NCBI RefSeq assembly: GCF_040183065.1
Contig: NC_091120.1
Span: forward strand, 14,401,208-14,465,207
Reading direction: 5' to 3'
Source of the DNA: Periplaneta americana
Taxonomy: Eukaryota; Arthropoda; Insecta; Blattodea; Blattidae
DNA length: 64,000 nt
The notes below the pieces were generated by a model, which was given only the letters and a program-made list of their open reading frames with translations, ran no database searches and had not been told where the DNA came from. Made by a program: the position numbers and the translations under genes. This document shows, in pieces, positions 1 through 64,000 of the stretch (positions within the stretch are counted from its first letter, which is position 1; each line of letters opens with the position of its first letter).

Positions 1-66
1 TGAATGCGGCATTGCAATTGGCCAAAGTCCCAAATCTTCTCCTGATAAGCAATCGCCTTTAAGTGA

Positions 67-956
67 CCCCAAAGTGATTCGGTTCAGATCCCTTTTGTGC
101 AGGAGGCTTTAGTTCGATGGGGTGAGGTTTCCAATAACTCTGATCCTCCGTCTTTTCCAGCGGTTCAAAAGAATTGGGATGAAATACTAATCTCTCTTGT
201 TAAGGAGTCCCTTCAGTCATCTTTTTCTTCAGATACAGATCGTGCTCGTTTTTTGGCTCTCCAACAAAATGTTTCAGGATCTTGGCTCCATGCAATTCCT
301 TCCCCTAACATCGGTACTCTTATGGATCCCAGATCCTTTAAAGTTTCCGTGGCTTTACGCCTCGGTTGCAAAATCTGTCACATTCATAAATGTATCTGTG
401 GCAATATTATGGCCACCATGCCTTAAGTTGTGTCATGAGTAAGGGGCGTCTCTCTCGTCATTCATCGCTCAATGACATCATTAAAAGAGCATTAACATCC
501 TCAGGGGTTCCATCCATCTTAGAACCTTCTGGGATCAGCTGTTCAGATGGCAAGAGACCCAATGGTCTGACTCTAGTCCCGTGGCGAGTAGGCAAATTCT
601 TAATTTGGGATTCCACATGTGTGGATACACTGGCCCCTTCTCATCTGTCTTCAACCTCTAAGACACCGGGATCTGCAGCAGAAAGTGCCGCTGTCTGTAA
701 ACACCATAAATATAAACATCTTGCAGATAATTATATTTTTGTTCCTTTTGCGGTTGAAACATTTGGATCATGGTGTAGTGAAGCCAAAACTCTCATCTCC
801 ACCATAGGCAGAAGTTTAGTGCAGCTTTCTGGGGACCCTCGAAGCAGTCAATATCTACGTCAGCGCATTGGTATCGCCATTCAGCGCGGTAATGCTACAA
901 ATATTCTGGCGTCCTTCCCCAAGTCCTCTTATTTAGATGAGATTTTCTTCCTTTAA
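67..956 (+). pseudogene. C-terminal part of an R2-type (restriction-like endonuclease) non-LTR retrotransposon protein, frameshifted
   Basis: Two frames form one continuous protein: frame 1 (97-426) and frame 3 (390-956), with a one-base shift near 400-412. Frame 1 has GSWLHAIPS and the Cys/His motif CKICHIHKCIC. Frame 3 continues with GHHALSC, RHSSLNDIIKRAL, KRPNGLTLVPW and WDSTCVD, ending in NYIFVPFAVETFGSWCSEA and IGIAIQRGNA. In R2-like LINEs a zinc-knuckle-like motif after the reverse transcriptase is followed by a PD-(D/E)XK endonuclease. Here the layout is the same, but the PD aspartate reads Asn (RPN, codon AAT). No RT core is seen, because the window edge and stops upstream of 67 cut it off. 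This is a dead LINE 3' end. Family type is fairly sure; the exact clade is inferred. Confidence 0.72.
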
Positions 957-2127
957 TTATTCGATTTATTTGTATTTTATTATAGAGAACCTCAGATATT
1001 CTATTACATTTAAATTGTAGATTTGTAATGCATATTTTAAATTTTGGATTTGTAATGTACCCCAAAGATAAAACTCCATCTGTGTCAGGTTTGGGGAGCA
1101 TAGCAGCCATTCCATGGGTCTACATAGCAGTATCTGCTATGTATGGTGACTTTTGAATCACTCTGTATAATATTCATTGTAAAAGAAAAAATTAGACTTT
1201 CTTTGATCTAGATCTGTAGAACTGCCCTTCTTTTTCACGTTGTGAACCAGTTTTGAAAAGTGATAGTGGAACAAAAACTGCAAACTGCAAAGAGGAAAGT
1301 TTAATGGAGGAATAGACCACAGATGCAATGTAATTTAAGGGAAATCATTACTGTTGAATACTCATGTGTCTTTTCAAAATGTCACACATATTGCTATTGG
1401 TAACAGCTAAACTATGAGAATATCCTGACACATCAACATTTTCACATTATCTGAACTATTACATACTGCACTAGTCAACTGTTGTTTTTCATATAGGAGA
1501 AAGAATCTAGAGCAAACAGCAAGAGAATTTCTGTATCATGAGTAAAAGTTGATAGCACATCAGATATAAGCCTTCGTCAATTTTATACATGTCTCTTTCT
1601 CTCTGTGTTGTAATAGTAAATGTAATTATGAGGAACTTACTGTAGGTGTGAAGTGTTATATCTTTCATTTTAGTGACGGACAAAAGAGATCAGGGTATAC
1701 ATTGTAATTTTAAAGATACTAGACGATTGACAATATAACAGCAGACCGAATTCCAGTTCTGTACATGAAATGCAAAGTTTTCTACTGATTTCTGGCCATT
1801 TTTGACGTTCCATTCCTTAGATATGCGTATTGTTACTGGCAACATTTCTACAGGTTCTAATCATGTGGTATATTTCATATCTGTGGACTGCAAAGTCTTG
1901 AAGTGATAATTGACTGTGTATCAAGCTTTTTAAATGTTAAATTCTACTTTATATATTACAGAATATTATGCACGTGGAAATAGATGTTTAAAATTATTAT
2001 AATTTAGTGACATACATGAAACTCTAACACACCAGTTTTTTTTTTTTTTTTTAAGTACCAAACTTTCACTTGGTGGATAGATTCTCATTTTTAAACTATT
2101 ATTAAGAGAAAAATTGAATATTTTTTA
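957..2127. other. AT-rich non-coding stretch
   Basis: Just after the LINE end lies a short 3'-UTR-like segment. The rest is AT-rich sequence with stops in all frames and a T-run at about 2037-2052. I see no gene, RNA gene or clear terminal repeat here. Confidence 0.6.
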
Positions 2128-2274
2128 GCTATTCTAAAAAAATGTTTTTTCTCAAAAGTTGTGATGAGTTAACTCTGCTATTCTAAACAATTGCTATTGC
2201 TCAAGTGTTGTCATCAGTGAACTATGCTATTCTAAAAAAAATGTGTTTCACCAAGTATTGTGATGAGTTAGTCT
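2128..2274. repeat. Three-copy tandem repeat, 49-bp period
   Basis: Units start with GCTATTCTAAA at 2128, 2177 and 2226 and share a TTGTGATGAGTTA-like end. Spacing is exactly 49 bp each time. Copies are diverged (the middle one reads TTGTCATCAGTGA), so the array is old. Confidence 0.75.
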
Positions 2275-2280
2275 TTTCAA

Positions 2281-2564
2281 AATTGAGGACCGTTTTTGCA
2301 AAACTTGCTAACTGCAAAATTTGCAAAATTGAGATTTTGATGGATTCGTTAACATAAGGCAGGCCTGTACATGATGTTCAAAGCGTCTTAGTAAAATTCG
2401 GTTATTTCTCTTCATTGTAGTGTGTCAAAGTGTGATAGTTTTTTCAAAACTTGCTTTCTGCTATAAGTGAGAGATACAGGAAAACTTACTTACTATAGTG
2501 TTTTGTCTCTCCTCTAAAATTTAGTTTTTTCAGTTAGCAAGTTTTGCAAAAACGGTCCTCAATT
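2281..2564. mobile_element. 284-bp MITE with perfect 34-bp terminal inverted repeats
   Basis: The left end 2281-2314 begins AATTGAGGACCGTTTTTGCA and is the exact reverse complement of 2531-2564. The interior has no reading frame. No unambiguous target duplication is visible, so the superfamily is unassigned. The identical TIRs suggest a fairly young non-autonomous DNA transposon. Confidence 0.85.
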
Positions 2565-2666
2565 ATAAGTAGATCATTGACTAATTTTGTATAAAAACTT
2601 ATGAATAAGATTTATGGAAAGGTGGAACATACTAGGCCTATTTAATTTCAATTAAAATCTTTCGGA

Positions 2667-3302
2667 ACTAGAAGTGGGATGTGACACCATTTTACCATCA
2701 CAGCTCTAAACAGTGACTGCTTCAGAAAAATCGCTGTGACTGATAATCGCAATTCTATCACAGTGTGATTTTTATGTTCGGATGATTCTTTGTGATAGTA
2801 AATGTTTCTAATCACAAGCCGACAGATGTTTATCACTCTTCTGCTAATTGAATTGGTATACCTGTGCCATGTCTTATATTAACAATAATGATTAGCACAG
2901 TGAATATACTAAAAATAACACGCTCTGAGCTGTGTTATCGTGATGTGTGGGCACGTATATCCACCCAAGAATGTTTACAGATGATTTGGTGAATCATTCT
3001 TGGAAGATTATAACAGGTGCATTGTAGTTTCAGTGTCAAAGAGTTGTCGATGTTAATCTTTAGAGTGAGACAGTACAATTAATTAGATCCCAGTTATGTT
3101 GTCCTTCAATTTAACCTTCTGACTTGAAGATGTCTGGACTCTGAAGCTGTCACATCAGTCGCCATCACTGTGAATCACATATCGGTCGGAGATGGTAATT
3201 TCTCGGAGCTGTGATTTTGGAATTATAGTCACAGTTGGAACCAATGACAAACATGTCACAACGACAAAATCACAGGTCTTCAATTCACACCCCACCTCTA
3301 GT
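2667..3302. mobile_element. 636-bp element with imperfect terminal inverted repeats
   Basis: The left end reads ACTAGAAGTGGGATGTGA. The right end, reverse complemented, reads ACTAGAGGTGGGGTGTGA. GTGAC/GTCAC-type motifs recur on both sides of the interior. There is no coding capacity and no clear target duplication. Probably a decayed non-autonomous DNA transposon. Confidence 0.55.
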
Positions 3303-3426
3303 CAGAATTAATGTAAGATTGAGTTCTTTGAGACGCTAAAATTAATACTAGAATTACCACATTTACTCGAATATACAACCTTTCGTATAAAAAATTGAGA
3401 AGATAATGAAGCAAAATAATCTTTAA

Positions 3427-3862
3427 GGGGAGGCAGAGGTGAATATTTCAAAATCCACAAAATTTATCCGATTTGTTCGAAATTGATCATGGATACTAAG
3501 TATGTTATTAGTAATGGCCATACAGAGTTTCAACTTTCTAAGTACAATAGTTCTGTAAATATTAATAATTTTATAAATCTTTATATCGTTTGATATAAAA
3601 TGCTCCATGCACCATATTGTAAGAAATTTTCAATATTTCTTTTTATTTATATGTTCGGAGAAGGTATATAAATAATGATGAGTATTAGTTTGTTATGGGA
3701 ATAATATAGTAATACAGGTATCTTGGTTTTAATTTCATACTTTTAAGGACACAAAATCAAAAACTAACATCGGAATATCAAAATAAAGATAATAAAAATG
3801 GAAAAAACCAAATTTTCATTTTTGTCTTCAGTTTTGTTCGAAAATTTCACTTCTGCCTCCCT
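3427..3862. mobile_element. 436-bp TTAA-flanked MITE (piggyBac-like)
   Basis: TTAA at 3423-3426 and 3863-3866 flanks inverted ends GGGGAGGCAGAGGTGAA and, reverse complemented, AGGGAGGCAGAAGTGAA. TTAA targeting with a run of purines at the tip suggests piggyBac-type mobilisation. The interior is AT-rich and non-coding. Confidence 0.72.
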
Positions 3863-4137
3863 TTAAATGGATTATAATATTACGAATAACTTGAAAATAG
3901 TTAAAATGAGAATTTTATTTTACAGCATAATAAATTAAGACAAAGTATGAAGAACGCGTGTCACATATCTGTGGTGTTAAGATAATCTCTGGTATTACGT
4001 AGACATAGTGCATTCTTCCCCCTGGTGGCCAGCTTTCAAAGTGGCTTTTCTTACGACTTATGTTTCGTGCTTTAGGCATGTGATAGTGTTCATGCTAAGC
4101 CACTAGATGCCAGCATCAACTTCTTTTGCACCGAAAG

Positions 4138-4140
<3 letters not shown>

Positions 4141-4191
<51 letters not shown>
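4141..4191. repeat. (AT)n microsatellite
   Basis: About 25 uninterrupted AT dinucleotides. It marks one edge of the dispersed repeat that follows. Confidence 0.95.
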
Positions 4192-4192
<1 letters not shown>

Positions 4193-5290
4193 TAATAATA
4201 AATCTATAGCCAATATTTTTCTGGTAATTTTCGATTTTCCAAAAATAATTGGTCCTAACATATATAATTAACCACCCTGAAACCGAAAATAGCTTTTTTG
4301 AAATTTTTGTTTGTATGTTTGTTACCTTTTCACGCGATAATGGCTGAACGGATTTCGATGAAGATTGGAATATAAATTAAGTTCGTTGTAACTTAGATTT
4401 TAGGCTATATGACATTCAAAATACATTATTTAAAAGGGGGGTTATAAGGGGGCCTGAATTAAATAAATCGAAATATCTCGCTTATTATTGATATTTGTGA
4501 AAAATGTTACATAACAAACGTTTCTTTAAAAATAATTTGCGATAAGTTTTATTCCTTGAAAAATTTTGATAGGACTGATATTTAATGAGATAAATGAGTT
4601 TTAAAATTAAAATAACTGCCATCTAAGGTGGTGTATTGAAATAAAAAAACAAATGACTTCGTCTATAAGGGGCCTTGGACAGCAACAATCGAAAGCTATG
4701 AAAGATAGCCTACAGAGAATGTTTCTGTGTTTGTATGAAGTAATATCGGAAGCTAAATTAACCGATTTGTATAATTAATTATTATTTCACCATTGGAATA
4801 TGTAGTTTCTCTAGGTGGACATAATGCTATAATGTTATTACAGTAACTTCTGATATAATATGTAATATTATATTATATAATTTAAGTTATTTGAAGGGTT
4901 CAGAACCATAGTCGTCCAAGCGCCATTTACTGAATACTTAGAAAACAAGGGTTAAAATTAAGTTATTACCATAATTCATTGGAAACCTATAACAAGTAAA
5001 ATAAAACATACACATTAAATCAAAATGATGTCAATCTTCATTAAACTATGGTTGCATGTAATAACGATTAAGAAACATGTTAAAGGAATTGTCATTGCAC
5101 CAAATGAGTGTCTCTGGACCAAAATGATCGCATTTTAATATTTTAAATACAATTTAAATTAAGTAACATATTAAACGATTTATCCTTCTATCAAACACGA
5201 ATGTTCCCTGGATCAAACGTCCTATTTTAATTATGTAATTACTTTATATTTATTTTTAACGGGTGCAGCGGAGCGCACGGGTACGGCTAG
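4192..5290. mobile_element. Dispersed repeat bounded by two AT microsatellites
   Basis: The segment lies between two long (AT)n tracts. Near its left side it has ACGCGATAATGGCTGAACGG followed by ATTTCGATGAAG. It ends with GCAGCGGAGCGCACGGGTAC then GGCTAGTATA. Arthropod genomes commonly carry repeats with a CTAGC-ACCCG-type terminus next to AT microsatellites. I recognise that style of end but cannot name the class. No coding sequence is visible. Confidence 0.5.
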
Positions 5291-5294
5291 TATA

Positions 5295-5362
<68 letters not shown>
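5291..5362. repeat. (TG)n(TA)n microsatellite
   Basis: A short TG run passes into about 30 TA dinucleotides. Reading frames across it (poly Tyr-Ile) are artefacts of the repeat. Confidence 0.95.
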
Positions 5363-5365
<3 letters not shown>

Positions 5366-6479
5366 CATAGCGCAGAACATAATGCGCGAAATAACTTGTA
5401 CATTCGTCATTATCTCAGATTTATTTCTATACCATACCATGCACATGATGATAAAACACTCCGCCTGGAATTAAAGTAACTTCTTATTTTTAACTTTTAA
5501 AAATGTATGCATATCTTTCATGTTAGTACAGTAATATATTCGAGTAAATGCGGTACCTTGCATGTTAAGAGATACCTGTTACTAATTTCGTACATTGTGG
5601 GCTTCCATTCCCATTAATTATTTGTGTTCCGTTTGTAATTTTTTTTTTTTTTCAAATTTACAATTGCAGAAAACTTCGACACATTTGTTATCGACAATAA
5701 AAAAACTTGAATTGTGTGACACGTGCTGCAAATGCTGGTGTGAGCATGCTTGTGTATACGTTCACACACTTCATATCTTTAGGACAACATTTCATTTGAA
5801 GCAGTAACTTTAGATTTAAAAAAAATAATGGTGATACGTGACAAAAATTTAATAATAAATTTAGAAGTGTCACGAAGTGTGTAGTGAGATATCTAAGCCA
5901 GTTCTTTAAATGTAATGCTATTGATATCACCTATCATTTACGTTTATTCATCAGTTCAGCTTTCTATTTGTATAACACAACAGTTCTTGATACGTGTATG
6001 TTTTCATATTTGTGAGCACACATATGACTACTGTAATATATTTACATCGAAAATAATTAACTTCCTATTTTCCTATTAGTGACATTTTATTTCTAGCATT
6101 TGTATAAATTGCTGGTCATGTGTGGTAGTACGTCCTTTTTTTGTTTCATTTTTCAGTCATAACCTCGTAACATATGCTGTGCAAAGCTGAGTTACACATT
6201 ATCCAAATTGGCAACTTCGTTTCGAACCAAAAATCAGCCATTGTTTGTATGTTTTTCTAAATATTTTTGTATTTCTGTTAGAGACTTAAAACAAACTTGT
6301 GACTGAAGTTTCACATCGTAACTTAAAGATAACATTAAGTTCGGTACCCTTATTTATGTCTGTATAACACCTTTCTTTTACTTTTCAGGTTAGATTTTCC
6401 AGTCCCATTTTAACTCCAAAAGATGTCTAAAAATGTCATTGATTCTAGTTCACGTTAATACTTTGTTTAAAAAACTTAA
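5363..6479. other. Non-coding AT-rich stretch
   Basis: No gene or terminal repeat seen. There is a T-run at about 5640-5652. Short frames here lack any recognisable motif. Confidence 0.55.
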
Positions 6480-6642
6480 AATTGTTAAACGACACGTTGA
6501 AAGTGTTAAAATTTTTAAAAAGTTTTGTACCTTGGACAGACGGCCCGTTTCGACGCCAGTGCTGCGTCATCTACTGTTCATAGTTTGTAAGACACTGAAG
6601 ATGATGTAGCACCGGCGTCAAGGTCTGTCTAAGGTACATAAC

Positions 6643-7536
6643 TAGGGCTAGGATTTTGATGACCTATAAATCATGAAAAAATGTCCTAAAAACAATGCAT
6701 ATATGACCTAAAAATCTTTAAAAAATGCCCTTATAAATGCCCTGAAAATTGATCTTACACAATTGGCTTAGTAGAAAAAGAGGTTTTGTACTACTTCACA
6801 TTTAGACTAGTAATTACATTAAATTCTAGTACCAACATTTAAGTTTATTTAATTTTACATAATTTTTTCTAAGTAGTACACTTTCATTAATTATTTTACG
6901 TGATGTAGTTTCCATGTAGCCCACCACAAGGCCATTCTTATCCGGAATTAGCAGGTATAGAGGAGTCTGTATTAAGGGGTGGTTGACGTGTACTATGTTA
7001 AAATGGCAATACTTGTGTAGAAAAACGATTAAAATATTATAAAAAAATAACGGGTATTAGCCACCGGCTTAGCTTGGTCGGTTAAGGCGCTTGCCTGCCG
7101 ATCCAGAGTTACGCTCGGGTGCTGGTTCGATTCCCGCTTGGGCTGATTATCTGGTTGGGCTTTTTCCGAGTTTTTTCCTAACTATAAGACAAATGTCAGG
7201 TAATTTATGGCGAAACCTCTATCTTATCTCGCCAAATATATCGCTATCACCAATTCCATCGACGCTAAATAACCTCGTAGTTGACACAGCGTCGTTAAAT
7301 AACCAAGTAAAAAAATAATGGGGATTTATGGCTAAAATTAAATGAAAATGCCTCAAAAATGTCCGAGAAAAACAAAAGATGCTCTTATGAGTTGAAACAG
7401 GCAAAACATGCAAAAAAAATACCCTAATAAATATGTCTTAAAACACTCAGTTTATCACATAACATATAAATACTAAAGCAGCTATGTTTCTGGCTTACTA
7501 GAAAAAAGATGCAATTTCATCAAAATCCTAGCCCTA
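6643..7536. mobile_element. hAT-type non-autonomous transposon with 8-bp TSD
   Basis: The ends are perfect 20-bp inverted repeats, TAGGGCTAGGATTTTGATGA at 6643-6662 and its complement at 7517-7536. They are flanked by the 8-bp direct repeat TACATAAC (6635-6642 and 7537-7544). An 8-bp TSD with short TIRs is the hAT signature. No transposase. A tRNA-derived SINE sits inside. Confidence 0.92.
7061..7307 (+). mobile_element. tRNA-derived SINE (copy 1, full-length)
   Basis: The head is tRNA-like, with a box A-like TTAGCTTGGTCGGTTAAGGC and a box B GGTTCGATTCCC for RNA polymerase III. The body then reads GGCTGATTATCTGGTTGGGC and the tail has a GACGCTAAATAACC motif shared with other SINEs in this window. 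Near-identical A-rich flanks (AAAAAAATAACGGG and AAAAAAATAATGGG) look like the target duplication. The short frame across it is not a gene. Confidence 0.85.
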
Positions 7537-7587
7537 TACATAACCTTTTTTAAAATTTCAACACTTTTAACGTGTCGTTTAACAATT

Positions 7588-8970
7588 GTCTAAAAATGTA
7601 TCTTGCCATTAGGAATTAGATATTTGCATATCATATTTCTGAACTCACTACTGTGAATAAATTATAGGGAGAATTTTGAACTTAAATTTTACAATAAAAT
7701 TAATATATCTGATGTCATGAGACCATCCCAAGTGTTATTGTATGTGTAGATAACTGTCTTCATATTATATTGAGGACCTTAAAAATAAATTCTGAGGCTG
7801 GTTTTCAAACTTTGATGAACATAATGGAATTTACTGTTTATGACTGATTGGATGGCCCTAATATTGACGATTGTTGTAAGGCATGACATGAAAGCATTCG
7901 CGATTTTTATATAGTGAAGTTGAAAGAAAGTATATTTTCCATTTATCTTAGTAAATATGTAGAATTTGCAACGTTGAATGTAATAAGTTGGGGTGTTCTA
8001 AGCGCACTACATTTGGTGGACGTTATTTCAAAAAAAGCATAAATTTTTGTGGAAACATTTATACATAATCATCTCGTAACACTTGTTTCTTTTTCAGAAA
8101 GTTCTGTGTAGGATAATATTTTATGGAAATAGTTTTTTTGTTTTAAGTACCTTCCCCCCCCCCCCCCCAAGTCTACTTAAATATTGCACTTGCTAACTAG
8201 TAAGTGTGTACTGAGCATTATATTACACGAGATTTATTAGGTGACATGATTACCATGTCGAGGATTTTCATTTTTCTTAATTGGTAAACAGCACTAAGTT
8301 GTAAGCTGTAATTGCGAAATAAGTATAAAATTGGTGAGTATTATTTACATTACTGCCAAGTGAATATTAAGTTATTATCATCATAGAACAGAACTAGTTC
8401 AACAGCTACCAGCAGTTGACTTATTTATTTAATGTACTGTTCAATAATAGTTTAGCATAGTCTGATTCAGAAAATCTTTTAAATATCGCATTTATATCCT
8501 CAAATAACGAGTTATATTGTAAGAATTTCAAAACTAGTTCAGCAACAATATATTCCCTTCTCTTTTCCCTCGGATTAATTAATGACTTCCGAAAAGGAAA
8601 TAGAAAATTCCATTCAGCATTCTCATATCTATTTAATTTTATTTGCTTCTTTATTAATTTGACCCATTTCACTAAGGAAATAACATGAACACATGTATCA
8701 TTACCATTGAAATTAACATGTGTAGTAAGCAGATTTTTAAAACTATTTTAGAGTTTTTACTGCATTGTAATATACAAAGATCAGTTTTTTTTATACAACT
8801 GTGATGTAAGACTTTCGCTACACTGCATTCCTAATAAGAGTTCTGGTAAACTATCTCGCGCCCACTTTAATTATTGTTATAGCTAGCTCATAACTTTTCC
8901 TTAGTAATTACATCACATCTTGTCTTATTGCTGCATAAACTGGTAAATTTCATGTTTTAATGTTCTAAAA
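7588..8970. other. Non-coding stretch with a C-homopolymer
   Basis: No gene seen. A run of 16 C residues lies at about 8153-8168. Confidence 0.55.
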
Positions 8971-9274
8971 AAGTAAAGGTATCTCGTATGTGTGTCATGA
9001 AGGCACTTGGGTGGGAGGAGGGGTCATGAACGTAGAGCTTCATATTTTCTTGACCTCAGCACTAGAATGAGATGGTGTGTTGGCACCACACTCTGATCAT
9101 GTTTCATCCCCGGAAAGACCCGGTAGACCTATTCAGTTTCACTAGAGGCTGAATGAACCTCGGGGCTGTTCTGGAAGTGTTGACAACGAGAAAAATTTCA
9201 TTACCACCTGGGACTGAACCCAGGACCTTCCAGACCATAGCCAGTCGCTCTGTCAACTGAGCTACCTGACCACC
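8971..9274 (-). mobile_element. tRNA-derived SINE, minus strand, with 15-bp TSD
   Basis: Read on the minus strand, the head has box A-like TAGCTCAGTTGACAGAGCG and box B GGTTCAGTCCC, as in a tRNA. An unrelated body follows. The flanks TTTAATGTTCTAAAA (8956-8970) and TTTAATGTGCTAAAA (9275-9289) form a 15-bp target duplication with one mismatch. This SINE family has a different body from the one at 7061. It could be mistaken for a tRNA gene, but it lacks a proper acceptor end. Confidence 0.83.
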
Positions 9275-9690
9275 TTTAATGTGCTAAAATCTTGTTTAAA
9301 TTTTAGCTTTTTTTTTCGCATGTAAAAGTAGAGTGATTAAAAACCAATCAATTATTATGCCTCTGGTGTCAAGAAAAGAGATGGTAAAGCGTGTCATTGA
9401 ATATACAAGCTTTCCAATGCACTTCTCCGCGGTTTAAACTAAGTATGAAGATGTTTATATTTTAGATGAACAGTACAGTTTTATTATGTATTGGCTTGGG
9501 AATGCTGTGTCCTTTTATAAGTACGTTAAAACTTCATACCTAATACCAAGATATGTTGAAAATATAATTTAGTATGTATATCATTTTATACAAGTGCAAA
9601 TTAAAAAGTATCATACTGTTTGAAACTTTTAATTGTAATGGTCTTTTTGTAACTATGTTTTGTGCGATGATATCGAGTATAAAGAATAGT

Positions 9691-9935
9691 TGAATCGCCC
9701 CATGCAGAAAGGGCTTCAGTTACAAATTTTGAAGAAAAAAAAACGAGATATCGATGGAAATCATATCTTTATGGATGGCTCCATCTGTCTGTGGAGAAAG
9801 GTATTCAGTCCAATGCTTGGAAAGACAGAAACTGAAGTGTCAGGCTCAGAGTTCTATGCAGAAAGGAATATAGTGTACAGAATTTCTCAAAACTAGGTCT
9901 AATGGACTGAAGTCCTTTCTGCATGGGGCGATTCA
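9691..9935. mobile_element. 245-bp MITE with about 30-bp TIRs
   Basis: Both ends read TGAATCGCCCCATGCAGAAA when the right end is reverse complemented, and pairing continues through CTTCAGT. The interior repeats a fragment of the TIR (ATGCAGAAAGGAATA at about 9855). The reading frame inside reflects the TIR, not a gene. Confidence 0.85.
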
Positions 9936-11036
9936 GTTACTTTTATGACTTCTTGTTTCTTGCTACATGTTAATATAAATAGTTTAGTGGTAACTGGAAA
10001 TTGTAATGCATGAATGTGGAAAATTAGAATGAGCGTATATGTAGCAAAATAAATTTAATCGAAGTTTCCAAAACCTATTTACGAGTTTCTCAAATCCACT
10101 GTTAAATTATAGTAAAAATAAACTGATTTGGTGATAAAACCATGCAGTAAAATGAAGTAAAAATTACGTAGACACTACTAAACCACTGATTAAGCATTTC
10201 TGATATGTTAGTCATAGCCAGAGGCTAACATATTTTAGACTAAGGAACTGTCAGTATTTTATACGTTTTGAAGTTAGAAAAGATTGACAGAAAATGTTCT
10301 CATATAAACACATAGGCTACATGTTAACCCATTTTAATAAAGTATATTTGCTCACAGTATCATATCATTGAAGGCATTTGAATCTTCTGAAAATAATTTT
10401 AGAAATAAAACTCTTGAATAATAACGAGGTTATGTAGGACAGACCCTTAGTCTTCATAAAAGGAAATAGGAGCTCGTTCAGACGTTTTCCGTGACACAAT
10501 ATTTCAATTGTACTTGGACCAATTAGTATTTACTGTGTTTGGATTAACGAGGGAAAAGTTTGGATATGTTTTATTTTAGAGTTGATGTTTTTGGCTAATA
10601 TTGAATATTACTTAATACTAAAATTTCCCTATTGTACTTTTTTCATACAATATGAATTCTGTGAACATTTATGGTTGTATACATCATATTATGTATGTAT
10701 TTGTAATTTAGTGATAGGAACACACGTGTTTTGTATTGTGGTATTTGATACAAGATATTTATCAGGTCTGCTTGGCAGCTACCAACATGCTCGATTCTCT
10801 ATTATAAAATTGTGTATGTGTTTCTTTGTTATTATATGGAATGTATCACTACGTGAATTTATCTTCGAGGGTTTTTGAAACCAGAGACACAGATCACTTG
10901 AAGATTGAAGGAGTGGTTTATATTTCATGTATTTTATATAAAGAAATCATAAATTACACAAATGCTTGATATAAGATGTCATTTAGCAAACAGAAACTTT
11001 TTAAAACTCAGAGAAAATTATGCATTTAAAGAGATG
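9936..11036. other. Non-coding AT-rich stretch
   Basis: No gene, RNA gene or repeat boundary recognised. A 98-residue frame at 10582-10878 is Phe/Tyr/Ile/Cys rich and matches nothing I know. Confidence 0.5.
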
Positions 11037-11197
11037 TTAACCCCTTACCGCATGGGACAGTCTTGCACACACCAGCTTAATATTCAGATAACTTAAGTAG
11101 TTCTTTCTTTCACAACTGATGTCACATATGGTCAAATCCAATTCTTGACCGTGTGCCATAACTGTCCCAGTATGCAGTTTGAAATATTATATGCTTA

Positions 11198-12431
11198 CTT
11201 ACTTACAAATGGCTTTTAAGGAACCCGAAGGTTCATTGCCGCCCTCACATAAGCCCGCCAGCGGTCCCTATCCTGTGCAAGATTAATCCAGTCTCTATCA
11301 TCATACCCCACCTCCCTCAAATCCATTTTAATATTATCCTCCCATCTACGTCTCGGCCTCCCTAAAGGTCTTTTTCCTTCCGGTCTCCCAACTAACACTC
11401 TATATGCATTTCTGGATTCGCCCATACGTGCTACATGCCCTGCCCATCTCAAACGTCTGGATTTTAAGTTCCTAATTATGTCAGGTGAAGAATACAATGC
11501 GTGCAGTTCTGTGTTGTGTAACTTTCTCCATTCTCCTGTAACTTCATCCCGCTTAGCCCCAAATATTTTCCTAAGCACCTTATTCTCAAACACCGTTAAT
11601 CTATGTTCCTCTCTCAGAGTAAGAGTCCAAGTTTCACAACCATATAGAACAACCGGTAATATAACTGTTTTATAAATTCTAACTTTCAAATTTTTGGACA
11701 GCAGACTGGATGATAAGAGCTTCTCAACCGAATAATAACACGCATTTCCCATATTTATTCTGCGTTTAATTTCATCCCGAGTGTCATTTATATTTGTTAC
11801 TGTTGCTCCAAGATATTTGAATTTTTCCACCTCTTCGAAGGATAAATCTCCAATTTTTATATTTCCATTTCGTACAATATTCTGGTCACGAGACATAATC
11901 ATATACTTTGTCTTTTCGGGATTTACTTCCAAACCGACCGCTTAACTTGCTTCAAGTAAAATTTCCGTGTTTTCCCTAATCGTTTGTGTATTTTCTCCTA
12001 ACATATTCACGTCATCCACATAGACAAGAAGCTGATGTAACCCGTTCAATTCCAAACCCGGCCTGTTATCCTGACCTTTCCTAATGGCATATTCTAAAGC
12101 AAAGTTAAAAAGTAAAGGTGATAGTGCATCTCCCTGCTTTAGCCCACAGTGAATTGGAAAAGCATCAGATAGAAACTGACCTATACGGACTCTGCTGTAT
12201 GTTTCACTGAGACACATTTTAATTAATCGAACTAGTTTCTTGGGAATACCAAATTCAATAAGAATATCATATAATACTTCCCTCTTAACCGAGTCATATG
12301 CCTTTTTGAAATCTATGAATAACTGATGTACTGTACCCTTATACTCCCATTTTTTCTCCATTATCGGTCGAATACAAAAAATCTGATCAATAGTCGATCT
12401 ATTACGCCGAAAACAATATTAATATTATATT
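11198..12431 (-). mobile_element. 5'-truncated (TAAG)n-tailed LINE, probably RTE-type, with TSD
   Basis: The 3' end lies at the left and reads, on the minus strand, TTAAAAGCCATTTGTAAGTA followed by TAAG repeats. The flanking 15-bp direct repeat AATATTATATGCTTA (11183-11197 and 12432-12446) is the target duplication. Two more partial copies of the target sequence on the right make the exact edge ambiguous by a few bases. This is the reference copy in the window for a family with at least eight insertions. Confidence 0.88.
11216..12412 (-). pseudogene. LINE reverse transcriptase, C-terminal half, one internal stop
   Basis: On the minus strand the frame is open from [11 protein letters not shown] through [13 protein letters not shown] (RT motif A), [18 protein letters not shown] (motif B) and the catalytic YVDDVNML (motif C). 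It then meets a TAA at 11942-11944. It resumes in the same frame with GLEVNPEKTKYM, YGCETWTLTLREEH, FENKVLRKIFGAKRDE and RRLRWAGHVARMGE, ending AAMNLRVP. In another copy (26.9 kb) the stop position is a lysine codon, so a point mutation closed the frame here. The RT N-terminus and the endonuclease are missing through 5' truncation. RTE-like by tail and motifs; the clade is inferred. Confidence 0.87.
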
Positions 12432-12531
12432 AATATTATATGCTTATATATATTATATGCTTACATTAAAAATTATATGAATATAAAACCGGTATGTGCC
12501 ATATCTGACCCAGAATGCGGTAAGGGGTTAA

Positions 12532-14079
12532 AATGAAAAATCGCTTAAATTTCATATGTGATAGGAATGTTACATTCCAAACAGAATTCCGTGGTAACTA
12601 TTTGAACAATGAAACATTCCTGCTGTTGTTATATAAGCTCTTGTTACAAAGAACAACAGCCATTAAACAGGGTAAATTTAAATCTGCATGTTGTTATTTT
12701 ATAACATTCTAAACTTATTTAAAGCATTCCCTAATTGTAGTTGTAAAGCTTTCAAAGCAATGAAAAAGATTATTTCCTAGATATTGACAATGGTGGCATC
12801 TTCATTATTTCCAAATTATTACAATTTTATAATTTTAAAAAGTATGAAATTAGGCCCAAATTAATATGTGATACTTATTCAGAAATATAAATATAGGGCA
12901 TTCAACAGTTTGTAGCTTTCATTTACACATTTTAAATCGCAGTTCTGAGTACTTCAGTGACTGTGTAACATTTGAATGTATTTTCAGCTCTGTATTTGTA
13001 ACAATTTCATTTTTCAAAACAAAATAAATGGTTCAATGAACTTGTAATTATATTTTTGTGCTTAAAGTACTCTTTGACCTTTGTCACAGCTCACAAATGG
13101 TGAGAAGATTTTTTAAAATAAAATAATAATTCTGTCTAGTGTCGTTATTCATATTTGTACTCTTTTATTAATTCATATCATAGGTACTTTCTTATTTGCC
13201 ATTTTAATTTCAGTTATTTTTGTAATGTGGTAATGAACAAGAGGGAAAATTATGTTATTTTAATTACGGAGTATTATTAAAATATATGGCACAATGAATG
13301 TTTCAACATGTGTAGTATGATTGTGATTACTGTAGATCTCTGACTCTGGTTTCCAAATGACGTGTTCTTGCATGTTTTTAAACAGTTTCAGTAAGGAAAT
13401 GAAAAAACATATCTGTGATAACTTTTGGATGTTTTTATTGTAAAATTAATCTTGAGGGTTAATATTTGCGGTCTGCTCAAATGTGTAGAAAAAATTTTAC
13501 TAGGTTCTTCCTGTTAAATTTCATTGACCAAAGACATGTATGTGCATTTATTGTATTACCTTCATGGTAAAGTGAAACGAGTCAGACCTGATTAATGGAA
13601 AACTGAGAAATTCAATCCTATTGGGTAATTAACACCATTAGAAAACGTATTTTTATTTTACAAGGTCTGGCCTAGTGAACTTTACTTTTGAAGTTCTTAT
13701 AGTTTATTATGCTTTGCAGCTATGTTGTGTATGCAGCCGATACAAGTGTGTTGGCTATACAAAGACTGGAATAGAACAGCATTTACACTATTTATTTATT
13801 TATTTCAAGAACCTTTCAATCCTGTTCCACATTTATAGGTCTTCACTCCCTCTCCTCTATATTTCTCTTTAGGAAATATTGTGGCGAACAAAAAATTGGC
13901 TCTGATATTTTCACTGAAATACATGTTTTCAGGCTCCCAGGTGCCATAGTAATAGTTTTTGGCATGTCATCTATCTCTGTACCAGTTTCTCCTAATTAAT
14001 GTAGAGATTTTATTCATATTCAGTACCTATTAGTAAATTTATTTAGGAATGACGCACATAATAGTACATTATGCAACGA
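12532..14079. other. Non-coding AT-rich stretch
   Basis: No gene or repeat boundary recognised. Short frames (for example 13675-13872) lack any motif. Confidence 0.5.
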
Positions 14080-14177
14080 GCCTATAATGGTAGTAATTAA
14101 GACGCAAGTATGTTTGTTTATGAAACGAGCGCGAGTTTCATAATTTTCATATGAGTGTCTTAATTACTGTTATAGGC
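14080..14177. repeat. Imperfect palindrome / hairpin
   Basis: GCCTATAATGGTAGTAATTA then AGAC at 14080-14103 pairs with GTCTTAATTACTGTTATAGGC at 14157-14177. A second small inverted pair around TGAAACGAGC/GCGAGTTTCA sits in the loop (14121-14140). Further on, TTTATGCTCGACCAT (about 14195) is inverted at about 14670 as ATGGTCGAGCATAAA. The whole of 14.04-14.70 kb may therefore be a decayed TIR element. Confidence 0.6.
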
Positions 14178-15111
14178 AAGTTTCATGCGACTTTTTATGC
14201 TCGACCATAATTCTAACTTGAAATTATTCAAAATTAGGTGTTCTTATAGTTATGTGCGAACTGACCTGAATTGTGAGATGTGCGCAGACCCGAAAGTATT
14301 GATTTTTTCTGAGGCCAAATGTCATTGACCTTGACAGAATAAAATGAACATTAGTCTGATATAACCTGGAAATTTATTTAGAATTGAAAACCGAGATGAC
14401 AAATGGAATTTATTTGAATATTATTTACAATTAACGCTAATTATTATAGTAACAGAACATAACCTTCTGCGACAGTATTGGATTTCCAGCCTCCGTGACT
14501 TTTCGCTAATTGTCTTTCAATTGCATATCCAAGAATAATCGATACTTGCGGTTTTATAACGGTACAAAGCTGACTTGTCATTGGCTGAACACCTCAACTT
14601 TAATGAATAGGTGTACTTCAATGAGGTGCATTAAAGGGCTACTACCAGGTGTATAATTACTACATTTCGGCATGGTCGAGCATAAAATTTATTTTTAATA
14701 CCAAATTAATGCATTTTTGAAGTCAAAGACACAACATGCGATTTACTCCATATTAAATCAAGACCATTTTATTCACATATATTTTTTTACATACAATAAT
14801 CTGATAAGGTAAACAGTAGAGTTTTGTCGAATCAGAAATGATTTCTCGTGAGAAACTCATTATCTACAAAATTGTTTCTACTCTCAATTGTAATTTTCTG
14901 TCTGAGCTCTAATAACTAAAGCACAGAGAAATCATTACAAAGGGCCAAGTACATGCGGACTGGCTGGCAGCAGAAAGGGTTACTTTTATGTTGAAGGATT
15001 ATAGGTCACTAGGCCTAAGCTCCTCACCTCTTTGTTATGCAAAGCCAAATATCCTCAGAAGCAGTTACTTTCATAACTTCCCTGTTAACAGTTTTACATA
15101 ACAGTACTGTT

Positions 15112-15202
15112 AGCCACTAGCACAGCTCAGTTGGCTAAGGCGCCTGTTGATCCAGAGTTGTAGGTTCGATTCCCGCTTGGGCTGATTACCTGATTGGATT
15201 TT
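15112..15202 (+). mobile_element. tRNA-derived SINE head, 3'-truncated
   Basis: Same family as the SINE at 7061: box A-like CAGCTCAGTTGGCTAAGGCG, then CCAGAGTTGTAGGTTCGATT with box B, then CTTGGGCTGATTACCTGATT. It stops shortly after the tRNA-like part. Not a functional tRNA, because there is no acceptor-stem pairing. Confidence 0.75.
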
Positions 15203-15255
15203 AAAAACCGATTTTCGGAAGTACGAAAGTATTAAGAATGATTGCAACATACAAA

Positions 15256-16243
15256 TACAATGTGTTCACAAAAGAATGGTGGAGATTCAAACCATTCCAT
15301 TTTTTAATTTATAAATTAATGACAAGCTTCAGTCAGAAGAATAACTGTTTAAGTTTGGTGTACATCACTCAAAAGTCCCTCAATTTGCACATCTCTGGTT
15401 ACCTGGCACACATCTAAGCTGTAGTCAAATTCCTGCCATATCCGATCAAGCACATCTGGTGTATTGGTGATCTATCCCTGGAGATAACGAGGCATTTAAG
15501 GTATGTAAACTCCGTCTTTCACATACCCCCACAAGAAGAAATCACATGGTGTTAGATCCAGGAGCTGTGGCAGCCACCGGAGGAGATCGTTGGCCACATC
15601 TGTAGCATGTTCAATCTAGTGTTGTGGAAGAACACAATTAAGATGGACTCTCACATCATGATGGAGATGAGGGAGAGCTCCATCTCGTTGGAAATGTCAT
15701 TATAATCACTATTAAATTGTGGAAATAACCGCCGTTCTAACATATGCTGGTAGATAGTGATTTCTTTTTGTGAGGGTGTGTAAAAGGCAGAGCTTATGTA
15801 CCCCAAATGCTTCGTTCCCTTTCCGATCTCCAGGGACAGGTCACTCATGTTGTGGAGACCATTATACCAGACATCTCGATTGGGTATGGCAGGAATTTGA
15901 TTATCACTGAGATGTGTGCTGGGTGACCAGAGTTGAGGGACTTTTGAGTGATGTACATCAAACTTGGACAGTTATTCTTCTGATTGAAGCTTGTCAATTA
16001 ATTTATAAATTTAAAAAATGTATAAAACATAATGGTTTGAAATCCCACCATTCTTTTGGCAGGAATTTGATTATCACTTAGGTGCGTGCTGAGTGACCAG
16101 AGTTGAGGGGCTTTTGAGTGATGTACATCAAACTTGGACAGTTATTCTTCTGATTGAAGCTTGTCAATTAATTTATAAATTTAAAAAAAATGTAGAAAAT
16201 ATAATGGTTTGAAATCCCACCATTCTTTTGTGAACAGACTATA
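15256..16243 (-). mobile_element. Decayed Tc1/mariner-like transposon with duplicated right TIR
   Basis: The left TIR (about 15256-15432) contains TGTTCACAAAAGAATGG and about 165 bp of sequence found inverted at the right. The right TIR is present twice in tandem, about 15884-16057 and 16060-16243. Both outer ends begin with TA at equivalent positions, as expected for mariner. The minus-strand interior holds transposase remnants. Confidence 0.75.
15440..15870 (-). pseudogene. Mariner-like (IS630-Tc1) transposase remnant
   Basis: On the minus strand, GYISSAFYTPSQKEITIYQH, then MLERRLFPQF, matches the central part of arthropod mariner-like transposases. Downstream, in shifting frames, come LLQMWPTIS, LLDLTPCDFF-like, GYVKDGVYIP-like and ITNTPDVLDRIW-like segments. 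The SPDLTPCD block normally carries a catalytic aspartate. Several frameshifts and stops break the frame, and the N-terminal DNA-binding domain is absent. Certain as a transposase fossil, uncertain as to subfamily. Confidence 0.7.
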
Positions 16244-16365
16244 GTTATTGTACACACCTACTAAAATCGTATAATTTTTTCATGAAGTAAAGATACCTTG
16301 GAATATACAAGCAATGCCTTATGTATGGTCCATATTTGGGAGCATAGTAAATGATTTCATTTATG

Positions 16366-16389
16366 TTTTTTTTTTTTTTTTTTTTTTTT
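16366..16389. repeat. Poly(T) tract
   Basis: 24 consecutive T residues. No retroposed body was recognised next to it. Confidence 0.9.
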
Positions 16390-18447
16390 CTTTCAAATAA
16401 AGTATCAGAAAGTATGCATCTTTGTGACCAATTTTTCTCATTTATTTAAAAAATCTGTCCATGCTACATGAATGAAAGTTGAAAACCCATTTTAACAGGC
16501 AACTTACAGATACATCAGTCTATTGGTTTATTATTTGGCCTCAAATTTTTCCCGCATTGTTTCTTGCTCTGTCCCTCAGAGGTGTCCGTGCACTCTCGTG
16601 AGACTTTATATGCAGTCTGAGCCAGCCAGGATCTTGTTTCGTTCACAGGTTTGGGGGTGGAAATCAAGCTGTATAGCTTTTAAGTTCTATTGGAGGCTGC
16701 GTCTTTGATATTGTTTATGTTGTTTTGATCCTATTGGTTACAGGATGTTTTCATTCATAGTACTTTATTAGATAGATGTGGCTGGAGTAATGGTTATGTC
16801 TTAAAAATATTTGATTTTCATTAAGTAATTGGACGACTTAAAACTGATAGTTTTTGGAATTTCTGTGAAATAATAGAATCGATATTTAAAACTTTGTAAT
16901 TTTACTTAAAAAGTGGAGGGTTCTTATTAAAAAACAATAGAAAATGGTGGTACACTGATACAGCAGTTTCCTTTCATTTTATCCTACATTCTGTAAAGTG
17001 ATAAAAAAAACAGTGAAGACTTCAAGTTGACAATGTTTATAGAACAGTCTAGTATATACGAAGCTCAATACGTAGTAAATATGCAAACATTAGGTAGCTG
17101 CTCACCACTAGGATCGCTAATATTGCCTCATTACAGGCAATGCAAAATAGTACTGTCACAGTCTATTGTTTCTAGCATCCTCAAAACTCAAGCTTTGTGA
17201 CTGTATATAGTAGACTGTGATTTATAGTAAGAAACGTTACATGTATGCCACTTTTACATATATTGTACTGTCGTTTCTTTTCTGTTGATAGACGAACTTA
17301 TCTTTGAAACTTTGGTTGGATTTCGGTGCAGAGCAGGAAGAGGTTTCTAGCAGCGGATATTTGAGAGTTAGAATGTAACCACAGATAAATATAATGATCA
17401 CTAATTGCTTCATGATATGTATGACATGACAGATGAGTTCAACTCTGAAAACCTACTACTTAGTTTGCATAAATGATGGTAAGAAGTTAAAAGTATGCAC
17501 TAATAAATCAACATAATTAAATTTCCTGTAACAGTATGCACATTATGTTACTGGGATGTAACCATATGATGTTAACTGTTCCACATTAAGAGAAGTCTTT
17601 CAATATAATGGAGAATCTGCTTTCTAGAACACCTCAATTTCTTACACTTATTAGTATACAGAATTTTTTTTACATTACTCATAGTTCCTCATCATCAAAT
17701 TCGGTATGCATTTAGCCATTATAATGAACACCATTAGTTTTTTTTTTTAAAGTAAAAAGGGGTGTTTTTGAGATTACAAGAATAAAAATTTTGAAAACAT
17801 GAATCAAAAATGTTTTTCGTAAAAATGAGGTTGCATATTAAATTAATGCTCATTAAAAGAGCTTTAAAAATAAGATATAACAGACCTTTCTAGTATCAAC
17901 AGTTCAAGAGATGCGTGCATTTGTGTAATCGACAACTGCACAAATTTTCACGTTTCTTGTAGTTTTTAAAAATTAATAAAAAGTGAACTATTTAAAAAAA
18001 TCTAAAATTTTGAATTTGTACTTATTTTTGTAGGTACAACTTAGAAACAAAAAATAATTTAAATCTTGAGACATCAAGTTTCACACCCTTGGGTGATTTG
18101 ACATGGAATGAGCCATTTACAAGAGATTACACGACGTGCTGTTTGAGTCCTGGTTCTGCACTCAATACAGGAATTCACATATTTCATCTGAAAAAAGAAA
18201 TAGCGATAGGCCTATATGTTTCATGATTCGAATTCAAGTAATTCAATGAATACTTCCATGTTAATATAATTAATGGACCTAAATTCCCCTTTCCTGCATA
18301 GATTTTTTTCTGCATATAACTTATAATTTCACTTCCAAATATTTCCACCTTGCTACACTTTTAAAAACAAATTAGTAACTGTCCACTGTTTTTATTTGTA
18401 GGCTACATCTTAAAAAAATTTGCCTCCATCTTCCACCTGCCAAAAAC
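16390..18447. other. Non-coding AT-rich stretch
   Basis: No gene seen. A 61-residue frame at 16523-16708 has no recognisable motif. Confidence 0.5.
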
Positions 18448-19397
18448 TTCTCTTTATTTTTTAAATGTTTATTTGGCCATTATTCAGTCTATCATTCAAT
18501 ATGGTATAATTGTTTGGGGTGGAAGTACAAAAATTAATCTTAGTCCGTTAAATTTACTACAAAAACGAATAATTAAAATTTGTTTGAAGAAACGTTTCGA
18601 TTATCCAACTAAATTAATTTATTCTGAATTTAATGTATTTAATATTGAACAAATTGATAAGTATGCACTGTTAAAATTTTATCATAAAAATCGTAATAAG
18701 TTTGTATTACAGACACATAATTATGACACAAGACGAAATATTAATTCAACATTAGTAGAACCTAAATGTCTCACATCTGCTCGTCTAAAGCATGGCATTA
18801 ATTTTGGCCCTCGGTTGTACAATGCTTTAACTAAATTACACCCAGAACTTCTAACATGTAACCCACTAACATATAACAAGAAAATTAGAAATGTGTTAAT
18901 ATCTTCAACTTGATTAAATTAATTTATCGCCTATGTGTATGAATTAATCAACCTATATTATAAGTATTTGTATTCTATAATTTTGAAATATATATTAGTC
19001 CTACTTTTCACGTGCGATATTATTCTTCTCTAGTGTTAATATTGGTATATAATTCCATTGCCGCTGTAATTTAAATTTTAGTTCCTATTTTATTTTACTT
19101 ATTTTTATTATTATTTTTTTATTTTCTATATTTCTCTTATATTAATATTGTATTATATAATTTCTGTAACTGTAATTTTAATTCTAATTCCTATTTTATT
19201 TTATATTCTCTTATAGGCCTATTAATATTATATCTGAACTGCGACCGAACACGAGCACTGCTCATTCGGTCTCAAATTTTGTTAATACTACTGTAGCTCC
19301 TTTTTTATATTGATTGTATTATTTTATTTCTATTTCTCTTGTTTGTTTGTAATTATATTCTTCTGTATATTTAAATTTGAATAAATAAAATAAAAAA
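18448..19397 (+). mobile_element. LINE (CR1/Jockey-like) 3' end with C-terminal coding remnant
   Basis: The body is the C-terminal reverse-transcriptase region followed by a 3' UTR ending in AAATAAATAAAATAAAA-type repeats. The UTR contains TCTGAACTGCGACCGAACAC then GAGCACTGCTCATTCGGTC. The copy at 48533-48883 carries the same block (CTGAACTGCGCCCGAGCATG), so they belong to one family. The 5' end is truncated near 18448. Confidence 0.8.
18473..18913 (+). CDS. C-terminal end of a non-LTR retrotransposon reverse transcriptase (partial, open)
   Basis: The frame begins upstream with VYLAIIQSIIQYGIIVWGGS, the helix after the RT palm found in CR1/Jockey-type elements. It runs through LQKRIIKICLKKRFDYP, a THNYDTRRN block and LKHGINFGPRLYNALTKLHP and ends naturally at TGA. 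146 residues remain of an expected polyprotein of roughly 900. No catalytic motif is included, so it has no activity. It is open without stops, so the insertion is moderately young. Confidence 0.75.
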   Translation: MAIIQSIIQYGIIVWGGSTKINLSPLNLLQKRIIKICLKKRFDYPTKLIYSEFNVFNIEQIDKYALLKFYHKNRNKFVLQTHNYDTRRNINSTLVEPKCLTSARLKHGINFGPRLYNALTKLHPELLTCNPLTYNKKIRNVLISST

Positions 19398-20435
19398 ATA
19401 GGATTTTCTTAGAAGCTAAGAGTTAAAATTATCTATTGAGAAATATTTCATACAAGGTTGAATTATCTAGAGAAAATGAAGGTAATATGCTGTATGTAGG
19501 CCTACTGAGCTATTAAGCTGTAAGGTAACATAGTTGTAGCATGTTTTTCTTTTTAGTATACTATAGTATTTTCTGAAACACTTGTATCATACAACTTTAG
19601 TTTATAAACAAATTAATACAATAATTTACTTCTCTAGCAACACACGAAAACTGGATATGACAATTTAAACTGGAAATTTCAGTAAACTTCTGTATAATGA
19701 CCAATTAATACAAAACTATATGAACATGTAACTTAAAAAAACAGCAATACTTAATGAGTAAGTTTATTTTGTGCAGTTTTTGTTTCTGTAGCTCCTTCAA
19801 AACAGTATACATATAAGAACGACTTTTCCATTAAGTCTTCATTTTTTGTACTAGCCTAAACGAGGTTTTTTATATTTCATGTAAGTTACAATTCTATGAC
19901 AATTATGACTGGCTCATTTTGGGAGAAGGAAAAAATAATGATAGGATATTTATATTCAAATAAACAAATATATCAACTTGCATGGTAGGATATATTAATG
20001 AATATTTGGTCACTCAGTTCTATTTACATAGGGTAGGTAATTAAATCCAGTTTACTGCGGTACTGTACCCCGTTTATGGCAATATGTCATCGTTTGAATT
20101 AAATTAGTCTACAATTTAAGAGGAAATATCTGCTTACAAATCAGCAGTAACACAATTCACTTACATTTACAAGTTGGAGCATAGTATATTTCAACTTTTT
20201 ATAACTGAAAACAAAGCATATAAACAGTTAATTCCCTCTGTGCTCAAGTATTGACAATTTGTTTAGATCTTATATATTCACAAAATAACAGATGATGTCG
20301 ATAAATATATGTATGTACAAATGCCAGACACATTATGGGATGCAACATACTGATGAAAAATACCTATGCCCCAAACTGTTTTGTGTTACAATTTGAACTA
20401 TTATCACAATAATATACTAAAATGGATACATTATA
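19398..20435. other. Non-coding; probable 3' flank of PAM16
   Basis: No gene on either strand. On the minus strand the part nearest 20435 should hold the PAM16 3' UTR. AATAAA-type signals (TTTATT on plus) occur at about 19765. Confidence 0.5.
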
Positions 20436-20807
20436 CTATGTCGCCGGAGGCTCCTTTTCTTCTGTTTTAGTTTCAAATTCTTGATCCAGTCTTTCCTTGG
20501 CACGAACTACCTTAGATTGGAGGTAAAATGACCCCCCTTTAGTTTTGTCATTTGCATTAAAAAGATATTCATAATTTTTCTTAATCAATTCTGGATCCAG
20601 TTTGTCAACATTTAATATTTGCTGTGCTTCTTCTACAGTGATACCAGTTCTTGCATTCGCTGCAGCACGACTTGCTCCTTTCTGGCCTCCTCCTCCACGT
20701 CTTGCAGCTTCTTGACTTGCAGCAAATTCTTGACGTAATGCTCTTGCAAAGGCACGCCCAACAACTTGGGTTCCCAGTATAATTATCTGCGCCACGTACT
20801 TTGCCAT
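20436..20807 (-). CDS. PAM16: PAM16 / Magmas (TIM16), presequence translocase motor subunit
   Basis: 123 residues starting [20 protein letters not shown], the conserved hydrophobic start of animal PAM16. It continues ALRQEFAAS and a Gly/Ala/Arg linker, then the J-like domain: [39 protein letters not shown] and [17 protein letters not shown]. Human PAM16 is 125 residues, so this is full length. PAM16 is bound to the matrix face of TIM23 and pairs with the J-protein PAM18 to control mtHsp70 during import. Its J-like domain lacks the HPD motif (DKT here), as expected. An upstream in-frame ATG at 20840 would add 11 residues; I chose MAKYV because it is the family start. The gene is in one exon, whereas most animal orthologues I know have introns. 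The 3' side shows no A-tract that would prove a retrocopy. Confidence 0.95.
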
Positions 20808-20899
20808 CGTAGATAAAAATGGCTTTATAACAATCCACAAAACGAAAAAGTTTTCACTGCATAACCTAAAATTTTCGCTCGCATCATCATGGACCTGAT
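20808..20899 (-). promoter_or_regulatory. Probable PAM16 5' UTR / proximal promoter
   Basis: Only 92 bp separate the PAM16 ATG from the tip of an 87-bp TIR. No TATA box is obvious. The TIR itself contains a CRE-like palindrome TGACGTCA at 20942-20949, so the PAM16 promoter may partly lie in transposon DNA. Inference only. Confidence 0.35.
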
Positions 20900-21769
20900 C
20901 ACTGCCATCGTGATCTAGACCAGGCCGTAATACAGGATGTGTGACGTCACTCGTTGAGTCGGGCTTTTCTATTTGAGTATACGGAGTTGGGTTAAATAAT
21001 TCAGATTTGTGAGGAAATAGAAGGCGGTACTGAATAGCTGCTACTTCAGGATTTAGGATATCTTACCTGGATTATACAAATAGATTTCATCAGCAACTGG
21101 AAATTATATAAGTTAATATCGAGTCCTGTCTTCCTATACTTATTTTTTTTTAAATATGGGACATGACAGTTAAGCGGCCGAGCTTGGAACTACAGTGCTA
21201 TGTTGCCAATATGGACTACCACACTGCCAGCTGATGGATGTTAGCAATTGACGTTAAAACATTCATTGACAATTGACGCGAATGTAAAAAAAAAAAAAAA
21301 CATAAAAATCGACAGAGAATCAAAGACGAAACGTTCCAATATTAACATTGTGTGCACAATAAATGTTGTCAAGTGAGCTATTAAGCACTCGTCACTTGGG
21401 AACGGAAGTTTGGCAACTCAACTGTCGTTACCATAGCAACAGACCTGCCACGCTATGTGGCATTCAGTTGTTTTTCCGATCGCAACTCTCCTGTCATGTC
21501 CCATCTTTCAAAAAAACAAGCATAGTCACTAAACTTTGTCACTGTATTCACTGAGATTGGTTGAAAATAAAACGGGTTTACTTGATAATAGGATATCGTT
21601 ATTGTTTTTATGAGAATTTGTGTTGGCTAGATTTTAGAATGGAGTGATGTGATATTATGACGTCACTTTTTGGATGGAAGTGGTTAGGTTGGTAGATATG
21701 TAAATTTTGTTCGTGGCTGTTGGTATTCATGAGATTTGAATGGCGTACCGGTTAAGGATGTGTTTGGAT

Positions 21770-21815
21770 CACTGCCATCGTGATCTAATACAGGCCGTAA
21801 GGCAGACCACGTGAC
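21770..21815. repeat. Third, direct copy of the 87-bp-TIR tip
   Basis: About 40 bases match the left TIR start, including CAGGCCGTAA, then diverge. Either an older element's end or a subterminal repeat. Confidence 0.7.
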
Positions 21816-22710
21816 TCGCTTAACAGCTGATCGCGAAAAGCGGTCTTTCAACCATATGAATTAGTTGCAGTGCATGAAGAATAACATATATTTCTCTGAA
21901 ATGCAGTGTAATTGCGTCAGTAAAATTTTAAACAGTGATTGTGAGACACTTTAGACACAATTTACTTGCAATTTAAGGTATAATATTATTTTTGGTGTGA
22001 AAATTACGTTGTTACAGGCAAAGTTCGTGTGTGTAATACATGCCTTTATTTCGATTAAATATTGCGTCCTTATGTGGTTAAGTGAAATTTTGGTCTTATA
22101 AACAGTAGGCTAAATATGTGTAATAATATATACGTGAAAGTGAAACATTGACTGGCATGTAAAGTAAGTTGTGATTAGGCCTAAGTGCAGCGTTACCGAT
22201 GTTACTCTTGTCTAATCCATTATTGTTAGTTTACCGTATTTGTCTTATTAAATTTAAATTATTGCGTCCTTTTTATTTGTGAATAACCTACATTATACGA
22301 GTAAATAATACGACGTTTGATAATATACACAATTTGAACTAAAAACGAGATACATATAGTATATTACGAAAAGTTATACCCTATAGTTTTCATTACTGTT
22401 ACAGTATCTAGAATTGTAATTAGTTGACATAAAGCACTCATGCTTCATTACGAAATTCTTGCACATTCATTTATGCACGTTTCAACAATTTTCAGTTGCA
22501 TCGCACACATATTTTAATGTGTTGAAGTTATAGGTTATGTTTATTCTATCAGTACTTGCCTTATTTCCATATTCGCAATTATGCATTATAATTAAGCATA
22601 ACGCTACGTATAACTTATAAATGCAATTTGTCTACACTTCAATTGTATATTTATTCGTTTCAGACGGTACTCCAGTCTGAAGTCTGATTAGTTTACTATG
22701 TTACTAGGGC

Positions 22711-22884
22711 TAAACTAGCGCTGAGGTAGTTCCCTTCGTATTCATATATCTTGCATATACAAATTAGTTCGGTTCGTTCAGGATTTTAATATGCCTTGCT
22801 TATAGGATCAAATGCATCTCCACAAAAAATAAATTCAACTGTTTTCAGTTCAGAAATTACCGGAACTAAACCTCAGCGCTACTA
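22711..22884. mobile_element. 174-bp MITE (family also at 39.5-39.9 kb)
   Basis: TAGCGCTGAGGTAGTTCC at the left is inverted at the right as GGAACTAAACCTCAGCGCTA. Internal CTTGCATATAC and ATGCATCTCCACAAAAAAT are shared with the two copies at 39470-39894. Confidence 0.75.
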
Positions 22885-22911
22885 AGTAATATAACGTATG
22901 TATATTTCATA

Positions 22912-23520
22912 TGAGGGACTGTGGTGAATTTTCTACCTATAAGTAAGGACGGTAACCGTGTTCTGAAGTTTATCCTAAAAATATATTCTTCTTTATTAAA
23001 TCTCAAAACCGTTTTCGTTCTCAACTTAAGCCTAAAATGTTGATGCAGATAGGTTATGTTAACATGGTAAATTCTCTTCACATAAAAATAACATAGTTTT
23101 ATTTATTATTCCTGCCACATTATGCAACACATAAATGGAACTTATGCACATATTACATTGAATAAAAATTTAATTGTATTATTTATTTGTTCCCTACTAT
23201 ACTGGGTTGTAATGAATTGTATTTATATAACCTATAACACACAACTGTACATACACTAATTTCATAGGAGGGACTGTGGTAAATTTTGTACCTACAAGTA
23301 AGGAAGGTAGACGTGCTAAATTAAAATCACAATATAAATAATTCTTTATTAACTCTCAAAATAGCTTCCATTCCAAACTTAAAATGTTGATGCAACCAGG
23401 TTATGTTACCATGTAAAACTCCGTTCACATTAAAATAACACAGTTTTGTAATTATTTCTGCAACATATTATGCAATAAGAAGTGTGAAGGGGTCTTATAC
23501 ACACATTACACTAAATAAAA
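22912..23520. repeat. Two-copy tandem duplication, about 360-bp period
   Basis: GGGACTGTGGT(G/A)AATTTT, followed by CTACCTATAAGTAAGG or a variant of it, starts at about 22916 and again at about 23272. The copies then align through AAAATGTTGATGCA and ACATTA. They are diverged by roughly 20-25% by eye. Confidence 0.75.
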
Positions 23521-23999
23521 TTGAGCGCCGACACGCTATAAAGTAATATATTTCACTCAGCTCCGTATACTCAAATAGAAAAGCCCGACTCATCGAGTGA
23601 CGTCACACAACCTGCATTACGGCCTGGTCTAGATCACGATGGCAGTGGGCTAGTTCCAGATACGATCAGGGTTGCCAGATTGGTATAACTAAAAGTAGCG
23701 AAAGCTCGCTGAAAAGGTAGCCAACATTCAGAAAAAGTAGCCCAATGTAAATGGCAGATTTATATTTCGTGGATTATATATGTTTAACTGAATCGGAATG
23801 TTTTTTTTTTTCAAGTTTCCTTTATGAGCACTTATTTGAATTTTATAAACTTTACAATCTGCTTTATTGCTGTAGTCTTTCACATCCTGCAGCCAGTTTG
23901 AGAATGAAGTATCATTTAACCACTGCCTATTAAACGTTTTGGTATACTTCTCCCCAGTGGCGTGCAGTCAACCCCATCAACCCCAGTACTGCTGGGGGT

Positions 24000-25445
24000 A
24001 AGTAAAATTTTCGGAGCTCAAACCCAGGATATAATGCCGTCATTGAATCCAGACTACAGACTGTAATTTCGCGGCAGTGGAGCATTGCGTGTACATGTTT
24101 TTGTACTTTTCCTGTAATTTTTAATACCTATAATGATGAATTATATATTTTCGGGTCTCGAATTCAGCCTTAATTGGTTCCTATGTTGGCGGTTCCATAG
24201 ATAAACCGTTCCTACCTACTACAAACATAACCTTTGTAATACGACAACAGTATTTTACACTCTTTGCGCGTCTTGTACTCTCTGCTCGACCTGCATTAGG
24301 TTTTTATCGCGAGGAAGATTGGCATAAGTCCACTCTCTGTACACTCAGTTCACTTTGTCATTTTTGTGCCTTCTCCGCCCTCTGTCCACTCTGTCTCATC
24401 TCAAAGTTCAGTTCATGAAGGAAAAAAAAAAGTGAGAATAAAACAATGACTGAGAAGACAGTGACGACTGAAATTTAGTGGAAGGGGTTCAATATGTAAG
24501 GTTTTTTTAGATTTAGATTTTCCAACAAATCCTTCATATCCACATTAATGAATTTTAATTTTGAGGGGCTCGAATTAAGGAGATAACACGCTCACTAGGT
24601 TCAACTACAGTCCGATATTAAACGCGGGGGGGGGGGGATTCATTATGTATACAAATTTAGATTTTTGCTGCAATTCTTTATTCCTACAATAAGCAATTAT
24701 ACATTTTCAGGACTCGAACTCAGGAAGTAATTCCGTCATTGAGTTAAAACTACAGACTGTAATGTGGCGGAAGATTTGCATTGTATATACAAGTTTTTAG
24801 TTTTTCCTGAACTATTTTATTCCTTTAATAAAAAATTATAAGTTTTCGGGGCTCAAACCCAGGAAATAATGCCGTCACTGGGTCCAAACTACAGACTGTA
24901 ATTTGCGGAGGTCGAGCAGTTTGTATACAAGTTTTTAGATGTTTCCTGGAAATATTTATGCCTCTAATAAACAATTATAGCCTACACTTTCGGTATTCGA
25001 ACTCAGAAAATATTGCCGTCACTTTGTCCAAACAAGAGACTGTAATTTGGCGGAAGATGTGCATTGTTTATACTAGTTTTTAGATTTTTCCTGCAATTTT
25101 TTGTCTCTAATAAAGAATTATACATTTTCAGAGCTCAAACCCAGGATATAATGCCGTCATTGAATCCAGACTACAGACTGTAATTTCGCGGAAGTGGAGC
25201 ATTGCGTGTATATGTTTTTGTACTTTTCCTGTAATTTTTAATACCTATAATGATGAATTATATATTTTCGGGGCTCGAATTCGGCCTTAATTGGTTCCTA
25301 TGTTGGCGGTTCCATAGATGAACCGTTCCTACCTACTACAAACATAATCTTTGTAATAAGACAACAGTATTTTACACTCTATGCGCGTCTTGTATCTCTG
25401 CTCGACCTGCATTAGGTTTTTATCGAGAGGAAGATTGGTATAAGT
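24000..25445. repeat. Complex minisatellite, about 140-145-bp unit
   Basis: Units carry GGGCTCGAACCCAGGA-like, ATAATGCCGTCA, ACTACAGACTGTAATTT and AATTATACATTTTC-like blocks. They start near 24011, 24567, 24705, 24850, 24990 and 25130. A longer block (24010-24330) containing GTTGGCGGTTCCATAGAT and CTGCTCGACCTGCATTAGG is repeated at 25130-25440. A G-run lies at 24627-24637. Confidence 0.85.
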
Positions 25446-25586
25446 AACAATTTTCGTTACAGTGGAGGCAGATGAGTTAAGGTTGATAGCGCAAAAAGCG
25501 CTAGAAATATGTTGGCATTCCTTCAGATGTTACAGCATAGCGGAACAAATACTGCAGTAGAGCCCTAAAATTTATTGGCAGACATT

Positions 25587-25608
25587 TATATATATATATA
25601 TATATATA
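25587..25608. repeat. (TA)n microsatellite
   Basis: About 11 TA dinucleotides directly abutting the 3' end of the minus-strand SINE. Confidence 0.9.
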
Positions 25609-25827
25609 GTTTATTTTACGATTCTTTATCAACTGCGATGGTCAGTGACATGAAGGTGATGCCAGCGAAATGACTCCAGCGTCGAACTGTTACTCAGCTT
25701 TGCTCTTAAAGGGTTGAGGGAAAACCCAGAAAACAACTCAACCAGGTAACTTGTCTCAACCAGGATTTGAACCTCGTCCCGCTCGTTTCACAGTTAGACA
25801 TGCTAACCATTGCTACACAGCGATGGA
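25609..25827 (-). mobile_element. tRNA-derived SINE, minus strand
   Basis: On the minus strand: box A-like GTAGCAATGGTTAGCATG, box B GGTTCAAATCC, then GTTACCTGGTTGAG and GGTTTTCCCTCAACCC. The tail contains CTGGAGTCATTTCGCTGGCA and ends GATAAAGAATCGTAAAATAA. Same body and tail type as the SINE at 45671. Confidence 0.83.
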
Positions 25828-25973
25828 TTAAAATTATACATATTAGGAATGTGAGAAATGTACGATAATTTTATGCTGAAGTACGACAATTTTCAGAAGT
25901 TGGTACGACGGTTGCGATTCCTTTATCTGGCAACCCTGTCGCTCAGTGTCCATTCTTTATAATCCCTATTCGC

Positions 25974-26374
25974 CAGTGTTGCCAACTGGACGGAAATTCC
26001 GTCAAAAGTGACGGAATTTCAACGTAGCGGACGGGAAAAAAATGGCTTTGACGGGTGACGGATTTTCTGACGGAAATTACGATTTACATCGTCTTTTGAC
26101 ATTTTTAATTGTTTAATTTTTTAGAGATTTTACTTCTTATTTGAACAGCCCTGCGTAATCCGTAAGAATCTCCTGTTTCAGATTTCCTCGTAATCAAGTT
26201 AGATTTTGAAGAATTATTATTTTAATCAGGATTTGTAAGTAAGTTGTGTTAAAATTTGCTTTATATTAGGCCTATATTGGGTCTTATTATTATTATTTTT
26301 TTAATTTTGACGGATTCTGACGGATTTCCAGGAGTTATACTGACGGGGATACAATTTATGTGTTGGCAACACTG
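25974..26374. mobile_element. 401-bp hAT MITE with 8-bp TSD
   Basis: Terminal CAGTGTTGCCAAC and its complement GTTGGCAACACTG are flanked by the exact 8-bp duplication CTATTCGC (25966-25973, 26375-26382). GACGGAAAT/GACGGATTT-type subterminal repeats occur on both sides. Non-coding. Confidence 0.92.
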
Positions 26375-26470
26375 CTATTCGCTGATGTAGCAGCCATTTA
26401 GCCGCCATTCATTAATCACACAATATAACTGGAAAGAGCTACCGGGACATTTTTTTGGTTTTTTGGTAAA

Positions 26471-26667
26471 ATGTCTGGAACAGAAGTAAAGAGAATAGCT
26501 ATTATCAAAGCTCTTCGTACTTAGGGCGAGGAAGGATTGACGAAATATAAATTGCAGTTAGCGATGAAGCTGGATTCTACAGTCAGATCTATCAATATCG
26601 ATGTTGCTCTGAAGTCTTTGCAGGAAAATGGAATTGTAAGGAAAAATGGGCTACTGTATTACCTGAT
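26471..26667 (+). pseudogene. Possible first coding exon of an unrecognised winged-helix-like protein, with in-frame TAG
   Basis: From ATG at 26471 the frame reads MSGTEVKRIAIIKALRT, then TAG (26522-26524), then GEEGLTKYKLQLAMKL, TVRSINIDVALKSLQENGIV and RKNGLLYYL. It ends at a good donor (GAT/GTAAGT, 26668). The charged, amphipathic helices and the ENGIVRKNGLLYYL strand-turn-strand look like a winged-helix fold; I cannot name the family. Base composition is more balanced than the surroundings. A single stop within an otherwise protein-like frame suggests a recent pseudogene exon or a sequence error. A LINE fragment starts 55 bp downstream. Confidence 0.45.
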
Positions 26668-26720
26668 GTAAGTAACTCAGATCACATGTTTAATTTACTG
26701 TTTTATAAGTTCCAACTTTC

Positions 26721-27066
26721 AGATCTTTTGACAGCACACTAGAACTAGATGACAAAAGCTTCTCAACCGAAAAATAACAGGCATTGTCCAATTATTTATT
26801 CTGCATTTAATTTCCTGCCTAGTGTCATTTATATTTGTTACTGTTGCTCCAAGATACTTAAATATTTCCACCTCTTTGAAGGACAAGTTTTTATATTTCC
26901 ATTTCGTACAATATTCTGGTTACGAGACATAATCATATACTTTGTCTTTTCGGGATTTACTTCCAAACCTATCACTTTACTTGCCTCAAGTAAAAATTCC
27001 CGTGTTTTATCTCATCGTTTGTGGATTTTCACTTAACATATTCACGTCATCCGCATAGACGAGACA
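26721..27066 (-). mobile_element. Internal fragment of the (TAAG)n LINE
   Basis: Minus-strand sequence matches 11697-12025 of the reference copy (TCTCAACCGAAAAATAACAG, GTTACTGTTGCTCCAAGATA). It lacks both ends. It keeps a lysine codon at the position of the stop in the reference copy. Confidence 0.8.
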
Positions 27067-27379
27067 ACTAGAGATTACATATCCACAAATATTATTTAAT
27101 GAACTGAATTCACTGTAGGGTCTAACTCATTTTTGGAGTTTTTTTCCCCTCCATCATAACATAAATAGAGTGTTAATTTTAACTTGTTAGAGCCTGGGCC
27201 GTATTCACTAACGTTGGTAAAAATTTTATCTCGGTTTTTAGCTACAAAAACTTAAATAGCTAAATTTGTATTCACCAACAAAATTATCTCGGTTAATTGG
27301 GATTATCTCTGTTTAAAATTTTACCGGAGAATTGTTGGCCGATAAAATAGGAAAAACTGAGATAATCGGAATAACAAGA

Positions 27380-27606
27380 TGGCTCGTAGACGACTGGAAT
27401 ATTTAATTGATGAAAGGTAAAATGACAGTGATGAGGAATATGGTCAAGAATACAAAAGACGACGTCCTAGGTGACTAAAAGAACGCGCCACTTACTTTCA
27501 GGACTACAATGACTCAGATTTTGTAACACATTTTAGATTATCTAAAACTTCAGCTTTATCAGTCTTATCAATGATAGAACATAACCTGGAATTTACAACA
27601 AATAGG
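27380..27606 (+). pseudogene. Harbinger transposase, N-terminal exon remnant
   Basis: MARRRLEYLIDER, a stop, DSDEEYGQEYKRRRPR, a stop, then YFQDYNDSDFVTHFRLSKTS and LSVLSMIEHNLEFTTNR. The FVTHFRLSK...IEHNLEFTTNR block matches the helical N-terminal part of HARBI1-type transposases. It ends at AGGTAAG, a plausible donor. Two in-frame stops kill it. Confidence 0.72.
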
Positions 27607-27640
27607 TAAGCTGAATTCTCTACAATACCTATTGTTTATA

Positions 27641-28420
27641 CCAGAGACGCAGCAAAAAATTACCGTACTTTACAAGGGATGTCGGGGAACAGATCGCAAG
27701 CAATCGACTCACCGATCAGCTGTAGCAGCGCGTGCGGACCGAGCATTCAGTTTCATTACGGTAGACCTAAATTATTAGTTTCTCGCCATTTTCTGAATAA
27801 CTTGGTTATGTATTGCCTCGAAGGCATTTCAGCGTCACGAAACTGATGTAGAAATTTGCGAACAGTACAGTCATAAGATTTGTTGGTCAATGTTACTTAT
27901 GTCCCGCCCACTATAGAGACGTAGGCCAATTTTACACATATTTAGTATAACTTGTTGCTCCTTTGACAGGTTAGGTTTGGTTAGTTTAGGGGGAAAATTT
28001 TAAGAACACGGATTGCACCTACCAAATTATGTCTTAAAATACTAAAACGAGCAGATTTGTCTGCGTTTGTCGAATGCGCATCATTATATTTACGAAAAGG
28101 CACTTTTCAGTGCCAATAATTTATTTTGTGCGCACAAGGTTGGAATTTTGAAGTATGAGGGAAAGGGTGCAATCCAAGTTCTGGAGTTAATAACGTGCAC
28201 TCAATAAACACTCCACTCGTCAACTAAACACTCCATACGCTTCCCGCTGTCCACACACTCAATCCTCACCACTTGGAATTTTAGGCCTACCGTAATAAAA
28301 CTGAACGCCTGGCCCACCCGCGCTGCTACAGCTGACCGGTGAGTCGAGCAATGGATTGCGGACAATCTGTTCCCCGACGTCTTCTGCATAATGCGGTAAC
28401 TTTTCGCTTCCTCTCTCTGT
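27641..28420. mobile_element. About 780-bp foldback/TIR element inside the Harbinger gene
   Basis: The left 27641-27780 (AATTACCGTACTT, GATGTCGGGGAACAGAT, CAGCTGTAGCAGCGCG, CATTACGGTAG) is inverted at 28270-28420 with about 80% identity over roughly 140 bp. The middle is non-coding and contains GGTTAGGTTTGGTTAGTTTA. Confidence 0.75.
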
Positions 28421-28576
28421 AGTTACCCAATTTATATACCTATAAGTTAGTGCTATAAATACACACACGTGCATATACATGCATACTAACGATCGTATTG
28501 ACAGGCATCGTGGTTGGCTACGGCATGTATCTTTACATTTTTTTTCATAAAATTAAGAAAATTAAAATTTGAATAA

Positions 28577-28911
28577 GCAGTCGTGGACAGCCGATAAGGG
28601 GTGGTCCTCCAGCTTGGGGGTTGGGCGAAGGGCTAACAACCCATCACCGTAAAAAACAGCTTGTTACGAATTCCTACAGTAAGCCTCGGCAGAAATGCAT
28701 ATAGAGTGTTAGTTGGGAGACCGGAGGGAAAAAGACCTTTAGGGAGGCCGAGACGTAGATGGGAGGATAATATTAAAATGGATTTGAGGGAGGTGGGGTA
28801 TGATGATAGAGACTGGATTAATCTTGCACAGGATAGGGACCGCTGGCGGGCTTATGTGAGGGCGGCAATGAACCTTCGGGTTCCTTAAAAGCCATTTGTA
28901 AGTAAGTAAGT
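28577..28911 (+). mobile_element. Internally deleted (TAAG)n LINE: 5' head joined to 3' end
   Basis: The first about 110 bp (CAGTCGTGGACAGCCGATAA, GGTTGGGCGAAGGGCTAACA, CACCGTAAAAAACAGCTTG) are also at the start of the copy at 44284 and belong to the element's 5' region. They join at about 28687 to the last 220 bp of the ORF (NAYRVLVGRPEGKRPLGRPR ... AAMNLRVP) and a TAAG tail. It sits within the Harbinger transposase gene. Confidence 0.82.
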
Positions 28912-28913
28912 AA

Positions 28914-29711
28914 GTAGTGACCAGCTCAGCGTTGCAGATTACGCTGGTGTTGGTCAGTCTACAGCTTCTCGAATTGTACATAGAGTCAGCAGTGCCATAG
29001 CTGCTTTACGATGCCAATATATTAATCTTCAAACTGTACTTCAAACGCAGATGCGTTTTTACAAAATAGCCAGATTTCCAAAAGTAATAGGAGCAATGGA
29101 GTGTACCCATATTAGGATACGATCCCCTGGAGGTAATAATGCGGAACTCTTCCGAAACAGGAAGACTTTTCGCTAAATGTACAAGCAATATGTAATGCTA
29201 ATATGGAATTTAGCGACATAGTGGCTAGATGGCCAGGCAGTAGTGACGACAGTACCATTTTCAATAATTGTGTACAATGAGCCAGGTTCGAACAGGGGAT
29301 CTACGGGGAATTCAGTGTTACTAGTAGATGCAGGCCACCTCTGTAGATCTTACCTAATGCCTCCTCTGGATATACGTAGTTCATACACCAGCAGAGAATC
29401 TCTATAATGAATCGCAAATCAGATCAAGAAATGTAATAGAGAGAACGTTTGGCTTATGCAAACGAAGATTTCCGGTTCTTGCTTTGGGGATGAATGTAAC
29501 ATTAGATCATATGTTTGCCGTGACAACTGCTACAGCAGTAATGCATAATATTCTTCGTCGAGCTGGAGAAGAATTACCTCAGGACGATCCACGTCTACAG
29601 TTCGCTGCACCATGGGCTGAACTCTTAGGAGAAGGGCAGATTGATGGACGACTGTATCAGCAAAATAGACCTATATCTCGCCGCGACAATCTAGCAGTGG
29701 CGGCTGATTGA
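28914..29711 (+). pseudogene. Harbinger transposase, DDE domain remnant
   Basis: SVADYAGVGQSTASRIVHRV (helix-turn-helix-like), then FPKVIGAMECTHIRIRSPGG. At this point the usual first catalytic Asp of the AIDCTH motif is Glu. A shift at about 29171 leads into SLNVQAICNANMEFSDIVAR and WPGSSDDSTIFNN (second Asp, DDS). After a stop comes NVIERTFGLCKRRFPVLALG (catalytic Glu) and a C-terminus TTATAVMHNILRRAGEELPQ ending at 29711. Clear HARBI1 family. Broken by frameshifts and stops. Confidence 0.88.
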
Positions 29712-29814
29712 CTGAGGCAAGTGAGGCCGGGCGTCAGTCACTTGGCTTAACTGAAATCAAATTTTGTGTTTATTTGAATGAAGCATATATCGCTGTAGAA
29801 GCATTTGAAAACTT

Positions 29815-29956
29815 TGATGTATATAGACCTGTTTTGCAGTAAAATTTGTTCCTGAGGCCGGGATCGCTCGTGCCGGGTCTGGCTTGTGATGTATATAGAC
29901 CTGTTTTGCAGTAAAATTTGTTCCTGAGGCCAGAATCGTTCGTGCCGGGTCTGGCT
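29815..29956. repeat. Two-copy tandem repeat, 72-bp period
   Basis: TGATGTATATAGACCTGTTT at 29815 recurs at 29887, followed in both by TTCCTGAGGCC and GTGCCGGGTCTGGCTT. It lies inside the Harbinger element. The frame across it is not a gene. Confidence 0.88.
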
Positions 29957-30701
29957 TAATGCATTTCATGTCCTTTCGCGGGCTTTGAGTTTACGCTTAA
30001 AACGTTGTAGCTGAGGCACAATTCGGCTGGCCTGGTCAGGTTTCACTCCTCCCATCCATGGGCCGGCCTCAAGGGTAGAGTGGGGTGGGAATAGCAGTGG
30101 TGACTTGTCTTCCGAACTAGGCCATAAATAACAAAATTCCAGCTCTTTGGCAGGCAGAGACCCACTCGAGATTCTCTCTCCTTATGTCTCAGTTTATGAC
30201 ATAAGCGAGGGTGTTCTACTATTGTACTTCGTAGTACAGTAGTGAATCTGGGCCAATGTTATGTATTTCGGGAAAATATAAACAGAAACAAATGAGAGAA
30301 ATAATGCTGGTGCAGTTAATTCATTGTTAGTGTCCTTTTCCGAGAAGAAATAATACTAAAAGAAAGGAAGTTTTAAATAAAGAGAGAGACTACGGAGATA
30401 CCTACAACATCGCTGATAATTTTTCTGACACATAATCTTAAAACGCGAGTTTCTATTGCATCCTGGTATGGACAACATAAATGGTTATGTGGTAATATGA
30501 TGCAAAATAAACTTCTCTTGGCCTTGTTTGTTGCTGTCAAAGGAAAAAAATAAAAAGAAAAGAAAGAAAGGGGAATTTCAACACATAATATGGGATGCTT
30601 CATCACACTGAAACAATCACTGAAACTCAGAGCATAACAGCTTATTTGGTGAGTGAAATTATTATTTTTTCATTGATAGTAATAAGAATAGACTAATAAA
30701 A

Positions 30702-30730
30702 GTAATAATAATAATAATAATAATAATAAT
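30702..30730. repeat. (AAT)n microsatellite
   Basis: Nine or so AAT units inside the non-coding middle of the Harbinger element. Confidence 0.9.
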
Positions 30731-31195
30731 ACAGTAATAATGATATTAATAATATAATAACAATAACAATTAATATCATAAACAAACATTTCCTATCAGA
30801 GGCACTTAAGCTAGTTCCATCTGGCCTCACTGAGGATTTGGATCACCGGCCGCTACTGCAATCTAGTGAGACGAACATTAATTGATACCCACTTTAGAAG
30901 TCTCCTACCACAGTAGCAGCACAGCATTTTACATTATTAAAAGGTCTTGCATAAATGTTGTCTATTTTTTATTACACATTGTTGTTTTATTACAAAACAT
31001 AAGAAATAATTTGCTTTTTTCATGGTTCAATTCTGTAAACAAATGTACTATTTACATATTACTTATTCATTACATATTAAGACTTATTTATATTCCTTAT
31101 TCTTTTAATGTACTGACACGGCTAAATTATTTTTTCATATAATGAAAACAATGAAATTGAATTAATAATTATCAGCACAATGCATTGTAACAATT

Positions 31196-32156
31196 TTAAT
31201 TGTTGTTTAATAATATTTCAGTTTTCATTTTCTCGTGTTTGAGTAGTTCATTTTCTCTTTCAAGTTTTACTCTTTCGATTTCGAGTTTTAATTTTTCCTG
31301 CTCTAGTCGAAGAGAGTGAAGCTCCTTGTTCCACAATGTTCTTGTGTTGCTTGTTCAATGCTCTTCATTATTGCCTCAGCCTTCAACGTGTGGATTTTTG
31401 CTAAGGGCTCTTCTGACATGCTAAGCATTGGTCTTCTGTGTGTAGTCCAGCTTGGGGGGACATTTTTTGAAGTTGAAGGAGATGTAACACTGACGTTGGT
31501 CGAGTCGTTACAGGCAACTTCACTTGTAGCTTCAGTGGAGCAGTTTTTTATGGCTTGAACATTAGCGCTGTCGGCGGCTGTACTGCAGCTTGCAGTCACA
31601 GTCGATTGTAGCGCTGGATGCTTGGAAGACTTAAGCATATTTGGTGTATATTGACCCCAGTTGAATTGCGTTGGATGAATTTCAAAATTACTACTTATTT
31701 CCGCGGATTCTTCTGTCAGCACAATTGTATCACCATTATTAACTGCAATATCTAACGGTTCATGTCACTGTCATATGGGTTTTTCAGTCCCTCTACTGAA
31801 GGCCAAATAAATTCTATTACCCTTTCAAGGATAGGATCATTTGTAATAACCTTACTTGTGCCCCCACCTGTTTTCAATGCTTCCATCTTGATTTCCGCCG
31901 ATGCCTTTCTAGAAGCCTTCTTTAAACTTTCCCAAACATTTCTCAAGTTTGTAGCATCCCGAATAGGCCCGTTTCCTTGAGAATTAAAACTAATTGAAAT
32001 TGTTTGCCACTGTTAATTTTTCATTTGAGTTGTTACACCATCTGTTATTTTATTTTCTATCACATTTATATTTTATGCCACCAAATCCAATAACAATTCC
32101 TTCTCTTGACATGTCATATTAGGTTTCTTTCTACGTTTCTGATCAACACTAGCCAT
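31196..32156 (-). pseudogene. Harbinger-associated Myb/SANT-like DNA-binding protein, broken
   Basis: The minus-strand start is MASVDQKRRKKPNMTCQEKE, then LLLDLVA, a stop, NINVIENKITDG, a stop, and RNVWESLKKASRKASAEIK, then KTGGG. This is the zeste-type Myb/SANT layout (EKELLLDLV ... VIENK ... WESLKKKARK). After a frameshift near 31745 a Ser/Thr-rich linker follows (31722-31325). A second shift leads to a Leu/Glu/Lys coiled coil, KELHSLRLEQEKLKLEIERV, to the stop at 31196. In Harbinger elements this second protein escorts the transposase to the DNA. Two stops and two shifts make it dead. Confidence 0.82.
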
Positions 32157-32462
32157 AACTTACTGTAGATAAACTATTTTCGCACACCTAACCTACATAC
32201 ACTCGTAAACTTGTTTATTTTTATCATGAATTTATAGTTTCCATGGCGTTAGTCAATTGTTTCCCCTCTATGCTTTCCGTGCTTCGTTATGAAAAAATTA
32301 ACGATCAAATGCAGTCTGAAACGAAAACTTCGTTTTTGAAAACCAGGATAATAAATTATGTGGTGAATACAGAACTAAGCGTTATCCGAGATAATGGTAT
32401 TATCAGAGTTTTAGAAATCTGAGATAATAGCAAATATTACTGACGTTGGTGAATACGGGCCC

Positions 32463-33279
32463 TAGTGTTTGAGTACGAATTAATACGCATCCTAGTTTTC
32501 AAGACAACATTTTGTAAAAACAAATGTGCGTAGTCTATTATAATCACGCAAATACGGTTTAATGTGTGTTCATTAAGATGTGGCCGGTTTTGAAATTCTT
32601 GGAAATTCGAAGCTGCCCATTCTTGTCTCCGCACGTGGTAGCTAAGTAGCTTCAGTAAATCGGTTATGCGCCAGTAGGAGAATAAATTCCGAGAGGGAAG
32701 AGAGTAGGGCTATGTATAGAGGGAAGATGTAGAACATTTTAAACAATGAGAATCCAAGTCCAAAGCTGTGACCGTACTGAATACAACTATCCTAACATCC
32801 CTGCAAACTGAAAATATTTTGACAATTGACTCAACCTGATATGACGAGAAGGTTGCTGATTAGTTTTTGAACTCCAATGAGTGGAAGAAAGAGAAAATTT
32901 GTAAACTAGCTTTTTTTTTTTTTTTTTGTAAAATAATCATATGTTATTAAGTAACTATTAATGCTATTTCAGATGTAATTAAATGTCATTTCAGTTATGT
33001 TTCTTTCTTCAGACTCCCATAAAACCACATAAAGTTTTACTGTAGTATAAACATCAGTAATTATCTCGAAGCTTTAATGCTATGACACAAATTTTACTGT
33101 CCTTTGAATAGTACCGTTTTATTTGCTATGTTTATTATTGAAACAGCCCTATCCACAGATTTTTTTTGCAGATATAAAAAAGACGAATATTCAATGATGT
33201 GGTCTTCATTAAATACACAGAATATGTTTGCAGTGGTTCTTGTAAGGAATCATGTCGATTTAAGCATGGGAGCATATTA
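32463..33279. other. Non-coding stretch
   Basis: Flank of the Harbinger element. A T-run lies at 32911-32927. No gene recognised. Confidence 0.5.
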
Positions 33280-34228
33280 CTTGCTTCCCCAATAAATTCT
33301 TGCATCACGAGACTTGCAGTTTTATCAACACCTGCTAAAATATTTGAATCATTAATATATATAAACAAATTTATACTTATGTAGCAAAATCAATTTCACA
33401 TGATCAACATGGGTTTATGATTGGAAGATCAACTGTTACAAATTTACTACATTTCACTCAATTTGTTTCAACCCAACTAGATAATAAATTACAAGTTGAT
33501 GTTATTTATACAGATTTTCAGAAAGCATTTGATAAAGTTGACCATGATATTCTTTTATTAAAATTGAAACAATCTGGATTTTCTTTCTCATTGCTATCGT
33601 TAATTAAATCTTACTTGAAAGGAAGAGTACAAGTTGTGAACTTTCACGGACATACTTCTAAGCCTTTTACGGTAAATTCTGGTGTGCCTCAAGGATCCAA
33701 TCTTGGTCCATTATTGTTTTTATTGTTTGTTAATGATATTGTGAATTGTGTACAACATTCTAAAATTTTATTATTTGCGGATGATATTAAATTGTATAAA
33801 GAAATCAAAACTATATCAGATTGTAAGCTACTTCAAACAGATATTACAAACTTACATATTTGGAATATTAATAATAAATTGTTATTTAATATTAATAAGT
33901 GTATACATATGACCTTTTCTAGATTGAAAAATACAATTAAATTTTCATATAAAATAGAGGCAAAAGTTTTACCAGCAGAAAATGAACATAAAGATTTAGG
34001 TATATTATTTAGCAGTAATTTTACATTTCATAGTCATATTAATATTATTATAAATTTTTCCTATAAAAGTTTAGGTTTTGTTATGAGAAATGCTTGTAAT
34101 TTTAAAGTCAAAACTATAATAATTTTGTATAATTCCATTGTTCGATCTAAATTAGAGTATGCTGCTGTTATCTGGAACCCAGTTACTAACAAATATATTC
34201 TGTTACTAGAAAAAATTAAAAACTTTCT
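33280..34228 (+). pseudogene. CR1/Jockey-like LINE reverse transcriptase, truncated at both ends
   Basis: It starts in one frame with RLAVLSTPAKIFESLIY, shifts near 33370 to TYVAKSISHDQHGFMIGRST, then stays open. RT motifs are VDVIYTDFQKAFDKVDHDIL (motif A), SGVPQGSNLGPLLFLLFVND (B) and KILLFADDIKLYKE (C, catalytic FADD). Then come WNINNKLLFNINKC, KDLGILFSSNFTFHSHI and VRSKLEYAAVIWNPVTNK. At 34229 it passes directly into a SINE tail, so its last 35 residues as translated are SINE-derived. Endonuclease and true C-terminus are missing. The catalytic site is intact but the protein is incomplete. Confidence 0.87.
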
Positions 34229-34328
34229 GTGCTGGACCCCGGACTCATTTCACTGGCATTATCACCTTCATCTCATTCAGACGCTAAATAACCTGAGATG
34301 TTGATAAAGCGTCTTAAAATAATCCAAT
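34229..34328 (+). mobile_element. 5'-truncated SINE tail fused to the LINE
   Basis: TGCTGGACCCCGGACTCATT, then CATTCAGACGCTAAATAACC and GATGTTGATAAAGCGTC match the 3' part of the SINE at 45671. It begins without a tRNA head right at the LINE break. Confidence 0.8.
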
Positions 34329-34511
34329 GAAAATTACTACATTAACACATTTAATATACCACAAGACATAGAATGAACGAATTAAATGTAATTAATATGA
34401 AAAGCACCATATTTTATTAATGAAATTACGATCCACTTCCATTAGATGGCTACCGACAACAGCAGCAGGGCTGGCAATACATGCAAACGAAATTATATTA
34501 AACGTTAGGAA

Positions 34512-35291
34512 TGTTACTACAGGTTTGTAGTATGTGAATTTATTTTAACTCAACAATAGGATTTTATTCTTCCAACAATAATTCCTTTCTACAATTCACC
34601 TTAAACGCTCTCGTCAACAATTGGATTTTCACTCAACACAGTATTCGTTATAGCACTCCACCGACGACAATGACAATTTACTTGGACTATTACGAACAAC
34701 AATGAACTGTTAATCTTAACTAATATTTACAAAGCACTATTTACAAATCAGAACTATCAGTTCTCAGTTCACAGTTCTTCTAGCTCAGTCACTCGAGTTC
34801 ATCGTATCTCGAACCACAGACCTTCAGAGACAGTTCACTGTACTCGAACTCAGGTCCCTCCAACTGGGGTCCACTGCACTCGAATTCAGATCCCTCCAAC
34901 TGCGGTCCACTGCACTCGAACTCAGGCTTTCGGATGCTGGCACAGTTGCGGACGCACACTCAAGTCGAACTCCGGTACACAAGACTGGCTAGCTTGCTCT
35001 GTTCACTGGCTTACTAATCAACTGAAAACTGCTACTGCAACTGCCCAAGTTCGCTGGCGTTTCTTCCTTTATAGCCACAGTGACGTAGCCTGGAAAGTTC
35101 GACTTCTCGAATTATCTCGCATGCTGCTGCTCTTCGGACGGACTTCTCTAGAAGATTCGGGAGGGTCCGTCCCTCCTTCACCGCGCGTAGCCATGCCCCA
35201 GGAGGCAGATGCGCGCGCACCCCACCCAACACAAGGCCGACTTAGCCTCTCCTCCGTCGGTCGTGAGATCGAATCTCACGTGGGCGTCACA
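34512..35291 (-). mobile_element. Probable solo LTR (minus strand)
   Basis: On the minus strand it runs from TGTGACGCCCACGTGAGATT to a terminal CTGTAGTAACA, giving the TG...CA form. It has a promoter-like CTATAAAGGAAG at about 35065 and an AATAAAATCC poly(A) signal near 34560. Three roughly 37-bp direct repeats (GAGTTCGAGTGCAGTGGACC type) lie at 34840-34930. It is G+C richer than its surroundings. No internal gag-pol and no certain target duplication. LTR identity is inferred from this layout. Confidence 0.6.
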
Positions 35292-35559
35292 GTATTATGC
35301 AACAGGTTAAGTCAGTTTAGATTAGATCGTGTATTAACTTATGTGACAGGTTAGGTTTGATGTGTAGTTATGAGAAAGGTTAGGTTAGGTGTGTAGTATA
35401 GTCACGAAGCTTGAGTTTATGAGGGTTGTAGGAACAATAAACTATGCAGGTACTATTTTACATTGTCTGTAATGAGGCGATAGTGGTAGAAACTATCTAT
35501 GGATGCATATTTACTACGTTTTGAGCTTCGATATAATTCATCAGTTATTTTGAAACTTA

Positions 35560-36188
35560 TATTGAACCTTTTTCTGATGTCAAACAGGACTTCTCTGCTG
35601 AACAACCCCTACCTAATTTTGCTATATGACAAGGGTCAAATATAGTCCAAGCCTTACAACCTAAAGCAGTGAGGATGGTGATATTGGGAGATAAACCATC
35701 ACAAGTAATTGACCATATTTAATACCTATTTCATGCAATTTAGTTACGCATATATTCAAAAGCTATGCCTGGACATTAGAATTTACTTTGTCAGTAAAAA
35801 AATATGCAACAGGACATTTAAAATCAAGTTTAATCGAAACTATCATAAACACCAATGCTTCTGTAGCTAGTACATCTTTCTCGTCTAATTCAACATAACC
35901 AGAGTGCCGTGAGAGTGTAGTGTCCCATTGAATTTGTTTTCTCAGTGACATAGATTTAATTATAAGTGTGCAGTCTTTAAGCCATGGTTTTTCTGAAATA
36001 TTAGCTTTTAGATATTCAGACACCTCACTTATGAAACCTGGCTCACATTTAAATTTAGATAAGTAACTACTCAGTCTATTTGGGTGAGGCAATTTAAACA
36101 TAGTTCTAACATATCTGTAAGCTTTAGGTGACTAAAAATAAAGCGTAAGAGAAAATTGCTTGATAGCTTCAGTGTACCTGGCACCATT
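35560..36188 (-). pseudogene. P-element/THAP9-like transposase fragment
   Basis: Minus-strand frames read NGARYTEAIKQFSLTLYF, a TAG, SPKAYRYVRTMFKLPHPN, LSSYLSKFKCEPGFISEVSE, WLKDCTLIIKSMSLRKQIQW and TEALVFMIVSIKLDFKCPVA, then YFFTDKV. After a stop at 35763, KLHEIGI and CDGLSPNITILTALGC-like pieces continue in shifted frames to about 35560. KLPHP, CxLIID-like and CDG...N blocks are typical of P-element transposases and THAP9. The catalytic-domain fragment is isolated; no THAP zinc finger or TIR was found. Confidence 0.83.
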
Positions 36189-37813
36189 CTTTTTTTACAT
36201 CTTAATTTTTGAGTTCATTTTGTAATAGTTCAAATGGAAATTCACTAAAATAATTATGTAACGAACTATTTCCTTCAGGTGCAGAGTTAGTCTTACTCTT
36301 TAGTTCATACAACTGAAGGCTTAAAAAAAAAAAAAAAACAGTAAGAACACTGAGAAACCTTGACAAACATCCTATGATTCAATAGTAATTTTCTAAAGAT
36401 ACTTACCTTCTCTGGTACAACTGAAGTATTTCGAATAAGAGGCCTTCTCCTTTTTATAACTCTATGCAGTCGTTCTGGATAGTATAATTTAATAAAACCA
36501 ACAATAATGATATTAAGCTCATATTAGTCACCTTTGCTATACAATATATTAAATTTTATTCAAAATAAAGTTAAAGAAACGAAGTAAACAAACCAACTTT
36601 AAACACAGTAAATTAAACTTTCAAACAATACAACATTGGTATTAATACAACAATAAAATTAAGTTCATATTAGTTATATTTATAATATATTATAAAATTC
36701 TAATTGTACTCAATTTATACCGCATTTTTTGGTCCAGGGAAAATACTAGTCTTTCACAAAAACACATTTTTACTAGTATTTTCCTTGGACCAAAGAATTA
36801 AAAACAAAATTGGTGTAAAATTAGCATTTTACCATGGACCTCACTGGAGATGTTCCGTTTCATCTTCTCCGTTATCCAAGTGATTTCACAAAGTGCTACG
36901 ATACAGCGTTCCTGTGTCTATCATTTAATACCTTGTAATTTCCAATGACATCTCCACAGGAGTTCATCTCGTTTACTTTTAAATTTCTTCAGTCTCATCC
37001 CAGGATTGCATGTTTCGCAAAACATTTCACTCCTAAGTAAACCATATTCGCATAAAAAAACCATAAACATAGCCTATGTCTTTATTCATGGATAAAGCTA
37101 CTAAAAAATTTACAACTTATTTATAATTCCATAATTTCCATTTCGAGGCCTACATTTTAAATCAAGAGGGAGAATTTGATCCACTTCTTTTTTTTTATTT
37201 ATCTATAGCATTCGAAATTGCCGCCATGATTATGATCAAACTAATTTACTACAATATTGATTGGTTGGCAACATAATGAAAACAATATATATCGATCATT
37301 TAATTGATCGAAACGCAACTTCCGTTGACCTTTTTTTTGTGGCTTAGCATATTTTTATATTTAGGTTGGGTCCTATAATGCATCTGTTCCGGATTAACTT
37401 TGCGCCATTGTGATTAACAAAATGCAACTTAGAAGCCTTGAAAATTGACTTCATTCTTGCTTCGGTAGACTGCTCCACTTGCTACCTTGGAGGAAGTTCA
37501 TAATTTATCACAAAAAGTCAGGGCCAAAAACTGAATCCGCCGTCACTGTAAACATGTAAATCATGTGATCGATAGTTTTAATTATTGACGCTTTTTGTAA
37601 GATCTAGCCGCGTTTAGTTGAGAGTAGTTGCTGTGAAGGTGGGGCTGATGAAGAGGCGGGATCACATTCCTTTTGCATGTAAGCTTTTTGATAGGTAAAT
37701 AGGAAGCTTGTGTTCGTAAGGTCCGAGTATCATTGACATTAGGTTTGGTTAGTTCAGATTTTGTGTGCTTTGCACATAGTTTGGTCAGGAAGTTGGATGG
37801 GTATGGATAGATA
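36189..37813. other. Non-coding stretch with one strong palindrome
   Basis: No gene recognised. Contains the hairpin at 36730-36792, an A-run at 36320-36337 and a TTAGGTTTGGTTAG motif at 37739. Confidence 0.5.
36730..36792. repeat. 21-bp inverted repeat with 21-bp loop
   Basis: TGGTCCAGGGAAAATACTAG (+T, 36730-36750) pairs with ACTAGTATTTTCCTTGGACC (+A, 36772-36792), with one mismatch. Confidence 0.85.
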
Positions 37814-38007
37814 GGGTCGATTGCAGAAACAATATTTAGACAATGTTTAAGGTTAAACAACGCCTAAGTATGGCTGCCACGTTGCGAAGACGATGTTTAA
37901 TAGTAGACAATGTCTAAAACCGATGTTTAGCAGTCGGTTTAAACACCGTCTAGAACACTGTTTAACCTCAATCTCACACAAGGAACGAGTGTATCAGTGT
38001 AAATTCA

Positions 38008-38150
38008 ATGGAGCACGTTAATTATATTGGTGTGTTGAGACGGTTCCGGAGATATTTATTTCTACTTCGACGGCCTCCTCTACGTCGCAATCTTTTGCTT
38101 GATCGTAGTAATCCTTTTGAGACATATGGAGAAGCAAAATTTAAAGCAAG
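38008..38150 (+). pseudogene. Harbinger transposase N-terminus, truncated by internal deletion
   Basis: MEHVNYIGVLRRFRRYLFLL, then LLLDRSNPFETYGEAKFKAS and FRF. The Arg-rich start followed by RSNPFE...E.KF...FRF is the HARBI1 N-terminal signature. Beyond about 38150 the frame stays open only because it reads the antisense of the SANT gene, so the remaining 50 residues of that frame are not real. Confidence 0.75.
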
Positions 38151-38302
38151 CTTTCGCTTTCTGTTATTTTCCTCCACGCCGCCTTCTTCTTCTCCAAAGT
38201 TTCACTGTTGTAGGACTTATTTTCTACAACATCGTAATTTCTTACAATGTCCGACAACACGGTCTTTTCTTCCTTTGAAAAGTTCGAAACACGTGTCGCC
38301 AT
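38141..38302 (-). pseudogene. Myb/SANT-like protein N-terminus of the Harbinger element, truncated
   Basis: The minus-strand frame MATRVSNFSKEEKTVLSDIV, RNYDVVENKSYNSETLEKKK, AAWRKITES is the first two helices of a zeste-type Myb/SANT domain. It stops after 53 residues where it meets the transposase fragment. The two genes are normally convergent and separate; here an internal deletion has joined them. Confidence 0.75.
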
Positions 38303-39469
38303 TATGCCTGTTGTGAATCAGCTGATTTTAGAGATGGCCTATATTTCACAAACCGATATTTTGTCAGGTATTTTTTTGTCACAGACAACCCTGTGACTGA
38401 TGACGCGAAATATCTGTGACAAAATATCGCTATCGAAATCTGCTCCGTATTCTGTGTGTTGCAACGTCTGCGACTGATATTTTCTCTTCTACGTCGTGGG
38501 TTTGCGCATGCGCACCATACAATAACAGCAATCGGGCGGTGGTATTTGATTATTTTTTCGTGACATTTTGTTCAATATTATTTTTTTCAAAGTGATAATA
38601 TAATCATGAATCTAACATTTTGTTTTCATATTTAGTCTGCATATATGCTTTATAAATATTTTATGTATTCCCCGAGATCTTCACATTTTCATACTACTGT
38701 GAATTTATATTAATGTGTAAGTATTTTCCACCCAATTTTTACGCAGTAACAATATTTTTTTTTTAGTTATACTATTAATTACAAACAGAATAGGCTAGTC
38801 ACAGGAGCCTACATTATTTTAATAACTTTACCGTCCTGTACTTCTCTCATTTATGCATGATCCAGTTTTAATGTATAGCTCCAACACGAACCGTGCAGGG
38901 TAGTATTAATTAAAATAATTAAACTTAAAATAAAATTATTTTTGTAATAAGTTCTTTACCGGTATGTTGTTTATGGTTATTAACTCTTATGAAATCGCAC
39001 AGTGCTTCCTAACATTGGTACTTGTGTGGGGTGTTATTTCACCCCAATTAATAGGCCTAATCAATGCTCTAAACTTGATATTTAGTGATTTTTATCTTGA
39101 TATTGTTAAAATAATCAACTTGCAAGTAATTTTCAACTTTTAAATATATTACTATGGGGCAGTTAGCAAAAATTGTCAATTTTATAAATTCCAAAAAGAT
39201 TGACATCTAGCAGACACTGCTCCATCAAATCGTTCTCATTGCCCTTGCACACTTTTAAAATAGGCCTACACTTACACATAAATGGGATAATTAATTACAT
39301 TTGAAAATAAGGGGCATCAAACGTAAATCATGTTAATTCACTCCGTGTTCCTGAACGTTATGTTCTTCCGAACTTTCGAAGCATTTCTCACAAGCCGACA
39401 ACAGCATCTAGGCCTATATAATTAAAACCGAACGAGACAAAACTGGCTAATATGATGGGCAACTTATTT

Positions 39470-39894
39470 GGCTAAACTAACTTTGAGATAGTTTCCTTCG
39501 TATTCCCCTTATACACCTTGCATATACGAATCTGTGACAGGTCAGGTTTGGTTGGTTTAAGCTTTTATTATGCCTAGACATATACGATCAACGACTAAAC
39601 TAGCGTTTAGGTAGTTCCCTTCGTACTACGCATATACACCTTGCATATACGAATCTGTGACAGGTTAGCTTTGGTTAGTTTAGTATTTGTTATGCCTTGG
39701 ATATACGATCAACTGAATCTCCACAAAAAATCAAAGTCGACGACTTTCACTTCCGAAATCACCGAAACTACCTCAGCGTTAGTTTAACCCAAGCAACTGT
39801 CTCTCCGCAAAAAAAAAAAAAAAAAAAAAATCCTTACAAATGCAACGATTTTCACATCCAAAATCGCCGAAACTACTTCAACGCTAGTTTCACC
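39470..39894. mobile_element. MITE split by a second copy of itself
   Basis: The outer copy has a left half 39470-39592 (GGCTAAACTAACTTTGAGAT ... ATATACGATCAAC) and a right half 39789-39894 (CAACTGTCTCTCCGCA ... CAACGCTAGTTTCACC). Between them is a complete inner copy of the same family, 39593-39788. An A-run at 39810-39830 lies in the outer right half. Confidence 0.78.
39593..39788. mobile_element. Inner MITE copy (196 bp)
   Basis: GACTAAACTAGCGTTTAGGT at the left is inverted as ACTACCTCAGCGTTAGTTTA at the right. The interior shares CACCTTGCATATACGAATC and GTGACAGGTTAG with the outer copy. Confidence 0.8.
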
Positions 39895-40947
39895 ATCTTA
39901 TTATGAATGATATAGTGATTACACGATTAAATAATACCATTGGTTACCAATACTTCATCTTGTGTAAAATTCTGTCTGAACAACCGTTTTGTTTTGTTTT
40001 GTAATTATTTTCCATTGTTTTTCCGAATACTTATGTTTCGTTAATTTTTATTATGACTCAGTATTATGATGTTAATGCACGACTTAAAATAATTTATCCA
40101 TTATATTATATACAATAAAAAGGATCAATTTTTAAAACGATTAGGATAATCACATAACCTCACTTTCTCCATACCCAACTACATTACAAAATTATCAATT
40201 GATTCTATATCTACAATCAATTACGATATAACGTCTTGGTATATGAGGTTAACTTTTTACATGTTACTGTTCAGTTAGATTAGTATTTATTTGTTAATGG
40301 TACATGTACATAAGTTATTTGTTGGATTTTCCCATATAAACCACTGATGTGTGGCGTGTATAGAGAAATCGTATTCACATTGCACTGCTCTTCAATATTT
40401 CCTGTTAATTTTTATCGGTGTGACAAGATATCGGCGTAATTCATGCATATTGTGCTTACTTATCGATATAAAATATCGGTGTGACAAAATCACAGGTAAA
40501 AGTCACAGATATTTAATTGTCACAGTCACAGATACTTGAAAATATCGTTTAAGCTCAACTCTAGCTGATTTCCATTTGGCGCCTGCGTTAATGAAACGTT
40601 TCCATTGGCTCCGCCATTGTTGATCGGCAAAGAATCTAAATGCAAGATACTCCATACTTCTCCTTCCCAGCTAAAACCGTAACTAAAACGGTATCTTACT
40701 AAACACCGGCTGAACAGTGTTTAAGCAACGGAAATTCGTACATAACTTAGACGTTGTTTAGTTAAACAGTGTCTAAGACTTAAAATCGGTCATCGTTTCT
40801 GCAATCGGCCCATAATGTCTTCCTTTGGTAACGTAATGGTAAATAATTACAGTCAAATTTTACCTTTTTCATGTAGACTGTTCTTTCGACATTTCTTTAG
40901 GTGTGTCTATTGATTGTTCTCTTTTTGTTGTAATAGAGAGCATGTAG

Positions 40948-41223
40948 TACGTACGGGCGAATCCAGAAATGCATATAGTGTTAGTAGGGAGGCCAGAGGG
41001 AAAAAGACCTTTGGGGTGGCCGAGACGTAGATGGGAGGATAATATTCAATTGGAGAGAGGGTGGAGGGGAAGGATGCAATCCGCGTTCTGGAGTTTATCC
41101 CAATTAGATTTGAGGGAGGTAGGATATGATGATAAAGACTGGATTAATTTTGCACAGGATAGGGACTGATTGCGGGCTTATGTGAGGGCGGCAATGAACT
41201 CCATTTTCCTTAAAGGCCATGAG
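40948..41223 (+). mobile_element. (TAAG)n LINE 3' fragment with a 59-bp internal insert
   Basis: Matches the ORF end (NAYRVLVGRPEGKRPLG-like) and 3' terminus but contains about 59 extra bases at 41044-41103, bounded by CAATT on both sides. Part of the extra segment (GGATGCAATCCGCGTTCTGG) resembles 28167-28188. The end CTTAAAGGCCATGAGTG has lost the TAAG tail. Confidence 0.78.
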
Positions 41224-42699
41224 TGTATTAATGTTTCATGGACCTGACCCGAAATGTTTATAAATTTGTTGTAAAAAAGTTGGAAATTTTGTTAGTATCT
41301 GAAAGGACTTTCAAACAGCACATAGGCCTATAACTGGGAAGATCAGGCCTGAGCGAAACACGTGGAGAGGGAAGGCATTTTCTTTCTTCTGTCGGCCATT
41401 ACAGAGCAGATGATGTCACAATCGTTTCGAGGGCTGGACCTGGGACACCCATCCTTATACTTAGGCATGCTTTAGCCCATTGTGTGCCCTATGTATGTGA
41501 CAATTATCGAAGTCCAGCAAGTAGCCTGGGTGATATTCACGAATCCGACGCTGATAGATGGGCCATCCTGCCTCATCGGAACTCTGTACTACCCCAAAGA
41601 CTACACCTCAGCCTATTTTTTACAAGGCTTATTGTAGATGATTGATGGAATGAGAGGGAGATGGAGATTTTTCGTGAAATGATTGAGGGAAACAGGAGCC
41701 TTATTCACATTTGTTTTAGAAATAGTTATTTGGAAGTTAGAATAATGATATATATATCAAATTAAACAGAAAAGAATGTATAATTTTATAGCATAAAAAT
41801 CGAAAAAAAAAAAAAAATTCAAGAAATTTTGCCTACCGGATCCCCTTAATAGGGAAAGGCTCTACGTGGCAATGGAAGAATTGAATACCTTTCCCCATAC
41901 CACAAATAATACAACTTTCATAGAATACTATAGTGAGGGTCACATAAGAACAGTTCCTAAACATCAAATATTGTCGTCTTGTCAGTGTTGCCAATTGTTA
42001 CCAGATATCACATGATCCATCGTACTAAATGACTTATTTACTTACCTTACTTTATGTTGGAAGGTTATTCTAAATAATTCAATAATTTGTAACATATTTT
42101 CGTAGGCAAACTATACGAGAAAGGAATCAACATGTCAAGTATTTTATCTGGCAGTACGAAATTCATTGGTTTGACTAAACCATTGACTCACAAACCTAAC
42201 CTAAAAATGTAGTTTGTTTGACCACATGAAATTGTTAGTACCGGTACTAGCTCCGAAAACTTACCTGACTATAGTCTTGAATTATAATCACAACACAACA
42301 CATAAAATAATTATTATGTATTAATATTAATACTGATATTAATAAATTATTAGTACCGGTATGTTCAAATTTCATTAGTTTTCAGTAACAGGTTCCGAAA
42401 TCTAGTACAATTTCAATTTCATGGAACTCCAGTACCGACAAATATTGTCGATATTTGTCTCAGCTGCCAACATACTAGTTACAAAATCACTACTGTTTGT
42501 AGTATTTGTCAGTATCGAAATTCGAAACGAAGTTGGCAAAAGAAAATTCAACTTGCAAACTAGAAAATCACCATAATCCACTAGCATATGTAGTAATGGG
42601 GGGAAAATGGTTAGGTTTCACCCTTAGGGTATGAAGTAAGCTGACCTGGACTATATAATATGCCACACTGTCCAATATTTTCTCGCTTTCCACTATTTT
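41224..42699. other. No gene recognised
   Basis: The moderately G+C-richer piece 41340-41640 is protein-like in composition, but every frame has stops. CAGTGTTGCCAA at 41985 resembles the hAT MITE tip at 25974 but no partner end was found. An A-run lies at 41804-41818. Confidence 0.45.
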
Positions 42700-43500
42700 G
42701 TGTCCAGTATGAAATTTTCCAAAAAAAGTATAACCACGACATCACAACTTTCAACAAACAAGAAATACACACAGGACAACGATTTAGAGAATTTATAACC
42801 AATATAGAAGAACAGGAGACCAACACAATACAGATATACACCGACGGATCCGAATCCAATGAGGGCGTGGGGGCAGCCTACGTAAACACGACAGTGGAGG
42901 TAGTGGAAAAATCAAACTTCATCATCAATCATCCATTCGTACAGCAGAATTATTTACAATACGGCAAGCTCTGCTTTCAGTCAAAAACCTTACAGGAAAG
43001 CACTTCCTCATCTTTGTGGATTCCCTCAGCACCATAGAAAAAGTAAAGAACAACAACCTATCAACGAAAACTCCCTGGATAGTAATAAACATCAAACAGC
43101 TGATGCATAATCTAGGAAAACAGAATAACATAAAACTAATATGGATACCAGGTCACAAAGGGATTCAAGGAAACGAGACTACAGACTCAATGGCAAAAGC
43201 AGCCATAACAACCAGTTTGCTCGCACCAGTAAATATCCAGGTCCCTGACTTAATAAAACACATCAGGTAAACGACCACAGAAGTCACCCAGACAGGCAAA
43301 CCACGGTATTTACCAAAAAAAACTAACGCTTCCATTCATATCGGTTATCAACAAACTTAAACACAATGCAGCCATAACCCCAAAATACCTACACCTCATT
43401 GGAAGGGGGGGGAATAGCCATTGTGCGAGTGTCACAAACAGCCAGGAGAAATAAATCACATGTTCTTCCAATGCCAACTACCGTACATAAACAACAGGAG
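42700..43500 (+). pseudogene. RNase H domain and C-terminus of a non-LTR retrotransposon
   Basis: Frame 3: REFITNIEEQETNTIQIYTD, then GSESNEGVGAAYVN, the first RNase H aspartate block. After a shift near 42965, frame 2: ALLSVKNLTGKHFLIFVDSL (catalytic Asp) and NIKLIWIPGHKGIQGNETTD, then SMAKAA (His and final Asp). A Cys-rich tail CECHKQPGEINHMFFQC follows at 43425-43480. RNase H after the RT is typical of I/R1-type LINEs. The RT itself is not present upstream. Confidence 0.82.
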
Positions 43501-43910
43501 TACATCGAGAAAAATCCTCTGTCGTAGTTCCAGTGCAATGAGTTGACAGCGAAATGAGTGTAATGTTGAAAGGTACTTGTGCAGATATGAACATATCATA
43601 CTCGTGGGTTTTAGTTCGATCTTAGTTTTAAGATACAAATTAGAATATTTCGAATGTTATTTTAAGTGATCATTTCATTTAATTTAGTATATTCCCTGTT
43701 GTTGTTGTTATTATCATTGTCATTATTGAGTGTAATTAGTTACCACTGCCACCGGGTATATACCCATTGCAGTGTGAATAAATACATACATACAAATCCG
43801 TCCTGATCTGGCCCAGGATCGAATTCATGCCACCTGTGTTGAAGATCACTTGAGCCTCAGATGCAGTGTCTACCGTGCATGTCAATGTTTGACTCAGGTC
43901 TTACTCTCAG

Positions 43911-43982
43911 GCTGTAGAATTTTATTTTTAAGCTATAAGTATCACTACAGATTTAATATTGTGTTGTATAAAATCATCACCA
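43911..43982 (+). other. Candidate non-coding exon type c, copy 1
   Basis: Acceptor CTTACTCTCAG precedes it and donor CCA/GTAAGT follows. The 72-nt sequence is nearly identical to 46299-46370. Confidence 0.45.
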
Positions 43983-44031
43983 GTAAGTTTCAGATAATGT
44001 CAGCTATTCATGTCTGAGGTTCAGACATGTA

Positions 44032-45156
44032 TCGTGCGTTTTTTTTTAAAGCGCTTCAGTAAAGCACTTCATGCCTTTGCTGCAGCAAAATGAGAGTCGA
44101 AAAAAACGTAAGTAGGTCAACTGACTGCAAAATGGTGGACAATTAATATTGGCTTCTATTTCTGCCGTAATAAATTTAACCCTAAAAGAACCGAACATGT
44201 TAAATAGTTTCGACTTCTATGATAATGACATGGAATTATTATTACTAGACGATTTTAACAATAATAAACGTTGCAAAAGACCAGATATGGAGGGTAGCTG
44301 CGAATATATTGAATAATCAGTCGTGGACAGCCGATAAGGGGTGGTCCTCCAGCTTGGGGGTTGGGCGAAGGGCTAACAACCCATCACCGTAAAAAACAGC
44401 TTGTTACGTATCCCTATAATAAGAATAAATATGGGAAACGCGTGTTATTATTCGGTTGAGAAGCTCTTATCATCTAGTCTGCTGCCCAAAAATCTGAAAG
44501 TTAGAATTTATAAAACAGTTATATTACCGGTTCTTCTGTATGGTTGTGAAACTTGGACTCTCACTCTGAGAGAAGAACATAGGTTCAGGGTGTTTGAGAA
44601 TAAGGTGCTTAGGAAAATATTTGGGGCTAAGCGGGATGAAGTTACAGGAGAATGGAGAAAGTTACACAACACAGAACTGCACGCATTGTATTCTTCACCT
44701 GACATAATTAGGAACATTAAATCCAGACGTTTGAGATGGGCAGGGCATGTAGCACGTATGGGCGAATCCAGAAATGCATATAGAGTGTTAGTTGGGAGAC
44801 GGAGGGAAAAATACCTTTGGGGAGGCCGAGACGTAGATGGGAGGATAATATTAAAATGGATTTGAGGGAGGTGGGGTATGATGATAGAGACTGGATTAAT
44901 CTTGCTCAGGATAGGGACCACTGGCGGGCTTAAGTGAGGGCGGCAATGAACCTTCGGGTTCCTTAAAAGCCATTTGTAAGTAAGTAAGTATGCAAAAGAC
45001 CAAAACACACATTCTGTCATGATGGATCGTGCAGCAAACTTGTAAAGCGAAGTTTTGATTTGCTGCACGGTTGCTACAGCGACGGTGAAGCAAATGTAAT
45101 AAAAGAATGGTCTTGCTGCAGCGCTTTACATCTTGCTTTAAAAAAAAACACATGGG
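44032..45156. mobile_element. TIR transposon inserted in unit 1, with TA duplication and an empty site in unit 2
   Basis: The ends TCGTGCGTTTTTTTTTAAAG(C) and, reverse complemented, CCCATGTGTTTTTTTTTAAAGC are flanked by TA (44030-44031, 45157-45158). The duplicate unit at 46415-46430 has the uninterrupted site (ATATGTAGTCATAG). It contains a LINE; without it, about 415 bp remain, including FDFYDNDMELLLLDDF-like sequence that may be a transposase N-terminus. Confidence 0.85.
44284..44990 (+). mobile_element. Internally deleted (TAAG)n LINE with 12-bp TSD
   Basis: An exact 12-bp duplication TGCAAAAGACCA (44272-44283, 44991-45002) bounds it. It begins with the 5' head shared with 28577 and jumps at about 44423 to INMGNACYYSVEKLLSSSLL of the ORF. 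It then runs to the end of the ORF and TAAG tail. The frame has a shift at about 44800 (GRRREKYLWGG instead of GRPEGKRPLGR). RT catalytic motifs are missing. Confidence 0.92.
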
Positions 45157-45200
45157 TAGTCATAGTGTTATGTTCTATTGAAGTAATTGAGTGGACTGGA

Positions 45201-45265
45201 CCAGTGATGAAAGAATATGTGTTATGAGAAAAATGATTTTTCTTACATGCACTACCAACTGAGGC
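45201..45265 (+). ncRNA. C/D-box snoRNA-like RNA, copy 1
   Basis: C box GTGATGA, D box CTGA (45259-45262), closing CC/GG, guide ACATGCACTACCA before the D box, internal C'-like ATGATTT. It ends 56 nt from the exon because the pyrimidine tract of the following acceptor is shortened by 24 nt compared with copy 2. It may thus be less efficiently processed. Confidence 0.68.
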
Positions 45266-45321
45266 ATTGCTTCCATCAATACTGACTGCATTAATTTGTT
45301 TTAACATGTTGAAGTTCCTAG

Positions 45322-45370
45322 TCAAATCCAGTATACAGATGATGATACTTGGAGATTGACTTTTTCTCAG
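45322..45370 (+). other. Candidate exon type a, copy 1 (weak acceptor)
   Basis: Matches exon a at 46605-46654. The donor TCTCAG/GTAAGAA is intact, but the acceptor is reduced to TTCCTAG. Confidence 0.4.
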
Positions 45371-45670
45371 GTAAGAAATTTTTATTGAACTTGAATATAA
45401 TTATTTCATTTTCAGACATTGATAGCCAAGCCAAGGAGAATATTCTGCACAGATCCGGATGAGTGGACACAGACGATTGTGAGACATTGAAAATAAAGTA
45501 CAGAGACTGGTGGGCAGGTGTGTCCATAGGAATGCTGTGCGAAGCATTTTTTCTACACCTCAGCCTGTAAGTTAAAGAGACATATTTGAAATCTTCATCA
45601 TAGGTGAGATGTGATGTAGTTTCCGGTTCCTCAGATTACATGTAGTGCATCTCATTTTGAATTTATCAGT

Positions 45671-45900
45671 CGGCTAGTGCATCTGGCTGCGAAACCAGGT
45701 GGCCCGGGTTCAATTCCTGGTTGGGGCAAGTTATCTGGTTGAGGTTTTTTCCAGGGTTTTCCCTCAACCCAATATGAGCAAATGCTGGGTAACTTTCAGT
45801 GTTGGACCCCGGACTCATTTCACCATCATTATCACCATCTCATTCAGACGCTAAATAACCTAGATGTTGATAAGGCATCGTAAAATAACCTACTAAAAAA
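45671..45900 (+). mobile_element. tRNA-derived SINE with TSD
   Basis: Box A-like GGCTAGTGCATCTGGCTG, box B GGTTCAATTCC, then GTTATCTGGTTGAGG, GGACCCCGGACTCATTTCAC and the GACGCTAAATAACC tail. The flanking TTATCAGT (45663-45670, 45901-45908) is the target duplication. Confidence 0.88.
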
Positions 45901-45987
45901 TTATCAGTTTTTTTTACAAGTAATGAAGTTCTGATAACACAGTTCTACAATGAAAAAAAATTGAGAGCTTTTTGAAATCTAATAACT

Positions 45988-46104
45988 TACTTACTTACAA
46001 ATGGCTTTTAAGGAACCCGAAGGTTCATTGCCGCCCTCACATTAGCCCGCCAGCGGTCCCTATCCTGTGCAAGATTAATCCAGTCTCTATCATCATACCC
46101 CACC
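45988..46104 (-). mobile_element. Strongly 5'-truncated (TAAG)n LINE with 10-bp TSD
   Basis: Only the last about 117 bp (ORF end plus tail) are present. TCTAATAACT is duplicated at 45978-45987 and 46105-46114. Confidence 0.9.
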
Positions 46105-46298
46105 TCTAATAACTGATTTTGTATATTAAAACTGTATGGATTACAGAAATGACTTCCATTTTCCTGTATCACATCCCAATTCTAAAAAATTATATATAAT
46201 ACAAATCTTTATAACATGTTTAAATTGACAGAGCCACAGCTGCAGTGTCATCATGGTCTACCTTGCATGTGAATGTTTGACTCAGGTCTTACTCTCAG

Positions 46299-46370
46299 GC
46301 TGTAGAATTTTATTTTTAACCTATAAGTATCACTACAGATTTAATAATGTGTTGTATAAAATCATCACCA
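46299..46370 (+). other. Candidate non-coding exon type c, copy 2
   Basis: Acceptor TTACTCTCAG, 72 nt, donor CCA/GTAAGT. The intron from 46371 to 46604 (234 nt) contains snoRNA copy 2. Confidence 0.5.
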
Positions 46371-46460
46371 GTAAGTTTCAGATAATGTCAGCTATTCATG
46401 TCTGAGGTTCAGATATGTAGTCATAGTGTTATGTTCTATTGAAGTAATAGAGTGGAGTGG

Positions 46461-46525
46461 GCCAGTGATGAAAGAATATGTGTTATGAGAAAAATGATTT
46501 TCTTACATGCACTGCCAACTGAGGC
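46461..46525 (+). ncRNA. C/D-box snoRNA-like RNA, copy 2
   Basis: GCC stem, C box GTGATGA, D box CTGA, GGC. The guide reads ACATGCACTGCCA, with one A-to-G change from the family, so this copy alone may have a weakened guide. It ends 79 nt upstream of exon a at 46605. Confidence 0.72.
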
Positions 46526-46604
46526 ATTGCTTCCATCATTACTGACTGCATTAATTTGTTTTAACATGTTGAAGTTCCTACCTACGGTACTTATTTATTT
46601 TTAG

Positions 46605-46654
46605 GTCAAATGGAGTATACAGATGATGTTACCTGCAGATTGACTTTTTCTCAG
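46605..46654 (+). other. Candidate exon type a, copy 2
   Basis: Acceptor TTATTTATTTTTAG, 50-nt exon containing TACAGATGATGTTACCTGCA, donor TCTCAG/GTAAGAA. No conserved reading frame. Confidence 0.5.
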
Positions 46655-46739
46655 GTAAGAAATTTTTATTGAACTTGAATATAATTACTTCATTTTCAGT
46701 CACTGGTAGCCAAGCTTTTACTTTCATAAGTAATTGTTC

Positions 46740-47700
46740 AAGAATTAAAACAGAAAATCAATATCCCGAATTTAAAAGAAAACTTACAAATTAAACCAAA
46801 CCCTTTAACTCTATTAAATATAGAATATAATCTAAATTTAACAGAAGAAATACTGAAATCAGAAGTAAACACTGAAATAACGAAACAATTGTCTTTAGAG
46901 ACAATTAATATTAGGTACCCTCCACCAAACTGGCTTCATTTATACACCGACGGATCCTTGATCTCCAGAGAACAAGGTGCCGGCGCAGGTGTTACGTGCT
47001 GTCTCTTCTCACTCTATAGATCTCTTGGATATGGAACAACAAGTTTTGATAGAGAAATCATTGCAATAAATGAAAGTCTCAGGAATCTTCTATGCCACAT
47101 CAATAAATTTAGGAATGCAGTTATATTGTCAGACTCCAAAGCAGCTATTCTATCAATCGTCTCTAAACACACACCTTCATCTCAAACAGCAGAAATAACC
47201 AAAATGCTCTCTCAATTAATATCACTCAATAAAAGAATTGTATTCCAATGAATACCATCCCATTGTGGAATCCTGGGAAACGAGAATGCGGATGCTTTAG
47301 CAAAGAAGGGCAGCACTGCTACTTACAGACGTGTTACTAAATCTACGTATTACTCTGTGAAAAGATTTATTAAATCTACATACTTAGACTTCAACAAACA
47401 AAATTTGATAACACAATCTCAAGGGAAAAAATGGAACTCTCTGCATCATAATCCACAGTTAATTCCCGATTTACCACGAAAATCGTCTGTAGCTGCATTT
47501 AGATTGGCAACAGGCCATGATTGTTTGGCCAAACACCTGCGTAGAATTGGAATATATCAGTCCCCTAACTGTCCATTGTGCAACTCAAACCAGAAATGGA
47601 TTCGGAACACCTCAAAATCTGTGCTTCAGTGGCTGGCCATGATAATATCTTTGAAAAATATTGGAGTGCAAGAGGTCAAATGACTTTATTGACTTTATAT
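46740..47700 (+). pseudogene. RNase H and C-terminus of an I/R1-like LINE, one stop and one shift
   Basis: Open from about 46750: LKENLQIKPNPLTLLNIEYN, NWLHLYTDGSLISREQGAGA (first Asp), TTSFDREIIAINESLRNLL (Glu) and NAVILSDSKAAILSI (Asp). A TGA at 47249 replaces the Trp of WIPSHCGILGNENADALAKK. The C-terminus AAFRLATGHDCLAKHLRRIG and CPLCNSNQ follow. A shift near 47595 moves the final EMDSEHLKICASVAGHDNIF to another frame. The last part, also present at 61955-62040 on the minus strand, shows that family members are dispersed. It lies between snoRNA units 2 and 3. Confidence 0.87.
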
Positions 47701-47748
47701 GGTATTAGTGGTAATCATGTGTTCTATTGAAGTGATTGGGTAAGCTGT

Positions 47749-47814
47749 GCCAATGATGAAAGGATATAGATAGATGATAGAAATGATTTTCCTACATGCA
47801 CTACCAACTGAGGC
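47749..47814 (+). ncRNA. C/D-box snoRNA-like RNA, copy 3
   Basis: GCC stem, C box ATGATGA (still RTGATGA), guide ACATGCACTACCA, D box CTGA, GGC. The D'/C' region differs most (AGATAGATGATAGAAATGAT). It ends 75 nt before exon a at 47890. Confidence 0.74.
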
Positions 47815-47889
47815 ATTGATTCCATCATTACTGATTCCATTAATTAATTTTTAACATGTTAAAGTTCCCATTTACTCGTTTATTTTCAG

Positions 47890-47938
47890 GTCAGTACAAT
47901 ATACAGATGATGTTACCTGCAGATTGATGTTTTGTCAG
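47890..47938 (+). other. Candidate exon type a, copy 3
   Basis: Acceptor CGTTTATTTTCAG, 49 nt, donor GTCAG/GTAAGAAG. Its intron runs to 49961, carries two retrotransposon inserts and snoRNA copy 4. Confidence 0.5.
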
Positions 47939-48385
47939 GTAAGAAGTTTTTATTGAGCTTGAATATACTTATTTCATTTTCAGGAACTGATATCAAAGTT
48001 TTTATAAGTTTTGTTATGGAAATGGCTACTGTACTGTATTTTCATTTGGTGTAGAAACATCTTTCTGGAAGATAGTGACACTGCTTGCGAGGTTTTCTTT
48101 GAGATGTTACTTTTTTCTGTGTTTTGATTTTCTGAATTTAAAAAAAATTGTGTTTTAAGAGCCGCCAGTTGTACTCTGTTTTGTTAATACTTCGAAGCCC
48201 AAATCCAACTGTCATTTATGCTTGGTGCAGTTGTATGAAGTGGGTGACTGAAGAGTCCAACTTGGACTGACATTGAAATTTAATTTCTTTGTGTTCATAC
48301 AGGGCTTTTTACTCTGTGAAGACGTAGCGTTCTATGAATATTTCATGATACTTGTGTGATTGATGCTAACATCTGAGTGAGATGT

Positions 48386-48404
48386 CTTATGCTTTTAGCA
48401 TAAG
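48386..48404 (+). other. Conserved hairpin module in the host intron (copies at 53215-53237 and 56233-56255)
   Basis: CTTATGC-TTTTA-GCATAAG is a perfect 7-bp stem. The two paralogues keep a stem with changed bases (GCCTTA...TAAGGC). The surrounding about 130 nt (ATTCATATTTGGTAGCAGAC) are also shared. A structured RNA such as an H/ACA snoRNA is possible, but I cannot fit the H and ACA boxes. Confidence 0.4.
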
Positions 48405-48532
48405 GCCGCACAGTACACTGATTCATATTTGGTAGCAGACAGTATGATTGCATCACATTCATCATGTGTTTATTCCTTCTGACGTCAAGACTACAGATTA
48501 TTTGTAATTGCAGTTAGTGTTACAGCAGACAT

Positions 48533-48883
48533 TTTGGACCCAAAATTTATAATGCATTAATCAGAGTTTACCCTGAGCTAAGTACACTTAACACACATAG
48601 ATTCAAGAAACAAATCAGATTAATTATTTAATTGTTTAAGCTAATTGAGTTAAAAATTGATACTCTAATATTCATGTACTTTTGTATTTTCTATTTGTAT
48701 ATAGACCCTATTACTATATGCTGTAAGTATTTTACCACTTAGTAATGTTATTGTGCTCAATGAACTCTCTTAATTTTGTGATATATTTTGTATAACTGAT
48801 CTGAACTGCGCCCGAGCATGAGCTTCTGCTCTTTCGGGCTGCAGTGTTTAGTATTAAATAAATGAAATGAAATGAAAAAAAAA
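48533..48883 (+). mobile_element. LINE (CR1/Jockey-like) 3' end, same family as 18448
   Basis: SRHFGPKIYNALIRVYPELS, then TLNTHRFKKQIRLII and a stop, then the 3' UTR with CTGAACTGCGCCCGAGCATG and an ATGAAATGAAATGA-A(n) tail. The paralogous intron at about 53385 lacks it, giving an empty site. Confidence 0.85.
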
Positions 48884-49006
48884 ATGTTCTGCATGATTGA
48901 AAGGATACTTTGACTATGGCTATTAAACTTCTAGTCTCATTGAGGGTCCTTTAATATTAACTAAAAAGATGGCCATCTGCATTGCATCTTGACAGCTATA
49001 ATATTA

Positions 49007-49533
49007 CTTACTTACTTACTTATTGGCTTTTAAGGAACCCGGAGGTTCATTGCCACCCTCACATAAGCCTGCCATTGGTCCCTATCCTGAGCAAGATTAA
49101 TCCAGTCTCTACCATCATATCCCACCTCCCTCAAATCCATTTTAATATTATCCTCCCATCTACGTCTCGGCCTCCCCAAAGGTCTTTTTCCCTCCGGTCT
49201 CCCAACTAACACTCTATAGGCATTTCTGGATTCGCCCATATGTGCTACATGCCCTGCCCATCTCAAACGTCTGGATTTAATGTTCGTAATTATGTCAGGT
49301 GAAGAATACAATGCTTGCAGCTCTGCGTTGTGTAACTTTCTCCATTCTCCTGTAACTTCATCCCTCTTAGCCCTAAATATTTTCCTAAGAACCTTATTCT
49401 CAAACACCCTTAATCTCTCTTCCTGTCTCAAAGTGAGAGTCCAAGTTTCACAACCATATAGAACAACCGGTAATATAACTGTTTTATAAATTCTAACTTT
49501 CAGATTTTTTGACAGCAGACTAGATGACAAAAT
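49007..49533 (-). mobile_element. 5'-truncated (TAAG)n LINE with 15-bp TSD
   Basis: The duplication ACAGCTATAATATTA is at 48992-49006 and 49534-49548. The minus-strand frame from 49530 to 49030 is open: SSLLSKNLKVRIYKTVILPV ... RRLRWAGHVAHMGESRNAYR ... AAMNLRVP-like end (here VAMNLRVP). It lacks RT catalytic motifs. The paralogous intron (about 53500) has the empty site. Confidence 0.93.
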
Positions 49534-49820
49534 ACAGCTATAATATTAGCAAGTAATTTGGAATTGTAAGTGTACTTGGGAATTTTATAGCATAAGAGGT
49601 AAAAAATTGTGTAGATGCTATGAATGTAAACTTTTTCCTTGCATTTTCAACTATGTCTTGATTGTACCTATGCAGAGTAAAATATTACCATGGCAACTAA
49701 AACTTGCGATTAAGCAAAGCCTGTATGGTATAGTCAAAAAACAAGGTAGGCTACAATAAAAATGTAAGGAAAAAGTTTTTGATGTCATTGTATCAGGTGC
49801 TGTTTGTGATGAAGTCTTTA

Positions 49821-49890
49821 GCCAGTGATGAAAACGTGAAGTATGTAATGAGGAAAATGATTTATATTTACATGCACTACCAGCTGAGGC
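49821..49890 (+). ncRNA. C/D-box snoRNA-like RNA, copy 4
   Basis: GCC stem, C box GTGATGA, D'-like ATGAG, C'-like ATGATTT, guide TTACATGCACTACCAG, D box CTGA (49884-49887), GGC. It ends 71 nt before exon b at 49962. The outer TTAG/CTAA can extend the stem. Confidence 0.78.
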
Positions 49891-49961
49891 ACTAATAGCA
49901 CTACAAGAAAATAGTACTTGCTCATTTTATGTTTGAATAGCAATAATTCTTTTTGTTTCAG

Positions 49962-50042
49962 ATGAAATAATGTGAACCAGCTATGCAGAAATGGAGAAAT
50001 ACGGTGCAAAGGATAAGTCGAGTTTCGATGTACATGCCCAGA
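49962..50042 (+). other. Candidate non-coding exon type b, copy 1
   Basis: Acceptor TTCTTTTTGTTTCAG, 81 nt, donor AGA/GTAAGT. It starts ATGAAATAATG, so the first ATG is stopped at once. Copies at 54597-54677 and 58179-58258. Confidence 0.55.
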
Positions 50043-50216
50043 GTAAGTTGATGAGGCTAAGAATATGCTTAATCTAATGCGGAGTGTTCAACCAATCCCT
50101 CTACAGGTAAAATCTAATTCTTAAGGTTCACCTGTCAATGAAGGAGAACTTACTACTTCAGTACATTAATTACAGTTTTTCTTAAGTCTCGTGTGTCTTT
50201 ATAAATGAACAAATAT

Positions 50217-50385
50217 GACCTGAATTTAACACAGCCAATTGAAGGAAAAGTGCATAGTACATTAAATATAATTTTTTTTTGTTCCAGTCCAAATTTTAAC
50301 TACAATTTTCAATATATATCAGTACATAATTATTTTCATAATTTATATTTATTGAAAATTCATGTTAAATTAGGGACAGGGCTTG
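50217..50385 (+). repeat. Duplicated segment X, copy 1
   Basis: GACCTGAATTTAACACAGCC, then AAAGTGCATAGTACATTAAA ... ATTAGGGACAGGGCTT is repeated at 52407-52605. No function recognised. Confidence 0.8.
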
Positions 50386-50599
50386 TGGCAACGTGTGTGA
50401 AAATTTGAAAGTCCTGTGTGTAATAGAAGCTGAAAAAAATTGCATTTTGTAGGATAAAAACCAAACTTACAGAAAAACGTTCAAATAATTCAAAATATTA
50501 AAACTTTTATTTTCATTCAAAATATTAAACCTTTTTTGTCATATATATTGTATACTATAATAGTTTCATATATTGAATACTGTAATAGAGAAAAAAATA

Positions 50600-51344
50600 A
50601 GTTGCAATTATTAAAAAATGCTCCCTGTGACTGTACAGATGTACCCCGTCCTAATCCATAGCCTACACCGTTTCATGGTACCGGTCCCATCTCGACTGTA
50701 GTCTGCTCCAGGGGCGGCTAGTCATGTTCACCGATCAATGGGGGGTTCAAACCCTCTCCATGTCACTGGTTAGATGCTAACAGTTTCTGAGCGGACCACA
50801 GCCACCCAGCAGGCACGTCCATCAGCCACAAGTAGGCTACCGAGGTCTGGCCATACCCCGGTTTTGCCTTAACTTGCATAGTGCGCAGATTGTGTATATA
50901 TAGTTAAAGTTAGTCAACGCGTACTACTCGCAAGCAAATGTTGCAAATTTTCTGTTGTATATACGGTATTTTCTTACATATTGACACCTAACCTATATAT
51001 TTCCCTACTAAATGAGACTGTGCTAAATTATCAATACATATGATCAAAATATAGTGAAATAACAGCTATAGAAAATATTTTTTGCTACAAAACTAATTCA
51101 CTGGTACGACTGAAAGTTTGGTAGAATAATTATATTTCATGATTCCTCTTATTCCACTCTTACTTATATCTTTATTTTCCATTCATTACTGTTAGCATTA
51201 TTATTTATAAAAACAAACATGGCCAAATGTCACGCTGCCATTCGAAAGATTCCACAGGCTTGAAAATAAATGGCAAGTGCAATAAGTCCGAGAAGGAAAA
51301 GAGTGCTGTTTTTCATAGAATGACAAATTTCTTATGTTTGACAG
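50600..51344. other. Non-coding, with a G+C-richer repeat-like block
   Basis: 50640-50880 is G+C-richer and contains GGGGTTCAAACCC, which resembles a polymerase III box B but lacks a convincing box A. No gene seen. Confidence 0.4.
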
Positions 51345-51594
51345 GGAATTCGTGGTCGCCTGTGGTGTTCTGTCACAATGACCTGCAAGAGGGAACATGT
51401 TGCTTCGACTAGATGGGGAGGAATCGCAAGTCTCTCGGCCCAAACTCGTCATTATAGACTTTGAATTTTGCTGCTACAATTACCGAGGTTTCGACTTAGC
51501 CAATCACATGTGCGAATGGGTATATGACTACAGCAACGAAGAGTCTCCCTACTTCTGGGCCTCTCATGAGAACTTCCCGTCGCTCAAAGAACAG
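51345..51594 (+). pseudogene. Choline/ethanolamine kinase exon with a 1-bp deletion
   Basis: After an acceptor (TTCTTATGTTTGACAG), the frame reads NSWSPVVFCHNDLQEG. It shifts by one base near 51391-51396 and continues NMLLRLDGEESQVSRPKLVI, IDFEFCCYNYRGFDLANHMC and EWVYDYSNEESPYFWASHEN, then FPSLKEQ, to the donor CAG/GTAAAC. HNDLQEGN is the phosphotransferase (Brenner) motif with the catalytic Asp. IDFE...YNYRGFD..NH.CEW is the choline-kinase motif with the metal-binding Asp. The exon ends where vertebrate choline kinase has ...KKQQ. Choline kinase makes phosphocholine in the Kennedy pathway. No other exon of the gene was found. The exon sits on the same strand as the snoRNA units. It is an orphan duplicated exon, or a real exon with a sequence error. 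Confidence 0.85.
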
Positions 51595-51689
51595 GTAAAC
51601 TTACTAGAATAACATAATAACAATATACATTTTTTGTTTACCAAAATGATGCGAGTAATATACTATACTCGTATTTCCTTATATATGGA

Positions 51690-51724
51690 AATGAACCTCC
51701 GGATTCCTTAAAAGCCATAAGTAA

Positions 51725-51727
<3 letters not shown>
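51690..51727 (+). mobile_element. (TAAG)n LINE, 3'-terminal remnant
   Basis: AATGAACCTCCGGATTCCTT then AAAAGCCATAAGTAAG is the last about 35 bp of the LINE. It runs into an (AT)n tract at 51728-51770. Confidence 0.75.

Positions 51728-51770
<43 letters not shown>
51728..51770. repeat. (AT)n microsatellite
   Basis: About 21 AT units following the LINE tail. Confidence 0.93.
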
Positions 51771-51772
<2 letters not shown>

Positions 51773-52077
51773 ATAAAGGAATCTGGAAGCTTTGGTATAA
51801 TAAAATATGTAAAAAAGGTTATTGGAACATAAATTATTAGAATGGCTTCATTGTTACGTTAATTATAATGGTTCTAAGATGAGAGAAAAACATGCGAGAG
51901 AACTGAATAGTCGAAGACTTGGCGAGACTAGACTTCCTAGTTTATGTAGAGTCACTCTGATTGAAACATATTGACAGATATGTTAGTACAGTACAGTATT
52001 GTTGAAGCAAGGAGGATAGAGAGGGGCAACAAACGATATCATTATTGTTGAATGAAATAAGTTTAGCAAGCGACGTT

Positions 52078-52292
52078 TAATTTAACTGATAAAATTCTGG
52101 AAGCTATTAATAAAAAATTACAAGTAGGAGTGATATTCTGTGATCTCTCCAAAGCTTTTGATTGTATTAACCATAAAATTCTACTACAAAAATTAGAATA
52201 CTATGGTATTAAAGGCATAACATATCATTGGTTTGAGTCATATCTCCTAAACAGAAAACAAAAAGTTGAAATCAACGCATTTAATAACTCCT
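52078..52292 (+). pseudogene. LINE reverse-transcriptase fragment (motif A region)
   Basis: LTDKILEAINKKLQVGVIFC, then DLSKAFDCINHKILLQKLEY, YGIKGITYHWFESYLLNRKQ and KVEINAFNNS. DLSKAFD is RT motif A of CR1/Jockey-type LINEs. Motifs B and C are missing; both ends break into unrelated DNA. Confidence 0.78.
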
Positions 52293-52406
52293 TTAAGGGG
52301 ATCCGGTACGTCCTATCTTGGCTATATTAAAATCATTATTTTTCATGCAGCTTTTCTCAGAAACTGGTAGTAGTAGGCACTTGATTTTTTTACACGTTGT
52401 TACATA

Positions 52407-52605
52407 TACTGACCTGAATTTAACACAGCCAATTGAAGGAAAAGTGCATAGTACATTAAATATAATTTTTTTTGTTCCGGTCAAAATTTTAACTACAATT
52501 TTCAATATATATCAGTACATAATTATTTTCATAATTAAGATTTATTTTATTTTCATAATTAAGATTTATTGAAAATGTCATGTTAAATTAGGGACAGGGC
52601 TTATT
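52407..52605 (+). repeat. Duplicated segment X, copy 2
   Basis: Same as 50217-50385, with an extra internal tandem duplication (TTTTCATAATTAAGATTTAT twice). It runs directly into an exon-b-like segment (ATGAAATGATG from 52645). Confidence 0.8.
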
Positions 52606-52644
52606 CATTTTATGTTTTAACAGCAATAATTTCTTTTGTTTTAG

Positions 52645-52785
52645 ATGAAATGATGTAAATCAGCCATGCAGAAATGGAGAATTACAGTATATTACATTCT
52701 CCAAAGCCACATTCAACTTCTTACGTCTTCCAATTTTGGGGTTTCCTTCAGATTCCTGTTCAGATTCAGACTGATGTTTTGTCAG
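52645..52785 (+). other. Partial exon b and partial exon a joined
   Basis: 52645-52690 matches the start of exon b (ATGAAATGATGTAAATCAGC) behind an acceptor TTTTGTTTTAG. 52765-52785 matches the end of exon a with its donor (TGATGTTTTGTCAG/GTAAGA). The middle differs. Rearranged copy at the start of duplication block B. Confidence 0.5.
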
Positions 52786-54596
52786 GTAAGAAGTTTTTAT
52801 TGAGCTTGAATATACTTCTTTAATTTTCAGGAACTGATATCAAAGTTTTTATAAGTTTTGTTATGGAAATGGCTACTGTACTGTATTTTCATTTGGTGTA
52901 GAAACGTCTTTCTGGAAGATAGTGACGCTGCTTGGGAGGTTTTCTTTGAGATGTTACTTTTTTCTGTGTTTCTGAATTAAAAAAATGTGTTTTAAGAGCC
53001 GCCGGTTGTACTCTGTATTGTTAATACTTCGAAGCCCAAATCCAAGTGTTATTTATGCTTGGTGCATTTGTATGAAGTGGGTGACTGAAGAGTCCAACTT
53101 GGACTGACATTGAAATTTAATTTCTTGCTGTTCATACAGGGCTTTTTACTCTGTGAAGACGTAGTGTTATATGAATATTTCATGATACTTTTGGTGCTAA
53201 CATCTGAGTGAGATGCCTTATGGTTTTAGTGTAAGGCAGTACTGTATACTGATTCATATTTGGTAGCAGACAGATATACGATTACACATTATATTAGCAT
53301 AGCAGACAGTGTGATTGACTCACATTTTTGGCGTGTTTATTCCTTCTGATGTCAAGACTATAGATTATTTGTAATTGCAGTTGGTTTTGTACATGATTGA
53401 AAGAATACTTTGACTATGGCTATTAAACTTCTAGTCTCATTGAGGGTCCTTTAATATTGACTGAAAAGTGGTCATCTGCATTGCATCTTGGCAGCTATAA
53501 TACTAGGAAGTAATTTGGAATTGTAAGTGTACTTGGGAATTTTTATAGCGTAAGAGGTAAAAAATTGTGTATATGCTATGAATATAAACTTTTTCCTTGT
53601 ATTTTTAACTATGTCTTGATTGTACCTATGCAGTGTAAAATATTACCATGGCAACTAAAACTTGCGATTAAGCAAAGCCTGCATGGTATAGTCAAAAAAC
53701 AAGGTGGGCTACAATAAAAATGTAATGAAATAGTAATATGCGTTACAAGATCGGTATGTTGACGTTTTCATGTTCGAGGAAAAGATTGAAAAAGCAAAAC
53801 GTAATTGAAACAAACATACCGCTCATGTATTGTACATTATTTTGTGCGAAGATCGTTTATTACTTACCTGAAAGAGGAATTTCTAATTAGTTGCAATGAA
53901 ATCTCAATCTTGGTTTCTGTTCAATGACGGCAACTTTGGAAAACAAATATATCTATCTTCAACATTGTTCCTATAAAATGTTTTCTGTGTTTACTATACT
54001 GCAGCAGGCCGTGATATACGTCTGTCTTTTTTTTCCCCCAGTCTATGATGAGTCTGGAATCTTGTTGATTTTTTCACAGCTTCCTTAATATTACTTGCAT
54101 TACAAATGCTGTAACTTTTGTGGTGTTGTAGAGTTTACTTAAATTTTGCAAATATTTACAAACAATAATTAACAGTGCAATTTAGGTGAAATTGCAGTGG
54201 TAAGTTTCCAGTTTATAATTATTACTATATTGAACGTCTTTAAAAATAATATGTTAAAAGCCTAAAGCAGTAAAATGAATATGACGCTTAAGCGGTAAGA
54301 ATAGGGAAATTATGTGTGTTACGTTGGGAATACTGAATGTGGTATTTCACACTTACCACGTATTGGTTTTGTGTGGAAAGCAAGCAAATACGCACAATCT
54401 CACACAAAAGTTTTTGATGTCATTGTATAAGGTGCTGTTTGTGATAAAGTCTTTAGCCAGTGATGAAAACGTGAAGTATGTAATGAGGAAAATGATTTAT
54501 ATTTACATGCACTACCAGCTGAGGCACTAATAGCACTACAAGAAAATAGTACTTGCTCATTTTATGTTTGAATAGCAATAATTCTTTTTGTTTCAG
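52786..54596 (+). repeat. Duplicated host intron, block B (paralogue of 47939-49961)
   Basis: Colinear with block A from GTAAGAAGTTTTTATTGAGC to the snoRNA. It lacks the two block-A retrotransposons and has about 675 bp (53727-54400) not seen in block A. I recognise no terminal repeats on that extra piece, so a deletion in A is as likely as an insertion in B. Confidence 0.82.
54456..54525 (+). ncRNA. C/D-box snoRNA-like RNA, copy 5
   Basis: Identical to copy 4 over the 70-nt core: C box GTGATGA, guide ACATGCACTACCAG, D box CTGA. It ends 71 nt before exon b at 54597. Confidence 0.78.
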
Positions 54597-54677
54597 ATGA
54601 AATAATGTGAACCAGCTATGCAGAAATGGAGAAATACAGTGTAAAAGACAAGTCGAGTTTCGGTGTACATGCCCAGA
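54597..54677 (+). other. Candidate non-coding exon type b, copy 2
   Basis: Same acceptor and donor as copy 1; a few substitutions (AAATACAGTGTAAAAGACAA) break any shared frame. Confidence 0.55.
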
Positions 54678-55060
54678 GTAAGTTGATGAGGCTAAGAATA
54701 TGCTTAATCTAATAGGGTGTGTTGAACCAATCCCTCTACAGGTAAAGTCTAATTCTTAAGTTTCATTTTCACCTGTCAGCGAAGGAGAACATGGTACTAC
54801 TTCAGTACATTAATTACAGTTTTTCTTAAGTCTCGTGTGTCTTCATAAATGTACAAATATGGTACTACTCAGTGATTGTGACAATTTTGTAATGGAGATA
54901 TTTACCCTTACTAATAGAAGCACTGAAATGTTATTGTGCCAGATTTGTAAATTATTCTCATAAGTGATTGGAGTGAGGAAGGGAGCATGACAAAGTGACA
55001 CTCATATGCAGGCTTTCCCATGCCTGCACTAGTTCATAGAAATAATATTCTTGTACTCTT

Positions 55061-56095
55061 TCTTCTATTGTTGTTACAAGAGGTTTAATGTCTGTGAGGT
55101 AAAGCATACAGTTAATGGGAATAGATTTCACTCCTCCTGTGATAAGTCTGAGTGCCTGGTTTTGTACTTTGAAAAGTGGGTTTAGTGTAGTTTTTGGTGC
55201 AGTGACTAGAGGTTCACAGCAGTATAGAAGACTAGGCTCAATATACATCTTGTAGGTTGTTACTAGTGTTTGTCTTTTGGATCCCGATGGCTCGAAAACA
55301 GACCCTCAAGGAAATGTAGGAGCTGGTATTTTTAGTAATCTTTTTTGCTTCTATCTCCCAGTTGGTTATAATCTATCTGCCTATGATGGAGAAATTGAAG
55401 CTATACATGTTGCCTTAAATCAACTTTTATTCCATATGGATAAATTCACAAATGCCGTCATCCTCTCGGACTCAAAAGCAGCCATTTTGTCCATAAATAA
55501 AACTGATCACCCCTACACAGAACAAATCAATAATTGTCAAAAAATTCTTGCAACTTTAAAAGAACGTGGCAAAACAGTTTTGTTACAATGGATCCCAGGA
55601 CATTGTGATTTACATGGGAATGAACAGGCTGAAGGATGCCAATCTCAGAATAAACCCACGGAAACCTTTGTCATTTAACTCAGTACAACAATATATCAAG
55701 CAACTACAAAAAAATAATCACCAACAAGAACTGGACATTAACATTTTGAACAACGTAGGAAATTACTGAAGGATATACCTCCTGAACCCAGAAGACTGGC
55801 AGTTGCAAGCTTTCGTCTTAACACTGAACATGACATCCTGGGTAAACACCTCAATCGTCTTGGCATCTTCCATCAGTATCGTGCATTTTGTGCCATCAAC
55901 AGGAAGACATGGATAGACAACATCTTGCAAAATGCCCTGCTCTGAAATCCTCCAAGGAAGTCGACCGCTACTGGGAAGCCAGAGCCCAAATGTTTTTAAT
56001 TACTTAATCCGTAGTTTTGTTCACCACTTTCTTGTTTTTCCCCCAGTCAATGATAGTAAATATCATGTACTAGCCAGTAGACAAATAAATAAATA
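55061..56095 (+). mobile_element. I/R1-like LINE insertion with 5' inversion (twin priming) and 17-bp TSD
   Basis: The flanking 17-bp duplication AATATTCTTGTACTCTT lies at 55044-55060 and 56096-56112. 55061 to about 55265 encodes the RT C-terminus on the minus strand (YKMYIEPSLLYCCEPLVTAP, FKVQNQALRLITGGVKSIP). From about 55266 the plus strand encodes the adjacent RNase H. The tail is AAATAAATAAATAA. Opposite orientation of neighbouring parts of one element is the classic 5'-inversion structure. Confidence 0.82.
55274..55950 (+). pseudogene. RNase H and C-terminus of the inverted LINE
   Basis: LDPDGSKTDPQGNVGAGIFS (YTDGS-type block), YNLSAYDGEIEAIHVALNQL (Glu), NAVILSDSKAAILSI (Asp) and VLLQWIPGHCDLHGNEQAE. 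After a shift near 55630, KDANLRINPRKPLSFNSVQQ and, after more shifts, RRLAVASFRLNTEHDILGKH and LNRLGIFHQY. Same domain order as 46740-47700 but diverged. Frameshifts kill it. Confidence 0.82.
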
Positions 56096-56472
56096 AATAT
56101 TCTTGTACTCTTAATGTGGATGTAATAATATTAGGTTGCAGTTCATGGAAAGTGATATGAGAATGTTAGAGGCAATATGATTCTAATTTGTATTTTTTTC
56201 TATTATTTATTTTCACACAGGATCAGAGAGTTGCCTTATGCTTTTAATGTAAGGCAGTATGGTACATTGAATCATATTTGATAGCAGGCAGTTAAAACTA
56301 TACATTAACATAACAGGTAGTGTGATTGCATCATATTCTTCACGTGTTTATTCCTTCTGATGTAAAGACTATAGATTATTTGTAATCATAGTGTGCTGTT
56401 TTACATGACTGAAAGAATACTTTACCTATGACTATTAAACTTCTAGTCTCATTGAGGGTCCCTTAATGTTAA

Positions 56473-57879
56473 GGGGAGAGGATGGTATTTTTTTGGTGAA
56501 AAATGAGTAAATTAAAAAAAAATCTTTAAAATACCGTGTGATATGTGTGGAGTGCATAGTGTAACATTTTGTGGGTATTTGTGCCCTTATCTGATGTTGA
56601 GACGTCATTTTTAAACTTCCTGCGCTATGGATTTTTAAATCACATGCCCCCTTTATCGGTTTCCAGTAACTTCATTTTTTTTGCTACATTGCCGGACAAA
56701 AATGGATATAATTTGTGAACTATTAAAGATACATGCATGAAATTTAGAACACACATTCTTTAGATTATTAGGAAACTTTTCTCTGTAACAAAATTTTTTT
56801 AATTGATTTCATTTTAAAAATACATCCGTTTGTTTGCAAGAAAGGAAATCAGAAAATTGTTATTAAATTTTAATTGTTTATTTTACAAACGTAGGGACTA
56901 ATATCAAAATTCTGTTACAGACAGTTTGTAGAACATGCTTTTGCAAATACATTGCAAAAAACTGTTTGAATCTATCTTTAAAAACGGTTCAGATATATCG
57001 GTTTTAGTACAATCCTGCATTTGGTATATTTTTTCAAATTTGGGCCCCCAAATATGATATGATATATATATATTTCGTCACAGCACTTCTTTACATGTAA
57101 TGGTGTACCTCACATTTCTGTATCCGGTGCCACCATTAATATATTATTACAATAACACATTATTTGCAGTACACGTCTACACACATACTCTCAATTCCGC
57201 TATGTACCTTTTTTTATTACTTGGTCAATCTCCCCTTCAGTATTTCCCTACCTTTCATTTGCTATTCTCTATTTGTTCATTAATCCTAATATATCTAATA
57301 TTATATACTCCTTTCACACCCCCCTTTTCCTCTAACTACTATTCACTAAAATCTCAATTTCAATTTTTCTCTATAAATTATCATATTGAATTATTTGTCT
57401 ATTTGTTCTTTGACCTTTTATTCAATTACTGTTCCAACATTCAAATGTTAGTACTAATTTTTGCGCTCACTTTAACTTTCACACTATTCTGCTTACACCT
57501 AATCCATTGTCACTATTCTCACTTCCTATAAATACTTATATTTTATTTTACACATCTGCTTATACATTATCTCTCTCCCCTATACTTCTCGATCTTTTCC
57601 AGTTTCACTATACTTGCACTTTTTGATCACAACCCCACTTTTTTTTTACACATATCAAATATCTCTGCTAAATCCTCAACTGTCGCAAATTCTGACCTTT
57701 CTTTACTGTTCGTCTCTGCCCTGTTTCTGACTTTGTCTTTGGCCCCCAAATATATATATATTTTTTTTCAAAATATTTTTATTTGGTTGAGTTGCCACAG
57801 CTATGAGCTCTCTACATACAAAAAATTAATATTTTACACCAAATATGAAAAAAGTTTTAAAGAATACCATTCTCTCCCC
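56473..57879. mobile_element. 1.4-kb TTAA-flanked element with an empty site in block A
   Basis: Tips GGGGAGAGGATGGTATT and, reverse complemented, GGGGAGAGAATGGTATT are flanked by TTAA (56469-56472, 57880-57883). Block A has a single TTAA-like site there (TATTAACTAAAAAG). piggyBac-type target choice. It contains the G-poor insert. Confidence 0.9.
57056..57740. other. G-depleted, strand-asymmetric insert flanked by a 13-bp direct repeat
   Basis: GGCCCCCAAATAT occurs at 57043-57055 and 57741-57753. Between them, the 480 nt from 57181 to 57660 contain by my count about 23 G against about 122 C. On the minus strand it would be C-poor and end in an AT-rich repeat (TATATATATATCATATC) next to the TSD, so a retroposed copy read on the minus strand is possible. 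The 143-residue plus-strand frame is a by-product of composition. Confidence 0.6.
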
Positions 57880-58037
57880 TTAACTGAAAAGATGGCCATC
57901 TGCATTGCATCTTGACAGCTATAATATTAGCAAGTAATTTGGAATTGTAAGTGTACTCGTGAATTTTATGACGTAAGATGTAGAAAATTGTGTAGATGGT
58001 ATGAATGTGTGAGGTGCTGTTTGTGATCGAGTCTTTA

Positions 58038-58107
58038 GCCAGTGATGAAAACGTGAAGTATGTAATGAGAAAAATGATTTATACTTACATGCACTACCAG
58101 CTGAGGC
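58038..58107 (+). ncRNA. C/D-box snoRNA-like RNA, copy 6
   Basis: GCC stem, C box GTGATGA, guide CTTACATGCACTACCAG, D box CTGA (58101-58104), GGC. It ends 71 nt before exon b at 58179. Two substitutions relative to copies 4 and 5, both outside C, D and guide. Confidence 0.78.
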
Positions 58108-58178
58108 ACTAATAATACTATAAGAAAATAGTACTTATTCATTTTATGTTTTAACAGCAATAATTTCTTTTGTTTCAG

Positions 58179-58258
58179 ATGAAATGATGTAAATCAGCCA
58201 TGCAGAAATGGAGACTACAGTGTAAAGAACAAATCGAGTTTCGATGTACATGTCCAGA
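58179..58258 (+). other. Candidate non-coding exon type b, copy 3
   Basis: Acceptor TTCTTTTGTTTCAG, 80 nt, donor AGA/GTAAGT. Downstream, CCATTGTCTACAGT occurs twice (58304, 58364) and AATAAA lies near 58430; this may be the last exon region. Confidence 0.5.
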
Positions 58259-58440
58259 GTAAGTTGACGAGGCCGCATGTTGCCAGTGTGCTGACGAGTT
58301 TGCGCCATTGTCTACAGTACATCTACACAGTGACTTCACTTGACCTTCGACATTAATGCTCCCATTGTCTACAGTGTACTTCAATGTTCAGTGGGAACAA
58401 ATATAATGTATTTGTTGAATGTAATAATAATAAACCAGCT

Positions 58441-59050
58441 CAATTTAATTTTTTTTTAAATCAATCACCCTCCTCTGTGTTGAACATATGGAATGCAAAT
58501 GTGGCTCTGGCTTTTATTTTGCTTCCGTTATCTTGGCACCTTCTTGAATGCCTTCTCAACATAAGATCCTGACGAATGTATCATAGAAGATGTTAACAGT
58601 GCAGCACTTCTGGAATTGTCAGATATCTCATAATAGTGCCATCACAGACTACTGCCATATTCTGAGCAAAATCAACAAACATCGTAATGTTAGCTAAACT
58701 TGCAGATTTAGATCTTTATTTAGAGTGCCTTTATTATTGGAGGCTTCAGTCTTGAGGTGCTATATCATCAGGTTAGTAGGTCTATTAATTAGAAATACCA
58801 TGACAGTAGCTTGAAATTAAATGATCGGGACTATTGTTGAGGTGCCAAATCATGGTATTCGATAAAACCGCGAATTTACAAGCATTTAAGCAAAGAATAT
58901 GAGATGCCAGCCATTACTTTTATGCCTGATATCAAAATCAAATGTTTTCAGACATCTTACATCCTCCATGTCAAAGTGTGTTAATGATTAATTGAACATA
59001 ATGTTTCTGAGTCTAAATTTATTGTCGGTATGGTAACAGCGAGTTTTTAT
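58441..59050. other. Non-coding stretch
   Basis: No gene or element boundary recognised. Confidence 0.45.
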
Positions 59051-59557
59051 TTTAGACTATGGCCTTCTGGCCCAACTACAGCACTGTTGATGTTACAATC
59101 TCGATCGTCTGGATCGAAGACATCAACAATCTCTCCCCCTGCTCTCGGCATAGGGTGCGGCAATGCTCTGGAGCTGCTAGCAGCACTTCCACAGGAAGTG
59201 TCTTTGCTATAGCAGTGCCTGCCTATGCCACTACTAGCCCCCCCTCCCCCCCAATCTATTGAGCTGATAATCCACACATGACTCAAGTACCCTGCACTTT
59301 TATCCCTACACTCTAGAGAGTATGGGCCGTCTGCTCCTACAGCTGGTGTGGATTAACCAGGCATCATCCCCTTTGTTGATGATGTAGACCAGGCTCCTCC
59401 AGGTCGAGCCAAGATCGCGAGAGGGCATACAGTCCTGCTTACGACTTCCGCTGCGGGCAGTACACTTGTACACTGCAGTCTATCAGTGGTGGAACCTATC
59501 GAGGTCGCTTGGGGGCACCGGTGCACTGCATTTTGCACCAGGAATATTTATGTGCTA
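59051..59557. other. G+C-rich island without a recognisable gene
   Basis: About 500 bp of clearly higher G+C than the flanks. The minus-strand frame 59286-59047 (DPDDRDCNINSAVVGPEGHS) is protein-like but I do not recognise it. CAGTGGTGGAACC at 59484 and GGGGGCACCGGTGC at 59511 resemble hAT tips close to the transposase that follows. Confidence 0.4.
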
Positions 59558-60272
59558 AAGCATGAACCTTAGCAATTTAATGGATGTTGTTGTGCAAACA
59601 ATTAATTTCATAAGGTCTAAAGAACTCAATCACAGGGTGTTCAGGGCACTGCTTGATGGTATTAACAGTGAGTATGGAGATTTACTCTACCATACTGAGG
59701 TTAGGTATTTAAGTCGAGGAAAAATTCTGGAACGTTTTCTCCCACTTGGAAAAGAAACTGCCTTATTTATGGATGTACATGGGAAACCTGTTAGAAGCCT
59801 TGGACATGAAAGAATATATAAGAATAATGCAACAATTGTGCGAAGGTTTCGAACGTAAATTTGAGGATATTAGAGAACTTTAACAACAATTTAAGATATT
59901 TGCAATACCTTTTTCAGTGAGTGTCCTGGATATCCCTGCTGAACTACAATTAGAAATACTTGATTTACGAAGCGATATTGAGCTAAAGGATAAGTATCAA
60001 GACAGGGAAAGTATTAACCATTTCTATACTTGTTTTCCACGAGAAAGGTTTCCTAAACTGTACAATCTTGCTGCAAGAACGTTGTAAATCCTACGTATTC
60101 GAAACACTGTTTTGTTTAATGAAGTTTACAAAGTCACGTCACAGAAACAACTAAGTAATGAACACTTGAAAGCATGTTTGCGATTGGGTGGTACTAAAAC
60201 GATAGCTCCGAGAATTCAAAAGCTGCTTACTAACAGAAAACTGCAAAAATCGCCGCGGATCTCTGATGTTTA
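59558..60272 (+). pseudogene. hAT transposase (ZBED5/FAM200/GTF2IRD2-like) C-terminal remnant
   Basis: [60 protein letters not shown] and GKPV, then after a deletion [11 protein letters not shown], a stop, IFAIPFSVSVLDIPAELQLE, ILDLRSDIELKDKY and FYTCFPRERFPKLYNLAART. After another stop come LSNEHLKACLRL and [19 protein letters not shown] and the DEHL-ACLR dimerisation end are hallmarks of this hAT group. The usual FGSTYICEQTFS segment is missing. Dead. Confidence 0.85.
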
Positions 60273-60743
60273 AGAAAAAGTACTATTGTTAGGTAATTAT
60301 ATTTGAATAACAACGTTTGTACTGTTGTTTTATTTTGTTAATTGAATTGTATAGCAATGAGAAGAAAACAGTATGTTAATTTGTATAAAAGTGTATATTT
60401 TGTTTTGTTTCATTATTGTGCAAACATGCAAAAGTTTGTTTCGTATATAGTTAACTGTACCAAATTGTATAGAGTACTGTTTTTCAGTATAGTGCAATTA
60501 ACAGTGAAAGTGTGATTCAATGAAAAGCTGAAATTAATTTATATTCTTATCACAAATTTGGTTCACATACAAGTTCTTAGCTCTGCCACTGTGGAAGCAG
60601 CTACCCTTGCCCGCAGCCGTACGTCAGGGCTTGAGGGTTTGTACGTACACACCAGAGTGTAGTCACTTGATGCTCCCTGATGTAGACCATTTGGACCAGA
60701 TTCCCTGCAGATGCAACTCTTCGGTCCATATTGGCCACTGTGT

Positions 60744-60810
60744 GTGCTGGATGACGAGAACTCCACAGAGACTGGACTTGATCCGAAGACCCAATCTCGT
60801 CATCCAGCAC
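60744..60810. repeat. Perfect 16-bp inverted repeat with 35-bp loop
   Basis: GTGCTGGATGACGAGA (60744-60759) and TCTCGTCATCCAGCAC (60795-60810). Confidence 0.9.
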
Positions 60811-61954
60811 ATTAACCACAACTTGTTTCAAATTATCCGACATTTTCTTCAGTGCCTTCTTGTGAACAACAAAAACTCCACACTGCTGTCATATAAGCCA
60901 ACGGAACATGATTATCTGGGATCAGCCTGCATTGAAACACTAGATTTATTGACAAAATAGTGAACACTTAAGCTACCTTTCATATGCTTAGTACATTTTA
61001 CTGTGAAGAGTAAACTTCTATATAGCTATGTTAGCCAGTTGATATTTTGTGTATACTTACACTGTTAACTCGTCTCCTGAAACTTTCAGTGACTTTGTAG
61101 AAGTTTTTAGAACCTTTGCAATACTGTACTGATAGGCTTGGAGAATCGGATACTGCCGAAGTCTCCCAGGCTGCACAAACATAACTAGGACGAGAAATGT
61201 CTGGAGGTAAAGAGATTTAAACTAAGGTCCTTGTCGTTATTCATTCTTCAATTACTGGTGTGGGTTTCATTACAATACTCCATGCCGTTCCCGTTGGCAC
61301 TATTCCCATGTAAAATGTGTACAGGGAAAAATTACTTGAACTGGCCATACTAAAAGATGGAGATCAGTTATATTTTTGTATGTAATACAGTTTTCTTATC
61401 AGTAACTTAAGATATAGAGGTAACCAAGATAGGAAAAATGTGATTCCAGTTATTCATCCATTACCACCTTTCAATTTCACTATGCATTAATCCATATAAC
61501 AAATAATGACATTGGCTATATTACAAAATAAAATGTTCATTACATTTTAATTTTTATTGCTATTTTGTCTGAAGTGAATGGTTAACATAGGTGAATCCTA
61601 TAATTACCACACTTTTTGATAGACAGTTTCTTTGCACATAACATCTTGTAACTGCATTCTATAGTTCTTGATACAAACATAAACTCTTGCAGTTCGGTAT
61701 AACAATTGGTGACACTAGGTGGATTTTGTGGGGAGTAGTCTTACAGAAGTTGAGTCACATAATCTTGAAGTGCTTCTTATTCTTTTGTCTTCAGTAGTGT
61801 GCAACTCTTTACCATAAGTCATCGAAGACAGCAAATGAATTCCGGATGTTTTCGTCCTATAATAATAAAAGAGAATTATCATTAAGCATGATACAAATTC
61901 TGTATTGGCCTGAATATGACGATCTTTTTATATTAAAATGTTGTTTTCTAATGC
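60811..61954. other. Non-coding stretch
   Basis: No gene recognised. The frame 60607-60960 spans the inverted repeat and has no known motif. Confidence 0.45.
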
Positions 61955-62040
61955 CAGGCATTTGACAATAAAGTCATTTGACCTCTTGCACTCCAATATT
62001 TTTCAAAGATATTATCATGACCAGCCACTGAAGCACAGAT
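61955..62040 (-). mobile_element. 3'-terminal remnant of the RNase H LINE family at 46.7 kb
   Basis: The minus strand encodes ICASVAGHDNIFEKYWSARG then QMTLL, matching 47605-47690 almost exactly at the nucleotide level. Confidence 0.82.
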
Positions 62041-62149
62041 AATGAAAATGGCAAGTTGTAGCCGATTTAAGTGAACACCATATTTTAACGTTTTGGTGGC
62101 TACTTCATTCACACACAACCCCCAGAATGTCTGGAGGACCACACCTGCT

Positions 62150-62640
62150 GTTGGTCGACGAGTCCATTGGACCTAGCTGGGAGATCTTGTTGATCACCAG
62201 CTTTCCCTCCTTAAGGCACTGGAGGACGATTTTAGTGCCATAGCAGGTCAGCACTAGGAACAGAAAAGTAGAAAGAGGAGGAAGGAAAGTGAAATGAACC
62301 CCTAGGCCTTGAATGCTCTAATGCCGTCGGGGTTGAAGAAAGTAAGAGTTCAGTCAGAGGACTGGATAGGAAAGGGTAAAGAGGGAATTGGGTATTGAAT
62401 AGAGGAAAATTATACCAAATTCAGTCATTAACTCATCAAGCTGACCAGTGCTAATTGATGAGTAGCCCCTCCCTTTAGTTCAGCTCGTAAAATTATGCTT
62501 ACTAACAGCTGCACCACGGGAAGGTAGGGATGGGACATTGGGTATTTGTCCAGGTTGGTTCCTTAAAGCCTTCAATGGGAAGGATTAATGGCTCTCCCCC
62601 CTGTATCCGACAGATACCCTTTTGCAGGCTTATATTAAAA
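62150..62640 (+). repeat. Dispersed non-coding repeat (CCTAGGCCTTGAATGCTC type)
   Basis: CCCCTAGGCCTTGAATGCTC, then TAATGCCGTCGGGGTTG, then GTCAGAGGACTGGATAGGA resembles a repeat I remember from other arthropod sequence. A second part contains CAAGCTGACCAGTGCTAATT and CCACGGGAAGGTAGGGATGG. Class unknown. Confidence 0.45.
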
Positions 62641-63179
62641 TATACTTATAAAAACCATACTTATCTTATATGCGCAGCTTACCATTTAAGGTATCCTTAA
62701 TGATTTAGGGTTGTGTTTTATGTGAAACCATCTTATATCCGGGCCAATATGGTATTTGAGGAAAATGTGACAATTGTACTCGAAAATGATATACAAATAT
62801 AAAGAACAATATTTTTCTCAGAGCTTGAAAGGAGTATGTGGGGTAATTATTATTGTTTTTAGAAAGGCAACATAACTAAATATGACTGAATAAGATTTAG
62901 TATTTATGGAATGCTGAAACATTTACATTTCTTATGTATATTACATAAACATAGACTTCACCTTCCTTCACGAAATAAATAATTATGTACAGCTCCCTTG
63001 AAAGATCTGAAAGCCCCATGACCGTTGAGATTTAAACTGGAGGTATCGGTTCCTGGACAGGAGACACGCAAATCACCCATTTCATTTAGTTGATCAAAGT
63101 CCATGACCATTAACAGGAGCTATTGGAGCAATAGTGAAGTTCACTTACAAAACATTTCTTTGTGCCAGTCATTGGTTTG

Positions 63180-64000
63180 CAGTGGCATAGCGTCAATGTA
63201 AGCTAAAAAGCTTAGCTTCCCCAGTTAATAATAATTTCATAACAAACCTGCAGTTTATTAATTTTAATAGAATTTATATTTACGCGTTAAATATTGTGAT
63301 GATGATCAGGATGATTTGTAATGCAGCAGTAAACAAGAAGCCTGCACACACCAGCTTCCAAGCAGACTGGTTTCTTTTGTGTAATCCACCCCGCAGATTT
63401 TCCATCCCTTTCTAACTAAACTACCCTAATTGCAAGGCTCGCAAGAAGGTAGCTTTAACGTTTAAAATAAGTAGTTTCCGAGTTATTCCTTTTCGTCAGT
63501 TGTGTTCAGTTGAAATGTTAGTGTGCATTGTGGCTGATATAATAAATATTGAGCGAAATAACAGTTCCTGACACTAATTTACTTGAATTTTTTTAGGACA
63601 ATTGTATTATCAAGACTGACTTACGAACAAAAGTGCGATTTAAAAAACAAATGAGGCGCTGACATGGGAAAGGTAGTAACTGCCAGAAACAAAATTTTTC
63701 AGGGGAAGCAAAAAACAAATTTATGAACACTTTCTCACTTACATTATTATAGAAACTGCTTTAAATGAAAAGCATACACTCATTTTTGTGTTACATATGA
63801 AATTTGAAAAGTCTGGCACAGATTTATCTGTGAAATCCTATTTTATGAAAATACAACATTGAAATCACTCCTTAGCCAAACTGAGAATTAACATTATTTA
63901 TACATTATGCACAAATTTTTCGGTAAACTGCATGATACTTTTCATCGAGGAAGTATAACATAGATAACACGTCTCTCTTTTTGGCATCAGGGACGACTGG
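63180..64000 (+). mobile_element. Left end of a hAT element running past the window edge (candidate)
   Basis: CAGTGGCATAGCGTCAATGT then AAGCTAAAAAGCTTAGCTTC is a hAT-style tip of the CAGTGGCGTAGC type. Downstream (63590-63720) broken frames such as NKFMNTFSLTLL may be transposase. The right end is outside the window. Confidence 0.45.

Follow-up and report, generated by a model that had tools for sequence, protein, structure and literature searches.

GAS5 and UHG of mammals are non-coding snoRNA host genes, and flies have several named guide copies (Me18S-U1356 a to c) for the 18S rRNA site that corresponds to human U1326. Drosophila Uhg1-Uhg8 are named as non-coding snoRNA host genes in the accessible part of one report (PMC13228274), and the portions available of the literature on fly Uhg genes do not state that any of them carries a U33 orthologue. 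The guides U33 (human Um1326), Arabidopsis snoR34 (Um1270), and yeast snR55 (Um1267) were placed in one clan, CL00054, with one target site, and five of the eight families of this clan are described as older than the last eukaryotic common ancestor, as far as the available sections of the source go (PMC3511168). SNORD33A is listed at 18S-U1326 in the excerpt available of another compilation (PMC6466398). Recombination inside the host was described as a source of additional copies for human C/D snoRNA families whose members share one host gene, in the part of the study that was accessible (PMC8178906). A search for literature on a locus of this kind yielded none by title among the best matches listed, and a search for the fly orthologue by name yielded no snoRNA literature by title among the matches listed.

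In the window, the whole 64,000-nt stretch of Periplaneta americana DNA analyzed here, we found six elements that are very probably paralogous C/D guides of the SNORD33/U33 (snoR34, snR55) type, situated in the introns of a single host that expanded in tandem and is probably non-coding. An earlier note on this DNA had described six elements of 65–70 nt, and all six were found on the + strand where it had placed them. Naming copies 1–3 A1–A3 and copies 4–6 B1–B3, these are A1 at 45201-45265 (65 nt), A2 at 46461-46525 (65 nt), A3 at 47749-47814 (66 nt), B1 at 49821-49890 (70 nt), B2 at 54456-54525 (70 nt, identical to B1), and B3 at 58038-58107 (70 nt). The C box RTGATGA, the D box CTGA, and the closing stem that had been described for the family are present in every element: the C box reads GTGATGA in five copies and ATGATGA in A3, CTGA occurs in all six, and the closing stem is short, with three pairs (GCC/GGC) in five copies and two pairs (CC/GG) in A1. 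The shared guide with one changed copy could also be confirmed, with ACATGCACTACCA exact in 5/6 copies and ACATGCACTGCCA in A2.

A simple C/D scan (RTGATGA, then CTGA beginning 42–103 nt after the start of the C box) returned ten pairs on the + strand and four on the − strand, and six and two rows, respectively, with a stem of at least three pairs. Every element except copy 1 is represented in these six + strand rows, copy 4 twice via a second C-like start; copy 1 was missed because its stem has two pairs, and no + strand place besides the elements was present among the rows listed. The two minus-strand rows are both copies of one duplicated segment. A sequence model recovered the same six elements at 66.4–77.9 bits, a search that is partly circular because the model was built from those six, and the next match (4577-4628) was AT-rich, with 15.3 bits and an E-value of 0.0012.

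The covariance search with C/D snoRNA models proposed along with the earlier description had a divided outcome. In a permissive Rfam search of positions 43000-59000 (16 kb), all six copies matched RF00133 (SNORD33/U33), with 33.7 bits for A1, 33.5 for A2, 35.1 for A3, 36.7 for both B1 and B2, and 34.6 for B3 (E 0.0017–0.01), and the alignments spanned the full model (1–85 of 85) in every copy. At the gathering threshold, the window yielded 0 matches, the gathering score of RF00133 being 44 bits, a value that no copy reached. Since all six scores lie below this value, we describe the elements as relatives of the SNORD33 clan that share its guide and its predicted target. Both the guide CAUGCACUACCA, which differs at one base in A2, and the CUGA box align to the RF00133 consensus, and between one and three of the six stem pairs of the model are non-standard in these copies. 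In the same permissive search, A3 also weakly matched SNORD24, SNORD70, and SNORD47 (E 0.81–2.1).

As a control, positions 1-42999 were searched in the same way, and there was no RF00133 match up to E 10 and a single C/D snoRNA match at E 0.13. This control region also produced a low-complexity mir-297 match at E 0.00076 (40.1 of 90 bits), so a low E-value alone is no proof. Matches to mir-297, MH_s25, and PVX_3 in the permissive search of 43000-59000 were treated as chance, as was a mir-6095 match within the array (53737-53836, E 0.019, 31.4 of 100 bits). The tRNA scan returned 0 hits. The earlier note could name no matching snoRNA and suggested an orphan C/D family with a new target. The first statement fails, since all six copies match RF00133 and share the guide of SNORD33/U33 and its spacing to the D box; scores under the gathering cut-off would fit an orphan family, but with the predicted target also being that of SNORD33, we regard such a family as very improbable. 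The elements would thus be expected, by guide, register, and box features, to work like SNORD33, and the array is, as judged from its sequence, a known guide type in multiple copies within one host and not a new RNA.

The 18S target sequence was taken from a 7-kb eukaryotic rRNA contig (L003) and not from the 18S of this species; two further contigs (L001 and L002) contain the same target stretch. The guide formed 12 uninterrupted pairs with TGGTGGTGCATG of the 18S in L003 in 6/6 copies, including one G-U pair per copy and two in A2. In the register on L003, the fifth base before box D lies opposite a target U in all six copies. This predicted target U, found in the context TGG-U-GGTGCATG, appears to be the equivalent of human 18S U1326, the reported methylation site of U33, snoR34, and snR55. 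The guide base at box D+5 is A in five copies and G in A2; the A-to-G change of A2 falls exactly at the fifth base and creates a G-U pair at the predicted methylation site, which may weaken methylation. Composition-shuffled guides found an equal match somewhere in the 7-kb contig in 7–13 of 300 trials, so pairing length alone says little, and the weight is carried by the register at a known site together with the family match. The D' region differs between the A and B subfamilies. The guide pattern was also present at two places in viral contigs (L004 and L005), taken as chance because the ~80 bases before the guide there contain no C box.

In five of the six copies, a likely, pyrimidine-rich 3' splice site lies 71–79 nt after the snoRNA, a spacing given without a chance control and with three to four candidate acceptors predicted per copy within 200 nt. 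From this site, a short exon is predicted to run to a strong donor. A distance of ~70 nt before the 3' splice site was reported as optimal for intronic C/D snoRNAs in the part available of one study (PMC8178906). All predicted host exons are on the + strand. In the A subfamily, they are placed at 46605-46654 for A2 (50 nt; 3' splice site 79 nt after the snoRNA; exon end and donor CAG/GTAAGAAAT) and at 47890-47938 for A3 (49 nt; 75 nt after the snoRNA; CAG/GTAAGAAGT). For A1, we found an exon relic at 45322-45370 (49 nt, + strand), the start of which was set by alignment to A2: its donor CAG/GTAAGAAAT is kept and its acceptor is degenerate, lacking the pyrimidine tract of A2, with the listed AG at 66 nt and the alignment to A2 pointing to an AG at 56 nt. 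In the B subfamily, the predicted exons are at 49962-50042 for B1 (81 nt; CAGA/GTAAGT), 54597-54677 for B2 (81 nt), and 58179-58258 for B3 (80 nt), each with the 3' splice site 71 nt after the snoRNA.

All nine frames of predicted exon B (three copies in three frames each) contain a stop, and the exon therefore cannot be an internal coding exon with these limits, which makes the host probably non-coding. Each of the three copies of predicted exon A (49, 50, and 49 nt) contains a single open frame, and this exon is therefore uninformative on coding. Splice-site spacing and the stops in exon B thus support as probable the expanded, non-coding intronic host that had been claimed, and we consider it probably a non-coding host of the UHG/GAS5 type. 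An AATAAA at 58429-58434 (+ strand) is a possible polyadenylation signal of the host transcript, and the host spans 14.6 kb by the limits set in the earlier note.

The array is made of duplicated intron-exon segments, with 47920-48521 repeated at 52767-53388 and 49771-50217 at 54406-54861, and parts of these segments occur again at 56225-58273. The identity of B1 and B2 is consistent with recent duplication. At 52600-52851 (+ strand), there is a relic unit in which the start of exon B is fused to the end of exon A, with no snoRNA upstream. Two RNase H pieces (46730-47248 and 55256-55675) interrupt the array, and a further stretch is repeated within it in both orientations (44467-44990 and 49005-49530); no Pfam match was found in the one copy of this stretch that was scanned (44377-44862). 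We also considered an H/ACA RNA in three conserved blocks (48340-48540, 53171-53400, and 56190-56420). The joint fold of these three sequences had 46 pairs, three of them changed on both sides, and a covariation term of -1.09 kcal/mol, too little for the claim of a second RNA. That the elements sit in duplicated DNA would also be expected of chance C/D-like motifs on an unrelated tandem repeat, but the family match is consistent with the target register and with the splice-site spacing, and the flanks diverge where the motifs do not, which renders this explanation hardly credible.

The division into two subfamilies with unalignable flanks was borne out by blastn, in which similarity between A and B copies ends at the snoRNA ends. 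The matches of A1 and A2 to B1–B3 cover the snoRNA and extend a single base beyond it, without entering the flanks, and no A3 match to B1–B3 was present at E 1e-6 among the matches listed. Such confinement of the similarity to the snoRNA plus one base could reflect retro-insertion of a snoRNA copy into a different intron as the origin of one subfamily, and under this origin the unrelated flanks would say little about selection. We consider retro-insertion unlikely: the distance to the likely 3' splice site is nearly equal in both subfamilies (71–79 nt), and the sparing of functional columns, described below, is independent of the flanks.

Global alignments of flanks between subfamilies gave identities of 61–83%, compared to 69% (sd 7) for random 70-mers, and the snoRNAs themselves shared 83–95% between subfamilies over ungapped columns. 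Identity was higher in the snoRNA than in the flank with a one-sided p < 0.05 in 11 of 15 pairs, which are not independent of one another; the four other pairs (A2-A3, A3-B1, A3-B2, and A3-B3) all include A3. When gaps were counted as variation, 2 of 24 columns in the C box, D box, and guide varied, as did 1 of 6 in the stem and 20 of 39 inner columns. The difference between C/D/guide and inner columns had a one-sided Fisher p of 0.0004, with column classes chosen after the alignment had been seen. Given that functional columns vary less than inner ones, constraint on the RNA is likely, though not proven, and the selection on the RNA that the earlier note had argued for thus has support in the sequence.

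The number of working copies is a separate matter. It is possible, though we would not put it as probable, that the majority of the copies are silent duplicates or pseudogenes in decay, with one or a few doing the work, perhaps A3, the B copies, or a further copy at another genomic site, the number six being without functional meaning; this would be compatible with the SNORD33 assignment. A1 is one stem pair short and its acceptor no longer has the pyrimidine tract, the guide of A2 places a G opposite the target U, the unit at 52600 has no snoRNA, and the identical B1 and B2 point to recent duplication, all of which would be expected of silent duplicates. Such decay is, however, at odds with C box, D box, and guide being spared while inner positions vary, and with A and B flanks that are about as different as random 70-mers and yet accompany functional parts that were kept. 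Decay has apparently advanced further in some copies than in others, and two copies, A1 and A2, bear changes that may weaken them. The damaged acceptor of A1 and the change in A2 at the base facing the target U would thus leave perhaps four fully competent copies. More speculatively, two long-separated SNORD33 paralogues, each amplified in one non-coding host, could persist because a high or stage-specific dose of the guide was selected in this insect lineage, with A2 tuned to bind without efficient methylation; we hold this to be improbable.

Sequence motifs, family similarity, pairing register, splice-site spacing, duplication, and constraint were observed in this study, and from them we infer transcription, processing, and methylation of the following kind for paralogous SNORD33/U33-type guides in one host. 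The host would be transcribed by RNA polymerase II and spliced, with each snoRNP assembling on its own intron at a distance of ~70 nt from the downstream 3' splice site. After debranching, the intron would be shortened by exonucleases as far as the GCC/GGC ends. Within the nucleolus, the stretch immediately preceding box D would pair with the 18S rRNA, where the U that lies five bases from box D (human 18S U1326) would be methylated by fibrillarin.

These results correct the claim of an unknown snoRNA family, as the guide sequence appears to be that of an rRNA methylation guide ranking among the oldest, and they offer a clean example of a C/D snoRNA that multiplied with its intron and exon in one probably non-coding host amid transposon insertion. 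The array resembles SNORD33/U33 (RF00133, clan CL00054), which resides in introns of human RPL13A, in its C/D boxes, in the guide directly upstream of box D, and in the predicted 18S target U. In contrast to SNORD33/U33, it has six copies, and these are shorter (65–70 nt, compared to a model of 85 positions); unlike in the human RPL13A host, no ribosomal protein gene was recognized around the array in analyses aimed at other features. Arabidopsis snoR34 and yeast snR55 share target site and clan with U33 according to the available sections of PMC3511168, a likeness to the array at the level of the predicted target site. With hosts of the Uhg/GAS5 type, the array has in common apparently non-coding exons and introns that each carry a single C/D snoRNA a short distance upstream of the 3' splice site, whereas the six snoRNAs recognized in it all belong to one family. 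Finally, it is similar to the human C/D families housed in a single host gene in that copies were apparently gained within the host, but the families and the lineage differ, and here the copies form two subfamilies with unalignable flanks.

The snoRNA array also contains repeated and transposon-related sequence. Copies of a single stretch, probably a transposon piece, lie at 44467-44990, 45982-46106 and 49003-49530, all within the array and with 90–97% identity, and their opposite orientations create long inverted repeats inside it. Two plus-strand RNase H fragments of retrotransposons are likewise located within the array, at 46730-47248 (a match that narrowly misses the Pfam cut-off, E = 2.3e-05) and 55256-55675 (Pfam, E = 3.4e-08), while a plus-strand reverse transcriptase piece of a retrotransposon (33348-34301; Pfam, E = 1.9e-22) lies outside it. 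A conserved block present in three copies (48340-48540, 53171-53400 and 56190-56420), each retaining a GCCTTA/TAAGGC-like hairpin, may represent a candidate H/ACA RNA or a candidate exon.

Between B1 and B2, two of the SNORD33-type snoRNA copies, we detected a partial choline/ethanolamine kinase coding stretch (51342-51597, plus strand), identified by a Pfam profile match to PF01633 (51400-51594, E = 1.6e-18). What we read as splice-like sites flank it on both sides. Given that its HNDLQEG portion is in a different frame from the remainder, this stretch would be either a pseudogene piece or the product of a sequencing error.

Elsewhere in the window, a minus-strand open frame (20439-21062) encodes a domain assigned by Pfam PF03656 (E = 5.3e-44, profile positions 1–118 of 127) to Pam16/Magmas, a mitochondrial import motor protein.

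Contig L003, our stand-in 18S target for guide pairing, carries eukaryotic 18S, 5.8S and 28S rRNA. It comes from a MAG record labeled Coleofasciculus, and likely represents eukaryotic contamination of a bacterial genome bin.
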